Below are positions 1-64,000 of a stretch of DNA of 64,000 nt, piece after piece (within the stretch, counting starts at the first letter, position 1; each line of letters starts with the position of its first letter). The notes under the pieces are model-generated. The model was not told the origin of the DNA. It worked only from the letters and a program-made list of their open reading frames with translations, and ran no database searches. The DNA is taken from NCBI GenBank assembly GCA_032622095.1, contig CP136067.1, forward strand, positions 60,026,893 to 60,090,892, in the 5' to 3' direction. This stretch comes from Siphonodentalium dalli (Eukaryota > Mollusca > Scaphopoda > Gadilida > Siphonodentaliidae). Position numbers and translations under genes: made by a program.

Positions 1-252
1 CTGTATAACACTATGCCTATGTCTGTATCTGTTGTCACATCGTGAGTGGATTGTCCGCCTTTAATGATGTCATAGCGTGTGTATATGCAAGACAGTATAA
101 CCCTATGATAATGCCTGTAGCTGTTGTTGGTAAGATGTGAAATATAAATTTCAAGGTTCAATTCATTCGTGTAGTAATTTTGTATATGTTCAACGCTCTT
201 CATTCGTGTGCTTGTATTGTTAACATTCATTCATAATGAGTGCCCCTTTAGA
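1..252. repeat. Dispersed repeat A, first segment (copy 1)
   Basis: This segment is nearly identical to the first part of 1786-2062, including the CTGTATAACACTATGCC start and the stretch around ATGTTCAACGCTCTTCAT. It is cut by the window edge, so its true left end is unknown. No coding potential is evident. Confidence 0.85.
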
Positions 253-334
253 GTGTCTTGTGTTCCTTTAAGATTCAAACACCAATATTACATCACGTCC
301 CTTGTTTCGTGTCACTTTAACTCCTTGAGTGTAT

Positions 335-485
335 TGCCCCTTCGAATGATGTCATAGCACGGGTACATGTAAGATAGTATAACACTATGACTATGTCTGT
401 ATCTGTTGTTGGTAAGATGTGAAAATATAAATTTCAGTTCATTCGTGTAGTAATTTCGTATATGTTCAACGCTCTTCATTCGTAA
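335..485. repeat. Dispersed repeat A, internal partial copy
   Basis: A third, more diverged copy of the core of repeat A. It shares the TATAACACTATGAC region, the GTTGTTGGTAAGATGTGAAA stretch and the ATGTTCAACGCTCTTCATTC end. It lies in direct orientation, about 335 bp downstream of the first. Confidence 0.75.
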
Positions 486-651
486 GAGTGATTACCAACT
501 GGAAGTTGTACTATTTTTTTATAAACATCGGATTTGCTCATCAGACGATAAGCTGACAATATTTACGTATGGTCTAATTAGATTCATGCATAAATGTAAG
601 GTAATTTTTGTTATGGTCAAGTTTTTTGTTAAGACCATGTTCTAACATAGA

Positions 652-800
652 TCGATAAATAAGTTAAAGGTCATTATATTCCACAGTCAAATCTATTGGT
701 GATCGAATTTGATAACTATTTTATTGGAACAACTAAGAGTATTATTTACGTGAGATCAATGAGTCCAATTATTATAAATAATAAATTGCAGGCATCGGTG
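652..800. repeat. Dispersed repeat A, second segment (copy 1)
   Basis: Starts at ATCGATAAATAAGTTAAAGG and matches 2064-2210 almost base for base. In copy 2 it follows the first segment directly, so about 400 bp lie between the two segments here but not there. Confidence 0.85.
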
Positions 801-1241
801 GATACCCGATTGCCACATTTAGTGATCACGTGATAAACTGATAAAATGTCCAAGTGACGTACTATAATGAGCAAAAAAAAATGAGTTGACCTTCGGCTTC
901 GTCCCGATTGGGTACTGAGCTGACACCGGGGATAAATTGACCAATGACTGCTATTGTATCCTTTTGACAGATATGCGTGCGCAGACTCGTTTGATGTTCG
1001 CTATCGCATTACTATGTTTTAATAGCCGAGCCTTCACTTCTCGTCTGACTCTCTTACCGTCAAGACCTGTCTACACAGTACTTCTCCGACAGACTATTCA
1101 TCCACTGATAGGCCTACATACAGGTATGCCCTAAATAATGGACTGCTTAACCACAGCAGAATTATAGGTAACTTTTCTTTTCTAAACATCGAACTTGTCT
1201 GAACCTATCAATTGATACAATAACAGTGATATAATGTTACA
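801..1241. other. Spacer between repeat A and minisatellite
   Basis: AT-rich sequence. The only open frame (937-1134, 65 codons) shows no recognisable domain and I do not consider it a gene. Confidence 0.5.
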
Positions 1242-1735
1242 TCTCATTTTTTTGCTCATTTGCTCATTTTTTTGCTCATTTGCTCATTTTTTTGCTCATT
1301 TGCTCATTTTTTTGCTCATTTGCTCATTTTTATTGCTCATTTGCTCATTTTTATTGGTCATTTGCTCATTTTCTTGCTCATTTGCTCATTTTCTTGCTCA
1401 TTTGCTCATTTTTATTGCTCATTTGCTCATTTTCTTGCTCATTTGCTCATTTTCTTGCTCATTTGCTCATTTTTTTGCTCATTTGCTCATTTTTATTGCT
1501 CATTTGCTCATTTTCTTGCTCATTTGCTCATTTTCTTGCTCATTTGCTCATTTTTATTGCTCATTTGCGCATTTTCTTGCTCATTTGCTAATTTTCTTGC
1601 TCATTTGCTCATTTTATTGCTCATTTGCTCATTTTCTTGCTCATTTGCTCATTTTCTTGCTCATTTGCTCATTTTCTTGCTCATGTGCTCATTTTTTTGC
1701 TCATTTGCTCATTTTTATTGCTCATTTGCTCATTG
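1242..1735. repeat. 20-bp minisatellite, about 24 copies
   Basis: Head-to-tail units of the form TTTTNTTGCTCATTTGCTCA. The variable position is T, A or C, plus a few one-base changes and length variants. The unit has no stop codon in any forward frame, so all three forward frames stay open and give false repetitive proteins rich in LLICSF and AHF. Repeat A segments lie on both sides. Confidence 0.95.
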
Positions 1736-1785
1736 ATTGGTGCATACTCAAGAGTCATATACCTAACATCCAATGTACTTTAATG

Positions 1786-2210
1786 GTGTCATCGCATGGG
1801 TACATAGAAGACTGTATAACACTATGCCTATGTCTGTATCTGTTGTCACACCGTGAGTGGATTGTCCGCCTTTAATGATGTCATAGCGTGTGTACATGCA
1901 AGACAGTATAACACTATGATTATGTCTGTAGCTGTTGTTGGTAAGATGTGAAATATAAATTTCAAGGTTCAATTCATTCGTGTAGTAATTTTTTATATGT
2001 TCAACGCTCTTCATCCGTGCGCTTGTATTGTTAACATTCATTCATAATGAGTGTCCCTTTAGATCGATAAATAAGTTAAAGGTCATTACATTCCACAGTC
2101 AAATCTATTGGTGATCGAATTTGATAACTATTTTATTGGAACAACTAAGAGTATTATTTACGTGAGATCAATGAGTCCAATTATTATAAATAATACATTG
2201 CAGGCATCGG
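1786..2210. repeat. Dispersed repeat A, copy 2
   Basis: Direct repeat of 1-252 fused to 652-800. The roughly 400 bp between those segments in copy 1 are absent. Similarity ends at GCAGGCATCGG in both copies (about 800 and 2210). Confidence 0.85.
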
Positions 2211-2880
2211 GTTATTACGTAATGTTGTTATAACAATGACACTGAAGCAATTTCTATAATTGAGTGTCCTGGATGTATGCATGTTTTGGATAACTAATTA
2301 TCGTGTGAATGACACAGTTTATCAACCTTAATTGATACTAACCCGTTTGTTCAGACATTAAATCGATATGTTTTCTGAATAGCATATAACTGTGACCGGG
2401 GAAATAATATAATTCATTTGGTAAAGCAAAGGTGTGAAAGACACATTGTTACCACCAATGTCGCGTGTGTGATTGCGTGTACAGCGAATATGACAATTCA
2501 TTCTGGAGGGTTGTAATTTCACATTTCAATTTTCGACCGTTAGTCTCAATACTTCCAATAATTCACGATAATACACACCTGTCATATGGGATAGAGAGAG
2601 TGTAAAGAATAAACGCTCTTTATTATTTATGTAAAAGTAATAGTGTCTATTTTCAGGTATGACAATTATATGAACTGCGTCCGATAAAACACTGGAATGT
2701 ATGCATTCATATCGATGGTCACAATGTCCAATAAAGCTATTTCTAAACATCGATTAATAAATACATTGAAAAATATTTGAACAAAAAAAATAACGAAAGA
2801 TATTACGCGCAAATAATTTAACATTCGACATTTTAATATCGAGATTATCAGAAACCGAAAACTCGTTATAAATTTTTTAT
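2211..2880. other. No feature seen
   Basis: AT-rich sequence. No open frame with a recognisable product and no clear repeat within the window. Confidence 0.4.
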
Positions 2881-3085
2881 TTAAACTTTTTTTTTAGAGA
2901 AATAATTTTGGAGGGTTTTGAAATTTAAAAATTTTGGGGTTTTAAAAATTTTTGGAAGTTTTGGGATTTTGAAATTTTTTGGAAAAAATAATTTTTGAAA
3001 TTTTTGAAAAAAAAATTTGGAAAAATAATTTTTGGGTTTTTGATATTTTGGGAATATTTTAGTACAACCAATTTTAGACCCCAAA
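2881..3085. repeat. T/G-rich low-complexity tract
   Basis: A plus-strand run of T, G and A with very little C, made of variants of GGAATTTTTGAAATTTTTGG. The lysine/phenylalanine-rich minus-strand frame it creates is an artefact of composition. Confidence 0.8.
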
Positions 3086-3303
3086 GATTCTATTTTTAGA
3101 TGTGAGGCTAACGAGGCCCCTATTCTTCTTATATGTAACTATGTATACCCCTGGTGAATACATAGGTGTATCTATAACTAAACCTGAACTCATATTGACA
3201 TATCACCTCCTTGTTTTCATTGCTTTGGATCGTTGAGATTGGGAACTAACCTAACTTATTTATTAAAATGGGTGACTCGCGACAGTATTACCTTCTGTTT
3301 TAG

Positions 3304-3592
3304 TCGAGTCGAGGAACCAACCCATCAAAGCTCAAGTGTGATCAGATATCTATTATTGAAGTTTGTCATTTCAATTGATTGCTGCTCAGAAACACGCCAT
3401 CAAAAGGGTGGTTTCGGTCAAAATTGCGGATGAAGATGGATAACTCGAAAACAAGTGGTAATACGGTAAAATTTCGTGATACTTTAGTAATTATACGGTC
3501 ATATTTTGTTGAACAAAATGTTTATAAATCACACGTTTTTGGGAAATTTGATACCATAGTTGACAGTGTCAGCATTATTGTTTGCAGTTAAT
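3304..3592. repeat. Dispersed repeat B, copy 1
   Basis: Matches 39632-39895 in the same orientation. Both begin TCGAGTCGAGGAACC and share GGATGAAGATGGATAACTC and TTGAACAAAATGTTNATAAA. Copies differ by scattered substitutions and short indels. No coding function is visible. Confidence 0.85.
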
Positions 3593-3769
3593 CGATTCTG
3601 ATAACTAAAGCTTATTTTGAAGACATGTTGTTGTTGTTGCTCCTGTTGTTGTATCTTTATAATATGATTCTTTCTGATCGGTTTGAGGACCTTTAGTTTC
3701 AATTAGCCAAATGATCCTCTTGTGTTACTAGGTGATGCACCCGGTCATGCCAATAGTTAGGTAATATGG

Positions 3770-3913
3770 GTATAGTTACAATTACTCTTAAGCATTCCAT
3801 AGCGCTTAATCGCAATTAATTGCACTTAAGCGCAATTCATTACAATTATGCGTAAATGCCATAATTGAGCTTAAGCACGATATGTGGTAATAGCGCTTAA
3901 GCGCAATTCATTA
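3770..3913 (-). repeat. LINE 3' flank with CTTAAGCG-type short repeats
   Basis: Directly downstream (minus strand) of the LINE ORF2 stop. Variants of the self-complementary motif GCGCTTAAGCGCAATT occur at least four times. Their position suggests the repetitive 3' tail of the LINE, as seen in CR1/L2-like families, but the exact 3' end is not defined. A similar cluster lies at 31035-31095. Confidence 0.5.
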
Positions 3914-6510
3914 TTAAATGTGGGAAACGATACATCTAATATCGGTTGATAAACAACCTAAGAATGCCATCGACTGCTCTTGAATAGGTAGAGAATCAAT
4001 ATGTATGAAAAACGGTACGCCAAACATATCAATGATATCGTACCATACTTGTATTCTCTGATCGGACGTTGCAGAACATGCCAAAATAGCGTGTTCAACA
4101 ATGTTGCTGAACGTAGTATTGCATACCTTACAATTGCCAGGTTCTTGAGAGGTGATTTTGGTCAACAGCTGGCACACGAGTAGGAATTTATGCTTTTCAC
4201 AGTTGATAATTCTACATGAGCGCCATAGTTGGGCTGGAAAAAGGCAGTTGTGACTTTTGTTGAATGCCGTCAATGGTTGGTCGCCTCTCAGGCGGTTTTC
4301 TAGCTCAATTTTGTTTTTATAGTTGATCTGCTGTGTAACAAGGGTTTTCCATTGACTTTTAGTTGGAAACTGACCATGTGAGGCATAGTCTACAATATAC
4401 GATGTGAGATTGTATTCATTTGCCAATATGTGTACGTCTGTTAAAAATGCGGCAACGTTTGGTGTTTGGTTAGATGTTTGGTTCGATACAAGGTTGTCGT
4501 TCAAGCGTGCAATGAAAATGTCCTTTGCAGCTCTCCCGCCTGGAGTTCTACACAGATTGCCAAAGAAACAGAGTTTTCGCTTGTTTATAAAGGAAGCGAG
4601 AGAGCTTAAACCAAGTAAGCCTTGGACAACGTCAGTGCGAGCCCTAAATGAAAACCCTTGGATACGTTTCAAACAGAATCTGTGCACACGTTCTAATGAA
4701 GTTATGTTAGTTTGAGATAAGCCGCACATGAGTTCCACCCCATATAATCCCTTTGGTAATACGATTGATTTGTAGATTATTTGGCAGCTAAGAAGTGTGA
4801 TACCACCTGCATACATCCCTGCATTGCTCAGCATAAGATAGACTGAGCGAATTTTCTTAATTGTATGATCAACGAATTGATTTATATGAGCATTTTTATG
4901 CAGGGGGATGCCCAAGTGAGTGACGCTTTCTGTTTCAGATATTGGCTTCTCGTTTAATGTCCAAGTATTTTTTGTGCGAGATTTTGATGACGCGCCAGAT
5001 TCGCTGAAAACGATCACCTTACACTTTTCCTGGTTATACTGGTACCGCCATTTTTGACTGAACTTTCCACAAATATCACATAGTAGTTGAAGGCCATTTG
5101 TGGTTAGAGATAATAGCGTCATATCGTCGGCCTGTGTTGGTGAAGCACAATTGATGGAACCCAATCTCATCCCTAACTGTGAGTTCTCTAGTTCAGTTAA
5201 TAAATCGTTTATAAATAGCTTATATAATACAGGGGATAATATGGTACCTTGTCTTGTACCTTGGCTAATATCAAATGTTCTTGAGTTTGCATTGTTGAAT
5301 CTGACGACGCATTTGAAACCATTAAGTAGAGTGTCAAACAATAGAAATATCTTGCCGCAAAAACCACGATTATATAACTTGAATAGTAGTCCGTCTATCC
5401 ACACTGTGTCGAAAGCTTTTCTGACATCAAGGAAGCATGTGTATAACGGACTGTGTAATTCACTGGTATATGTGAAATATTCGTTTAAAACAAATGATGA
5501 GTGAAGACAGCTGCATGACTTCTTTCTGAAAGCCGTTTTGCAAAGGGTGAACACGAATGAGCTCAGGTGTGTGTGTTTCTAGGCGCGTGAGTGTAACTTT
5601 TTCCAAGACTTTATATAATACTGGGAGAAGAGTGATTGCTCTGTAGCTGTCGAACACCTTTTTCGGTTTTGCCCCACCTTTATATAAAGGGATTATCACG
5701 CCAATTTTTGCCTGGTGTGGGATGTGATTGAGTTCCATCACCATCGACAGCATATATGCTACAGACGTAATGAGACTTTCGCCTCCATGAATAAAGTGTT
5801 CATATGAAAGTGAATCGTGACCTGGAGATTTGCCTTTGCCGGCGTGTTTTAATGCATTGTGCACTTCTTCTGGAGTTATTTCATAACATAATATGGCGTC
5901 AATTTCTTCTGAGCATTGTATACTAATTATTTGTGAGACGGAATCAGTGACATATCTAAAATGCTCGTGATCAAAATTTTCTAAGTCAAACTTGGAGTAT
6001 AGAGACTCAAAGTAATCGGCCCATGCATTTATTACATCATCGGGCTCTCGCAGAGGATTACCATCCACTTCGAAAAGATTATGTGAAGGGTCTTTCCGTC
6101 GATTACGATTTCCATTGAAAGCCCTGAAGAAATTATTAATATTTGACTCTGCCATATGATCTACTCTATCGTCCATTTGTCTTAGAAAATTTTCATTAGC
6201 TTTTCTATGCTCACGTCGGAAAAGGCATTTTGCATCCTTGTAATTTTTGTAGTCAGGATGTGTGTTGTCATGTGGTTTACCGGAAATGATCCAAATATTG
6301 CGGTAGTGTTTCATAGCTTTGTGCCGCTGTTTTAGGTTATCATTCAAGTAAGGCTTTAAGTGTCGTTTAAATGATGTGACTGCATGGGACAAACACTTCA
6401 GCTGCGTCAGTAACTGCATATATGACTTTGTTGTAGAATGCATTTAGGTCTTCCTTGGACGCAATTGAATGTGGTGGTAAACTGCCGCCTATTTGGGCCT
6501 GATATTGTAT
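3914..6510 (-). pseudogene. LINE ORF2, reverse transcriptase and C-terminal half (broken)
   Basis: Encodes the reverse transcriptase that copies the LINE RNA at the nicked target. Recognisable RT blocks in order are GKGKSPGHDSLSYEHF, PLYKGGAKPKK...YRAITLLPVLYKVLEK, FLDVRKAFDTVW (first catalytic Asp), QGTRQGTILSPVLYKLFIND, and TQADDM near 5126-5134 with both catalytic Asp present. The residue before ADD is Gln, where many families have Tyr or Phe. A C-terminal C-x2-C...H...C cluster follows, as in many APE LINEs. The gene is cut at its 5' side by the LTR element at 6510. Frameshifts lie near 6395 and near 5520, where the same protein resumes in another frame. The coding part ends at 3914. Confidence 0.85.
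6507..6510. other. Target-site duplication of the LTR element, left copy
   Basis: GTAT immediately before the left LTR (TGTGACGG start at 6511), matched by GTAT at 13997-14000 immediately after the right LTR. Confidence 0.8.
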
Positions 6511-7221
6511 TGTGACGGTGTAATTTAGCCCTAGTTTATATACAACTAATACAAGTTAATACTGACAACTAGCAGCTAACATATTCATCCATATCACCGG
6601 TATTTACGACATCCCGTTTACCCTCTCAACTTTGCTGTATTCGATCCGTCCCTGTCTTATCACTGTCACTTCAGCCCAATGCTAAACGCTCTAGTACCGC
6701 CACTTCAAATAATACAGGTAAGCTCGCAGCTGATTGGATGACACATGGTCGCGCGTAAAGTTGTCAAAGGTTAAACAGTTTCGCGGGGTTTTAGATTAGT
6801 TTGTCAGAAAGTAAAGTTGTCTTCGGAAAGTTATTGTCTTAAAGTCTTAGTTTATTTTGTCGTCAAGATGTCGTCAAGTTGTTTAGACTATCGTTGTATA
6901 CAGATCCTGACATAGTGGCCTATGTCTCATTGAACTGGTATGTTCACAGTTTCTATATTTTATCGTTATAACATGTTTTTATTAATACTTTTGTCTTCAA
7001 GTAAATCACCATAGAGTTTGTCCATTTTGACATAAAGTATATTTCCTATTTTAATTATATTTTAATGTGATTACTTTTGTGAGGTTATCTCCCGATAACC
7101 TGAGATGCCAGTTTGTAGATATCTCAATTAGATAGATTGGATATCTGGCATTTCTTGTATTTTCAGGAACTCCTCAAGTTCCTTTAACATATATTTGTGT
7201 ATGCACATATGCGTGCTTATC

Positions 7222-7245
7222 ATGCAAATGGTAATATATTTGCAT
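7222..7245 (+). promoter_or_regulatory. Inverted octamer pair in left LTR
   Basis: ATGCAAAT at 7222-7229 and its reverse complement ATTTGCAT at 7238-7245, separated by 8 bp. ATGCAAAT is the classical binding sequence of POU-domain factors. Both sites recur in the right LTR (13635-13658). A regulatory role is inferred only. Confidence 0.35.
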
Positions 7246-7410
7246 TTGGTTGCAGGGCCTATGATATAATATTCTATGCCTATAGTGATGTATGATAACA
7301 CTCTCTGTGTTATGTGAACAGACTATGCCAGTCTGTGGATGATGTTTGATTGTATGTGTTGGTGGTGATGATGATGATGATGATGATAATCAAGATGTGT
7401 TATTAAGATG

Positions 7411-7416
7411 AATAAA
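7411..7416 (+). promoter_or_regulatory. Candidate polyadenylation signal in left LTR
   Basis: AATAAA located about 170 bp before the LTR end, a suitable position for R/U5-side 3' end formation. The right-LTR copy is at 13824-13829. Confidence 0.4.
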
Positions 7417-7585
7417 TGCTATTGAAGACTACAAAAGGTAATATGAACTTTCCATAGACCCTGCCCACCAACACTGAGAATTCATTGACGGAGCCCATAC
7501 TGCCAAGGCTAACTTTATAAATTTAATGTCAAAGGCTCAAGGACATTTAATAATATAAATGGACCCATAGTAACCCTATGACATT

Positions 7586-7603
7586 TGGCGCTCACCGTGG
7601 TAA
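7586..7603 (+). promoter_or_regulatory. Candidate tRNA primer-binding site
   Basis: TGGCGCTCACCGTGGTAA starts two bases after the left LTR. It begins with TGG, the complement of the CCA end of a tRNA, at the position expected for minus-strand priming. I cannot assign the tRNA species. Confidence 0.7.
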
Positions 7604-9795
7604 TGGCAGTGGCTTCCAGAACTCTTGGAAATTCGAAGAAGTTGTGTTTCTTTAAGTGAAACTGGTAAACCAGCCCAAAGATAACTGTTTCTGGAAACTG
7701 GGAAATCCCAACCTGTCAACTGAGGACGCGCACGCAGTAACAACAATGTGTCGCCCGTGTGATCTATTCGTTCAGTGATTGTTTGATCCAGTGCAGTGTG
7801 TAGGCAAACTATTGTGCTATTCAATTATCGCTTGACCAAGTCGCGCATCGATGGAGTGATGACCTAGATTCGTTGACAAATACTACAGTGTGTAGAATCA
7901 CAAACTGTGACGTGCTAAATTGTAAACAATTCACATTCAATTGGGATCTGATGTCAATTATTCTCAAAATGCCCATTGTTTATTTATATGCACACTTGTT
8001 TTGTTTATATGCACTTCTGTTCATTCTGATTTGAGCCATGCATCCTCAATAGCTTAATTAGTTTATTTAGGGTTGTGAGCTTGTGTATGCAACTTTGGTG
8101 ACGTGACCCCGGTCATGCTGTCAAATGTGCCTGTATAATCTTATAATTAACGTGTGTCGTGTATAAAGAGCGTTCTATTTCTTATTCAAAGTATTGTCTG
8201 TTTTTCTTCAACGCTCAATAAAGTGCTCTGTTTGGTAAACCCGACACATAAATAGAACTTCCGGTTTTGCGTTGTAAACATTGACACATGGCTTTTTGTT
8301 GACATGTCAACGTGAGCAAATCCGGACGATTTTGTCATTGTTTTTCATCAGTGCCAGTATTTTTTGTAAGTGTAAGTTGTTTTCATGCAAACTATAGACT
8401 AGTTAATATACTGGTAATTTATTTTGAGGCTCATAGCATGTTCAAAATGTTGTATTTGATTGAGTATCCAAAATTGACAACAAAATTTGTCAGGCCACTT
8501 TGTCAAATTTCTCATGTGCCAGAATCACACTGCTGATTAAGTGATATTTTTCCAAAGCCGGACTTGTTGGAAAATATTTGAATTTTTCCAAACATTCCGT
8601 GTTTTCTGGTTGTGTAAATTTAATCGCTTTCTGCGGATGCATACTTAACTTACTGCATCATTTGTGTTGGCATTTTGGATGCAAATAATTTTTGCATCAT
8701 CCCTGTAGTGTTTAAGCTGGCATTTGTGAAAATGGTAGTTTCAGCTTGTTTTCCATCAGCGTTGTTGTTCGATATTCTTCATTCTGCTTCAGTGTTTTTG
8801 TGTTATGTTCAGTAGTCGCAGATAACATAAGACGGTAAGTTTAGTGTCGTCTAGTCAGTTGGCCAATAATATTGGTCACGGTATCTTGTCCATACCGACT
8901 TTCCCCGACCTACATTCTGACTTGCCCACTTGTCGCTTGACATTTCAATCTTTTTGTCGTACAATACCGTGCGCTCGCATCATTTCATATCATCGCATGA
9001 ATTAAATAATTCAAATTAATAATGGTATAATTAATTAACTAAGCTAATTATATCTAAATCTTTGATTTGCTTTATAAATTTAGTTTTGTTTCAGTTTTTC
9101 TCACTGACTCGCAGTGTCAGAAATTTTTCATTCTGACGTCTACATCAGATTAGTGAAATTAGGTAACTTCGCTCGTCTTGTAAAAAAATTTCAGATTTTC
9201 CGAAGACGGTGGCCGCAGTACATTGAAAATAGGACACTTAGAATTTTTTTCAGTTCGTTCGCATTTTAGTTCGGATATAGGTGATTAGTTTCGACTTTGA
9301 ATTTTTTCAGCTCGTCGTCAGACATTATTGAAGTTAGGTGACTTGTCCCGACTTAGATTTTTTTTCAGCTGTTTTTGCATTGAAATTAGGTGACATGGTT
9401 GTACTTTGAAATTTTTTTTGTAGACGGTAGCCGATTTACATCGACATTAGGTGACTTCATCGGACTTAGAATTTTTTTTCCAGATATTTCTGCGTTATCG
9501 TACATATAGAGATTTATTTCTTCTTTTTATGCTAAAGCCGTAATTTATTTACAGTGAACTTAGGACTTGAATATTTTTTTCAGATTTCAATTAGCAATTG
9601 CATGGACTTGAATATTTTTTTCACAGGTTACGATAGTCAATAGTTATTAGATAGCTGATCTTGAAATATTTTTCAGATATTTTTCTAAATAAATTATTGG
9701 TTAATACATTACTTTAACCACAACTTGCTGATTGATTTGAATAATTGTGTTTATGTGTATTATTATTTCCATATTGTTCATTAAATTGAATCAAG
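7604..9795 (+). other. Long 5' leader of the LTR element
   Basis: About 2.2 kb without a recognisable coding region between the primer-binding site and the first ORF. The capsid region of Gag would normally lie at the start of the coding part and I see no trace of it here. The last 650 bp carry a degenerate repeat in which AGGTGACTT-like words alternate with runs of T ending in CAG. Confidence 0.7.
9150..9680 (+). repeat. Degenerate leader repeats with T-tract plus CAG
   Basis: At least eight blocks of A-T(5-9)-(C)AG, for example near 9241, 9301, 9357, 9411, 9470, 9571 and 9666. Several are preceded by TTAGGTGACTT-like words, with irregular spacing of 40-100 bp. Each block resembles a polypyrimidine tract plus 3' splice acceptor. 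Confidence 0.6.
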
Positions 9796-11127
9796 ATGGC
9801 CGGTGTTGATGACTTACAGTCAATGGAGCGGAACGATGAGTTATTAGATAAGATTACAGCTCAGATTGGTAAATTAAGGAAACAGATTGAAAGACTCCAG
9901 GAGGAGCAGGAGATGGAAATGCAGAATGAGAATGCCTATTACACCAATTATTATAATAATGGTTATGATTATAATAACACTTATTCTAGGCGTAGACGGT
10001 ATAAGCAGAAGAGGTCACAGAACCATAAAGGTTCACAGAGAGATGCTCATGAAGTGAATGATTTTAATCATCCTTCTAATGACAGGTTGCAAGATGATAT
10101 AAATTGTTCCAGACAATTTGTAGGTTGTTATAAATGTGGAGAGGACTCACATTTTTCTAGAGGTTGTAGGAATTTCAGGTACTGGAATAGGGGCAGAGCC
10201 AAACAGACTTATAATAGTCATTCTTCCAGACCTCAGCAGCAGTCCATGAATCTTAATTTACAGGATCCTTCTGGTTTAAGTGGAAGTCCCGCAGAGACTG
10301 AAGTTCAGGTAGCTGGCTTTAATACAAAAGCACTTCTTGATACAGGGAGCACAGTCAGTACTATTTCAGAGCGATTTTATACTTCATTTTTATCGAAGTC
10401 CCCACTTCAGCCTCTAAACCAGATCCTGAACATTGAGTGTGCAGATGGTAAAAGCCTTCCGTACCTAGGGTACATACACTGTCCAGTGACAGTTTCTGAG
10501 TTTACTCGGAATGCGACAAGAGATTGTATTTTTCTTGTAGTGCCAAATAGCAATTATAACTTTTCAGTTCCAGTGTTGTTAGGTACAAATGTGTTAGCTG
10601 ATTTCATGGAGATTTGTAAGCAGCAGCATGGTTCCAAGTTTTTGCAGGTATCTAATCTGTCTTCTCCATGGTATATGTCATTCCGCTGTATGACATTCAG
10701 AGAAAGGAACCTTGCAAAGAATAATTTTGTTTTAGGGCAGGTTAAATCTGCAGAGAATCAGCATGTGATCCTTCATCCAAACACAAAGAAAGTTCTTTCA
10801 GGTTTTATTGATCACAAGATACCATATCAGCCTACATGTGCAATTTTGCAACCACTTCCAGATGATAGTCGATTTGATTTTTTAGAAATATGTCCGTGCG
10901 TTGTTAAATATGATTGCAAGAGTAATGATTCGATTGATGTTCATCTGTCCAACATTTCTTCCAGAACCATTAGCATTGCTCCTAACTCTGTAATATGCCA
11001 GATTCAACCTGTTTCAGTAGAGGATACAGAGGAGTCTAAGCCTGGTGAAACAAGTTCTTCATTTACAGATCAACTTCAGTTTGACTTATCTTCTTTGACA
11101 GCTGATGAATTTAAAGCTGGGATGTAA
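9796..11127 (+). CDS. Gag-like zinc knuckle plus aspartic protease ORF
   Basis: 443 codons, starting at an ATG in the context CAAGATGG. Residues 10-45 are a charged, heptad-like helix (likely coiled coil). Residues 46-80 are Tyr/Asn-rich then Arg/Lys-rich. A CCHC knuckle lies at C111, C114, H119 and C124 (CYKCGEDSHFSRGC), a retroviral-type nucleocapsid RNA-binding motif. A retropepsin-type active site DTGS is at 182-185, followed by hydrophobic flap-like sequence, so the ORF would provide RNA binding and polyprotein cleavage. The ~110 residues before the knuckle are far too short for a normal capsid, so Gag is internally deleted. It ends in TAA at 11125. A second in-frame TAA is at 11134, after which the pol frame continues unchanged. 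Confidence 0.85.
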   Translation: MAGVDDLQSMERNDELLDKITAQIGKLRKQIERLQEEQEMEMQNENAYYTNYYNNGYDYNNTYSRRRRYKQKRSQNHKGSQRDAHEVNDFNHPSNDRLQDDINCSRQFVGCYKCGEDSHFSRGCRNFRYWNRGRAKQTYNSHSSRPQQQSMNLNLQDPSGLSGSPAETEVQVAGFNTKALLDTGSTVSTISERFYTSFLSKSPLQPLNQILNIECADGKSLPYLGYIHCPVTVSEFTRNATRDCIFLVVPNSNYNFSVPVLLGTNVLADFMEICKQQHGSKFLQVSNLSSPWYMSFRCMTFRERNLAKNNFVLGQVKSAENQHVILHPNTKKVLSGFIDHKIPYQPTCAILQPLPDDSRFDFLEICPCVVKYDCKSNDSIDVHLSNISSRTISIAPNSVICQIQPVSVEDTEESKPGETSSSFTDQLQFDLSSLTADEFKAGM

Positions 11128-12078
11128 CTTATTTAAAGTTTTTCAGATGTTTTCTCTCAGAGTGACTTGGACTTAGGTTTTTATAACAGGATTAAACATC
11201 GGATTGATATGTATGACAGTACACCTTTTAAGCAGCGTGCAAGACACATTCCACCTAGTATGATTGAAGAGGTCAGAAATCATCTTCATCAGTTACTTTC
11301 AGTTGGAGTTATTAGAAGATCCAGGAGTCCATTCTCTTCTAATGTTGTGCTTGTTAGGAAGCGCGGTTCTAATGCTCTTAGACTCTGTGTTGATTACAGG
11401 CAACTCAATAAACAGACTATACCTGATAATTATGCTTTGCCTAGGCCAGAAATGTTGTTTGATTCTCTCAAAGGTGCCAAGTACTTCTCTGTGCTTGATT
11501 TGAAAATGGGTTTTCATCAATTAGAGATCTCCGAGGAACACAAAGAGAGAACTGCTTTTTCTGTTTCAGGATTAGGATTTTACGAGTACAATCGCTTAGC
11601 TTTTGGACTTAACAATAGTCCAAGTTCATTTCAGAGAATGATGGAGGATTGTCTCGAAGGTTTAAACCATAATATCTGCAATATTTATATTGATGACATC
11701 ATTATTTGGTCGCAGACGGTTCCAGAGATGATAGAGCGACTTGAAGCTGTTTTTGACAGATTGAGGCAGTGTAATTTGAAGCTCGCACCTTCAAAATGCA
11801 AATTCTTTCAACGTAAATGTACTTATGTTGGTTTTATAGTTTCAGAGCATGGAATTGAAACTGATCCTGAGAAAGTTGACAAAATTGTCAATTGGCCAGC
11901 TCCGGAGAATCCAGATCAGTTGAGGAAATTTTTAGGTTTCTGTGGTTTTTATAGGAAATTTGTCAAGAATTTTTCTGCAATTTCTAAACCCCTTACAGAT
12001 TTACTCAGAACATTAATATTTCCGGTTAGTTACAGTTGTGTCTGTGACTATCTATCTTTACAGTGCTTTTATCTGTAA
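11128..12078 (+). CDS. Truncated pol: reverse transcriptase only
   Basis: Same frame as the upstream ORF, resuming after stops at 11125 and 11134; the first Met is at 11167. It encodes the fingers, palm and thumb of a Ty3/gypsy-type reverse transcriptase. Motifs counted from Met 11167 are VDYRQLN at 75-81, LDLKMGF at 110-116 with the first catalytic Asp, AFGLNNSPSSFQ near 145, YIDD at 174-177 with the catalytic pair, and FLGFCGFYRKFVKNFS near 255-270. Homology stops after KPLTDLLR, followed by about 20 unrelated residues and TAA. RNase H and integrase, which normally follow, are absent. All RT catalytic Asp residues are intact despite the truncation. Confidence 0.88.
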
Positions 12079-12910
12079 CATGGCATCCACTGCCTTGTTA
12101 GGATATCTCTCACATGTAATGTGAGCATTCAATATGTGATGTACCTTGAACATATGTTGTGTCATATGTCAGATATTGTTGTGTCCATTGATTATCTTTT
12201 AATATGTATTGTGTACTGTTAGGTATCATGTGTCATCTTCGTACGATCAGAGGTATAACTAGTTTTCCAGCTGACGATCCAGTGTAGAGCTACGACTCAT
12301 TTGAGGTACCAGTTTTCAAGGAATTCTTTTTCTTTTTTCTTATATGCTCTGTGAGGTGATATTATGTTCCTTTCAACTTATGATTATGTTTTTAACATTT
12401 GTGTTTTTGTTTACTCATTGAAATTTCAGATGGACCAGTGTGAATGTTTGACTTTTCAGCTGATTATTTACTAGCTGTCTTGAATTATTCATGGCATAGT
12501 TTCAGTTATTAGCAGGGATCGATAGTGGTGACTTTAAGTTTGATTTGATTAGTTCATAGATTACTTACAGCATTCTATGTTCAGTTTATTTCGGTTATGA
12601 TAGTGTTACATATAATCTCATTATTGCAGAGATATACGACAAATTTTCGACTGACGATCCAGTGGTTTAACTATTTGAGGTTCCAGTTCTCCAAGAAAAT
12701 TTTGTTTCTAGTTATATACTCTGGTGATATATAGTGTTCATATCATTTCTCTTTCAGCTAATCGGTTTCGAGATTAGTTCTGAATTCAGTTTTTGAACTC
12801 TGAATTTATTACATCGTGGTTTAGATGGTGCTCTACTATTATTTTTCAGAGTGTGAGAGTTTATTGATATTTTGTAGCTTTCAGTTGAATGATGCGGAGA
12901 TCATTCGCCA
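12079..12910 (+). other. Non-coding 3' interior of the LTR element
   Basis: About 830 bp occupying the place of RNase H and integrase. No protein homology is seen. It contains an internal direct repeat: CTGACGATCCAGTG near 12269 and 12652, each followed by a shared ATTTGAGGT(A/T)CCAGTT block and then a T-rich tract. Confidence 0.7.
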
Positions 12911-12923
12911 ACAGGAGGGAGAG
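12911..12923 (+). promoter_or_regulatory. Polypurine tract
   Basis: ACAGGAGGGAGAG directly precedes the right LTR start TGTGACGG at 12924. This is the expected plus-strand primer position. Confidence 0.85.
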
Positions 12924-13996
12924 TGTGACGGTGTAATTTAGCCCTAGTTTATATACAACTAATACAAGTTAATACTGACAACTAGCAGCTAACATATTCA
13001 TCCATATCACCGGTATTTACGACATCCCGTTTACCCTCTCAACTTTGCTGTATTCGATCCGTCCCTGTCTTATCACTGTCACTTCAGCCCAATGCTAAAC
13101 GCTCTAGTACCGCCACTTCAAATAATACAGGTAAGCTCGCAGCTGATTGGATGACACATGGTCGCGCGTAAAGTTGTCAAAGGTTAAACAGTTTCGCGGG
13201 GTTTTAGATTAGTTTGTCAGAAAGTAAAGTTGTCTTCGGAAAGTTATTGTCTTAAAGTCTTAGTTTATTTTGTCGTCAAGATGTCGTCAAGTTGTTTAGA
13301 CTATCGTTGTATACAGATCCTGACATAGTGGCCTATGTCTCATTGAACTGGTATGTTCACAGTTTCTATATTTTATCGTTATAACATGTTTTTATTAATA
13401 CTTTTGTCTTCAAGTAAATCACCATAGAGTTTGTCCATTTTGACATAAAGTATATTTCCTATTTTAATTATATTTTAATGTGATTACTTTTGTGAGGTTA
13501 TCTCCCGATAACCTGAGATGCCAGTTTGTAGATATCTCAATTAGATAGATTGGATATCTGGCATTTCTTGTATTTTCAGGAACTCCTCAAGTTCCTTTAA
13601 CATATATTTGTGTATGCACATATGCGTGCTTATCATGCAAATGGTAATATATTTGCATTTGGTTGCAGGGCCTATGATATAATATTCTATGCCTATAGTG
13701 ATGTATGATAACACTCTCTGTGTTATGTGAACAGACTATGCCAGTCTGTGGATGATGTTTGATTGTATGTGTTGGTGGTGATGATGATGATGATGATGAT
13801 AATCAAGATGTGTTATTAAGATGAATAAATGCTATTGAAGACTACAAAAGGTAATATGAACTTTCCATAGACCCTGCCCACCAACACTGAGAATTCATTG
13901 ACGGAGCCCATACTGCCAAGGCTAACTTTATAAATTTAATGTCAAAGGCTCAAGGACATTTAATAATATAAATGGACCCATAGTAACCCTATGACA
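12924..13996 (+). repeat. Right LTR
   Basis: 1073 bp. Reads as identical to 6511-7583 by eye in every block compared, including the GAT-repeat length. Ends CTATGACA before the GTAT duplication. Confidence 0.95.
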
Positions 13997-14810
13997 GTAT
14001 GATGTTCTCGCTTGCTGATTCAAATTTCCTCCAGTTAGGTTTTATTTGAGCGGATGTTAGGCTAGGGTCGTTGGCGCTTTCGCCGTATGATATGCTCATG
14101 ACGATAGGGCGATGATTTGAGACATTAATTGGGGAGTCACCCAAGACCTCAATTTTAGATATTCTCGACTTGTCTTGTGTCGGTACAAGAATGTGGTCGA
14201 TTATGCTACCTCCATTTCCATTGGGCGCAACAAATGTTTCGGATAATCCCCTGCAAAGAGGGCTTGAATTTGCTGAGAAGAATTTGCTTTCATTCACAAA
14301 TGTGGAGAATGACCTGTTTCTGGCGTCTGATTTTTGAAGATTACCATTGAAGTCTCCCATCAAGATCAAATGCCCCAACAAGGAGTAACTGCTTATTATA
14401 TCTGAGAGAAATTTGATATAGTCTCTGTAAAATTCGACAGCGTAGTTGGTACATGGCATGTATACCTAAAAAATGTAGATATATACCCCCGGTCTGAGTC
14501 TAAACTGTATGCCACAAATGCGATCGTCGGACATGTCTAAAATTGTTATCTTGCTGTTATGCTCGGTTTTCCATAGAAGGGCGACACCTCCTTTGTATCT
14601 TCCGCGTTGCATATGTACACGTTGAGTTGCATCACAAACTGCGTGAAAACGATAATTTGGATCAACTGATTCCAGAAAGTGAGCGTTATGTTCGTGGAGC
14701 CAGTGTTCTGATATCCCACATATATCGGTATTTTGAGTTGACAACATATTACTGAGATAACTGCTGCTGGAGAGCAATCCGGTACAATTCCACGTAACAA
14801 CATTCAGCAT
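13997..14810 (-). pseudogene. LINE ORF2, APE endonuclease part (broken)
   Basis: N-terminal apurinic/apyrimidinic-type endonuclease that nicks the target DNA for LINE priming. It starts MLNVVTWNCTGLL (metal-binding Asn), then has ISEHWL (catalytic Glu), GGVALLW, LILMGDFNGN (Asp/Asn) and SNHRPIV (catalytic His; the preceding residue is Asn where SDH is common). A TAG stop at 14466-14468 interrupts the frame, which then continues unchanged with VYMPCTNY. The remainder of ORF2 is on the other side of the LTR element from 6510 downward. Confidence 0.85.
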
Positions 14811-14923
14811 GACCGCAAAAATTGGATTGACTTACAAACAAAATTAATAGGAGCATGCGACCAAAGGTAGCTGAGAATATAGAGATATATATACCAAGTA
14901 CAATGAATAGTTGTGCCTATAAT

Positions 14924-16228
14924 TTACGTGCGTGTGTTGGTATCATTGGAAATCCATTCTGTGCACGTGACTCCTTTTGGGAAGCAGTCAGGGCCTCTAC
15001 AGTAGATACTATCTGAAACACCAACGTTAATTCGGGCTGATATTTGGCCATTGCTGCGAGATCTGAAAACATGAACAATTGTGAATTTAACATGTGCGTC
15101 GATCAAAAATTTGGCCATAATTTGAGAGTTCATTGTTTCTGGTAGATTGGAAACAAAGAGTCTAGTTGTCTTGATAGGATAGTCGTTGCGCCTGCGGTAT
15201 ATATCACGATTGTCATTGCGATTAATTGGCGAAGAACCGCTACGTCTCATTCCTGAACTCGTACCAGTTGGTCGGAAAACACTGTTATGTTTGTCGTCAG
15301 ACGGTCTGTCGCGCACGTTGTTGAACCGGTCGTCACATTCATAATCACGACTATAAGATGAGTAATGTTTGTTGTGGTCTAGACGATCCCGTTTACCGCT
15401 ATTTGCATTTTGCCTGCGATCACGCATTTCATACCAATCATCGCGCTGGTAATCGTCATTGTCACGAGAGTCCCTGTCTGTGTATTTGTCGTCAACTCTG
15501 CCGTTATCTTGGTAGTTGTCTCGTGGGTGCTTATAGTTAGTTCGCTCGTCTCGCTCAATCGGATTACCGTTGTTATTTTGTGATGCCTCTGATGGTGCAG
15601 CATCGGATTCAGCAGCGATGTCATTTTGTTCAGCCTGTTCGTCCGAACAGTTATCCCAGACAGTGTATTCATTTTGTGCGAAAGCATCATCAACGGTATC
15701 TTTTATGTTGCTGCAGAATTGATCTAAGCGTTCGCACAATAGGTCGCCAAAATTTGTCAGCGCTTCCTTCAAGTCATCTAAATTAGTTTGACTTTGCGGT
15801 TCGGATTGGGCATTTTGTGTCGTTTTGTTGGTGAGTCGCTTTAAGTTGTCACTAAGTGTTCCGATAGAACCTGCATTCTTGTTGATAGCTTTGACCGCTG
15901 TTTTGGCTTGCTCTAGGGGTGTTTCGATGTCGGCCTGTAGGTCCTTGATTCTCGAGCGACAGTTCGCAACACCGTCGCATTTCTCGTCGATATAACGCTG
16001 TAATTTATGTTCATTAGAATGTAAGATTTCGGTGTTTTCAGAGACCATGTCCTCAATGCCCGCTACAGATTGTTTAATATCTTCAATGGTGCTTTCGGTG
16101 GGCTGGGAGGCAATGCGCTTTTCAAGTTCTGCAACGCGATCACTGACGTTCGATATGGACTCTGTTATGTTGGGAATTGCATTGAGAATTTTCTGCGTGA
16201 GATTTCTATTCTCAATCAACATATCCAT
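14924..16228 (-). CDS. LINE ORF1: coiled coil, Asp/Arg-rich tract, RRM-like domain
   Basis: 434 codons, intact. Residues 1-180 are helical with heptad-like spacing (ITESISNVSDRVAELEKRI and following), suggesting a multimerising coiled coil. Residues 225-335 are an unusual mixed-charge tract dominated by Asp, Arg, Asn, Tyr and Ser. Residues ~350-430 hold an RRM-like fold beginning KTTRLFVSNLPE, with a second RNP-like strand ISARINVGV. This is the RRM-type ORF1 layout of LINE RNA-binding chaperones, which package the LINE RNA. It begins 19 bp after the stop of the upstream ORF in a different frame. A 113-bp gap separates it from ORF2. Confidence 0.75.
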   Translation of the reverse strand: MDMLIENRNLTQKILNAIPNITESISNVSDRVAELEKRIASQPTESTIEDIKQSVAGIEDMVSENTEILHSNEHKLQRYIDEKCDGVANCRSRIKDLQADIETPLEQAKTAVKAINKNAGSIGTLSDNLKRLTNKTTQNAQSEPQSQTNLDDLKEALTNFGDLLCERLDQFCSNIKDTVDDAFAQNEYTVWDNCSDEQAEQNDIAAESDAAPSEASQNNNGNPIERDERTNYKHPRDNYQDNGRVDDKYTDRDSRDNDDYQRDDWYEMRDRRQNANSGKRDRLDHNKHYSSYSRDYECDDRFNNVRDRPSDDKHNSVFRPTGTSSGMRRSGSSPINRNDNRDIYRRRNDYPIKTTRLFVSNLPETMNSQIMAKFLIDAHVKFTIVHVFRSRSNGQISARINVGVSDSIYCRGPDCFPKGVTCTEWISNDTNTRT

Positions 16229-16247
16229 TGTTTGAGAGTGAACCGAG

Positions 16248-16898
16248 TTATCGAGGAAATGTTGTCTGGGTTGGTTGGTGCGACATATTCATGGTACCAT
16301 TTGCTGACAGTGATTGTTTTTGGCTCTTACTGAGGAGATCATGTAAGCCATTTCCGCCGTCCACAAGAAAGAATAAGAGAGAATATATGTCAGATGATAG
16401 TTTCTGAAAGACTTCCTGCCCACCTTTGGCGTTCACACGGTTTTTTAGAATGGAGTATGGATTGTACAATTGTTGGAATGTTTTGTCGGACTTTACTTCA
16501 GAGAATATTGCAAGTCTAACTTTCTTTAGGATGCTTTCGTCCCTGTCGGTAATGTTTTCTATAGCTCTGGTTATGCTGTCTCTGGGAGTGGAGTTTACAA
16601 ATTTAGTACAAGATGTGACAGCTACTCGGTTTGCCCAATCACCAGGCTCCATGCACGTGGCAACTTCCTTTAATTGCACAAAAGCCGATTCCATGTCTGG
16701 GTTTCTACGATATGTGTCAGTCGTCATTAGTTGTGGCTGTGGAGTTGAGCAAGATGTCGAGTCATATTGGTAGGATCCAATATTTTGGTCTTGATATTTA
16801 ACATTTGAGAGGGTCTGAAAAGATGCTCCAGAGATAGGGTCAACTAACACTTCTCCAGCTTCGTTGATTTGAGCCATGGCCATGCAGGTATGCAGCAA
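16248..16898 (-). CDS. Unknown ORF upstream of LINE ORF1
   Basis: 216 codons, or 210 from the downstream start MAQINEAGEV, which is also in good context. I recognise no family. The N-terminal third is Ser/Thr/Gln-rich. Residues ~75-190 look compactly folded, with alternating hydrophobic and charged stretches (KKVRLAIFSEVKSDKTFQQL, FQKLSSDIYSLLFFLVDGG), and the tail is polar. It lies on the same strand as ORF1 and ORF2 with only 19 bp before ORF1, so it is probably part of the same LINE transcript. It could be a third LINE ORF, or the original N-terminal part of ORF1 separated by a frameshift and stop. It could be translated first and ORF1 by reinitiation. Confidence 0.55.
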   Translation of the reverse strand: MLHTCMAMAQINEAGEVLVDPISGASFQTLSNVKYQDQNIGSYQYDSTSCSTPQPQLMTTDTYRRNPDMESAFVQLKEVATCMEPGDWANRVAVTSCTKFVNSTPRDSITRAIENITDRDESILKKVRLAIFSEVKSDKTFQQLYNPYSILKNRVNAKGGQEVFQKLSSDIYSLLFFLVDGGNGLHDLLSKSQKQSLSANGTMNMSHQPTQTTFPR

Positions 16899-17814
16899 AA
16901 CTGTTATAGTGTGCTCAATTAATTATAAGTTACAAAGGGCAATCATTTGGTGAGCACTATCCATTTCACAGCGAATCGCCTGGCAATATAATCAGAGTGG
17001 TGATATTGATTTTTCAGTACTTGCACAACAGGTGAATTGGGTTCATGTATAGGTCAATTGGGCTGATATGGCGGAAACAGCAGAATAGCCTTCAGAGCAT
17101 CAAATGTTTTATTGGGCGTGAATTTTATGTGTTGGTGTAGAATTTTCGAACAGAGTTTTGAATATTTTGAACTGTTTTGTTTTATCCAAACATACCGTTT
17201 TTGAGCAAAGCGTCCATGTCCGAGAATTTCAAACAGTGATAACGATGCCTTGCATCCGAGAAAACGATCACAGCGATGAACATATCATAATACCATAGAG
17301 AGATATGAAATTAATTGGAAATTTCGTCCCTGGAAAATGATAACAAACCGGCGGCGGCCATCTTCATACGTCAGACTAATATCGCTTAGTGGACTAGTTA
17401 CGGATATAGCTGTACACCCCTCCGACGGTATGTTTTAGTCCCCTCCTCATTATTGTTTTAACCATTGCTGAATATTGAAAACAATTATGTTCTAAGTAGA
17501 AAAATGTCATATAACTCCACAAAAAAGTATGACATATTTCATAATCATAGGTTCACAAGTTCCCATGGTTCTAAATATATATGCCAAGTAAAAACAAAAC
17601 AAATGACCGCAAAATATAGGAATAAAAACTCGGAAAATTGCATCTACGGAAGGACGAATAAGCTGCCTCTTGTATAACCCCACAACTCGTTGCGAGTGTG
17701 AAATCAAATATGAAAGTGTCAATGACACTGTACCTCAACTTAGGTAGGGGAATAATTTAATGGTTGACAGTAAATGGAGGAATAGGAAAGGTGCTAGCTA
17801 ATTGAAATGTCTAA
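16899..17814. other. Likely LINE 5' region, then no feature
   Basis: No coding region. The part next to 16898 may be the LINE 5' UTR, but no boundary is visible. A GCGGCGGCCATCTTC word occurs near 17351. Confidence 0.35.
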
Positions 17815-18420
17815 GTAAGACTAGATGTACATGTCAATATCAACATTCATGACAGGTTTCATAATGATCGGATCAGGGATGTGGTGATTATGGTGTGCCA
17901 AAGGATTTATTGATGCAAAGAGTAAATTTTAAAATGGCCCGATAAAGATCAGACCAAAGGTACGACCTGTAGCCCGCGCCAAAGGATTTAGTCATGCAAA
18001 GAGTAATATCCAAGATGGCTGCTGGCGGCCATGTTTTTTGGCCGAACGACCCCAAAATCACTCGTTCCCATCTGCATGTCATTGTTAACATCCATGACAA
18101 ATTTCATGAAGTTCTGACCAAAGCTACAACCTGTAGCCCGCGCCAAATAATTTAGTCATGCAAAGAGTAAAATCCAAGATGGCTGCTGGCGGCCATTTGT
18201 TTGGCTGAACTACCCCAAAATCACTCGTTCCCATCTACATGTCAATATTAACATCCATGACAAATTTCATGATGATCAGACGAACAGTACGACCTGTAGC
18301 CCGCGCCAATGGCTTGAATTTTGAAATTCAATATGGCCACCAGCGGCCATGTTTTTTGGCCGAATGACCCCAAAATGACTCGTTCCCACCTGTAGCCCGC
18401 GCCAAAGGAAATTGTTGACG
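17815..18420. repeat. Tandem repeat, ~166-bp unit, about 3.5 copies
   Basis: Shared words are CCCATCTNCATGTCA (18065 and 18231, 166 bp apart), AACATCCATGACAAATTTCATGA, ACCTGTAGCCCGCGCCAA and GGCGGCCATG(T)TTTTTGGC. The units are diverged and the first is irregular. Confidence 0.8.
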
Positions 18421-18510
18421 GACACACGCACACGCGCACACACGGACGACGGACGCCAAACCATGGCAATAGCTCAAACCTACAAAGTAAGTTGAGCTAA
18501 TAAAGGTTAA
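18421..18510. repeat. Terminal motif of the tandem repeat with small hairpin
   Basis: A GACGGAC/CACACG-rich stretch is followed by a stem TAGCTCAA (18470-18477) / TTGAGCTA (18492-18499). The layout looks like the end of a short interspersed element. Confidence 0.5.
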
Positions 18511-19456
18511 AAATCGGCACTCCGCTGCATTTTTCTGAAAAAAAATTGGTGTAAATCTAAAAAAAAAATTATGTCGGCCTTCCGAGAGTGATGACAAGTC
18601 AGAGTTAACAATATGACATACATCAAAAGTTATATGTTTACCAAACATGTACTTCGTGGTTGGATTTCAGTTACAGGTTACAGTTCAGTTATATATATAA
18701 GTCACCGCCTGGGTGTTATGTTGTCTCAGGAGACATATACAACATTATGAATACCCAGAACCATTGTGGCCACGCAAAAGTCAAATGAAACGCCCATCAT
18801 CTACGGCAAAGTTGCTTTTTCGACCAGAAATTGAAGGAAGATGGCAGACTTCAGCAAAATCACAACTAAGCGGACAGATTTTTTACAACTAATGATTAAA
18901 TTTTTCGGGACTAACCGGACAGTATTTTCGAGGTGGGTACCCGCACCAAAAGATGAAATTTGGAATTTTGAGACAGTCCGTGAAAATACCCAAAATATGT
19001 ATTTGTGGGGGGAAAACAGGCCTTTCGATTGATATATCGGTTGTTGCGACAGATGTCTGCGATGAATGTGAAAAGTGTGATTTTCTGGAATATTTTGGGG
19101 AAGAAATCGTCTTGCGGCGATGATTAAATGGCATTTTTTCCGCGATAGAACACTGACAACTGCCTTTTATTGATCGTCAGTGTCCAAACATTAGTGAAGA
19201 AATATTCACTCACCTTCAGTTGGTCATATATCGTATCCAAGCGTTTATTTTCCCAAAAACACGTCAAAAAATGTCAACAAATATTTGTCGACTGATATTT
19301 CTCCACCTCGAAATCTACGACTTCCGGTTTTGGTTCGTGTCCGTTGATCCACTGTGGAGTTATGGCAAACAATCTGCTCGACCGAATTCCGAAATGTTAC
19401 TATTTATAGAAATGACTATCCATGTTGTAACTTCGTTCATTCATTTTACGAACGAT
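18511..19456. other. No feature seen
   Basis: Only short open frames without recognisable domains. No repeat partner noticed in the window. Confidence 0.4.
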
Positions 19457-19461
19457 TCATC

Positions 19462-19522
19462 CACACCGCGTAATCAAATGGCCTGATCTGCACCTAAAAC
19501 TCTAATCTGCCTGATGGAACTG
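19462..19522 (+). repeat. Left 61-bp terminal inverted repeat
   Basis: Starts CACACCGCGTAATCAAATGG and ends CTGATGGAACTG. Reverse complement of 26728-26788 with one mismatch. Confidence 0.85.
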
Positions 19523-20440
19523 CTGCTCTGCGTGCTAAATATAGAATTTTTGTGTTGACGACCACCTGGTTGGCACTGAATAGTACATAGCACAGGGTGT
19601 TGCGTTATCCGCATGCTCAAATTTGTATTCCTGTGAAGTTACGTTCAGCCTCATCGTTCTGTCTTTTTCTCGACGAAAGTAAAATTTACGTTTCGCGCAT
19701 GCACTATATGCAATTTTGCGTACTTGTTAAAAATGACGCGAAAATGTTTTTCTCTTGCTGAATTCAAACTTAATTGGTTAGAACACGTATTATCGTAGTT
19801 TAGGGAAAATGAATGTGGTGTTGAGTGTGAACGTTACATCCTTCCATATGAATTCAACGACTATTGCCTGGTAAAACTGGATAAAAACTCGATTTGAATT
19901 GAAGTTCTGGTGACACTGATCGTGAATCGTGATGTTGACATTCATATTGTTGTTGACATTTTGATTGAATTTGTCAGCGGAAACACTCGTTTCTCAAAGA
20001 AAGAATTTGGGAACCTCAGAGAGTAAACACACACACAAACTGAAGTTTCACTAGTTAGGTGACCGATGTTCGTCAGTTTCTCTTAATATCGTCTAAGCTG
20101 ATAAGGAACGCTCTAAGCTGATAAGGAACACTCTATATATTCATATATGATCAGCTATGAATAGTATGATAATATATGCCCCCCCCCCCCCCCCTTAGGA
20201 TCAACGACACTTATCCGACAGGACCTCCTGTGTTAATTTCCCCCTGTATGTGAATTTCCAGCAACCAGAGTCCAACTATTTTTGGTATATGATTAATTAT
20301 TTAATTATAATTGTTTATTAGTGCCCCTTTAAGTCGTCTTAGATCAACGGCACCTATAAGTACATGTACACCATAGACTTGAAATAGGGGGGAAACTCTT
20401 AAGTTCATATTATCAGCATCCCTGTCCCCAAATAAGATCC
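19523..20440. other. Interior sequence without genes
   Basis: No recognisable coding region. Contains a short tandem of AAGCTGATAAGGAAC (20095-20130) and a 16-bp run of C at 20179-20194. Confidence 0.4.
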
Positions 20441-20910
20441 TCTTTCTATTGACAAAAACATTAGAAATGTGTTTGTCTCGGTCTGTACCAGTCAAATCAG
20501 TTTGTCTCATGGTTCCCAAATAAGATCCTCTTCAAAATTATTCTGTCTCGGTCTGTCCCAGACCTTTCTATTGGGACAGGAAATATCAAAGGTAAATAAT
20601 ATATTTAATATGAAAACATTAGGAATGTGTTTGTCTCGGTCTGTACCAGTAAAATCAGTTTGTCCCATGGTTCCCAAATGAGATCCTCTTCAAAATAATT
20701 CTGTCTCGGTCTGTCCCAGACCTTTCTATTGGGACAGGAAATATCAAAGGTAAATAATATATTTAATATGAAAACATTAGAAATGTGTTTGTCTCGGTCT
20801 GTACCAGTAAAATCAGTTTGTCCCATGGTTCCCAAATAAGATCCGCTTCAAAATAATTCTGTCTCGGTCTGTCCCAGACCTTTCTATTGGGACAGGAAAT
20901 ATCAAAGGTA
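20440..20910. repeat. 158-bp tandem repeat, about three copies
   Basis: TTCTGTCTCGGTCTGTCCCA recurs at about 20541, 20699 and 20857. Each unit holds a perfect 8-bp stem CTGTCCCA / TGGGACAG with an 11-base loop. Copies 1 and 2 also carry GGTAAATAATATATTTAATA, which is absent where the third copy ends at 20910. Confidence 0.9.
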
Positions 20911-20938
20911 AAGGTGACTGGTTTGACATGACACATAG

Positions 20939-21898
20939 CCACCCGGTCGACATATTAATTTTTGTACTTCGGACACGGAACTCGGGGGCAATAATGTAAA
21001 TCAGGAAACGTGCACCCAGAGTGAACAGCACTACGTTGATGTCGTGAAAACTGGACCTAAGACAATTGTGACTAATTTATCTTCACATCGGCTAACGAGC
21101 GCAGAGACTTCGATATTGGAGAAAGGTCTAACGTTCATTCCCACGAATAAGTCAGCTGATAAATCGAAGTTACTTGCTGATTTAAATGAGTGGGAGCGAC
21201 GAATGAGACTTAAAGAATTTTATTTTGGCAGAACAGATGATTCGCGCCCGGATGCGGAATTACTGGAACAAAAGTTCAAACTGAAGAAACATAGCACTTT
21301 CACACCTAACACTGGACGGGATTTAGCACTTGATAGCTATATTCTTCAAGTTAAAAATGAAATTATGACGGGGGTGAAAAGAGTGGATAAGAGGAATATC
21401 AGCGATGATGAGAGGAAAGCTATGACATCTCTTCTTAACAACGAGTCAATAATAATTAGACCAGCCGACAAAGGATCGGGGATAGTTGTGGTAGACAAAG
21501 CAGACTACATCCAAAAACTGTATGATGAAGTACGAGGAAACGATTTATATACGGAAACAGATGGTGACCGGACAGATGAATCGACCAAGAATGTGAAACG
21601 GTTACTTAACAGAATGTCGCGGGAAGGAAAGATTTCTGGTGAATTAAAAGCATATATGAATCCGAGATATCCGGTGGCTGGTAAACTTAAAGCAAACCCA
21701 AAATTACACAAGGAAAACGTACCGTATAGGACAATAGTTAGTGGTATTGGTACCCCAACGGAGGGGATTGCGGAGGTAATGGAGTATGAACTAGAGCAAT
21801 TTGTAGTAGAGTCACCCACCTACATAAAGGACACTACCGACTTCCTAAATAAAATTAAAGATGTCGCGAACGTACCGGAAAATGCTGTTTTGTTTTGA
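20939..21898 (+). pseudogene. Penelope-like protein, N-terminal part
   Basis: The frame is open from 20939 with no ATG. It carries the N-terminal region and first RT blocks of a Penelope-like protein: LTSAETSILEKGLTFIPT, then IIRPADKGSGIVVVDKADY (nucleotide-binding palm region), PKLHKENVPYRTIVSGIGTPT and a helical stretch. It ends at 21898, where the protein continues in another frame from about 21885, so one indel near a T-rich stretch broke the gene. The start was probably lost by 5' truncation. Confidence 0.82.
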
Positions 21899-23270
21899 TA
21901 TAGTGAAATTATATCCGTCGGTTCCCCGCAAGGAGGGTATGGAGGCGTGCAAAGAAGCACTTGAGTCAAGAAATAACCCACTAATCGAAACAAAGTATGC
22001 GATGGAAATGATAGACCTAGTGTTGGAGAGCAATAACTTCAATATTGCTGACAAATCATTTCTGCAAAACGATGGAGTTACCATAGGATCGCGACTCGGG
22101 AGAAATTACGCATGTACTTTTATGAGGAAATGGGACGAATCACTCTTAAAGTATAATCAGGCGCCGACATTTTACAAAAGGTATATAGATAACGGATTCG
22201 GTGTGTGGACTCATGGTATCGAACAACTGGAAAAATTCATTGCCCACGCTAATTCAATACATCCCAAGATTAAAGTTGAACTTCGATATGCAGATGATAA
22301 AATTGAATTTCTGGATACAATGGTGCATTTGTCGAATGGGAAATTGTATACGGATTTGTATAGAAAACCGACTGATAAGATGCTGTATCTAGACAAGGAT
22401 TCTAGCCACCCCGCTCACATAAAGAGATCGGTGGTGTATGGTCTAGGTATTCGCATGAGGAGAATTTGTGAAAAACAGGCAGATTATTTGCGACATCGCC
22501 GTGAGTTGAAAAAGCAGCTGATGCGGAGGGGATACAGTGCGCGATTCATCGAGAAACAGCTCAGAAAGGTAGATAGATTAGACAGGAAGCAATTGTTAGA
22601 ACGCCGGAAAACAGCAAATGTGTCCAAAAATAGAAGGGTGCCTCTTGTTGTGACATATAACAGTACTCTCCCGGGCTTAGGACAGATAACCAGGAAGCAT
22701 ATGGATATTCTATATGAATCAGACCAGATGCGGGTGGTTTTTGCCGAGCCGCCTTTAATATCATACAGAAGGGACAGTAATTTGGGAGATATTCTGGTTC
22801 ATCGTAAAACGAGTAGATCTGTGTCGATGCCACCACAGTTATGTACGGATTCGTGTGCCACTTGCATAATTATGAGTTTGGATGAAGTTAAAAATACGAC
22901 GCGGAATACGGAATATAAAGTATGTAGACATAGTAATTGTAAAACCAGAAATGTGATATATTGTTTAAGCTGTTTGATATGTGGATCCGCTGTGTACGTT
23001 GGTGAGACAGAGAGACAATTGTCGGAAAGGATTCTGGAACATCTGAGGGACATTAGACTTCACGATGATAAGCCAGCCTATGAACATTTTAATCAACTGG
23101 GACATTCCATTGACAACATAAGGGTATCGGTTTTAGAAAAGGTCAATGGGAATAAACATCTGAGACTGATACGTGAAGACCATTGGATATCAAAGTTGAA
23201 AACCCGGACTGGCCACGGATTCAACGCCAGAGGAAATGGCGCCAACTTCTGGATGTCGATGCTGCGATAG
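21861..23270 (+). pseudogene. Penelope-like protein, RT palm and GIY-YIG endonuclease
   Basis: Counted from the first Met, FCFDIVKLYPSVP (residues 10-22) holds the first RT catalytic Asp. The second catalytic block reads KRYIDNGFGVW at 106-116, where the family normally has two Asp. The change Asp to Asn at residue 111 (codon AAC at 22191, one transition from GAC) should destroy polymerase activity. IEFLDT follows. A Lys/Arg-rich helix spans ~190-260. A Cys cluster is at 328, 332 and 335. The GIY-YIG nuclease has NVIY (364-367), YVGET (379-383), an SER with the conserved Arg, EH, and LIREDHWI with the catalytic Glu. The YADD at 143-146 lies outside the catalytic position. Confidence 0.87.
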
Positions 23271-23393
23271 CGTTGCTTGGTGTTTGACGTTCTCTGACGA
23301 AAGACCTTTAACGTCGTTGTGTAATATCCGCCATTATTATTTGTTTGTATGTTTATCTGAATGCCATCATGTGATTTTGTCTCAATAATATCA

Positions 23394-23430
23394 ACTGAGG
23401 AAGGCCTGAGGCCGAAAGCTTTTGAAGAGC
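23394..23430 (+). ncRNA. Hammerhead-ribozyme-like motif of the Penelope element
   Basis: CTGAGGA (23395-23401), then a GGCC stem (23403-23406) with its partner GGCC (23410-23413), then GAAA (23414-23417) and a possible GCT/AGC stem III. Penelope-like elements are known to carry hammerhead ribozymes with the core CUGAUGA...GAAA. Here one core base differs (G for U) and no standard cleavage triplet is clear, so this is probably a decayed copy. Confidence 0.45.
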
Positions 23431-23880
23431 GAGTTATTTAATTTATGTACCAACATTGAGTCCTTCACATTTGACTAAAAACAATTAATGCTTATCATTT
23501 ATGATGAGAGCTTGTGTAAAATGTTTTACTGTGGAGGTTTACGAGCATATTTTCACCTCTGCTCAATACAAATCATTAATAACACCACACACATATGGCA
23601 TTAGGACACCAGTAGCTCGAAGACGAGTGTGACTCGCCACACAGTAGCATTTCAACCAGGCTCTACTCATAATTCACTTTATAATATTGATTTTGATTTG
23701 AGAAAGAAAAACATGTCATTGAATTGTCCAAAAGTTGTGTACAGGCATCTTTCAAAATATGTGAATGCATTATGATCATGAGTCTAAATCAGTATTGACG
23801 CTCCAATGCGATACAAAATTTGTGGCAATAATAAGAAAGAGTAAAGTCCACAGGTGATTTTAAATGAAAAAAATATAAGG
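23431..23880. other. No feature seen
   Basis: AT-rich, non-coding. The 3' boundary of the Penelope-like element lies somewhere before this tract ends. Confidence 0.35.
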
Positions 23881-24560
23881 CACACCGTTGATGGGGAAGT
23901 CACACACAAAGGCATAAAATCAGCGCTATTGATATTTTCTACCAGAAAGTCTCAAATTGGCATCGCAAAATTGTATTTGGTGTTACCTAGATCATACCAT
24001 GAACCTGTACTTTGGCTAACGCTACGGCGTTAGCCAGAGTAGAGAATCATTGCATGATCTAGGTGTCACCGAGAAAAGTGCACCATTTAGAATGATAAAA
24101 ATGTAACATACAATCACAAAAATGTGGAAAGAGGCACACCGTTGGATGGGGAAGTCACAAACGAAGGCATAAAATCAGCATTATTAATATTTTTACCAGA
24201 AAGTCTCAAATTGGCATTGCAAAATTGGATTTAGTGCGACCAAGAAAAGTGCCCCATTCAGAACGAAAAACTTAGAATAGTAAATTGTGTAAAGTTGCAC
24301 ACCGTTGGGTGGGGAATTCACAAAGAAAGGCACTAAATCAGTGTCATGTATATTTACGACTTGAAAGTGTCCAATGACCATTGCCAAATGGAGCCTGGAT
24401 GATGGAATAAAAAAGTGAAAAATTCAGAATGAAAAAAATCATATGTAAAATCATGAAGATATGGAACCGCGCTACCATTGGGTGGGGAATTGACCCAGGA
24501 AGACATAGGACAAGGGAAGTCTGGGTCTTCAGGTTAAAAGTTTGTCATTTCCATCGCTGA
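23880..24560. repeat. Decayed tandem repeat, four units
   Basis: CACACCGTTG(G)(A/G)TGGGGAA recurs near 23883, 24138 and 24301, with a weaker copy near 24470. Each is followed by an AAGGCATAAAATCAG-like word and an AGAAAGTCTCAAATTGGCAT-like word. Spacing shrinks from 255 to about 165 bp because the first unit contains a hairpin insertion and extra sequence. Confidence 0.75.
23985..24065. repeat. Nested hairpin inserted in a tandem unit
   Basis: Outer arms CCTAGATCAT / ATGATCTAGG enclose an inner perfect stem TGGCTAACGC / GCGTTAGCCA with a 4-base loop. The next unit of the array (about 24233-24245) lacks this sequence. Confidence 0.7.
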
Positions 24561-24595
24561 ATGGGTCGTGGGGGCTAATAAGTCGAAAACTCAGA

Positions 24596-26412
24596 GGCCC
24601 GATTCGTCATCTCAGGTTTAAACCTGGTCTACGTAAACCTCTAGGTTTAAACCGCCGTGAGTCAGCAAAATCCGTGGTTTAAACCCGCGACCGCAGGTCT
24701 AAGTGACACATTCGTCATCTCTGGTTTAAACCTGGTCCAGCCAGACCAGTGGTTTAGCAGTGGTGTCTCTGTATCGTCGAGAAAATTAATCGTACTTTCC
24801 TAATGCGGACCGCCTCGTTTTATTGATTGCAAAAATCAATAATTTCGACAGCGACCATATTTTGATTGGAAATTTATAAGCGAGAAGCACTGACACCTAT
24901 AAAGCGTGTGGGGATAAGTTTTTGTCAATTTCGATGTTTTATTTGCGTTTTATAAGCTTAAACCGGCAACTAAACCATCTAATTAGGTGGTCCAGCTAAA
25001 CCAGCTTTCTCGAGGCTAAACTTGAGATGACGAATCCGTCTTTTCTTCATCGCGGTTTAGAATTGTCAGACAATCAATCAAAGGGTGGAGCTGTAAATTA
25101 TCTCGAGTGAGGGCGTGTCCAAGTGGCGGTTGCCGACTGGTGTTATCATGTCACAGTTGATTCATTCCCATGCGAGCTTTGCTCAGATATTGACGCGTTC
25201 CTTCAGTATGATTTTACAACTATCTTGTGTTTTTTTTTTGGCTTGTGGCAATCACAAATACTGGTGTTTTCTACGAATTCATTTGAATGGTTCAACGTTT
25301 TAATTTTGAAACCAAAAACGATGCTACTGCATGACCAGATATGCTATACACATAGTTTGCAATCCTAAACTTATATTGCTATATGAGTCAAATTTGATAA
25401 CTTATTTTTATGTAGATCATGCCACAAAGCTCTACTCTGGCTCCGCTCATAAATTTCCATAATATTCCACCAGTTCAAAACCTGGGAACTTTTGGATTTT
25501 CTGCATGATGGAAAAATTTTACATTGAAAAAAAGCAACGCATGTAATATATTTCTTTATTAAATGCTGTGCCTCTATATAGTTGCCCACTTTAAACAGTT
25601 CAGATGCCGCTTCTGGTGTGTACTCATAAGCAAATTGCTTTTACTTGACTGACCTCTTGGTCCAGGATTGACACGATTATGGAGCCTTTATTCATGCAGC
25701 GTCAGAGGGTCCTGCGGCCCCTTCGTGCGACAGGAGCCTGCGTCACATTTGCGCACATTTTGATCATTTGATCATTTTTTTTAATTATATTGAAAACAAA
25801 CAAATATTAATATAAATTTTAAATATTGTTTCTTGTTAGATACAACTCCTTGCTCAATTTAACAACACAATTTTTTCATTTTATTTCAAATTAAATTATT
25901 CTTATTTGTAAATCATTTTTAGAACAGTTGCAAACAGACTAACGGACAAACATATATACAGCTCCTATATCCTTTAATATATACATAGATACATGTAGAT
26001 ACACCATATTTTGTCTTTGCGGGAAAAGCATCTTGTAGAAAATCAATCACAAACAAAGTGATAAACAGCGCCTGAAGCTCGTGTTGAGAAACATGCCCTT
26101 TGTCAAATTGGTTTAAACCAACAAAGAGATCGGATTAATGGTCCATGAGCTATACTCATTTCTCAGTGAATAAATCGTGCACGCGTTCGCGATGATTTAT
26201 GACATGTCAATAACCATTACATCGGCTTGTCTTTTGGTCCGATAGGTAAGAGGGTAGTTTGACTGTATGCTCATATCACCAAATCGAGTTGTCAATTAGT
26301 TGGTAACTGAATGACAAAAACGCCCCCTTAGACCCGGTTTGGCTGGACCGCCAATGTAGGTTTAAACCAGGTTTAAACTCGGAGGTTTAAACCGGAGATG
26401 ACGAATCCGGCC
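24596..26412. mobile_element. Non-autonomous TIR element, 1.8 kb
   Basis: The 18-bp termini GGCCCGATTCGTCATCTC (24596-24613) and GAGATGACGAATCCGGCC (26395-26412) are inverted repeats with one mismatch, flanked by AGA on both sides. A 3-bp duplication with GG..CC ends is compatible with PIF/Harbinger-like elements, though AGA is not their usual TWA target. Both subterminal regions are packed with GGTTTAAACC-type palindromes. An inverted internal copy of the end motif (GAGATGACGAATCCG, from about 25024) suggests a smaller ancestor of about 440 bp. There is no transposase ORF. Confidence 0.7.
25008..25190 (+). repeat. Dispersed repeat D, copy 1
   Basis: Inside the TIR element. Reverse complement of 59098-59285, sharing TTCTTCATCGCGGTTTAGAA, the AATTGTCAGACAATCAATCAAA region and ATCATGTCACAGTTGATTCA. 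Confidence 0.8.
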
Positions 26413-26727
26413 AGAATGCCATGTGCACCAATTCAACCGGCTGGTAAATCAAATTAATTCGTATTGGGAACCTAAGAACCAATCCGCGCGGTCATATTAT
26501 ATCATTAGTCGATGACTGCACCGAAGTTATTTGAAAACATTATTCAGTTTACTTACATTTTATGAGAATCGACGAGAGAAATTTCGCTGTTGTACAAAAA
26601 TATATGCCGGCGTGCAATCTCTTGCGGGTATGGATCACATGACCGAAGATCATGTGACTGGTCGAAATGACGATTGTCAGAGGCCGTCCTTGATGAGAGT
26701 AGCGAGATTGGACGGATGTGGCGTCTA

Positions 26728-26788
26728 CAGTTCCATCAGGAAGATTAGAGTTTTAGGTGCAGATCAGGCCATTTGATTACGCGGTGTG
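26728..26788 (-). repeat. Right 61-bp terminal inverted repeat
   Basis: CAGTTCCATCAGG...GCGGTGTG, the reverse complement of 19462-19522 apart from one base. Followed by TCATC. Confidence 0.85.
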
Positions 26789-26807
26789 TCATCAGCATTA
26801 TAAAATA

Positions 26808-27041
26808 ATGCATAGTCTAATCTCGATTCTACTTGTTCTTCTTAGTAGTTTAAATGAAATTGGCAGCTCTGCGTTGACTGAAATTGAAGTACAACCTATA
26901 CTATGTCTGTTGTCGCCTGGAGTGGAAGCTGGCAAGTACAATACCCTGCAGAAAGAGTTGTCTTACTTGTCTACCCCAAAATTGTTTACATGTATAAGTC
27001 CTATTGGTATTCAGTATTGTAGTACAGAACATATTTCGTGA
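26808..27041 (+). CDS. Small ORF with possible signal peptide, doubtful
   Basis: 77 codons beginning MHSLISILLVLLSSLNEIGS. The N-terminus has the shape of a secretory signal: hydrophobic core of about 11 residues, then small residues GSSA suitable for cleavage. The remaining ~55 residues match nothing I recognise and have three Cys. The ATG lies 15 bp beyond the right target duplication of the candidate transposon, close behind an AT-rich TATAAAATA word. It may be a small secreted protein, a first exon or chance. Confidence 0.18.
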   Translation: MHSLISILLVLLSSLNEIGSSALTEIEVQPILCLLSPGVEAGKYNTLQKELSYLSTPKLFTCISPIGIQYCSTEHIS

Positions 27042-27560
27042 CCGATTGCAATCAGCCTAAGTGCACATTTTATGGTTTTGAGTAAATCGATTTTTAAAGT
27101 TTTAATTATTGCTACGATCACACTTGTTGGTCCACAGTGGACATTTTGAGATAACTGAGTAGATAAATGTCTTGGCTTGCAATATACATTAACACGAATT
27201 CACCAATAACTGTATAAATATACAGCCAATTTGGTAAGAAAGGCAACCATGGTACGATATTTTTCACTTAGAAACACTACGGACCTAAATTATGTTGCCG
27301 AAATTGCAAATTACATGTTAGAACTCAGGCAGGGTTGTCACATGTGCCAAAATATGTCGAGTTTGCACTTAGAACAATTGGAATTTCTTAGTTCCGTCGT
27401 TCTATTTCAATATTGGCAAGATATCGCCGAAATAAATGTTTGTGCTCTTCAAATCTGGTTTCATGGACTTCGGTGCAAGACTGCAAGTGCTACATTGATT
27501 CTGGTGCACAAAGGTAAATGTGCTACATGGACTTCGGTGTTATTTTTCTTCAAAAAGTTC
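27042..27560. other. No feature seen
   Basis: Short open frames only, including one of 120 codons at 27231-27593 that runs into the next repeat and shows no domain. Confidence 0.35.
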
Positions 27561-27565
27561 AGAAT

Positions 27566-27965
27566 TGTCATCCACCACGGGTGGCTTACTTAAGTCAATT
27601 CTATATTGCCACTTTTGGAGCCATTATTAACTCAAATTTGAATCTTTCAATGTGTTCTGGTTCCCGTGTACATTTAATGCAGGGCCATTTGTCGCAGAGT
27701 TCTCGATATATGGCACCCCCAAGGCAATCCCCATGTGTATATGCACCACGGTGGCTTATTCTGGTGTACATATATATACCCAAACTTTCAATTGGGTATA
27801 GTATATCTCAACTTTTGGAGTCATGTTCAACTCAAATATGGATCTTTCAATATCTATTGGTTCCCGCGCATATAAATATACAGTACATGCATAGGTGGAT
27901 TCCTTAGTCCCAGAGTTGTCGATATAATGCACCATGCAGAACCAGCCTAATGGATCCCCATAAGT
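27566..27965. repeat. Two tandem units of about 180-200 bp
   Basis: Both units share ACGGGTGGCTTA / ACGGTGGCTTA, TATATTGCCACTTTTGGAG / TATCTCAACTTTTGGAG, AATCTTTCAAT, GGTTCCCG and CAGAGTT(C/G)TCGATATA(A)TG. They are substantially diverged. Confidence 0.7.
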
Positions 27966-27981
27966 ACATCGCGAAGGGGCC

Positions 27982-28032
27982 GGGGGGGGGGGGGGGCTTA
28001 CGTAAGCCATCTCTTTATTTCAAGGTTGGGAG

Positions 28033-28083
<51 letters not shown>

Positions 28084-28110
28084 CACACACACACACACGC
28101 GCACCCCCTC
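27982..28110. repeat. G-run, (TA)n and (CA)n microsatellites
   Basis: 15 G at 27982-27996, alternating TA at 28033-28079, then CA repeats from 28082 to about 28100. Confidence 0.95.
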
Positions 28111-31030
28111 TCACACACCATCACACACACAACAAACGATATTAACTTTACGACAGAGGACTATACATGTACAATTTACAACATTATGACCATTGGGTTC
28201 CTACTTGGGGGGGAGTTTGGCTCATGCTATCGCGTTGCAGCGATTCGATTATAATGTATTGGGTTACATTAATATAACCACTGCCAGTTATATAAGGCAT
28301 GGTGAAACCTACTAACTATATAATATACTGACATAATTGCGTTTATGTCTGAGTGAAAAAAATTATGTGAACATTATAAAGTCTCTTTTTCTGCATGACT
28401 GTGTGAGCGACCATATTTCAGTTGTCCAAAAGAACCAAACTACCCCGAATTCGGAACAAACATGAGCGTATATATATATACTGTTTGTGATGTATAATCA
28501 AGGGAAGATGTGCATTATTCGCTCGACATCCGTTATATCTTAACAATGTGTCTATAATATAGATTTACTTCCCGATATGTGAAATATATATCGATATCAA
28601 AGCAGTGCAATTTGATGGGTAGTGCTACTAGTATAACGGTGCAGTATGCCGGGAATTGAAATTTCGTGTACCTGCGTGGGCCTATAACGTGTCATTTTCA
28701 CGTTCACTTCTCGCTGTGAAGGGGTTTTAAAATCAATTTCCCTATGTGAGATACCGAAGTAACGGGAGTCACTACACCGAAGTCGTGGTACCAATAATAA
28801 GTTGTAGCACCCGCGCTGACTGTTCCCTCTACACGAACCAGCACCGCTCTAAAAGGTCAACACAATTGTACTTGTTCAGCTTTTATAAACAATGTATCGA
28901 AGAAAATGGCTCTGGAGAATATAATATTCTATGATTGCAGCGCTCCTTTGGGAATTATGTACAAGAATGAAACTGTGAAGCCTAAATTACCGACGAAATC
29001 CTTAACAAATTACGGTGAGACAACGTTTGTGATGAAATATCATAATGTAATCGCTATATTTTTGAGTTGATAAATTCATCTCTGAACATTAGAATACAAC
29101 TAAATCTACGGACCAGAAAGAGTAGTTCGATAACTGGCATATCTTTGTGAAAAATTGTCATATGCTGACCACGTGTCGATGTCAACAATTTTTGTTACAC
29201 CGGATTTGTGAAGCCGGATACAGGGGGTGGTCATTGTGCGTGCCGGTAATACACGTGTGTCTTACTAAAATATGAGGCCGGATTTAGGGGCTAATTGTGT
29301 GATAAATATATCTATTTAAGTTATAATACTTTCCAAATATACGTGATTAAATCTTGTAAAATAGTTCATGGGCGATCTGATGCATGCATCTTTTTTTCTT
29401 GTTCTGATGTGGTGTGGTGGATCAAACTGGGATCTAGACTGATGTGCGTTGCACGAACAGTCACGATATAGCGTCCTCTTTTTACAAATGTTATTTGTAA
29501 ATTAGCATGATTCAAAAGGGACTGGGGACAAGTTACACAATCTTACTTAGCCCCTCTCTCGGTTAACAATCATTTTATACACATTTTAATAAAAATACAA
29601 ATAGTGTCGCCGGGACAGGTAGAATAGCGCAGGGTTTTTAAGTGCTTATATGCTGTGTGGTGGTTGGTTTCTGAAATTGACGTTCTGGTGATCCGTTCTG
29701 GTGATCCATCGGAATTGATTGAATTGATATTTCCATTACTGCGGCAACCAAGGTGATCACGAGTATATGTTTCCAAAAATGGATGAATAAAATGAACACC
29801 AGAATGTCATTGAAAGAGTATACACGTGACTATGTACGTGTACGTAGTTATAGTGCCTTTCATGTGGAATGATTCATTTACTCTAAATGGATCCCATTGG
29901 CATAACAATATCAGTTATAAAAGATAGATTTCGTCAATGCAATCAGAATTAGATAACTTGAATGCATGCGTTGTGAAATATTATTCAACAATAATTTCGC
30001 AATACATTATAATGGTGCCGAAAAGTACCAAACAAAAAACAGTTTAACGGATGTTGCCGTGTTAGCTTGGATTTTGAATGTAGTTTGGTGTAATGTGTGG
30101 TTTCAAGCTAATATTTCAGAAACCATTGATATTACATGCAAAGCTTTTTTAGATTGACATGCTGTGGATTTAAGATTGAAGCTGTGCCACCACCCGTCCA
30201 GTTTGGATTTCCATTTGCAATCAGCAATCTATGCATCCTTATTTGTAAATGGAAATGACGATCTGGTGGTATGTTATAGAAGCGGAAAGGCAATACACAA
30301 AAAATAAAAACCAAAGCAAACATTCAGAACGTTATATACAATTACACTATAGACTGAAATATGAGGCATCTTGGGACTACATGCACGTCAATGTCGTACT
30401 TAAAATATCAAAAGACTGATGATTTATATTAAATTATATAGACATGTATGTCGAACATATAATCAAACAGTTGTATCACTGCTTGATACGCTTCATGGTT
30501 GTACTTTTTAGCGTTTGCGATATTTAGAATAGTATCCTATAAAAACCGACATGGACTTTGTTTATGCCAATATTGAAATAGGACAATATGGAACTAAGAA
30601 ATTCTATCCGCTTGAGTTATAGACCACTGTGGTTCCAGTCCCTAATTCGTATGGAAGCAGATAGAACAACTTGGTTCTCGGTGCGACTATATTTCAGGTA
30701 CTTATATACATACACCAAAGAATCGTTCAAGATATCGTTTGGGTGTGGCAACCGTCTGATAGAGATTTAATCCCGATTCCATCGGTAGGCCTACCCCAAA
30801 CGGACGTTTCGTACCACTACGATACTTAGGACAGATTGTAAATCAGGTCGCAATAAAATGTTATTAAACTCAATGACCATGAAGGGCCAATTCAGTTCTC
30901 AAGCTTATTCCTCATGCCAAAAAAAAATGCAGTCATTACAAGTTACATCCACTTTGACTCAGCATTATACATTCCAGATGATATATATGCTGATAACTAT
31001 ATGGGAGGCCCTTTTCATATATATCAGCTG
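28111..31030. other. No gene recognised
   Basis: Nearly 3 kb of AT-rich sequence with only short open frames (up to 68 codons). A short GTTCTGGTGATCC doublet lies near 29685-29705. Confidence 0.4.
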
Positions 31031-31034
31031 ATTG

Positions 31035-31095
31035 CGCTTAAGCTTAAGTGAATTACACTTAAGCGTAATTCACTTACGCTCAAGCGTAATGTAGA
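31035..31095. repeat. CTTAAGCG-type palindromic cluster
   Basis: Variants of GCGCTTAAG, CTTAAGTGAATT and AAGCGTAATTCACTT in alternating orientation, resembling the cluster beside the LINE at 3770-3913. Confidence 0.6.
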
Positions 31096-31128
31096 TACTG
31101 ACAATACCTTACTCGTATTTAAATTCGC

Positions 31129-31200
31129 GCAGTACTATTTTTTGCTAAGTTTTGAATTCGCGCACTTTAAATTCGCGCACCTAGCTGCGCGAATTCAAAA
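31129..31200. repeat. TTCGCGCA-type repeat, copy 1
   Basis: GTACTATTTTTTGCTAAGTTTTGAATTCGCGCAC, followed by further TTCGCGCAC and the inverted GCGCGAATTC. A direct partner lies at 31597-31650. Confidence 0.65.
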
Positions 31201-31596
31201 CTGACAAACATATTTTCGTAATATTTCCGTGATATTTTCGTATATCTTGGAGCTACATGTAATGACAGAAAACTGTTTCTGTGCTTAGTCATTGCTGGAG
31301 ATAATATATGTGTATAATAATCACCATTGTGGCCGATTAACGTCGTGCAGACAATAAGCTAGTAACTACATACATCATCCAACATTTTGTTTATTAGTGT
31401 TTCGTATATACAAGTTCAACAATGTCTATATTACCATGATTTGTCACTTGGTATTTTGAGCAATGGTCTTGATAGCGGTTCGCCGAAAGTAAATAATTAT
31501 ATGCATACATGCATAGGCGTAATTGTCTATTCAACCGTTCATAATATATGTAAACTCAGCAACATAGCCCTCTTGTGGTTTAGATTAAACTTGGGA

Positions 31597-31650
31597 GTCG
31601 TACTATTTTTCGCTCAGTTTTAATTCGCGCACCGATGGGTGCGCAAAAAA
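31597..31650. repeat. TTCGCGCA-type repeat, copy 2
   Basis: CGTACTATTTTTCGCTCAG then TTTTAATTCGCGCACCGATG, a direct partner of 31129-31165. Includes a TGCGC..GCGCA-like inverted part. Confidence 0.65.
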
Positions 31651-32575
31651 TGTGCTTTCGGACTGTCACTGATTTTGGGAGTCAATTAATATACGTGAAT
31701 GAACTACATGTATCCGTATCAATAGCAGTGGAAACAGACAATACTGTGAAATCGCTGCATGTTCTTCACAAAGTTCACAAGAATGAAAATTGCTGGGATA
31801 ATTGTTAATTTATTAATGCACACAATGGTACATATCTATGTCAATATATCCATCCTGTGAAACAACAATTGCCAATGTTGCTAATTAATAAAATACATAT
31901 TAATTGGTTGTTTCCACATCGACCGAGTTACGTCGATCGTTGTGAGGAGCCAGGGTTCAAAGGGTTAAGCGTTTCCCTCTAAAAAAAACCCCTAAATTTA
32001 CTCATGACATAAGACATCAATCAAACATAGGTTTGTATACACAACCCATGTTACGAGATCGACTCGCATATTCATACTCTGAGGAAATCAGTTGGAGTTA
32101 GGTATTTGCAATTCATGTTGATGTTTTTACTCTTCAGTGTAAATTATTTGCAGCATATGTGCTGAAGAGCAAATATATATTTAAGCTAACACGCAAATGA
32201 TTTGCGCTGAAATGCAAATATTTGCGCTGAATCGCAAATATTAAGGAATAAATGTGAAAAAAGGTATCCCAAATAGATGAGAAATAATTATATTTTATTT
32301 TAGTTTATTTAAAAAAAATGCTACCTTTTGGTCAGGTCTGGCACATCCTGGTTTCAACTATTATAGTTGAATATGACTGGTACGACATGTACATTTATTT
32401 TGTACGTTTTTTTGGGGTAAAAGAGATGTGCATAACCCAAAACAGATATGATGAAGATTCAATGTGGTTACCAAGTAAGGCTTATCAGTACTGGTACCAT
32501 ATTTGTGTTAATCACAAATCATTTGGAAGCAAAGGTCTCCATATGAATATTCAACTATATAACTAGCTGATGTGC
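31651..32575. other. No gene; short TTTGCGCTGAA tandem
   Basis: Around 32190-32245 the words ATTTGCGCTGAA(A/T)(T/C)GCAAAT repeat two to three times. Nothing else recognised. Confidence 0.4.
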
Positions 32576-32599
32576 CCGACCCTTCTGGGCTATTTAAGG

Positions 32600-33240
32600 A
32601 TTTTTTTTGTGATCGCCTGGATCCGTCTGAGCAGAATATACAGCGTTGGTCCAGAAATATGCCTATATATGAGCGTAGCTGAGCCAGGTCAAGGTCAAGG
32701 ACACGGTCGAACGTGAAATTGGACCCGCCCATATTGTTCCCGGGACCAAAGTAGGCATATACATACCAAGTTTGAGTCGGATAGGTTGAGGTCCAGAAAC
32801 ATTCCTATATGAGCGTACATATAGGCGAGGTCAAGGTCAATGACACGGTCGCACGTGAAATTGGACCCGCCCATATTGTTCCCGGGATCAAAGTAGGCCT
32901 ACACACCAAATTCGACACGGACATACTGACAGAAGTTCCAAAAATATATAATAGACTAGCAGGTTATCCCGCCACTGGCGTGGTTCGTCTAATGGCTTTG
33001 TTCGAAAAAGCAATTGCAACAGCTTCCGAGACACGTATGCTGCACCTAGGTGTAAAATTTCGTCGAAATCCGCCAGTTTTACCCGATTTGACCTTGAATT
33101 GATCATTTTCAAGGTCAAGGTTAGGTCGGGGTCACAATTTAACTCGTCCATGACACTTCCCGCACAAAAGTCCCCTAGGTAGCAAGTTTGAGCTCAATCG
33201 GTTCGAGTCTATAAAGGACACACACATATATATCATTTGT
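32600..33240. repeat. Tandem repeat with GGTCAAGGTCAA, ~143-bp unit
   Basis: AGGTCAAGGTCAA..GACACGGTCG occurs near 32687 and 32830. The following GTGAAATTGGACCCGCCCAT and TTGTTCCCGGGA(C/T)CAAAGTAGGC blocks are nearly identical. A third, weaker unit starts near 33105 and ends with CTATAAAGGACACACACATA. Confidence 0.8.
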
Positions 33241-33579
33241 GGGTACCCGTTTCAAGGTGAAGATGACATCGGGTGGAAAAACTGACCCGATGAAAATCTC
33301 CCCGTTCATAGGAAGCCCTGAGTACGTAAGAATCACACAACACGCTCATCGTCTGGATACAGTCACGCTCACGTCTGGACCCAGACGTAAGAATCACACT
33401 ACATGCATGTATGTATACGCTCTTTATCAACGACACTGTGGATACGAACGCTCTTTAACTATCAACGCGATTAACCCCACAGTGACAAGGACGGTCATTT
33501 TTGTGACTGAGAGTGGAGAACGGGTGCTCGTAGCTTCTCGAAAACGCCGCGATCGCACTGTTCCTGGGTTTTTACCCTT

Positions 33580-33638
33580 AGATGGGAAGTTTGGTCTCGA
33601 TCGGTCCAGCCGTTTTCGATTCTATAAAGTATATATAT

Positions 33639-33679
<41 letters not shown>

Positions 33680-33680
33680 C
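33580..33680. repeat. Short interspersed repeat end with (TA)n tail
   Basis: GGTCTCGATCGGTCCAGCCG, TTTTCGATTCTATAAAG, then a TA/CA tail to about 33675. It resembles the GAGCTCAATCGGTTCGAGTC and CTATAAAGGACACAC end at 33190-33230, suggesting two members of one family. Confidence 0.55.
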
Positions 33681-34868
33681 GTAGTTCTCAAAATATATAG
33701 TAGAGTATGGAAATAAAAGGTATGTAGTCTTGTAATGGCGGTCAATTATTCATTGAACACCAAGCAGTAAAGCTACGCTCAATCGAATTATTTTTGAACT
33801 GCATATATAGCCGCCGCAAAGTATCATTGTGTGAAATGCATTGAATATAATGTAAGATGCAGAGACTAGCAGTAACTTTGACAGACACAATATATCTAGA
33901 TGACGTCATGTACGATTTCTAGATGTCCATGAAATATATTGATATGAGTGAAATATAATGGTTTTTAGTTCAGAGACGTCTGATTGAAAATTTCGTTATG
34001 TGTGAACTAATAAGGATCCCGGTATAGATAACATGTGTCACGTGGTATTTCTATTATATATGAATATATATTGATTTGGCAACGAATTAAAATTATCGAT
34101 GATTAGCCTGAATGATCAGCCTGCTCAAAAGCAAACATGTGAAGGACCAAAATTTATATTCACGATCGATACACTGTAAGAAAACAAATAATCAAATGTT
34201 TGGTTCTCCAATGTTCAAACTCGGCATTCATTAGCGCAGAAACAAACTATTAGAATTGTGTAGCAACTAACGATTTTGGACCGCCTTATTCCGCCTTTCT
34301 AAATAAGGTATTTCCACTCGCATGGAGGGTAATGTAGCTACAAGTGAGTTACATACCAAGTGACAATCAGATATACTATCACAATTATTATATCACACAT
34401 ATTGGCTATTTAAAATTGTAAATATACCTTTTTAAATATCAATTTCAGCAAATGTCAGTGTATTACCTTTAAAGTAAAATATGTTTTGTTACTCTATATA
34501 CCTCGTGTGAATGATATATATGATGTTATGGTGCTATGTGCATTCATTATTGTATTTAAAACAAAATTTAAGATTATAGTTTGAATGTCGGTGAACTGTA
34601 AGCGAACCAACCTCTTAGCACATTCTTTCAGGAAATTGGATTGTCAGTATCATCGACCGCCGACTGTGGTATCATTAAAAACGGCTGTCGCTCTGCGGGA
34701 AAGGTGCGCTTTTGATTCCTTGAGAAAATATGTAGTCGTGATAATTAATCACGATTTGAATTGTGCGCAATGGCAGAATAGATTGGTTCAATCACGTGAG
34801 TTACCCTGTGATTTGCTGTCAATGCTATGAATACAACCAGTGTTGTGTTCGCCGGTTAGTTATGTATT
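33681..34868. other. No feature seen
   Basis: AT-rich; no open frame above 81 codons and no repeat partner noticed. Confidence 0.4.
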
Positions 34869-35017
34869 GGTTACCGCATGAGGTCGAAGTCATTCATGGA
34901 AGGGTATGACCTGTTGACATGTCTACAATCCAGCCCCCGCACACCCCTCCCAATAGGAAGTCGAGGTTGTCGCCGCTCGAGACTTTACATGAATGACTCC
35001 GACCGAAGGTGGTAACC
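34869..35017. repeat. Foldback element with 30-bp arms
   Basis: GGTTACC...GTCATTCATG (34869-34898) and CATGAATGAC...GGTAACC (34988-35017) are inverted repeats with about six mismatches, enclosing an 89-bp loop. Confidence 0.6.
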
Positions 35018-36120
35018 AATTTACAGACCACTGGAATGTATATATCTGCACGATATACAAGTAACCCTATACCAACAACTTTAACACCAAAATTGCACAC
35101 AATTGTGGACATCCAATCGTGGCTATAGATTGGACTCTTCCGCCATGGTGGCCTCATGCATTGTGCACACATCCAAAAGCAATAGACAGAACGAAATTCA
35201 GGCACACTATTTACTTGGACCAATATCTCGGTCAGGCCGACAGTTATTTTGTCATGAGATAATATGCCGAAAAAACTGATCTAGCATCCTTTTCTATCAT
35301 CCTGATGCATGTTCGCAGACGTCGGTGTTGCCTGTTTCAGCATACATGAAGATATACGAATCGGACGTGTCCGTCTCTGGTGATATATAAAGTATTAAAT
35401 TAAATAAATCATAATTATGCGGAATTTGAGCTTACTAGTATGAGCTGGTTGGGGATGTACATCATTTTCAAATATTGTTGCGGTCCGCCATTTTTTTTTG
35501 CAACAGCCATGATAATGGTGCTTGAAAACATAGAATCTGCTGAGTAATCTGGTTCTATATCTACAGCTGTCCGATCGTTCCAAACATATATAAATGTATT
35601 GCTCTCGTGCTCAAGATTGAATCTATATTCGGTTGTTCGGTTTGTTTGCCGATGAATTTTATTTCCGGATTACAATGTCGGTTTTTATCATGCATGGATG
35701 TTACGCGGTGACAGACCGAGTAGGGTGTGGGTTGGCGAGAACATATAACTTGGGTCAAAATCAGTTGTGAATTTAGACCAAAATGTGTTCGGATTGTTTG
35801 ACTTTCCAACCAGGAGTTACTGTGAATTTTCTCATTTCGTAAGTTATTTTACTGAAGTGGCCATCAGTTGAAGAACATCTGCAACCTTAATATATGCCAG
35901 TTTGGAAACGTTTAGGTACCGGTTGTTGGAACATTCTAACACAGGGGATGCATAATTATACATGTACACGTCCCCACACAGTGTCTGCTGTATGGGCGTG
36001 AGATGTAAGTGGAATTCGAAGATGGATACCCCATCTATAGTAACGTCCCTGATTATGTTACTGTGCATCGTGTGTGTCACAATACTCTTGTTCTACTTTT
36101 GCATGTGAAGGCCAGCGAAT
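35018..36120. other. No feature seen
   Basis: No recognisable coding region or repeat. Confidence 0.4.
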
Positions 36121-36159
36121 TAAATAGACGATCGACAGTGGACGGTCGTGATGTAACGA

Positions 36160-36360
36160 TACGAGGTTTATCCGTAATAGCCGATAGCCGATATTTTCAA
36201 TAGAATTATCGGCCGATCCGATACAGATACCGATAAGTCTTGTATGTGAAAAAGTTTGGAAGAAACAAGATAAGTCTTTTATGTGATCAAAATTTGGAAG
36301 AAATATCAGCATCAATTTGTCTATTAAATTGAAAAGTATTATCGGCAAAGAACTGATACC
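36160..36360. repeat. CCGATA-rich inverted sequence
   Basis: Repeated CCGATA, ATCGGCC, ATTATCGGC and GATACCGATAA words in both orientations, together with a GATAAGTCTTxTATGTG doublet (36233 and 36270). It may be the end of an unidentified DNA element. Confidence 0.4.
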
Positions 36361-37208
36361 CTGGTGGAAAAAACAGTTTAGTTTACAATCACCAAACACC
36401 CTGGCAAAACGATTTATTTTTTGTTGCATTCGAAAAAGTTCCTCAATATTTGTTTGATTCCCTTACTGTGCCTTTCGGAATCACTCCATAATCCATTTGA
36501 GTTAATGGCTTAATTTCAATTTGCCAAACTCAAATCTTTTTCAGAAGTTGAACTTGCATTTAATAACACCTGCAATACCCCGCATAAATTGTTTACATTT
36601 TCTTTGCCCATGACAGCAGATACAAATCGCGCCTATCGAGCACTCTGATTGGATCGGATGGTTCCATCAAACAAGTAAGTCACTTCCCCCATCTTTAGTC
36701 TTCGTATACCAGAACGTCAATCAATTTGAATCAAAAGGACTTTAAACACACGCAGTTAAAAAATTGTTTAACACGTGATGTTTCTATATATTGATGTATA
36801 GCCAGTTGCGACTGCGGCAACTTTAATGCAAACTCACGCTGGTCATCCGTGTAACGAGGAATCGGATACGTAACGGCTGTCGCAACTTCCGTGTGACTAA
36901 ATTGTATCGGGTTAGTCAATAAAACGGTGAGTAAATGCATTAAAAAGTAATCGACCTATATTTTAGTGTGCGTAGTGTTTTGGGACAATATTAGTCTTAA
37001 TCGGTGGGTGCTAAATTTATGTCAGCGTGTCCCCATTTAATATATATAGAGGGAAGTTGTGGCAAAATCCTGAAATTGCACGCAAATTGAGGATAGGACT
37101 TAACAAAAGCCCCTATAGCTTGATGCCCAATCCTCTTTTGAACATTTTATAATTATATGTCATGTATTTACTGTTTGTAATTTTTTTCTGTTTAATTCAA
37201 ATAAAATA
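36361..37208. other. No feature seen
   Basis: No recognisable coding region. Confidence 0.4.
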
Positions 37209-37866
37209 TTGTTTAAACTATTAACCAATAATAAGTAGGTCCACGCAGTTTAAAGCCTGGCCATTTAAATTAATTTTTGGTAGTCACTATTTGTCTTTAA
37301 CCGTGGTAAAATGCGATCGACGGTCACCAGGACACCTGGGTTTTATTTGGGACCCCCTCCCCCTGATTTTGATCTCAAGTTTGAGGTACCAGTTGGAACA
37401 ATCCAACTCAAGAGGGCGGTGCGAATGGAATTTCGAGAACTTGGAATGGGAATTTTGTCTGGCTCAATGGAATAAAGTTGGGAAAACGAGGTGGGTAGCC
37501 ACCAATGGAGACGCTCTGACCACGTCTCTGTGTTATTGTCTTGTTCTCATTATGTTGTGTAAAATATATAATCTGATTATATAATGGCCATATCACAAAA
37601 AGTTGACATTTATTGTTCTTCAAACATGCCCATAATGGGCCATATATGCCTATGTCATGTCGTGTGAAGGTAAATATGTCCGAGAAAAAAACGCGTCCAT
37701 CGTTACCAATTTTCGCGTCCAGTTACTTTCCCACAAAAATCTCTACGGGTCCTCGCCACAAATTGCTGAGCAAAATAATTGGATTTCTTGAAACTGGTTT
37801 ACCTGGCTGTACCAAAACACAACACATACTAAAATATAGGTTGATATATTTTAAAGACATTTAGTC
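37209..37866 (-). repeat. Dispersed repeat C, copy 1
   Basis: Reverse complement of 61396-62255, with the same block order: ACCAATAATAAGTAGG, CAGTTTAAAGCCTGGC, a GGAACAATCCAACT/GAATGG block, TTGTTCTTCAAACATGCC, GTGAAGGTAAATATGTCC and ATATTTTAAAGACATTTAGTC. The partner is about 200 bp longer in the middle. The codon-like frames inside differ mostly at non-silent positions and indels, so no protein is inferred. Confidence 0.85.
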
Positions 37867-39631
37867 GCCGTTTTCCCGAGTAACCAGTGACAATGCAAAC
37901 ACGCCGGAGGCGCGTTCGCCGTTACTCATCCGAGTCCTCATTACACGGATGACCAGCGTGAAACTGGTCAAGTGTGACTCGTCTTTTTATAAACACTGTG
38001 AGTTTTAGCTTACTGTCATCTGTCGATATGTGGCTTATTAGTGATTCCTACTAGATGGCATCAAATGCATGCGAAGAATCGTTAATAAACTGTCGCAAGT
38101 GGCGCAGAATCAATTCCCACACCATGCATGAATAAATCATTAAATTATACATCAGTCTGATTCAGTCATAGGAGGATTCCATTCTCACACAAACGTCACG
38201 AGTGTCAGTTATTCGCTTTCATCATGCGCTACTCGGCACTTGCAAGAAATTTTAATTGTATACAGTTTATGTTTAACGTTTAATTATTAAGCATACGGAA
38301 CTACGGTACGTTTTGAAATGTTTATTTCGGTCATTGGTGTACCAGCAGTCTCATATCGATGTTGTCATCATGGGTATTTCACCGGATGTGAGAGAGGGCT
38401 GACCAGTCTGAAAATAGTCGCTATTTTTTCTGGAAATTCCCGTCATTTATTTAATATTAAAGTAGCAATTAGGTGTCACAACGTTCATAAGGGACGCGAC
38501 ATGTATCGGTTGACGATGTTTGGCTTAAACTCGAGTTTGCAAATGGGCGTGTCATGTTGGAATGTGCTTACCAACCCGCCCATTTACCGACCTGTTTATA
38601 AATCGCTCGAGTTGATGCCAAACATTGCTAGCCGCCGAGTTAATCTGGTGTTGATGATGACTTCGAGCAAACAATATATATGGGAGAGGTGTGTAATATA
38701 GTCTGATTGCCGATATGTCCGCTCACTTGCATGTCCGTTCGTCGCTGACGGTTCACACACCCCCCCCCCCTGTCCCTTCGGTTTACGTTTCTTGGCAATA
38801 ACGTTACTTCTATATTGACCTGAATGAACGAACTGAATTAAATGAATGAAATTAAATGAATGAATATTGTTCAAGATACAAGGAAGTCATTGCAAAACAC
38901 GTCAATGGGCAGTTGCATGATACTGGTGAGTATGTATATGATACATTATAAAAATACATAAATAAATTCACATAACCTCTGTGGATATATATCACGCAAA
39001 CACATTGTTATTTTATCAACATTAAAAGTTTTATGTTTCCGTCGAAAGAAGAAGAGCCGGACTATGTTGCACACTATGTTAATTAACTTAATATAATTAC
39101 TCATAACCAGTGCAACCTGCATCATTCAACTTATTGAATTCATAATCGCGTTTCTCAATTTCGCAAATAACTGATATATCTTCAATCTTCGTATGCGTTG
39201 CATTCCATGATGAAGTACATTTCAGACTAGACACATTGTTTTTTCACACATGGGACATAGTGGATTTTCTAATAGTATTATAGGTTGTAGATGTCTGCCA
39301 TTTTCCCAAGCATGTGGTTGCTCACGCGCAATCTTGAAAAAAGTTCGCGAACAATTTGCAATTGAGTATGAATGACATATGGCTTGATTTTGTATTCATT
39401 TATACATATCCTATAATTAAGTCCGTATTTTGTTTTTCCCCTCGGTCTATCGTCATTGTATCACCGTAAAAACAAGTGTTTAGATTTGTGACATATCATA
39501 AACACGATTCGGTTTGAGTTAAATCACGCGTGCCGACGTTTAAACCCTAAACACACGTATTAAAGATACATTGTCCGAATTAACGGTCCCAAATTACAAA
39601 TTCTTTGGCGTCAGGAGTAAACATATTTTAT
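37867..39631. other. No gene recognised
   Basis: AT-rich. A 127-codon open frame at 38318-38701 shows no domain or signal. A C-run lies near 38758-38770 and ATGAATGAA repeats near 38824-38865. Confidence 0.4.
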
Positions 39632-39895
39632 TCGAGTCGAGGAACCCACCCATCAAAGCTCAGAGTGATCAGATATCGATTTTTGAAGTTTGTTATTTCT
39701 CGAGATGTGCAAGTATTTGTCTCGGACAAAATCGCGGATGAAGATGGATAACTCTAAAAATCAAGTGTAATTAATACGGCCAATTTTCGTGATACTCAAG
39801 TGATAATATGACCATATTTCGTTGAACAAAATGTTGATAAATAACACGTTTTGGGAAAATTGATACCATATTTGACAGTGGTTACCATTATTTAG
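39632..39895. repeat. Dispersed repeat B, copy 2
   Basis: Direct partner of 3304-3592 over about 265 bp. Confidence 0.85.
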
Positions 39896-39964
39896 CTAAT
39901 ATAGGCACATGCACGCGTGTTGGGGCCTGTTAGAAATCAGTTACATGGATGCGCTTATAATCGC

Positions 39965-40085
39965 TTATAATCTAAACACACAAACCTTCCATAATCATGT
40001 CAATGTGTTTAGTTAAACGTGTTAAGGTAAATGTGTTTAGGTGTAATTGTTTTAGGCTAATGTGTTTAGGTAAATGTGTTTATAA
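39965..40085. repeat. GTGTTTAGGTAAAT short tandem
   Basis: Five or so imperfect copies of TGTGTTTAGGTAAA-like words, unit about 15-20 bp. Confidence 0.7.
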
Positions 40086-40239
40086 CTAAATAACCTGCTG
40101 CAGTGGAATTATTTGTATTAATGGTAATGGATATAAAGTACATTTGCAGTATAATTAGAGCAATAGAATACCTTTTAAGAGTCTAATTTGCTGGCAGTGA
40201 GGGGTACTTTGTTACTGCAAGCTGGTTTTGGTATAATAG

Positions 40240-41570
40240 AGATGATATATTATGTATAAGTTTTGTGGTAATCGACAACTAAACAAATTCTTATCAAAGG
40301 TATTGCCCACCATCTCTAACACAAACTGCACCAAGCTGGCGTCTTTAAATCACATGATTAGAGTCCTCGTATCACGGAGAAAAATATATATCCATTTGGT
40401 GAAAATTGTCCGAACCTGAACGAGAATTGTTTCTGAACCTGAACAAAATCATCGGAAATATTGCGAATCTGAACCTGAACATTTTGAAATTTTCAAAGGT
40501 CGTTTTTCGGAGTTAGACAATAAAAATATCGCCGGTTTTTCATTCCGAAGATGTGTAGCCTAATCTGCCCAGGACAATACATAAATTTGCGGATCCATCA
40601 GCCCATGGCCAAAAAATTACGAAAAAGCGAACATTTCGCCGCCTCGATAAAATTTCGAAAAATTATGACGACTTGACACGCCAAATACAACATTTCGCAT
40701 GCCTGTCATGCGAAAGGCATGTTACATGGGTGTTGGGCATACAAATTCCTACATAAATGTTTAAAGGTGTATCACCGAAAGATGTCGTTAATTGATGCTT
40801 GAAGACAATATATTAACTTACCGTTTATCCTGTTCACTGGGCGCCGCCATCTTGAAACGTCCAAACCTAAACGGGTATCCGACAGTGAATATAGGCATCA
40901 AAATGAATGTGGCGTGTTTAACACACATATACATGATTTGATTCCTCGTATCATTGGAAAATAACTTGAATGAATTCAGTGGAAATTGACGCTAAACATT
41001 TTTTTATCAGTTTTGGTGACCATCCCCTCCCTATCCCTGGATCAAGCGTGCACTTTTGACATATTTAAAACACATTAACATATTATACTCCATTTGAAGA
41101 TGACTATACAAAATAGGTGGAGATCGGCGACTAAACAAATTATTGTCAAATTTAGCTACCCCTCCATATCTCCCAGACGCCACCAATTTAGCATCTTTAA
41201 TACACACAAATAGATTCCTCGTATCATCGAGAGGAATGTGTATCAATTTGGTGGAAATCGGCTCTCCCCTTCGGTTCACCCTTGAAGCGAATTACGCCAA
41301 TTTTGACAGCTAAGCTTGGGCCACACCATTGGTCTCCTGATATCATGGATATGATTATATATAAGTTTGATGGTAATCGGTGAATAAACAAATTCTTATC
41401 AAATTTGGTCCCCCATCCCTCATTCAAACGTCACAAATTTGGCATCTTTAAATCGCCTATTATATTCATTGTATCGTGGGGAAGAATGTGTATCAATATG
41501 GTGGAAATCGGCGCTAAAATATTTGTATCAATGTTGGTGCCCCTCTCGCCTTTCGTGCACTAGAAAATTG
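40240..41570. repeat. Decayed tandem/dispersed repeat cluster
   Basis: Words such as GGTAATCG(A/G)(C/T)(A/G)A.TAAACAAATTCTTATCAAA, GCATCTTTAAATC, TTCCTCGTATCAT and AATTTGGTGGAAATCGGC recur near 40265, 40930, 41120, 41215, 41370 and 41450. Part of the region (40400-40900) has no clear copy. Confidence 0.7.
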
Positions 41571-41692
41571 CTTTATTCTCTGATCCAATTAAATAACATG
41601 AATGAATATTGAGAAAACGAAATTATATACAAAAGATGGACAGAATAACGAAAAGTATTTATATCCAAAATATACAGTGACCTCCCAAACAT

Positions 41693-41910
41693 CTTCATCG
41701 TCACCTCCATCTTCATCATCATCATCGTCGTCGTCGTCGTTGTCGACTTCGTTGTTGTTGTCATCACCATCATCGTCATCATCATCGTCGTCGTCATTAT
41801 CATTGAAACATCATCATCATCGACATAATCACCATTAGCGTTACATCACCGTCATCGTCATCATAAGCTTCATCATCATAATCATCATCACCACCATCAG
41901 CATCATCATC
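41693..41910. repeat. TCA/TCG/TTG trinucleotide microsatellite
   Basis: Impure runs of TCATC, TCGTCG and TTGTTG. Open frames here give serine- or threonine-rich artefacts. A related run continues on the other side of the LINE fragment at 43629-43740. Confidence 0.9.
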
Positions 41911-42538
41911 AGTACAAAGTTATGTCAACAACGAATTAGCCAATGTATTCGATTGGTGCTGCTGTAATAAACTTGCAATTAATATTAATAAAAGCAACTA
42001 TATGCTCATACACCCACCGAATAATGACAAAAAATGGAATACTTTGAAAATAAAGTTAAATCACAATGAATTGAATCGAATAGGGAATATTGGGCACGAA
42101 TCCTCAACAAATTTGTTAGGTATCCATATTAATGAGAACTTGACGTTCAAAAAGCACGTATCCATAATCTGCTCTAAAATATCACATGCAATATATTGTA
42201 TCAATAAGGTGAAACATTTTTTCCCGAGTAAAGCGTTGAAAACTTTGTACTATGCATTGATTCAAAGCCAATTAGTTTACGGTATCCAAATATGGGGACA
42301 TGTTCCAGAAGTCAAGAAAATTTTTCTATTACAAAAACGAGCAATGCGTATAATATGCAATAAGAAGTATAGGAGTCACACAGACCCGCTCTTTAAAAAA
42401 GAAAATATCTTGAAAATATATGACTTACACACCATCAATTCTACAATGTTCGTGCATGACTTTAAAATGATGTACAACAAACGAGCAAAATCAACTCCAA
42501 GACACCATAATCCCCTGCTACTAGAAAAACCTCTTTAA
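41910..42538 (+). pseudogene. LINE ORF2, C-terminal RT fragment
   Basis: About 209 codons open from the truncation point; the first internal Met is at 42002. It corresponds to the region after the catalytic Asp pair, with YVNNELANVFDWCCCNKL, NKSNYMLIHPP, LLGIHINENLTFKKHV, LKTLYYALIQSQLVYGIQIW and LQKRAMRIICNKKYRSHTDP. These blocks are standard in the thumb and post-RT region of CR1/Jockey-type LINEs. The endonuclease and RT active site are missing because of 5' truncation, so this copy cannot act. The coding end at 42538 is probably slightly early, since downstream sequence contains repeated TTCGTCAAAAAC words and no stop-free continuation. Confidence 0.8.
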
Positions 42539-43608
42539 AAACACTTCTTCGAATATTTCCGTTATTTCGTCAAAAACTCTTCTTCAAATCTCTCCGTTAT
42601 TTCGTCAAAAACACCTCTTCTCATACAAATCACCGCTATTTAGCAAATTAACATTATTTATAGAGTTATTGCCCTTCATGCAGGATTAACAAAACATGTC
42701 TTCATTTAGTGGACAATCTTAAGCTCGCGTGCCACGCGTGGTTGGATTGTCCATTTATTAATGACCATTTTAGGTACCGATTGTCCATTTATAAGTGGAC
42801 AATCCTTGAAGAATTGCCTGTTTTATTTCCACCACCGCGTCCTCGATCATATCAAAGGCTACAATACCAATACCACGATGACTACAACGCAAGCCATAAT
42901 ATCGACACATTAAAGGTGAACAAGCATATTTGAAGTAATGGACACTCATGCCGAGTCTGCGCCTCCAATCTATGATGGTATACACACACATAATTATCAC
43001 ATTTAGTTAACATTCTCCCTTAAACCTCACTCAACAAAAAGCCCTTCCGGCGAATCATATGTATTCATATTTATTTGTATTGTTACTACAAAAGATGTAT
43101 AATCTCTCCCCAGAATCCTATGAATCTATGTGTATGAAATAATAATTCTGAGTCGGATGAGACATCGTGATGAGCTTGTGTTCTGAGATTTCATCATGAG
43201 AACTTCTCTATAATCTGAATACTATTCTCTCAATCTTCGTTTGAAACTAAGACATGCAGAAACTTCTCTTACTTTAGAACATGTGACAAGAACGTAACGT
43301 TTCCGGGGAGAGATAAAGCGATATAGTGATCACTCGTCTGGACTGGCTCACAAACTTATAAACACTTTTGAAAAAAAAATGCCCTGAACATTTTGTCTTA
43401 TATTATTTGTTATATATACGATTAGCCTGTACGTGTACGTGGATATGAATATGAATAATACTCACGCTATCTGATAAATTATTTGTATAATGATATTTGT
43501 TATGGGGGAAGACAGCCCGGCAGGGCTATGTTCTCCCCAGCAATATACTGAATTATTCTAGTTATATGTTAATTTGTAGTACTATTCATATGTGTATTGT
43601 AAATACAA
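42539..43608 (+). other. Probable LINE 3' region
   Basis: No clear coding. TCGTCAAAAAC(T/A)C repeats at 42568-42612. Inverted GTGGACAATC / GATTGTCCA words lie at 42709-42810. A conserved-looking hairpin precedes the tail. Confidence 0.5.
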
Positions 43609-43628
43609 ATATCCTATCCTATCCTATC

Positions 43629-43740
43629 ATCGTCGTCGTCGTCGCCCTTCTTGTTAACACATCATAATCGCTTCATCTGCACCATCATCACCACCATTCA
43701 CAACAACAATGACAACAACAACTAAAACAACAACAAGAAG
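43629..43740. repeat. TCG/TCA/AAC microsatellite, right flank of LINE
   Basis: ATCGTCGTCGTCGTCG, then CATCATCACCACC and AACAACAA runs. Confidence 0.85.
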
Positions 43741-44446
43741 CTAGGAGCGCACCAGACTATATATAATTATGTGTCACGACACTCCGGACATGTGCGTGGA
43801 CAGCCGAGGAATATATTCGCCCATAATCCATTTTCTCAGAGTATGGTTTCAGACTCCGAACTTCCGTGTAAAATGGGTTTCTACTAAAGCCGCTTTCACA
43901 TGTCCGTTTTCCGGATGCGTTTTCCGGATCGTTTTAAGCATAGATAATATAGTTGGACCTTTCACACATGTCAGACAAACGCATCCGGCAATTTCATTTA
44001 TTGACTCGGACTAAAAATGGCCTGTTTATCGATACCCCCATTATACGTGTGTTTATCTTTGAAAAGTTATTCTTAAAATGCCAAAGGGGAAAGAGAACGA
44101 TCTCAACTTATCCGTAGTGTCGGGAAATGTGTTCACCTATATACGACCGGAAGCATATAGAAGTCATCACGACTCACATTAGTTAGTTTGCGTTTGGTTG
44201 CATGGATGGGGCGATACTAAATTTGGACCCCCCCCCCCCGGGACCATATATATAGTCACTATATGCATTGCCATGATTTTTTCTCATAACACATGACAGA
44301 TGCGTATGGAGATTAATATAACTTATATACAAAAACTGGTATCAAGTATATATACCATATACGATGGAGGACATTGGTATTATACATATCATAGTCATGT
44401 CACATTTCAGATACAAATGCTGATGTGTTAACTTGTTATATTGGTC
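43741..44446. other. No gene recognised
   Basis: Contains GTCCGTTTTCCGGATGCGTT and its partly inverted neighbours near 43900-43990, and a 12-bp C-run near 44228. Confidence 0.4.
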
Positions 44447-44456
44447 TGTATTTTTG

Positions 44457-44700
44457 GAATGTAATTGAAAATGTAATTGAAAATGTAATTGAAAATGTAA
44501 TTGAAAATGTAATTGAAAATGTAATTGAAAATGTAATTGAAAATGTAATTGAAATGTAATTGAAATTACACCCTTTTCTCAGTGTAATTAATTACATTCA
44601 ATTACATGTAATTGAAAAAACCTTCAATTACAAATTACATCCAATTACTTGGGAAAATGTAATTAATTACATTCAATTACAATTACAAATTACAATTACC
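44457..44700. repeat. GAAAATGTAATT 12-bp tandem and GTAATT foldback
   Basis: About nine head-to-tail copies of GAAAATGTAATT to ~44565, followed by inverted TTACATTCAATTAC and direct TGTAATTGAA words, so the whole tract can fold back on itself. Confidence 0.9.
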
Positions 44701-47220
44701 CCAACCCTGCTAGTTAGTTAATTAGTTAGTCACAATCACTTCTTCTGGGGACAAATGTGCGACAAATTAATGGATCGAATTTCCGGTTCGATTATGAAAC
44801 ACAAATATGTCGGTTGATATGTGGGAGGTTATATCGTCTGTGGTATTTGAGTGTCGATGCACTTCTGATCCGGGTAATCGATGAGGATAGTATCAATCTG
44901 ATAGCATGTCATGTCTGCATTTGTCGCGAACAAACGATAAAATTGCCTGATATTGCGATTTATGGATTCTGTGCATGCATGTCTCGGTGTACATTTCGTG
45001 ACATATGCGATCGTATTACAGCTTCGTTTTATGACTTCTGTCCCTGGTTCCTATGTACCCGGACTGTCTTTAGGTACGTGAGCCTCTACCTCAATTGTTC
45101 ATTTCTGAGTGCTGCAACATATGGTTACGACCACCGCCGGTAACCGGAATGGTTATAGCAGAGGATAGGCTTATAGCAGAGGAAACAAAAATGCATGTTT
45201 TCACACCGCTCTTGGTAGCCCAAACATCCACAAAGTTATTTCACTCTTACATTGATCAACCATTATCATATTTCCAGCTGCACTGAAATTATTTTGAGAC
45301 ACCAAACCCGCCAATTTTGCGTGATTATTTGATCCAGAATACACTTAGAACCTTATTATAGAGAATGGCTTGTGCATTTCAATGGCATCAACAAGTCTGA
45401 GTAGAGCATCTCATCAGTTCGCTGTGGCAAAAAAAAAGATGTCGTCACTTTCTTAATTTGTGAGCGTGTTATATAGTAAACCTGTCGGGTTGTAGCAACT
45501 GCCATACATATAATTCGATGGGAGCGGGTTATAGGAATTCTACCCGCTCTGTCGAATATTTCAGTGAATCGATCTTGCATCAAAATCGCATAACACGCAC
45601 TTGTCCAGCTGCTTCCAATATGGCTCTTGTAACTTGGGAGGATGAATAACCAAACATATATCCGGTGCAGAATAATTCCGATATGGCACGTCGATATGGC
45701 GCTGAAAAAACGTGCACTAATTTTCTTTTTTATAACGTGCGACTTTAACGCAAAACTAATGTTGAAAGAGGGTAGGTGTCTTTTTGTGAACGGAAAAAAA
45801 ATGCATATGTAATAATTGGCTTGCTCAAGATATGTACACAAAATATGGTTATTTTCTTGTTATTTCTCCCATAACTAACATTATATTATGCTTGCAAACA
45901 TGTCATTTTGATGCTTGCTATGTTATTTCTATGAATGAATAGATTTGGAATGTGATTGTGACCTTACTCTTCTGAGCTGTCAACACGGTTATTTAAGATT
46001 TGTGAAAAATAATCTCAATTATCACAGAGTTATCATATTTATAAAAAAGACTAATTCTGGTAGACTAGGCAAACATTTCCTTGAAACATCCCATGGCCTT
46101 CAGTTTCATTACACGTCATGCAACAGTGAAAAAATTTGTCTTTAATATGCATATATCTGACAAGGGTCTAATATTGCAATAGCACAGCCAGCGGCCAGTT
46201 GACAGTTACCGATTCATGCAAAGAAATGGTTACATTTTTGATTGCACTGCTTGTGGTGAGGGATTTGGACAAGATCCCTTAACTAAAGCACGCAAAAGCA
46301 ATAGAACCCAAAAGGTAACCCATTCTCTCGAATTTAAATCATGCAGTAGCCGGTAACTTTCAACATTCGGTACTATTGTAAGATTGTGCAAGGACGAGAG
46401 TGTAGCTTATATGTTTATATAAATAATTAGGTTAATCAAAATTGTTAATAATATCAAAAGAACACGAAACAACAGCCATTTTGTTTCATATCAGCTATTA
46501 GAGTTCTTGTATATCTTGTTCAATGTCTTGTTTTTTTTAAATATAAAACTGATGTTCTGGTATAAATAGCTGCATTTCTTAGGTTGTTTTTGGAACACGT
46601 GGTAATTTTCAATTCAGAGAGTTACTTCAACGTTGTCTTATTTATAGAAATATACGTTTAGTGTTATGACTTATATCTTGTGGCATGGACCTGTGATTTG
46701 TACATAGGCAGAAACCTGTTGTTTTTTTTTCCTGTTCGATCTCGTCACCACCACCAACGTTTGATGAAAAACGATAAACAAAATAGCAAGATAAGACAAA
46801 GGGTGTGAAATGTTTTTAAATAACCATGTAGTGCAGCGGCCAAACGCTAAAAGTGGTCGGGTACCTCTACCCACGGTAGAACAAGTTGAATTAAAATTTG
46901 TTTGATGGAGAAATATATACTCTTGACGAAAACGATAGTGAAAAATTACGGAATTGGTGGTGGCTATTGTCAAATCGACGATGAACGATACCCACCAGTG
47001 AATTTTTCCAGAAATTAACGACTTTGGTAAAGCAAGCCCTGCGGTTATGTCCTAACTTATTTGCCAACATTGATGGTGTTAAAATTACTACATCATACTA
47101 TATCTCTACTTGATATGCAAAAAGTGTTGGTTGATTTAGATTTGCCTGCCATTTGGAGCCGAAACGCTTATTTGTTTGCTGAAAAATAGCTCTTTTTCAC
47201 AAAAATATTATTTGTCAAAC
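44701..47220. other. No gene recognised
   Basis: Open frames of 128 codons (44757-45143, plus) and 161 codons (45356-45841, minus) have unusual Cys/Ile-rich compositions, no motif and no supporting context. I treat both as chance. Confidence 0.4.
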
Positions 47221-47224
47221 ATTA

Positions 47225-47720
47225 TCATTCAAACGAAATGTTTAATCCATATGGTGTAGTAGTTATCTGACAAGCATACGAAGAAAGAATTTAACAGAAA
47301 TTTCGAACGGTTTGCGAGATACTGGATTTAGCTATCCCTCCCCCAAACACGTTTTTGGTCGAAAAACTTACATATTTTTGATAACGGCTTTACAAACATT
47401 TTCTAATTGATCTTAATGGGACCCAAAATTAATCTCGTACGGAAAGTTTTGTCCAGAGATACCGTTTAATTGATTACAGATGGGTTCGGGCTTCCAAACC
47501 TCCAGTTACAACAACAAAATATTTTATTGATAACAGCTAATTCTGCATGCATTATAACATCGATTTTATAGTACTAAAATATTTGTTATAAACAACACAT
47601 GACCAACTATATAATTAATATGGCTCAGTAGTTATCTGGACATCACAAGTAGAAAGAATTTGACAGAAATTGTGAACGGTTTGCCAGATATTGGATTTAC
47701 CGAACTCGTTTTTGTTAACT
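47225..47720. repeat. Diverged tandem pair, ~365-bp spacing
   Basis: AGTAGTTATCTGACA...GAAAGAATTTAACAGAAATT and CGAACGGTTTGCGAGATACTGGATTTA at about 47256-47334 recur with changes at about 47622-47698. Confidence 0.7.
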
Positions 47721-48060
47721 GAGGGTGTGGACAAAATGGTAGTATTATCCGGAAATACGCATGCATCTGTTATGGTTAAATGGTTCCCGAAAGCCTATGC
47801 TGCCCGGGGGCTAATAGGCGTACCCTTGCAACCCCCTGGGACTTAACTTTACCCCACTCATTTTGTTCCTTATTATGTCCTTCAACTTTTAAGCAATGTT
47901 AACAAGAAGAAAAAAGTGGCCGTATAGACGTTTTTAGACTAGGACCTAAGTCAGTTGGATGCAAATTATAGCGGGAAATCCAGTAAAATGTATACAAATG
48001 TATATATTTTCGAGAAGATAAGACATAATGACACTTTTATAGGGAAAAATTGAAACTCCA
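47721..48060. other. No feature seen
   Basis: Non-coding; no repeat recognised. Confidence 0.4.
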
Positions 48061-48455
48061 TATCCAATATGGCTGCCAAAATGGCCGCCAGAAGTTGAAA
48101 ATATGACGTTTTCTCACTTATATCTTCTAGATCAGTTTATTCTGTTTGGAACTGGTTGAGAAATTTGACTTTATTTTGTATTGTGTATATTATCTAATCA
48201 CTGGAACAATGAAATGTGCAATTATTGGGGTCCTAGCCCCTAAGCTTCCGATCCATCAAGAAATCGATTTTACAGAATGCGGTATAAAATTTCACAAAAA
48301 ATTACAATTGGGATTCTAGTCATATTTCAACAAGAAATGAACAGAACTTTGTAATGTAATCGAGGTTTATCATTACCTATGAATATTCCAACTTATTGGA
48401 ACCAAAATTGTGACTTTGGCTCAAAATGGCTGCCAAAATGGCCGCCACAATATGG
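48060..48455. repeat. ATGGCTGCCAAAATGGCCGCC repeat cluster
   Basis: The same core word occurs near 48070 and near 48426, each with GAAAT/GAAAC-rich flanks. Related words occur at 17351, 18000-18350, 48755 and 53100-53970. Confidence 0.6.
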
Positions 48456-49146
48456 AAAATGGTACATATTGCCCCAGCGTGCCCTGCAATCGCTTACAAT
48501 TTGTGGTTGATATATACAATTGGCTATTCTGCCTTCTATACATTGAATTCTAACATGTCTGGTGCATCGTGGTTAATTTTTTCTATTGTCACCACTGATA
48601 TCACAAGAAATATTGGATTTTTCTCTCACAAAAAATCACTTTTCAGGTTTGGACAATTTTTTCAAGTAAAATGTAACTACATTTGGTATGAATGGTGTTT
48701 ATTGTTTTGGTCCATCTTTAATGTGTCACACTGCGGTGTTTATAGTCCAAATTGCTCAAGATGGCTTCCAAAATGGCAACCAAAATTAGTAAAAAGTTCA
48801 TTTTTTACATATATCCCGAAAATTATTCTCTGCGTTTTCCGAAAAGGTAGCAAATTGTGACTCACTTGGTTGTTGTACATGTTAGATAATTAACTGACAA
48901 CTACATGTTCTATTCTGGTTGTCCCAGTTCCGTATGTGGCATGACAAATACATTTTAAAGTTGGAGTATGGAATTTTGCCGAGAACCACTTTTGTGATTC
49001 TGGCCATATTATTGAAAGGAAATCGGCAGAACTTTGAAACGGAACTGAGATGAACCACAATCTTTGGCTATTCTGGCCCATTAGGATTAAAAAATAATCA
49101 ACTGGATACAGGGTGGATGCCAAGATGGCAGCCAGGGATTTAATGT

Positions 49147-50080
49147 ATGATCATATGTGAGGTGAATAGGTATACAGGGAGTTATTGTATGGTCATGAAT
49201 GTTGTGAATAGGCACACAATGAGTGACTATATGACTATAAGTGGGGTGTTCATGGTGAGATGTATAGATATACCAGGAGTGGCTCTATGGTCATGTGTGA
49301 GGTCAATCAGTATACATGGTGCGGCTACGGTGTATGGTTGTTTGTACCCAGTACGGGTGTGCCAGATGTAGCTATGTGGGCATTGGTGTTGTGAATGGAT
49401 ATAACGAGTCCCTGGAGTAAGCTGGATGGTCATTGACCAGCGTGTGGGTATATAGGGAGTGCCCTTTTGGTAACGGGCGGGTTGTGTATTTTTATATATG
49501 TTGTGGTTGTATTAACATTGTTGGGTATATAGGTAGTAGCTGTATGATCATGTATGGCATGTATTAGTATAGAGTGAGTTGCTGAATTGCCATGCATGAG
49601 GTGTATATGCAAGTATGGATGGTATGAGTGGTCATGTGTGCGGGTATTGTTATATCGGGAAGGGCTGACTGGACATTGGTGAGGAGTATATGTATACCTT
49701 GATTTAATCTATGGTCATGGATGGGCTGTATATGTATATATCGAGTGGTTCTATGACTATGTTGTGGCGAATAGGTATACAGATAGTGACTGTATGGTCA
49801 TGGTGAGGTGAATATGTATACAAGGAGTGAGTGTATGATCCTGGATGTGGTGAATATGTATACAGGGAGTGACTATATTCCCATGTGTCAGGTGCAGGAG
49901 AATACATGGTGTTCCCGCATGGTGAATCTTGACTGTATGGTCATTGTGTGGTGTGAAAGGGTACAACAAAGTATGGCCGTATGATCATGGGTCAGGTGTA
50001 CGTGTATACAGTGGGTGACTATATTGTCATGTGTGTGGTGTTTATGTAAATATGGAGTGACTATGAGGTAATGGGTGGGT
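49147..50080 (+). repeat. Minisatellite, left arm of foldback
   Basis: Variable units of about 40-50 bp with the theme GTATACAGGGAGTGACTATATGGTCATG then GGTGAATA, split here as GTATACAGGGAGTGAC and TATGGTCATG. About 20 units. Confidence 0.85.
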
Positions 50081-50211
50081 ACATGTGAAACCGTTGGTGT
50101 TTATCGCTTGTCACAATAACTCAAGGATATATTAATCAATAGAGATAATAGAGGTAATGTCAGAGAGTTCTCCATCTTGATGTTGTTCATGTACATTGGA
50201 GGAAATTGATA

Positions 50212-50979
50212 GCCACACATTACCACTTAGTCACTCCATATATACATAAACACCACACACATGACAATATAGTCACCCACTGTATACACGTACAACTGAC
50301 CCATGACCTTGCAGCCATACTTGGTTATACCCGTATACACCACAAATGACCATACAACAATGAGTCACATTGCAGGCACACCTGGTATAGTCCTACACAT
50401 GACCCATAGCCATATAGTCACTCCCAATATACATATTCACCACATTTCATGATCATCCTTGTATAACATTCACCTCACCATTGGCCATACGGTCACCCCC
50501 TGCTTACCTATTCTCCACACCATGGCCATATAGTCATTCAAGATATACATAAACACCACAACAATGACCATATAGTCACTCCAGGTATACATATGCACCT
50601 CACCAATGACCATATAGCCACTTGCTTCATGCACATACCCTCACCCATGACACCAGGTATACTCCTTCACCTGGACTATGACCATAAAGTCATCCCATGT
50701 GTACCTATTCAAAACATGCATGCCTGATCATGGTCAATCCTTGTATACATATTCACCCCACATTGACCATAAGTCACTTCTTGTATACGTCACATCATAG
50801 CCAAATAGCCACTCAAGATATACTAATACACCAATTATACTAATACACCTGACACATGGTAATATAGTCACTCCATGTATACATATCCACATTCAGGATC
50901 ATAGTCACTCCTTGTATACCTATTCATCTCACCCTTGACCTTGTATGCCTATTCACGTCAATAATCACCATACAGTAAC
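50212..50979 (-). repeat. Minisatellite, right arm of foldback
   Basis: Reverse-complement units of the left-arm array (CATGACCATATAGTCACTCC, TATACATATTCACC). About 17 units. Confidence 0.85.
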
Positions 50980-51414
50980 TCCAACTTTAAAATTGATTTG
51001 GCATGCCCCATACGGAACTGGGACAATCGGAATAGAACATGTAGTTGTCCGTTAATTATCTAACACATATAATAACCAAGTGAGTCACAATTTGCTTCCT
51101 TTTCGGAAACGCAGAGAATAATTTTCGGGATATATGTAAAAAATGAACTTTTTACTAATTTTGGTTGCCATTTTGGAAGCCATCTTGAGCAATTTGATCT
51201 ATAAACACCGCAGTGTGACACATTTAAGATAGCCCAAAACAATAAACACCATTCACACCAAAGGTAGTTACATTTTACTTGAAAAAATTGTCCAAACCTG
51301 AAAAGAGATTTAAAATTGGATTTTCCCATAACAAATCCTAACAAATAACTAGCCTCAAGTCTTTAAAATTGGATTTTCCGTACGTTATACCCCACAAGTC
51401 ATGCAAACAAAAGA

Positions 51415-51520
51415 TCGCACCTCACAAGTACCCTGTGGTGCGTACGGACGGACAGACGAACGGACGGACGGACACCGGCTATTTTAATAGTCCCCCGAAA
51501 AACAATTCTGGGGACAAAAA
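51415..51520. repeat. GGACGGAC-type interspersed repeat end
   Basis: GTACGGACGGACAGACGAAC and further GGAC units, then ACCGGCTATTTTAATAGTCC and a CCCC..GGGG inverted part. It has the shape of a short interspersed repeat terminus. Confidence 0.5.
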
Positions 51521-52383
51521 GGATCAGCAGCCATACCCACAAGCTACCTGCATCATAATGTAGCATATATGCTACAAAGATGCATGCACAGCGGGACATT
51601 TTCTAACTCTATTGTAATTATATAATTTTCTATCTGCAGTATGTTCCAATAACCAATGATAAGTAGAATATTTACGAACGACTGATTACGTGGCAAAAAC
51701 GAGACTCCCGAATTCAAACTTTTCCTCACAAAGATGAGTATTTGTTTTGTAATAACGAGCAAGTTATGTTCAATTACTCAGCTTTTTATAACATGAGTAG
51801 GTCCCACAAATTCCATACATATCTACCAGGTATGAACATCATACAATAATACTGGAAAACTGTATACCATTTAAATTACTAGAAGAATTAAATGAACTGT
51901 ATTTTACATCAATGAAAACCATCGAGAACTGAGGGAATTGCTTTTTTGTCAATGCATTTTTCCTTGGCAGAATCCGGATCCACCCGATAATAATTGTGTC
52001 ATAAAAATACATGTTGTGTAAATGTTGGAACTGGGTGTCCCCTTCTCTTGATTAATGCCAAATATAGGTTGTTCCAGTTTATAAGCACGAACACCTATAT
52101 TCATATTACATGTAGTAGTAATAAGTTGTCTTTAAACGTGAAAGCACATGTCAACGATGAAAGCAACAAGCTCTGACGAAAGTAACTATAGGTAAATATA
52201 TATGCGAACGTCTGGCACGGTTACTCGGCAATCAAAATTGTAATTGGTCTTAGAGATATTGAAATCATATACACGTAAATCTCAAATAGTTTTAATTCTA
52301 GAAATATATATTAAGTTCACTTGGACATGGATCAATCTATAATTTCAGGCTCATTTCACAAGTATAATACGAATAGACTTCAC
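51521..52383. other. No feature seen
   Basis: AT-rich, only short open frames. Confidence 0.4.
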
Positions 52384-52490
52384 TATAGTATCTCTTAATA
52401 ACACATTTACACCACTTATGAGTGTCTTCGCGAGTGGGGTAGACCGGCAAACTCACGAGTGGTGTAAATTTATTATTCAGAAATACTATA
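52384..52490. repeat. Hairpin element with 40-bp arms
   Basis: TATAGTATCTCTTAATAAC... (52384-52423) pairs with 52451-52490 with about seven mismatches, around a 27-bp loop. Followed by two copies of GGTATATTTAATTTATACCA (52491-52532). Confidence 0.75.
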
Positions 52491-52539
52491 GGTATATTTA
52501 ATTTATACCAAGGTATATTTAATTTATACCACGATCTCA

Positions 52540-53095
52540 ATAAAACATATTAATCCTTAGATTGCCAGTTTAAATGTAACAATTCCAACTATATAGCCCC
52601 TATTATTCCCACGCCTCTGCTGTCGGTCCAATCGGAAAGGTCCAGAACGTTGCGTAATTGCGTACTAATTTCCACCAGGAAAATTTAAATGAAATAGTAT
52701 AAACTGCTGAAATTGAATGTTATGATTGGTCAAATGTTCAGGTCAACTCTTTGTAGTGCGTACTGTTGAAATATACCGTTCCATTGGAAAATGCATATGG
52801 AATCTATATTCGCAAAATAGCGATTTATACCCAAAGTACCAAATAAGGCTACTGCTTATTCCGTCGATTTTCACATAATTATAGTCCAGGAGATATTTGT
52901 CGACATCTCCACCATAGGACTCAACTTGCAATGACCCCACTAATTTTCTTCCTTAACGTCTCCTCTATTTTTTTTTGCTGATGTTAACAAGAAAAAAATG
53001 AATATGCCGTATCATTGTTCCCTATCCACATATATATATAATTCGCGTAACAATAACGCCCAATGTAAGAAAGGAAAGTAATTTATGCGGTTTTT
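52540..53095. other. No feature seen
   Basis: No recognisable coding region. Confidence 0.4.
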
Positions 53096-53990
53096 TTCTT
53101 CAAATGTATGCCGCCATTTTAGCCGCCATCTTCGATTTGAGAGTCAATTTATTACTTCACCTCAGTATTTCCAACTCAACTGTAGGCATGGCTGTTGTCA
53201 AAACGCCCAATGATGTGAATATGAGTGATTTTCGATGATTTTTTTAAATCTGTCCGACATTGTGGGTGCCATTTTGAATTTGGGGGACTTTTTGTTGGAT
53301 GTGATATAAGGAGTGTACTTCGCCCCAGTGTTCCCAATTCACAACAGTAAGCATCAGTCATTTTCGGCGATTTTTCAATTTACTGAAATAAGTTGAGTAG
53401 TATCACCCAAATCCAAGATGGCGGCCAAAATGGCCACCATCTTGGATTTGGGTGATATTACACAACTCAGATATAAGAGGAACCCTTGCCCGCCTATCTC
53501 ATACACACCTATATATGTGCTTGGTTGAGTTATAATAACACCAACATCCACTGGTTCGAAACAGGCATAGCGTTATCAGCGTTGATTCGGCTTTGACCGG
53601 TTGATACCGGCATTTGGAAAAACGTGATACTTTTACTAAAGTATCCGGCTAGGAATGTATATGATGGTCTCATTATTTTGTGTGTCAATGATTCTTCTAT
53701 ACGAGAAATGTATAAAAGCACACCAAGATGCCCATGTTTTGGCACAGACAAACGATAGTTGGTGAAATGGAAAACATTTCACATTTTGGACGCCATCTTG
53801 GCCGCCATATTGGATTTTGGTGTCGATGGTTTGGCTATATTGTAAGGGTTGTATATTAGCATAACAAATCGAGCGGAAAACAAGACCGCATGTGATACTA
53901 TCTTTATTATAATGGGGATCAAAGAGATCTGGTACATATTAAGCAAAATGGCCGCCATGATGGACGCCAACTTGTCTAAAGTCACAATTT
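53096..53990. repeat. Cluster of AAGATGGCGGCC-type words
   Basis: At least six occurrences of CCGCCAT(C/T)TT or its complement, some as part of the palindrome at 53401-53457, in otherwise diverged sequence. The word AAGATGGCGGC equals the published YY1 consensus, but here it is a repeat component. Confidence 0.55.
53401..53457. repeat. Near-perfect 27-bp-arm palindrome
   Basis: TATCACCCAAATCCAAGATG GCGGCCA (53401-53427) and its inverted copy (53431-53457) have one mismatch and a 3-base loop. Confidence 0.9.
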
Positions 53991-55014
53991 TTTTTCTTGT
54001 TAACATCCGAAAAACAAAATTAGAGGAGACATTAAGGAAGACAATTTTTGCTGTGAAGTCCTGGGGTGTGCAGAGGTCGACCAATATATCATGGACTAAT
54101 ATAGTTAAATGTTCGATCGTGATATAAATTCCCCATCGTCTATTTTAACGAGTTTCAACTTTTATTTGAATAGTCACAGGCGGGATAAATTGCTTCGTTT
54201 TAATTGGAATGATAATGGGAACATTTGAATTTGCTTGTGTGGAATGGTGGCATGATAATGATTATGATAACTAAGTTATTCTCGCTCTATGGTGTATGCT
54301 GCCTCGGCGTATTCTTTGATGGCGTGTGCATGCATGCGCCCATCGTATGTAATGGCGGTGCAATGGAGCCATATTTCATTATTAACGAGGGTGAGTATAC
54401 CCAGTCCTTCCATTCCACGCGGAGGTATGTCACACAATGACACATATACGTATATTCCGTCCATGACATTTACTTCATTCATCTTCCGAGTGGTAATGGA
54501 ACACATTTGGAGCAGAATCCGAGCTGGATACACCGGGTAACAACTCTCTGTGGGTTTTCATTTCGTCCAATGCAGATATTCGGGCACCCACATTTGGCTG
54601 CTGATGAAAAAAAAAATAAGCATGAACACAGTCATGATATGCACAACTATATAATGTCTCGCCATAATACATTCTATTCATTACCAAAAGCATAACCTTC
54701 TCATTTTCCTCTGAAGTAATGTTTACCTGTATAGTAGTTTTCGCTAGAATACGAAGAAACGAACAAGGACATTTTCACCGAAAGCGAGTAATCACCAGAA
54801 ATTTAAACTTGAGATAAACAAAATTAACTTTGAGCTCAAAATTTCTATTGTGAACTCCAAAATATAACTTCTACATCGAACGAGAAATTTTATATTCGAA
54901 TTATAAATATTAACTTGAAACTCGAAATTTTGCTTCGAAGTCGGAACTATTATTATAAATTTCATTTTTGTGACAGAATTTAACTGCTGCCTCAGAATTT
55001 TATATATATATATC
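53991..55014. other. No gene recognised
   Basis: 54270-54540 has several overlapping open frames of 60-85 codons on both strands without motif. 54790-54990 is an AT-rich, weakly repetitive tract of AACTTxxAxCTCxAAATTT words. Confidence 0.4.
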
Positions 55015-55475
55015 TTTATTATATGGCTGTAATTATTTTCACTAAATACCAGCATTGTTTGGTGATAGTTTTCCGATAAATCGGATCATGATAGTATCGT
55101 GATACGATTCCATATCGTGTCTGAATCAGAACGAGGCTCCGGAAATGTCTTCAATTGAGAAATTTCTTCTTGAAATTGTTGTTGATTAAATTGTTGCGAT
55201 TCGTTCATTAAATTTGAATTCAACTTATCACCTTTTTCGCAATAAAAGTTCAGAGGTTGTTTGAAATAATTAAGTTCAATTGGTCATATAATAAACATAT
55301 TATTACTACAGTGAAGTGATCCGAGTCTCCACATCACGTCTCGTTGAGAAGGTGAGATCACGGATCAGACTCGCAGCCTGCGAAAGCTCGTCTGATCCGT
55401 GATCTCACCTTCTCGACTCGGCGTGATATGGAGATTCAGATCACTTCACTGTAGTGATAATCTCTATGTATATCG
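55015..55475. repeat. Dispersed repeat E, copy 1, with hairpin
   Basis: Matches 56750-57190 in the same orientation (ATTTTCACT.AATACxA.TTG, GGATCATGATAGTATCGTGA, TGTTGCGATTCGTTCATTAA, AACATATTATTACTACAGTG). The right part (55308-55458) is a hairpin with about 62-bp arms. Confidence 0.85.
55308..55458. repeat. Hairpin within repeat E copy 1
   Basis: CAGTGAAGTGATCC...GGTGAGATCACGGATCAGA pairs with TCTGATCCGTGATCTCACC...GATCACTTCACTG around a short CTCGCAGCCTGCGAAAGCTCG loop region; few mismatches. Confidence 0.85.
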
Positions 55476-56140
55476 ATATTTCGTGTAGTTATATCGACCT
55501 ATTGTATTCCTCCTTCCATGCTCATTACGCATACATCATTTGCAGGCACGCTTGATTAATACCCGTTCATAACTATGGCATACGAAATGCACTCTATAAG
55601 CAACAAATTAAAGATGTTCAATCCGATTGGAATCAGTAAACCACCAGATGCACGTTTTCTATATGCCACAAAATAACAAGATCGGACCCACGAGCCACAT
55701 AATATGAAGTTTTGATATCCAGACATCGACTTTCAAAAGAGGAAGTCTGCACAAGTTTTGAATTTTTCTCAGCATACCAACAAATCCAATGATCACCTCT
55801 TATAAAGAGCGTCAATGCTCTCGTCGCCCAAACTCGGTAGATAATAAAGAGCCATCTCAGTTATAAGCGTTAGTGGTCGTTTCGACGTATAAGAAAATAC
55901 GAATGATTTTGTCGATTTTCGCCATTAATGTGATTCGAATGACGGTGATTTCAACTATTCTCAGGCTCTTAGCTTTGGAAATTCAGAATCATAGTTTATA
56001 GTGACGAATCGGACCATGGATCTAGATGTAGAATACTACACAATTTCATCTATTTCATGCTATGAAACGACACATTTTAGATATTGTGTTTTATTACATT
56101 ATCCTACCCTTATTCCATTCAATAAACCCATTCTATGAAT
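55476..56140. other. No feature seen
   Basis: Non-coding. Confidence 0.4.
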
Positions 56141-56143
56141 TAT

Positions 56144-56350
56144 GATAGATAGATAGATAGATCTTTATTGCGCGACCACAAACAAATACATTTGGGTATG
56201 GCAATATACATGTGCATGTACACATACAGAAAATAAAGAAAACCAAACATATAACATATACAAGCATAAATTCTGAAATATAAAGTTCTTGTCTAGCATT
56301 GGCCCGTTATTGTCACATTATTCGCGTCTTAAATAAGAAGCTGTCTAAAT
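56144..56350 (-). mobile_element. LINE 3'-end fragment
   Basis: On the minus strand the sequence ends GTCGCGCAATAAAGATCTAT followed by (CTAT)n. An AATAAA signal with a tetranucleotide tail is a typical 3' end of CR1/L2-like LINEs. The left limit of the fragment is uncertain and no coding part is present. Confidence 0.5.
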
Positions 56351-56749
56351 AAAATTATCTTCAGTGATATGATATGAAACGTTCGATGGCTTCCAATATT
56401 TTCCAACAGACTCTAATGAATGAAGAGTTGGACAGTTTATTTCATTAAATATACGCCATTAAATACGTCAAAGGGTCTTTATTTATCTGAGACTATTTCT
56501 TTTCACGGGCAAACAACGCACAGTCACGTGAAACGACACCGCAGTCCTTATAGAAGCCGATGTTAAATACGCTTGCTATTGTTCGATTTAAGTATGTTTT
56601 AGCGAGGTTTTTGGTCATGTAATAAATAGAATCTACAAATCGTCCCCTGTTTGAAGTGGAATTTGCAAAACTCGTCCAAAGGCTCGGTCCAGACATAATT
56701 TACTGGACTCGTCTTGTAAATTCGGCTATAAACTGAGGACTCGTTTATT
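56351..56749. other. No feature seen
   Basis: Non-coding spacer between the LINE end and repeat E copy 2. Confidence 0.4.
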
Positions 56750-57190
56750 ATATTACTGTCATTATTTTCACTGAATACTATTGTTTGGTGAATCGGATCA
56801 TGATAGTATCGTGATCTGATTACATATCATGTGTCTGAATCAGAACGAGGCTTCTGAACAATGTTCAATTGAGACATTTCTTCTTAAAATTGTTGTTCTT
56901 GATTAAATTGTTGCGATTCGTTCATTAAATTTGAAATCAACTGATCACCTTTTTCGCAATGAATTTCAGTGGATAGTTGTAATAATTAATTTCGATTAGT
57001 CATATGATAAACATATTATTACTACAGTGAAGTGATCCGAGGCTCCACATCAAGTCTTGTTGAGAATGTAAGATCCCGGATCAGAATCGCAGCCTGCGGC
57101 AGCTGGTATGATCCGGGATCTCACCGTTTAAACTCGGCGTGATTTGGAGAATCAGATCATTTCACTGTGATAATATATATGTATACTGAT
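56750..57190. repeat. Dispersed repeat E, copy 2, with hairpin
   Basis: Direct partner of 55015-55475, about 1.73 kb apart. Its hairpin (57028-57175) is more diverged but still pairs. Confidence 0.85.
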
Positions 57191-57417
57191 TTGTCTACCT
57201 GCTATTCTTGTTTGGCGCTGAATTTCCCTCCGTTCTGCCCTCCACCTTCTCTCGCGTGGTGTCATTTGTGCAGCACACAAACTGAGTATCATAACGATGA
57301 CAAGATGTATTCGTAGCTGTGTGAGTAGCATTCTACAAAATTAAATCATGCTTCGTCAATATTTACATGGTATATGCGGGTAATGTAAATGCAAATAACT
57401 TGCAATACATAGAGAAT

Positions 57418-57563
57418 ACCTACAGTTTTGTTTGAATACTGAAATATCTCATTCGTATCTGGAAAGAAACTTCGAGTTTTCACGAGCCACGAGTGAAAAT
57501 TAGATGTTTCTTTCCACACACGAATGAGATGTTTCAGGTACCGTATTCAAACAAAAACTGTAG
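57418..57563. repeat. Foldback element with ~70-bp arms
   Basis: ACCTACAGTTTTGTTTGAATAC...GAGTTTTCACGAG, split here at 20 bases, pairs with CGAGTGAAAATTAGATG... and CAAACAAAAACTGTAGGT on the other side. CTCATTCGTATCTGGAAAGA on the left matches TCTTTCCACACACGAATGAG on the right. Confidence 0.85.
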
Positions 57564-58672
57564 GTTTTCTTTTTATTATATACGCCTTATTACTGCTCAA
57601 AGTTGCTATATTATGCATGCAGCATTCTCACTTTTAATACGACAACAAGTAAAACAATTCACAGAAAGCAACACCTGGTTGACCCAAATTTCTTACACCG
57701 ATCAGCTGATAGTACTTAGCAAAACCGATATCAAGTGATGACGTCATGGCGTCATTCGGCAAGCTACAGTGAAATAACAAAATGCTACAATGAAACTAGA
57801 ATGCACTCAGAGAGATGCCAACGTGCGCAAAAATGTAATAAACAATAATTTAAAAAATAATTTCACTGTATTTTACTTAATTTATTTTATTTTATTTAAT
57901 GTTAGCAAAAAAAGACAATTACCATTTCTCATCTCATCACAGATAAAAGGCAAATTACTATATTAATCATTTAAGTAATTAAAACCAATTCCATGTTGCC
58001 GAAAGGATGAGACTTTAATATCGATTAAATTGTTTTCAGCGGCATATTTTCATTTTCATTTTCCGATAGTCAAAGTTGACAAAAGGAGCAATTATAAGAA
58101 ATAATTAATACCATTTGTGTAAATGTCATATGTAGGTCTATGTAGGTCCCGAAGGAGTCTATAGACTCTTTGGTGTAGAGTTCTGATGGAGAAAATGTAG
58201 GTCGATCTATTTTTGTCATAACTCTGACGTATTTTGACCTGGGAGAAAAAATCGAAATCGAGGCTCACTACGAGCATGCCAGTTTTAAATATAGAAACAG
58301 GGAATCCGAACAAATGGCGATATCGGCGACAAACAAATAATCGAAAACAACACATAAGATAAACATAGCAAAAACGCGGCACAGTAAAAATGTCAGAACG
58401 CCACGAGGTTTTACGTCGTTTTTGGTGACGTCATGGAGTGAAACGGAGTAGGGTGACACCAAGCTACGTACGAATCTGTCTGATCGCCATACTGTTGCGC
58501 GAGCGCACGTAATAACGAAACGTTATGTCACTATATTTACACTCCCACGTGTGTGAGTGAGTTTATTCGGCCCAATGCCCGGAATAGCACAGGAAATGCT
58601 CATAGAAGTGCCTTCCTTCTACATTTGGTCCCGTGAGTGGATGACTCGAATTTTGATCAGGTAATTTTGCCA
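57564..58672. other. No gene recognised
   Basis: AT-rich; open frames up to 96 codons without motif. Confidence 0.4.
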
Positions 58673-59030
58673 GAGGTCTCAACTCCGATTAGTAGATGGT
58701 CATAATATCGTGTAGAGATATCGACTCCAAGGAAAAGAGGTTAATAAGATCGTCTAGAGATATGACTCCGATGAACAGAGGGTCCTGAGATCATCTAGAG
58801 ATATGACTCCGAGGAACAGAGGTTAATAAGATCGTCTAGAGATATGACTCCGAGGGACAGAGGTTAATAAGATCGTCTAGAGATCTCGACTCCGATGAGT
58901 AGATGGTCATAATGTCGTGTAGATATATCGACTCCAAGGAATAGAGATTAATAAGATCGTCCAGAGATCTCGACTCCGATGAACAGAGGTTAATAAGATC
59001 GTATAGAGATATGACTCTGAGGAACAGTAT
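58673..59030. repeat. 41-bp minisatellite, about nine copies
   Basis: Units of the form GGTTAATAAGATCGTCTAGA then GATATGACTCCGAGGAACAGA, with a second subtype (GGTCATAATATCGTGTAGAG, ATATCGACTCCAAGGAA) near both ends of the array. Confidence 0.9.
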
Positions 59031-59097
59031 TTCTGATTGCCACAAGCCAAAAAAAAACCCACAATATAGTTGTAAAAATCATATATTTAGGAACATG

Positions 59098-59285
59098 TCC
59101 ATATCTGAGCAAAGCTCGCGTGCGAATGAATCAACTGTGACATGATAGCACCAGTCAGCAGTCGTCACTTAGACACGCTCTCACTCGAGATTATTTACAG
59201 CTCCACACTTTGACTGATTGTTTGACAATTCTAAACCGCGATGAAGAAAAGACGGATTCGTCATCTCAAGTTTAGCCTCGATAAC
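59098..59285 (-). repeat. Dispersed repeat D, copy 2
   Basis: Inverted partner of 25008-25190. It ends at the GATTCGTCATCTCAAGTTTA motif, which is also the end motif of the 24596-26412 element. Confidence 0.8.
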
Positions 59286-60435
59286 GTGACGGTACGGATT
59301 GTTGCACACGCGACAGCCATTAACGTCGGATCCAGATCCGACGATGTGCCTAGCACAGTGTCATCGCTGGATATGACACCGTAGAGGAGCGGAGGTACGA
59401 TATTCGTATATTTCAGCAATAATTTCAAATTAGTTTTTGCATTGAAAAAGAACTCAATGACCTATTGGCGAGCGCGCACTTAGTATACTGCTCGATGGTT
59501 GTTCCGCAACATATATGTAAGTAGTTATTAGCTGTACGAGGGCGATACGGGGGTCCGGGCTGTGAGTTTTTTTTATTGGGGGCACACATTTATAATTCCG
59601 GCTGAATCCGGCAAAGTATGGGTTAATATCGCCACTTGTGTTCGGCCGTGAGCACCGTGTGTGTATCGCTGGCTTTATATGACACCGCCGCATGGCTATC
59701 AAGATCACCAATAGACATCACAAGGGCGGTCCGGGCTGGTCCGGGCGGTGTTTAGTCACACCGCTGATCGCTGATTGATTAAACTTGGAATCACGCGTAA
59801 ATTGTGTAGGTGCTCTCAATTATATTGATGTTCAGCGTCTGTTTTCGAAGTTTTGGAACAGTTTATCCCGGAATTGTGTGTTGTAATTGGAAAATATAGT
59901 TTTTACTCGATCGATGGGCGTTGGAATTCTAAGAATGTGGTCAGGGCGTTTGTGAATTATGATCGTTAGAAGTGAGGGGTATCTGAAACGCGAACTTCCT
60001 TATTAAATATGTATTGTTTATCAATGCACCTTTTAAAGTGGCGCGCTCGTTTTAAACTAATAATTTTTTAATTTATATTTTACTCGTATTAACGATACGT
60101 CCCTGTGTCACTGGCATCAGTTTGCAATTTTGACGCTGTGAGCTAGAGCTTGTTCACAATTGGCATAGCGTTATCTCTCCCTATATTACACTGAAAACGT
60201 CCACTAACGACCGCTATTAAAATATTTTCACGTAATATTGGTCAATAATTATTCACGTCTATTAATTCGGATTCGCATATAGTTCTTCCCTATTGAATGA
60301 TACCGACAGTGGTGTCTGTTAACTGTTGACAAATACGTATATCGATTTTAAAATGACAAGTTCAGAGTGAATTCACTTATATTGGATGCAATTTGGCCTT
60401 TATTTATTTAGAGTTGACCTCTGTTCATTTTACAA
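59286..60435. other. No gene recognised
   Basis: Non-coding; no motif recognised. Confidence 0.4.
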
Positions 60436-60835
60436 GGACTTCTGTTTAGTTACATTTGACGTCTATTAATTTACATTTCACGTCTATTATATATATTTGA
60501 CGTCTAATAATTTACATTTCACGTCTCTTAATTTACATTTGACGTCTATTAATATACATTTTACATATATTATATACATTTGACGTCTAATAATTTACAT
60601 TTGACATATATTATTTACATTTCACGTCTATTAATTTACATTTAACGTCTATTAACTTACATTTCACGTCTATTAATTGAAATTTCACGTCTATTAATTT
60701 ACAGTTGACGTCCATTATTTACATATCACGTCTATTAATTTTCATTTGACTCATATTACGTTGGATTTGACTTATTGAGTATTAGTTAACGCCTATTGGT
60801 TTTTATTTGACGTATTATTAGACCAAATGCTCGTC
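60436..60835. repeat. 21-22-bp minisatellite, about 18 copies
   Basis: Variants of AATTTACATTTGACGTCTATT with TTGACGTC/TTCACGTC alternation and spacing of 18-24 bp. The ACGTC word is kept in most units. Confidence 0.9.
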
Positions 60836-61395
60836 CATACGTTAGGGCGCACATAAGCGGACGCAGTTTTATTTGCACTGTGTATATATGTGTAATTAAA
60901 CAGTTAAATGGGATTTAATAGGGATGTAATTATGTGACCTTTTCTTGAAGAAGAAATAGATCCATATCAGTCTCGCGAATATGCTTGATTGATCGATCAT
61001 CGTTTATTTTAATATCTACAACATAAAACCTTTCAAATATACTGCTATAGAACAGTATGCGAGACATTCATATATAGAGTGTTGCCTCCGATCAAGTGAT
61101 GAAACGCGAATATTTCGATACTATCACAAGACTAAATGGGGGTATACTATACATACACTTTATCAAACCACAAAGATTACCATATACTACCTTCAATATA
61201 TTCTAAACTTAACCAAAGTTGCCTACATACTCAGTGACTGAGACTGTATTTATACCTGGAAATTAAATTTGGTTATATTCACGAAGTCCACATATATACG
61301 CGAAATGTGCATGTTTTACGTTTTATGCAACCGCATTACTGTGTTTACCCCTTATCTCTAATGTTACAACATATATATATATGTCGCACACAAGA
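60836..61395. other. No feature seen
   Basis: AT-rich. Confidence 0.4.
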
Positions 61396-62255
61396 CTAAA
61401 TGCCTTTAAAATATATCTACCTATATTTTGTGTGTGTTCTGTTTCGGTACAACCACCGTCAAGCAACCAGTTTCAAGAAATTCGAATATTTTGCTTAGTA
61501 ATTTGTAACGAGGACGCGTAGAGATTTGTATTGGAAAGTAACTGGACGCGAATGTTGGTAACGATGGACGCGTTTTTTTTATATCTCGGACATATTTACC
61601 TTCACACGTCATGACATAGGCATATATGGGCCATTATTGGCATGTTTGAAGAACAATAAATGTTAATAATCGGATTATATATTTTTACACAACATAATTG
61701 GAAATAGACAATAATTGGCATTTGTATTGTGCTATGACTTAGTTAATGCCACTATACCCTTAAAAAATCAATGTTGTTGACATTCTGCTCATAGCGTTAC
61801 CCCCCCCCCCCCCCACCCAGATATTAATGCATGTTTGTCCCCCAGAACAGGGACGTAGTCAGAACGTCTCCGTTGGGGTCTGCCCATGCACCTCGATTTC
61901 TCCAACTTTATCCCATTTTGCCAGACAAAACTACCCTACCAAGTTCTAGAAGTTCCATTAGCACCGTCCCTTTTTGTGTTGGATGTTCCAACTGGTACGT
62001 CCCAACTGTTGGATATTTCGCACCTAACACCCTTCCAATGTGGAGAATATCTGACTGATGTCCATTTCAGTACAAAATTGTGGCCAAAAGCAGGGGGTCG
62101 TAATTAAATTCCAAGAGTTCTGGTGGCGGATCCTTTTCTGACCCCCGGTCGCATTTTTTTCATCACGTTTAAAGACAGATTATTACTACTAAAATGAATT
62201 TAAAATGCCAGGCTTTAAACTGCATGGGCCTACTTATTATTGGTTAATGAAATAG
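61396..62255 (+). repeat. Dispersed repeat C, copy 2
   Basis: Inverted partner of 37209-37866. Contains an additional ~200-bp central part (about 61680-61850) with a 15-bp C-run at 61800-61814. Confidence 0.85.
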
Positions 62256-62817
62256 TCTGACTATCATTTGTCATATATAGCTGGGACTAGTCACGACGTG
62301 GGAGAAAAGCCTGTTGTACATACGTATCTGTGTCACAAATCTATACTAATGTGGGTAGCCTATGGGTCTGGATGCTGAACCTTATTTGACAAGTTTAATT
62401 AACGAGTGTTTTGTGATTTCTTGGGATTGTCGTTACATGATTGGCATTTCATCGACATGGTTATTTAAAACAGTTTGCACCATTTGTCTGCCTTATCCTG
62501 CTATTTTTTTCACAATTTTTCATTAAACTTTTGGGGGTGCACACGGGTCCCCAATTTTCCTTGGAAAAAAACTTGCGATGGACGGGTGGGTTCCCCTGAT
62601 CAGACAGGAGAAAATCTTGCTTTCCTCTGTTGGTGGGTCCCCTGTTAAAATAGGAAATGTGTGGCTTGTGGTCTGACAAGTAGAACATAATTATGCACGG
62701 TATTTTTGGTACGAAACTTCCAACTAATTATAATTGAAGTATTGAAACATTATCACAGTTAGGTATGAGACGTCCAACCAATGTATGTGGTCACTTTCCT
62801 GATTTAGATAACAGTAT
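62256..62817. other. No gene recognised
   Basis: A 75-codon minus-strand frame (62461-62688) has no motif I recognise. Confidence 0.4.
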
Positions 62818-64000
62818 ATGTTGTTTTTTTTGCAGTTAAAGAATCTGTATTGTAGCGTGTGCAATTTTTCTATTATTTTTGCACATATATTCATTTATTC
62901 CTCTATCTGCACCAATTGTACAATTACGTCTATACTGTGGCTGTGGCCTCGCAGCGGGATGAAACTCATACGGAAGTCCCTACTGAAACCTCTTGTAATT
63001 AAACCATTTCTCATGGGAGTTGATCTAAACACATGGAGAATTTCAATAGGGACTTTCCAGTTTTCTTCACTAAACGGTCTCCCGAAAAGAACGCAGTCGC
63101 CCTCAAAATTCCGAGCAATCAAGCTCCCGTTTGGAATTAGCGCCATCAGACTTATTTTACTTTTGACATTACTTCTCGTACGCAGCGGCTCCTTCGAACT
63201 GAATCCTGGCCCTGGTAATAATGGTAATAATATTGATCGATCCCACGACAAATACCAAAGGCTCTCGATTTTTCACTTAAATATCAGAAGTATCAGACAT
63301 AAACTATACTGCGGCTGGTCGACGAAATCGAAGATTACGATATTTTGTGTTTCACCGAAACCCATATTGATGCAGCATTTCCCAGCCATAATATACAGCT
63401 TCGAGGATTCTCTGACCCTGAGAGATATGACGGTTCGAGCCATGGAGGAGGTATTGCAGTTTAGTTTGCTGATCATCTCGTCTTCGAACGAATACCCTCT
63501 CTCGAATTCGATGATTCAATATTGTGGATCAAGCTGACTTCCAGGGCCTCCCGCTATCTATTGTGTGTCTCATATCGTTATGATCAATTTTGTAATGAGA
63601 AGTACTGGAGCTGATTGACCAGTTCATATCGAATGCATTCGACTTTAATATCCCTATGATTCTAACTGGCGACTTCAACTCAAACGCATTAGACCCCTCA
63701 TAAAAAATCAGAGAAAACATATCGTTTTATAGTCTGCGAAACGTCATTGAATCACCAACCAGAGTGACACCGACAACCTCTATACTCTACTAGATCCCAT
63801 CATCGTGAATGACAATATTACATGTCAATCCGAAGTGATTGACTTTGGAAGATCCACATGAGACCACCATTGTGTACTTAAAATATGATTCGGACTCTAA
63901 TGTCCCCTTCCCCTAGTTAGGAATTATGGCAGTGGCGAATTCTACAAAGCTATAAAGCTCATTAAGGATCCAGAGTGGTTGCACTCTATCGAAGCAGCAC
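62818..64000 (+). pseudogene. 5' part of a LINE ORF2 with 2A-like motif, endonuclease broken
   Basis: The frame opening at 62818 runs through a hydrophobic stretch (LILLLTLLLV) to the motif FELNPGPG (63193-63216), then into an APE-type endonuclease start LSIFHLNIRS. After about 63320 the endonuclease continues in another frame: ILCFTETH (catalytic Glu), GGGIAVYL-like codons, IPMILTGDFNSNALDPS and a DHHCVL block with the catalytic His near 63870, interrupted by at least one stop and a further shift. Endonuclease nicks target DNA for LINE insertion. The 2A-like motif in many APE LINEs makes the ribosome skip a peptide bond at NPG/P. The element continues beyond the window. Confidence 0.75.

Follow-up and report, generated by a model that had tools for sequence, protein, structure and literature searches.

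What produced a 7.3-kb segment with matching inverted ends and the same five bases on either side of it? The segment lies within a 64,000-nt stretch of the Siphonodentalium dalli genome (GCA_032622095.1, contig CP136067.1, 60,026,893-60,090,892, forward strand), which is referred to here as the window and supplies the coordinates used below; searches were made in the source genome, which comprises 2.23 Gb in 9 contigs. Taken together, the evidence makes it very probable that a non-autonomous DNA transposon family of the cut-and-paste type left this segment as a copy, now decayed, which other elements later filled.

Inverted ends and empty sites at the locus

Alignment of the two arms, 19462-19522 on the left and 26728-26788 on the right, revealed 60 matches among 61 aligned bases (98% complementary), and both arms start with CACACCGCGTAATCAAATGGCCTGATCTGCACC when read inward. 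The pentamer TCATC stands directly outside each arm, at 19457-19461 and 26789-26793 on the forward strand. Direct reading and alignment thus confirmed the inverted pair and the flanking duplication described in an earlier, sequence-only reading of the window. That reading had also taken 61 bp as the length of the terminal inverted repeat (TIR); here the inverted match is real but the length is not native. On the left, where the repeat is annotated at 19462-19566 (forward strand), homology to the rest of the family covers ~101-105 bp and ends at ~19562-19566, with a different repeat starting at 19567. On the right (26728-26788, reverse strand), homology stops after 61 bp, at 26728, because another element, which we call TE-B, ends at 26727. 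As the end of TE-B exactly abuts this arm, we interpret its 61 bp as the remnant of a TIR rather than as the native length. The window copy therefore has only these ~101-105 bp on the left and 61 bp on the right in common with its relatives, with no trace of the family's own core detected in it; the core may have been lost later or may already have been missing at insertion.

We then joined the window flanks with a single TCATC and used them as a query for empty sites, which revealed one-piece matches across the junction at 13 other loci. The insert was absent from all 12 of the loci that were fetched. Four of these (L117, L120, L121 and L122) carry a single exact TCATC, while the other eight lack the exact pentamer, seven of them through substitutions or a small gap and one (L119) through a deletion across the site. 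The flanks of another family copy, L005, similarly match one unbroken paralogue with a single copy of its own duplication, TATTT. It is these empty sites that argue most strongly for a single insertion event, with one copy of an older repeat as its target.

A dispersed family with short target duplications

The outer 33 nt of the left TIR, used as the family-end search pattern, matched the genome at 141 positions with up to 3 mismatches, compared with none for the reversed-pattern control, while the first 20 nt alone had exact matches at 34 sites. The pairing of the window arms therefore goes far beyond what chance would give, as the sequence-only reading had argued, and the ends are clearly not confined to this locus. 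Coordinates were listed for 100 of the 141 ends. For the 110 ends whose coordinates are known, pairs that face each other are spaced 1.3-4.7 kb apart, with longer pairs at 7.3 kb (the window copy), 19.2, 19.5 and 24.6 kb and another at 51 kb. Relatives at unrelated loci have inverted ends of up to ~650-690 nt surrounding a core that lacks long open reading frames (ORFs); a scan of eight short copies gave none above 123 aa. In the 24.6-kb copy, Gypsy-type ORFs, identified by eye, lie between the left TIR and the family core. An ORF-like stretch within the long TIR was considered as coding sequence and rejected because it showed no third-position excess and contained frequent indels.

Most copies look old, given that 21 aligned ends have 79-90% identity to their own consensus. 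In the other two-ended copies the arms agree at 45-58 positions in alignments of 61-67 columns, compared with a single difference in 61 for the window arms, and so the window copy is either younger than most or has had its arms homogenised.

We compared the flanks of 18 two-ended copies, which count as 17 independent pairs because L005 and L008 have common flanks. Exact duplications were found in 11 of the 17 pairs (12 of 18 rows), compared with 0 of 304 control combinations in which the left flank of one copy was set against the right flank of another. Seven of the exact duplications are 5 bp long (TCATC in the window, ACAAC in L003, ATAGT in L004, TATTT in L005/L008, GATAT in L006, TAGAT in L010 and GATTT in L038) and four are 6 bp long (ACTGTC in L001, GGCTTT in L009, AACAAT in the C4 copy and GTTACT in the C3 copy). 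The remaining six pairs comprise three in which four of five duplication bases match (L002, L023 and the C8 copy), two with no duplication in their flanks (L032 and the C2 pair) and L007, in which none was seen and the left end is damaged. The sequence-only reading had named many copies at unrelated loci with 5-bp duplications as a supporting result; dispersed copies with short duplications are indeed present, but the duplication is 6 bp in 4 of the 11 exact cases.

These observations also bear on whether the two ends could be the arms of one inverted duplication or foldback structure that happens to be bordered by TCATC. One feature is in keeping with such an origin, namely that both window arms carry the variant CCTGATGG, whose zero-mismatch matches in the genome are those two arms and nothing else; a subfamily search for the variant found one other site, with one mismatch. 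Against it stand the 141 family ends, the duplications at other copies and above all the empty sites, which refute it, leaving an origin by inverted duplication exceedingly improbable. The genome-wide ends, the duplications elsewhere and the empty sites instead indicate one insertion event, in agreement with the original view of the segment as a DNA-transposon-type insertion.

Contents of the segment and the search for a transposase

The interior of the window copy is occupied by other sequences. Beside the left TIR is a dispersed repeat of 488 bp that is unrelated to the family (19567-20054, with boundaries taken from two comparisons); it had 41 matches among those listed, the window included (527 first-look candidates, 40 scored). 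Three tandem 158-nt units follow at 20455-20928, and then, on the forward strand at 20939-23270, two overlapping stop-to-stop ORFs (20939-21898 and 21849-23270) that we take, by eye and from recall, to be a Penelope-like retroelement. A Pfam search of these ORFs returned nothing significant, and a structure-library search of their C-terminal part gave a weak match (E=0.2) to intron-associated endonuclease 1, a GIY-YIG protein. Several structure-library matches in the same part score better, but they involve repeat proteins, extend along a short stretch and carry little meaning.

The right-hand side of the interior belongs to TE-B, a second, long-TIR element, whose inner part (23442-24595) matches the copy L088 at 90%. 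This match is interrupted by a third TIR element (24596-26411) with TTTAAACC-rich ends and inverted arms of its own, which is nested in TE-B and has a possible 4-bp duplication, CAGA. The match to L088 resumes in the outer end of TE-B (26412-26727), which stops where the right 61-nt arm starts. This outer end forms at least 10 inverted pairs among the matches listed, nine of them 4.3-6.2 kb apart and one 20.8 kb apart. L088 itself, read from its sequence, has inverted ends of ~970 nt and a 9-bp duplication, AGCGACGAT; MULE-like elements make 9-bp duplications. There were no Rfam matches in the window at the gathering threshold. The interior is thus filled largely as first described, by the Penelope-like element (recognised by eye, with Pfam silent) and by other TIR elements, and the window copy likewise contains no transposase that we could see. 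Boundaries of their own, and copies elsewhere, mark the nested elements as separate.

We searched for a transposase elsewhere in the family by reading inward from all but 13 of the 100 listed ends (of 141 in total), and none was found in these interiors. The reading took in ten short copies, the full length of two long ones, another three ends and one end to 10 kb, together with 20 ends to 2.5 kb inward, five to 3 kb, seven extensions and 39 mid-slices spanning 1.2 to 2.6 kb inward of the ends; the ORF scan, in which some pieces were 5 to 10 kb long, was run on all of these except L002, L010 and L018, and included an extension of L018. Because 26 of the 39 mid-slices have no match to the family core, some of them may fall outside a short element. 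The ORFs encountered were of reverse-transcriptase and Gypsy type, one was hAT, and some had no family name. Others included a Tc5-type DNA-binding piece in L048 and, by eye, a zinc-finger ORF in L073. Pfam, applied to 14 distinct ORFs from family loci, matched L012 to GDSL-lipase and L056 to MOLO1, and the remaining ORFs were judged by eye. A genome-wide search with PF12940, the test for RAG1-like recombinases, found no match, a result that says little because the controls were also silent. Hits to KDZ (20) and DUF4371 (150 scored of 330) were absent from the neighbourhood of the 110 known ends. A long copy encoding a transposase or a RAG1-like protein, which the sequence-only reading had named as a supporting result, was therefore not obtained from the portion of the ends read.

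With no transposase source found, we propose the cut-and-paste mode from structure. A transposase supplied in trans would have bound both CACACCGCGTAATCAAATGGCCTGATCTGCACC ends and cut the element out, after which the element would have entered one copy of the older dispersed repeat at a cut with a 5-bp stagger, with gap repair generating TCATC on both sides. The 488-bp repeat, the Penelope-like element, TE-B and, inside TE-B, the third TIR element would be later arrivals, while the family's own core may have been lost afterwards or have been missing already at insertion.

Affinity of the family

In general character, the family resembles non-autonomous long-TIR DNA transposons, being multi-copy, internally variable, free of long ORFs and flanked by target duplications; it differs from them in that no transposase partner was found in the copies read. 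Its more precise placement depends on the end motif and the duplication length. The sequence-only reading had pointed to Transib and the RAG-like transposons, and membership of that group would agree with the CAC at the start of the family ends, with the 5-bp duplication of the window copy and with the same length in 7 of the 11 exact cases. However, protostome RAG-like ends follow the consensus CACTWMCAAACKTYKBB with duplications that are described, in the part of PMC7204232 concerned with them, as invariably 5 bp. By eye, the window family end, CACACCGCGTAATCAAATGG, departs from this consensus beyond its first three bases, with CGT in place of AAA at positions 8-10, and 4 of its 11 exact duplications are 6 bp long. 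No RAG1-like ORF was found in the interiors read. As CAC is all that matches and duplications of both 5 and 6 bp occur, the hint towards Transib and RAG was not supported, and we regard a place for the family in this group as unlikely.

Movement by a hAT transposase of the hAT5 or hAT6 kind is our leading guess, placed ahead of a RAG/Transib relative or an unrecognised class, although it is a tentative and unproven one. CA..TG ends are usual for hAT elements, and the family ends are consistent with this pattern. hAT transposases are also abundant in the source genome (1,917 candidates, 150 scored), and the window family has both 5-bp and 6-bp duplications. The guess leads because hAT groups with duplications of these lengths exist, hAT5 and hAT6 being assigned duplications of 5 bp and of 6 bp in the relevant passage of PMC12730594 (citing Kapitonov and Jurka 2007). 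Unlike these groups, however, the family has both lengths within it, TIRs of up to ~650-690 bp and no hAT transposase found between its ends. Furthermore, at the 20 loci tested among the 150 scored hAT hits, the 1.2 kb following the dimerisation domain contained no match to the family end above the level of shuffled sequence, the best reaching 15-18 of 33 positions compared with shuffled maxima of 17-20. Across the 150 hAT and 150 DUF4371 hits, a single one lies within 20 kb inward of the 110 ends, with 0.15 expected by chance per set; this hit, a BED-type hAT located 7.5 kb from the end, was taken as chance, and another hAT hit lies 7.2 kb outside a family end. L107, from the presumed family of the BED-type hAT (its open frame is also 660 aa), lacks the family end.

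A relationship to Maverick/Polinton, Ginger, IS3EU or Dada elements is very unlikely, despite some points of resemblance. Long TIRs combined with 6-bp duplications in some copies recall Mavericks, and the duplications of Dada (6-7 bp) and TDD-4 (5 bp) overlap the lengths seen here; these features are reported in parts of PMC2836005, PMC8869645 and PMC8097293. On the other hand, the window family end lacks the (AGT)2 or (AG)3 terminal motif given for vertebrate Mavericks in an excerpt of PMC8097293, and the short relatives have no long ORF. Inspection of the ORFs by eye brought up no integrase, protein-primed polymerase or capsid genes. Nor does the family have the TGTNR ends stated for Ginger1 and Ginger2 in the pertinent section of PMC2836005, or the TAYGG..CCRTA ends that accompany 6-bp duplications in the rust-fungus IS3EU families treated in a section of PMC12730594. 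According to a passage of PMC8869645, RNA genes, often multicopy ones, are the target of many Dada elements, whereas the window copy lies in a dispersed repeat and 7 of the 11 exact duplications are 5 bp.

It is also doubtful, if slightly less so than a RAG-like affinity, that the ends represent a superfamily or major lineage of cut-and-paste elements that is as yet undescribed, with a transposase that would make staggered cuts of 5 or 6 bp and recognise a ~33-bp CACACCGCG end, and with autonomous copies that would be extinct or lie among the unread ones. A literature search combining CACACCGCG with 'terminal inverted repeat' gave no match. We class the feature simply as a TIR DNA transposon that is apparently non-autonomous, and assign it to no superfamily.

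Reading of raw sequence thus led to a real transposon insertion, one that is directly supported by empty sites. No family compared here cleanly matches the mixture of 5- and 6-bp duplications, and an autonomous copy, if found, would reveal the transposase behind such flexible cutting. At present, the finding is of one more old and apparently non-autonomous family in a genome rich in repeats.

Other elements and repeats in the window

Gypsy-like open reading frames (ORFs) at window positions 9790-12078 were matched to a Pfam reverse transcriptase (E = 2.6e-33), together with a protease match that fell under the Pfam cut-off. On the minus strand, ORFs at 3914-6443 and 13989-16922 look by eye like the reverse transcriptase and endonuclease/ORF1 parts of non-LTR retrotransposons. 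A further TIR element, rich in TTTAAACC, occupies 24596-26411, where it is nested in TE-B, the long-TIR element inside the window copy of the family, with CAGA as its possible 4-bp duplication. The window also carries a tandem array at 1243-1734 (24 copies of a 20-nt unit, 94%) and a repeat at 57772-58516, which recurs at 92-95% identity inside two family ends elsewhere in the genome, lying approximately 1.3 kb inward of the end at one locus (L062) and approximately 0.1 kb inward at the other (L083).

Interior of the long family copies

The 19.5-kb copy (C8:52137262-52156837) contains very large, near-perfect inverted repeats, comprising a 5.7-kb inverted arm pair (99.65%) and a 3.4-kb self-palindrome (99.9%), and repeats in this region are spaced approximately 300 nt apart. 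Within the 24.6-kb copy, minus-strand ORFs at positions 1639-4498 of the fetched locus (L013) resemble the DIRS type by eye; two pieces of them had no match in Pfam.

Family ends with shared flanks

Two family ends 11 kb apart on one contig (C7:48445771 and C7:48456908), which have a common flank, point in the same direction and are 97% alike, represent a tandem duplication. Among the matches listed, at least 11 family ends share an identical variant beginning CACATTGCGAAATC. The two of these that were read (L016 and L017) have their outer 60-nt flank in common and are approximately 95-97% alike, which suggests that this variant spreads inside a larger young repeat.
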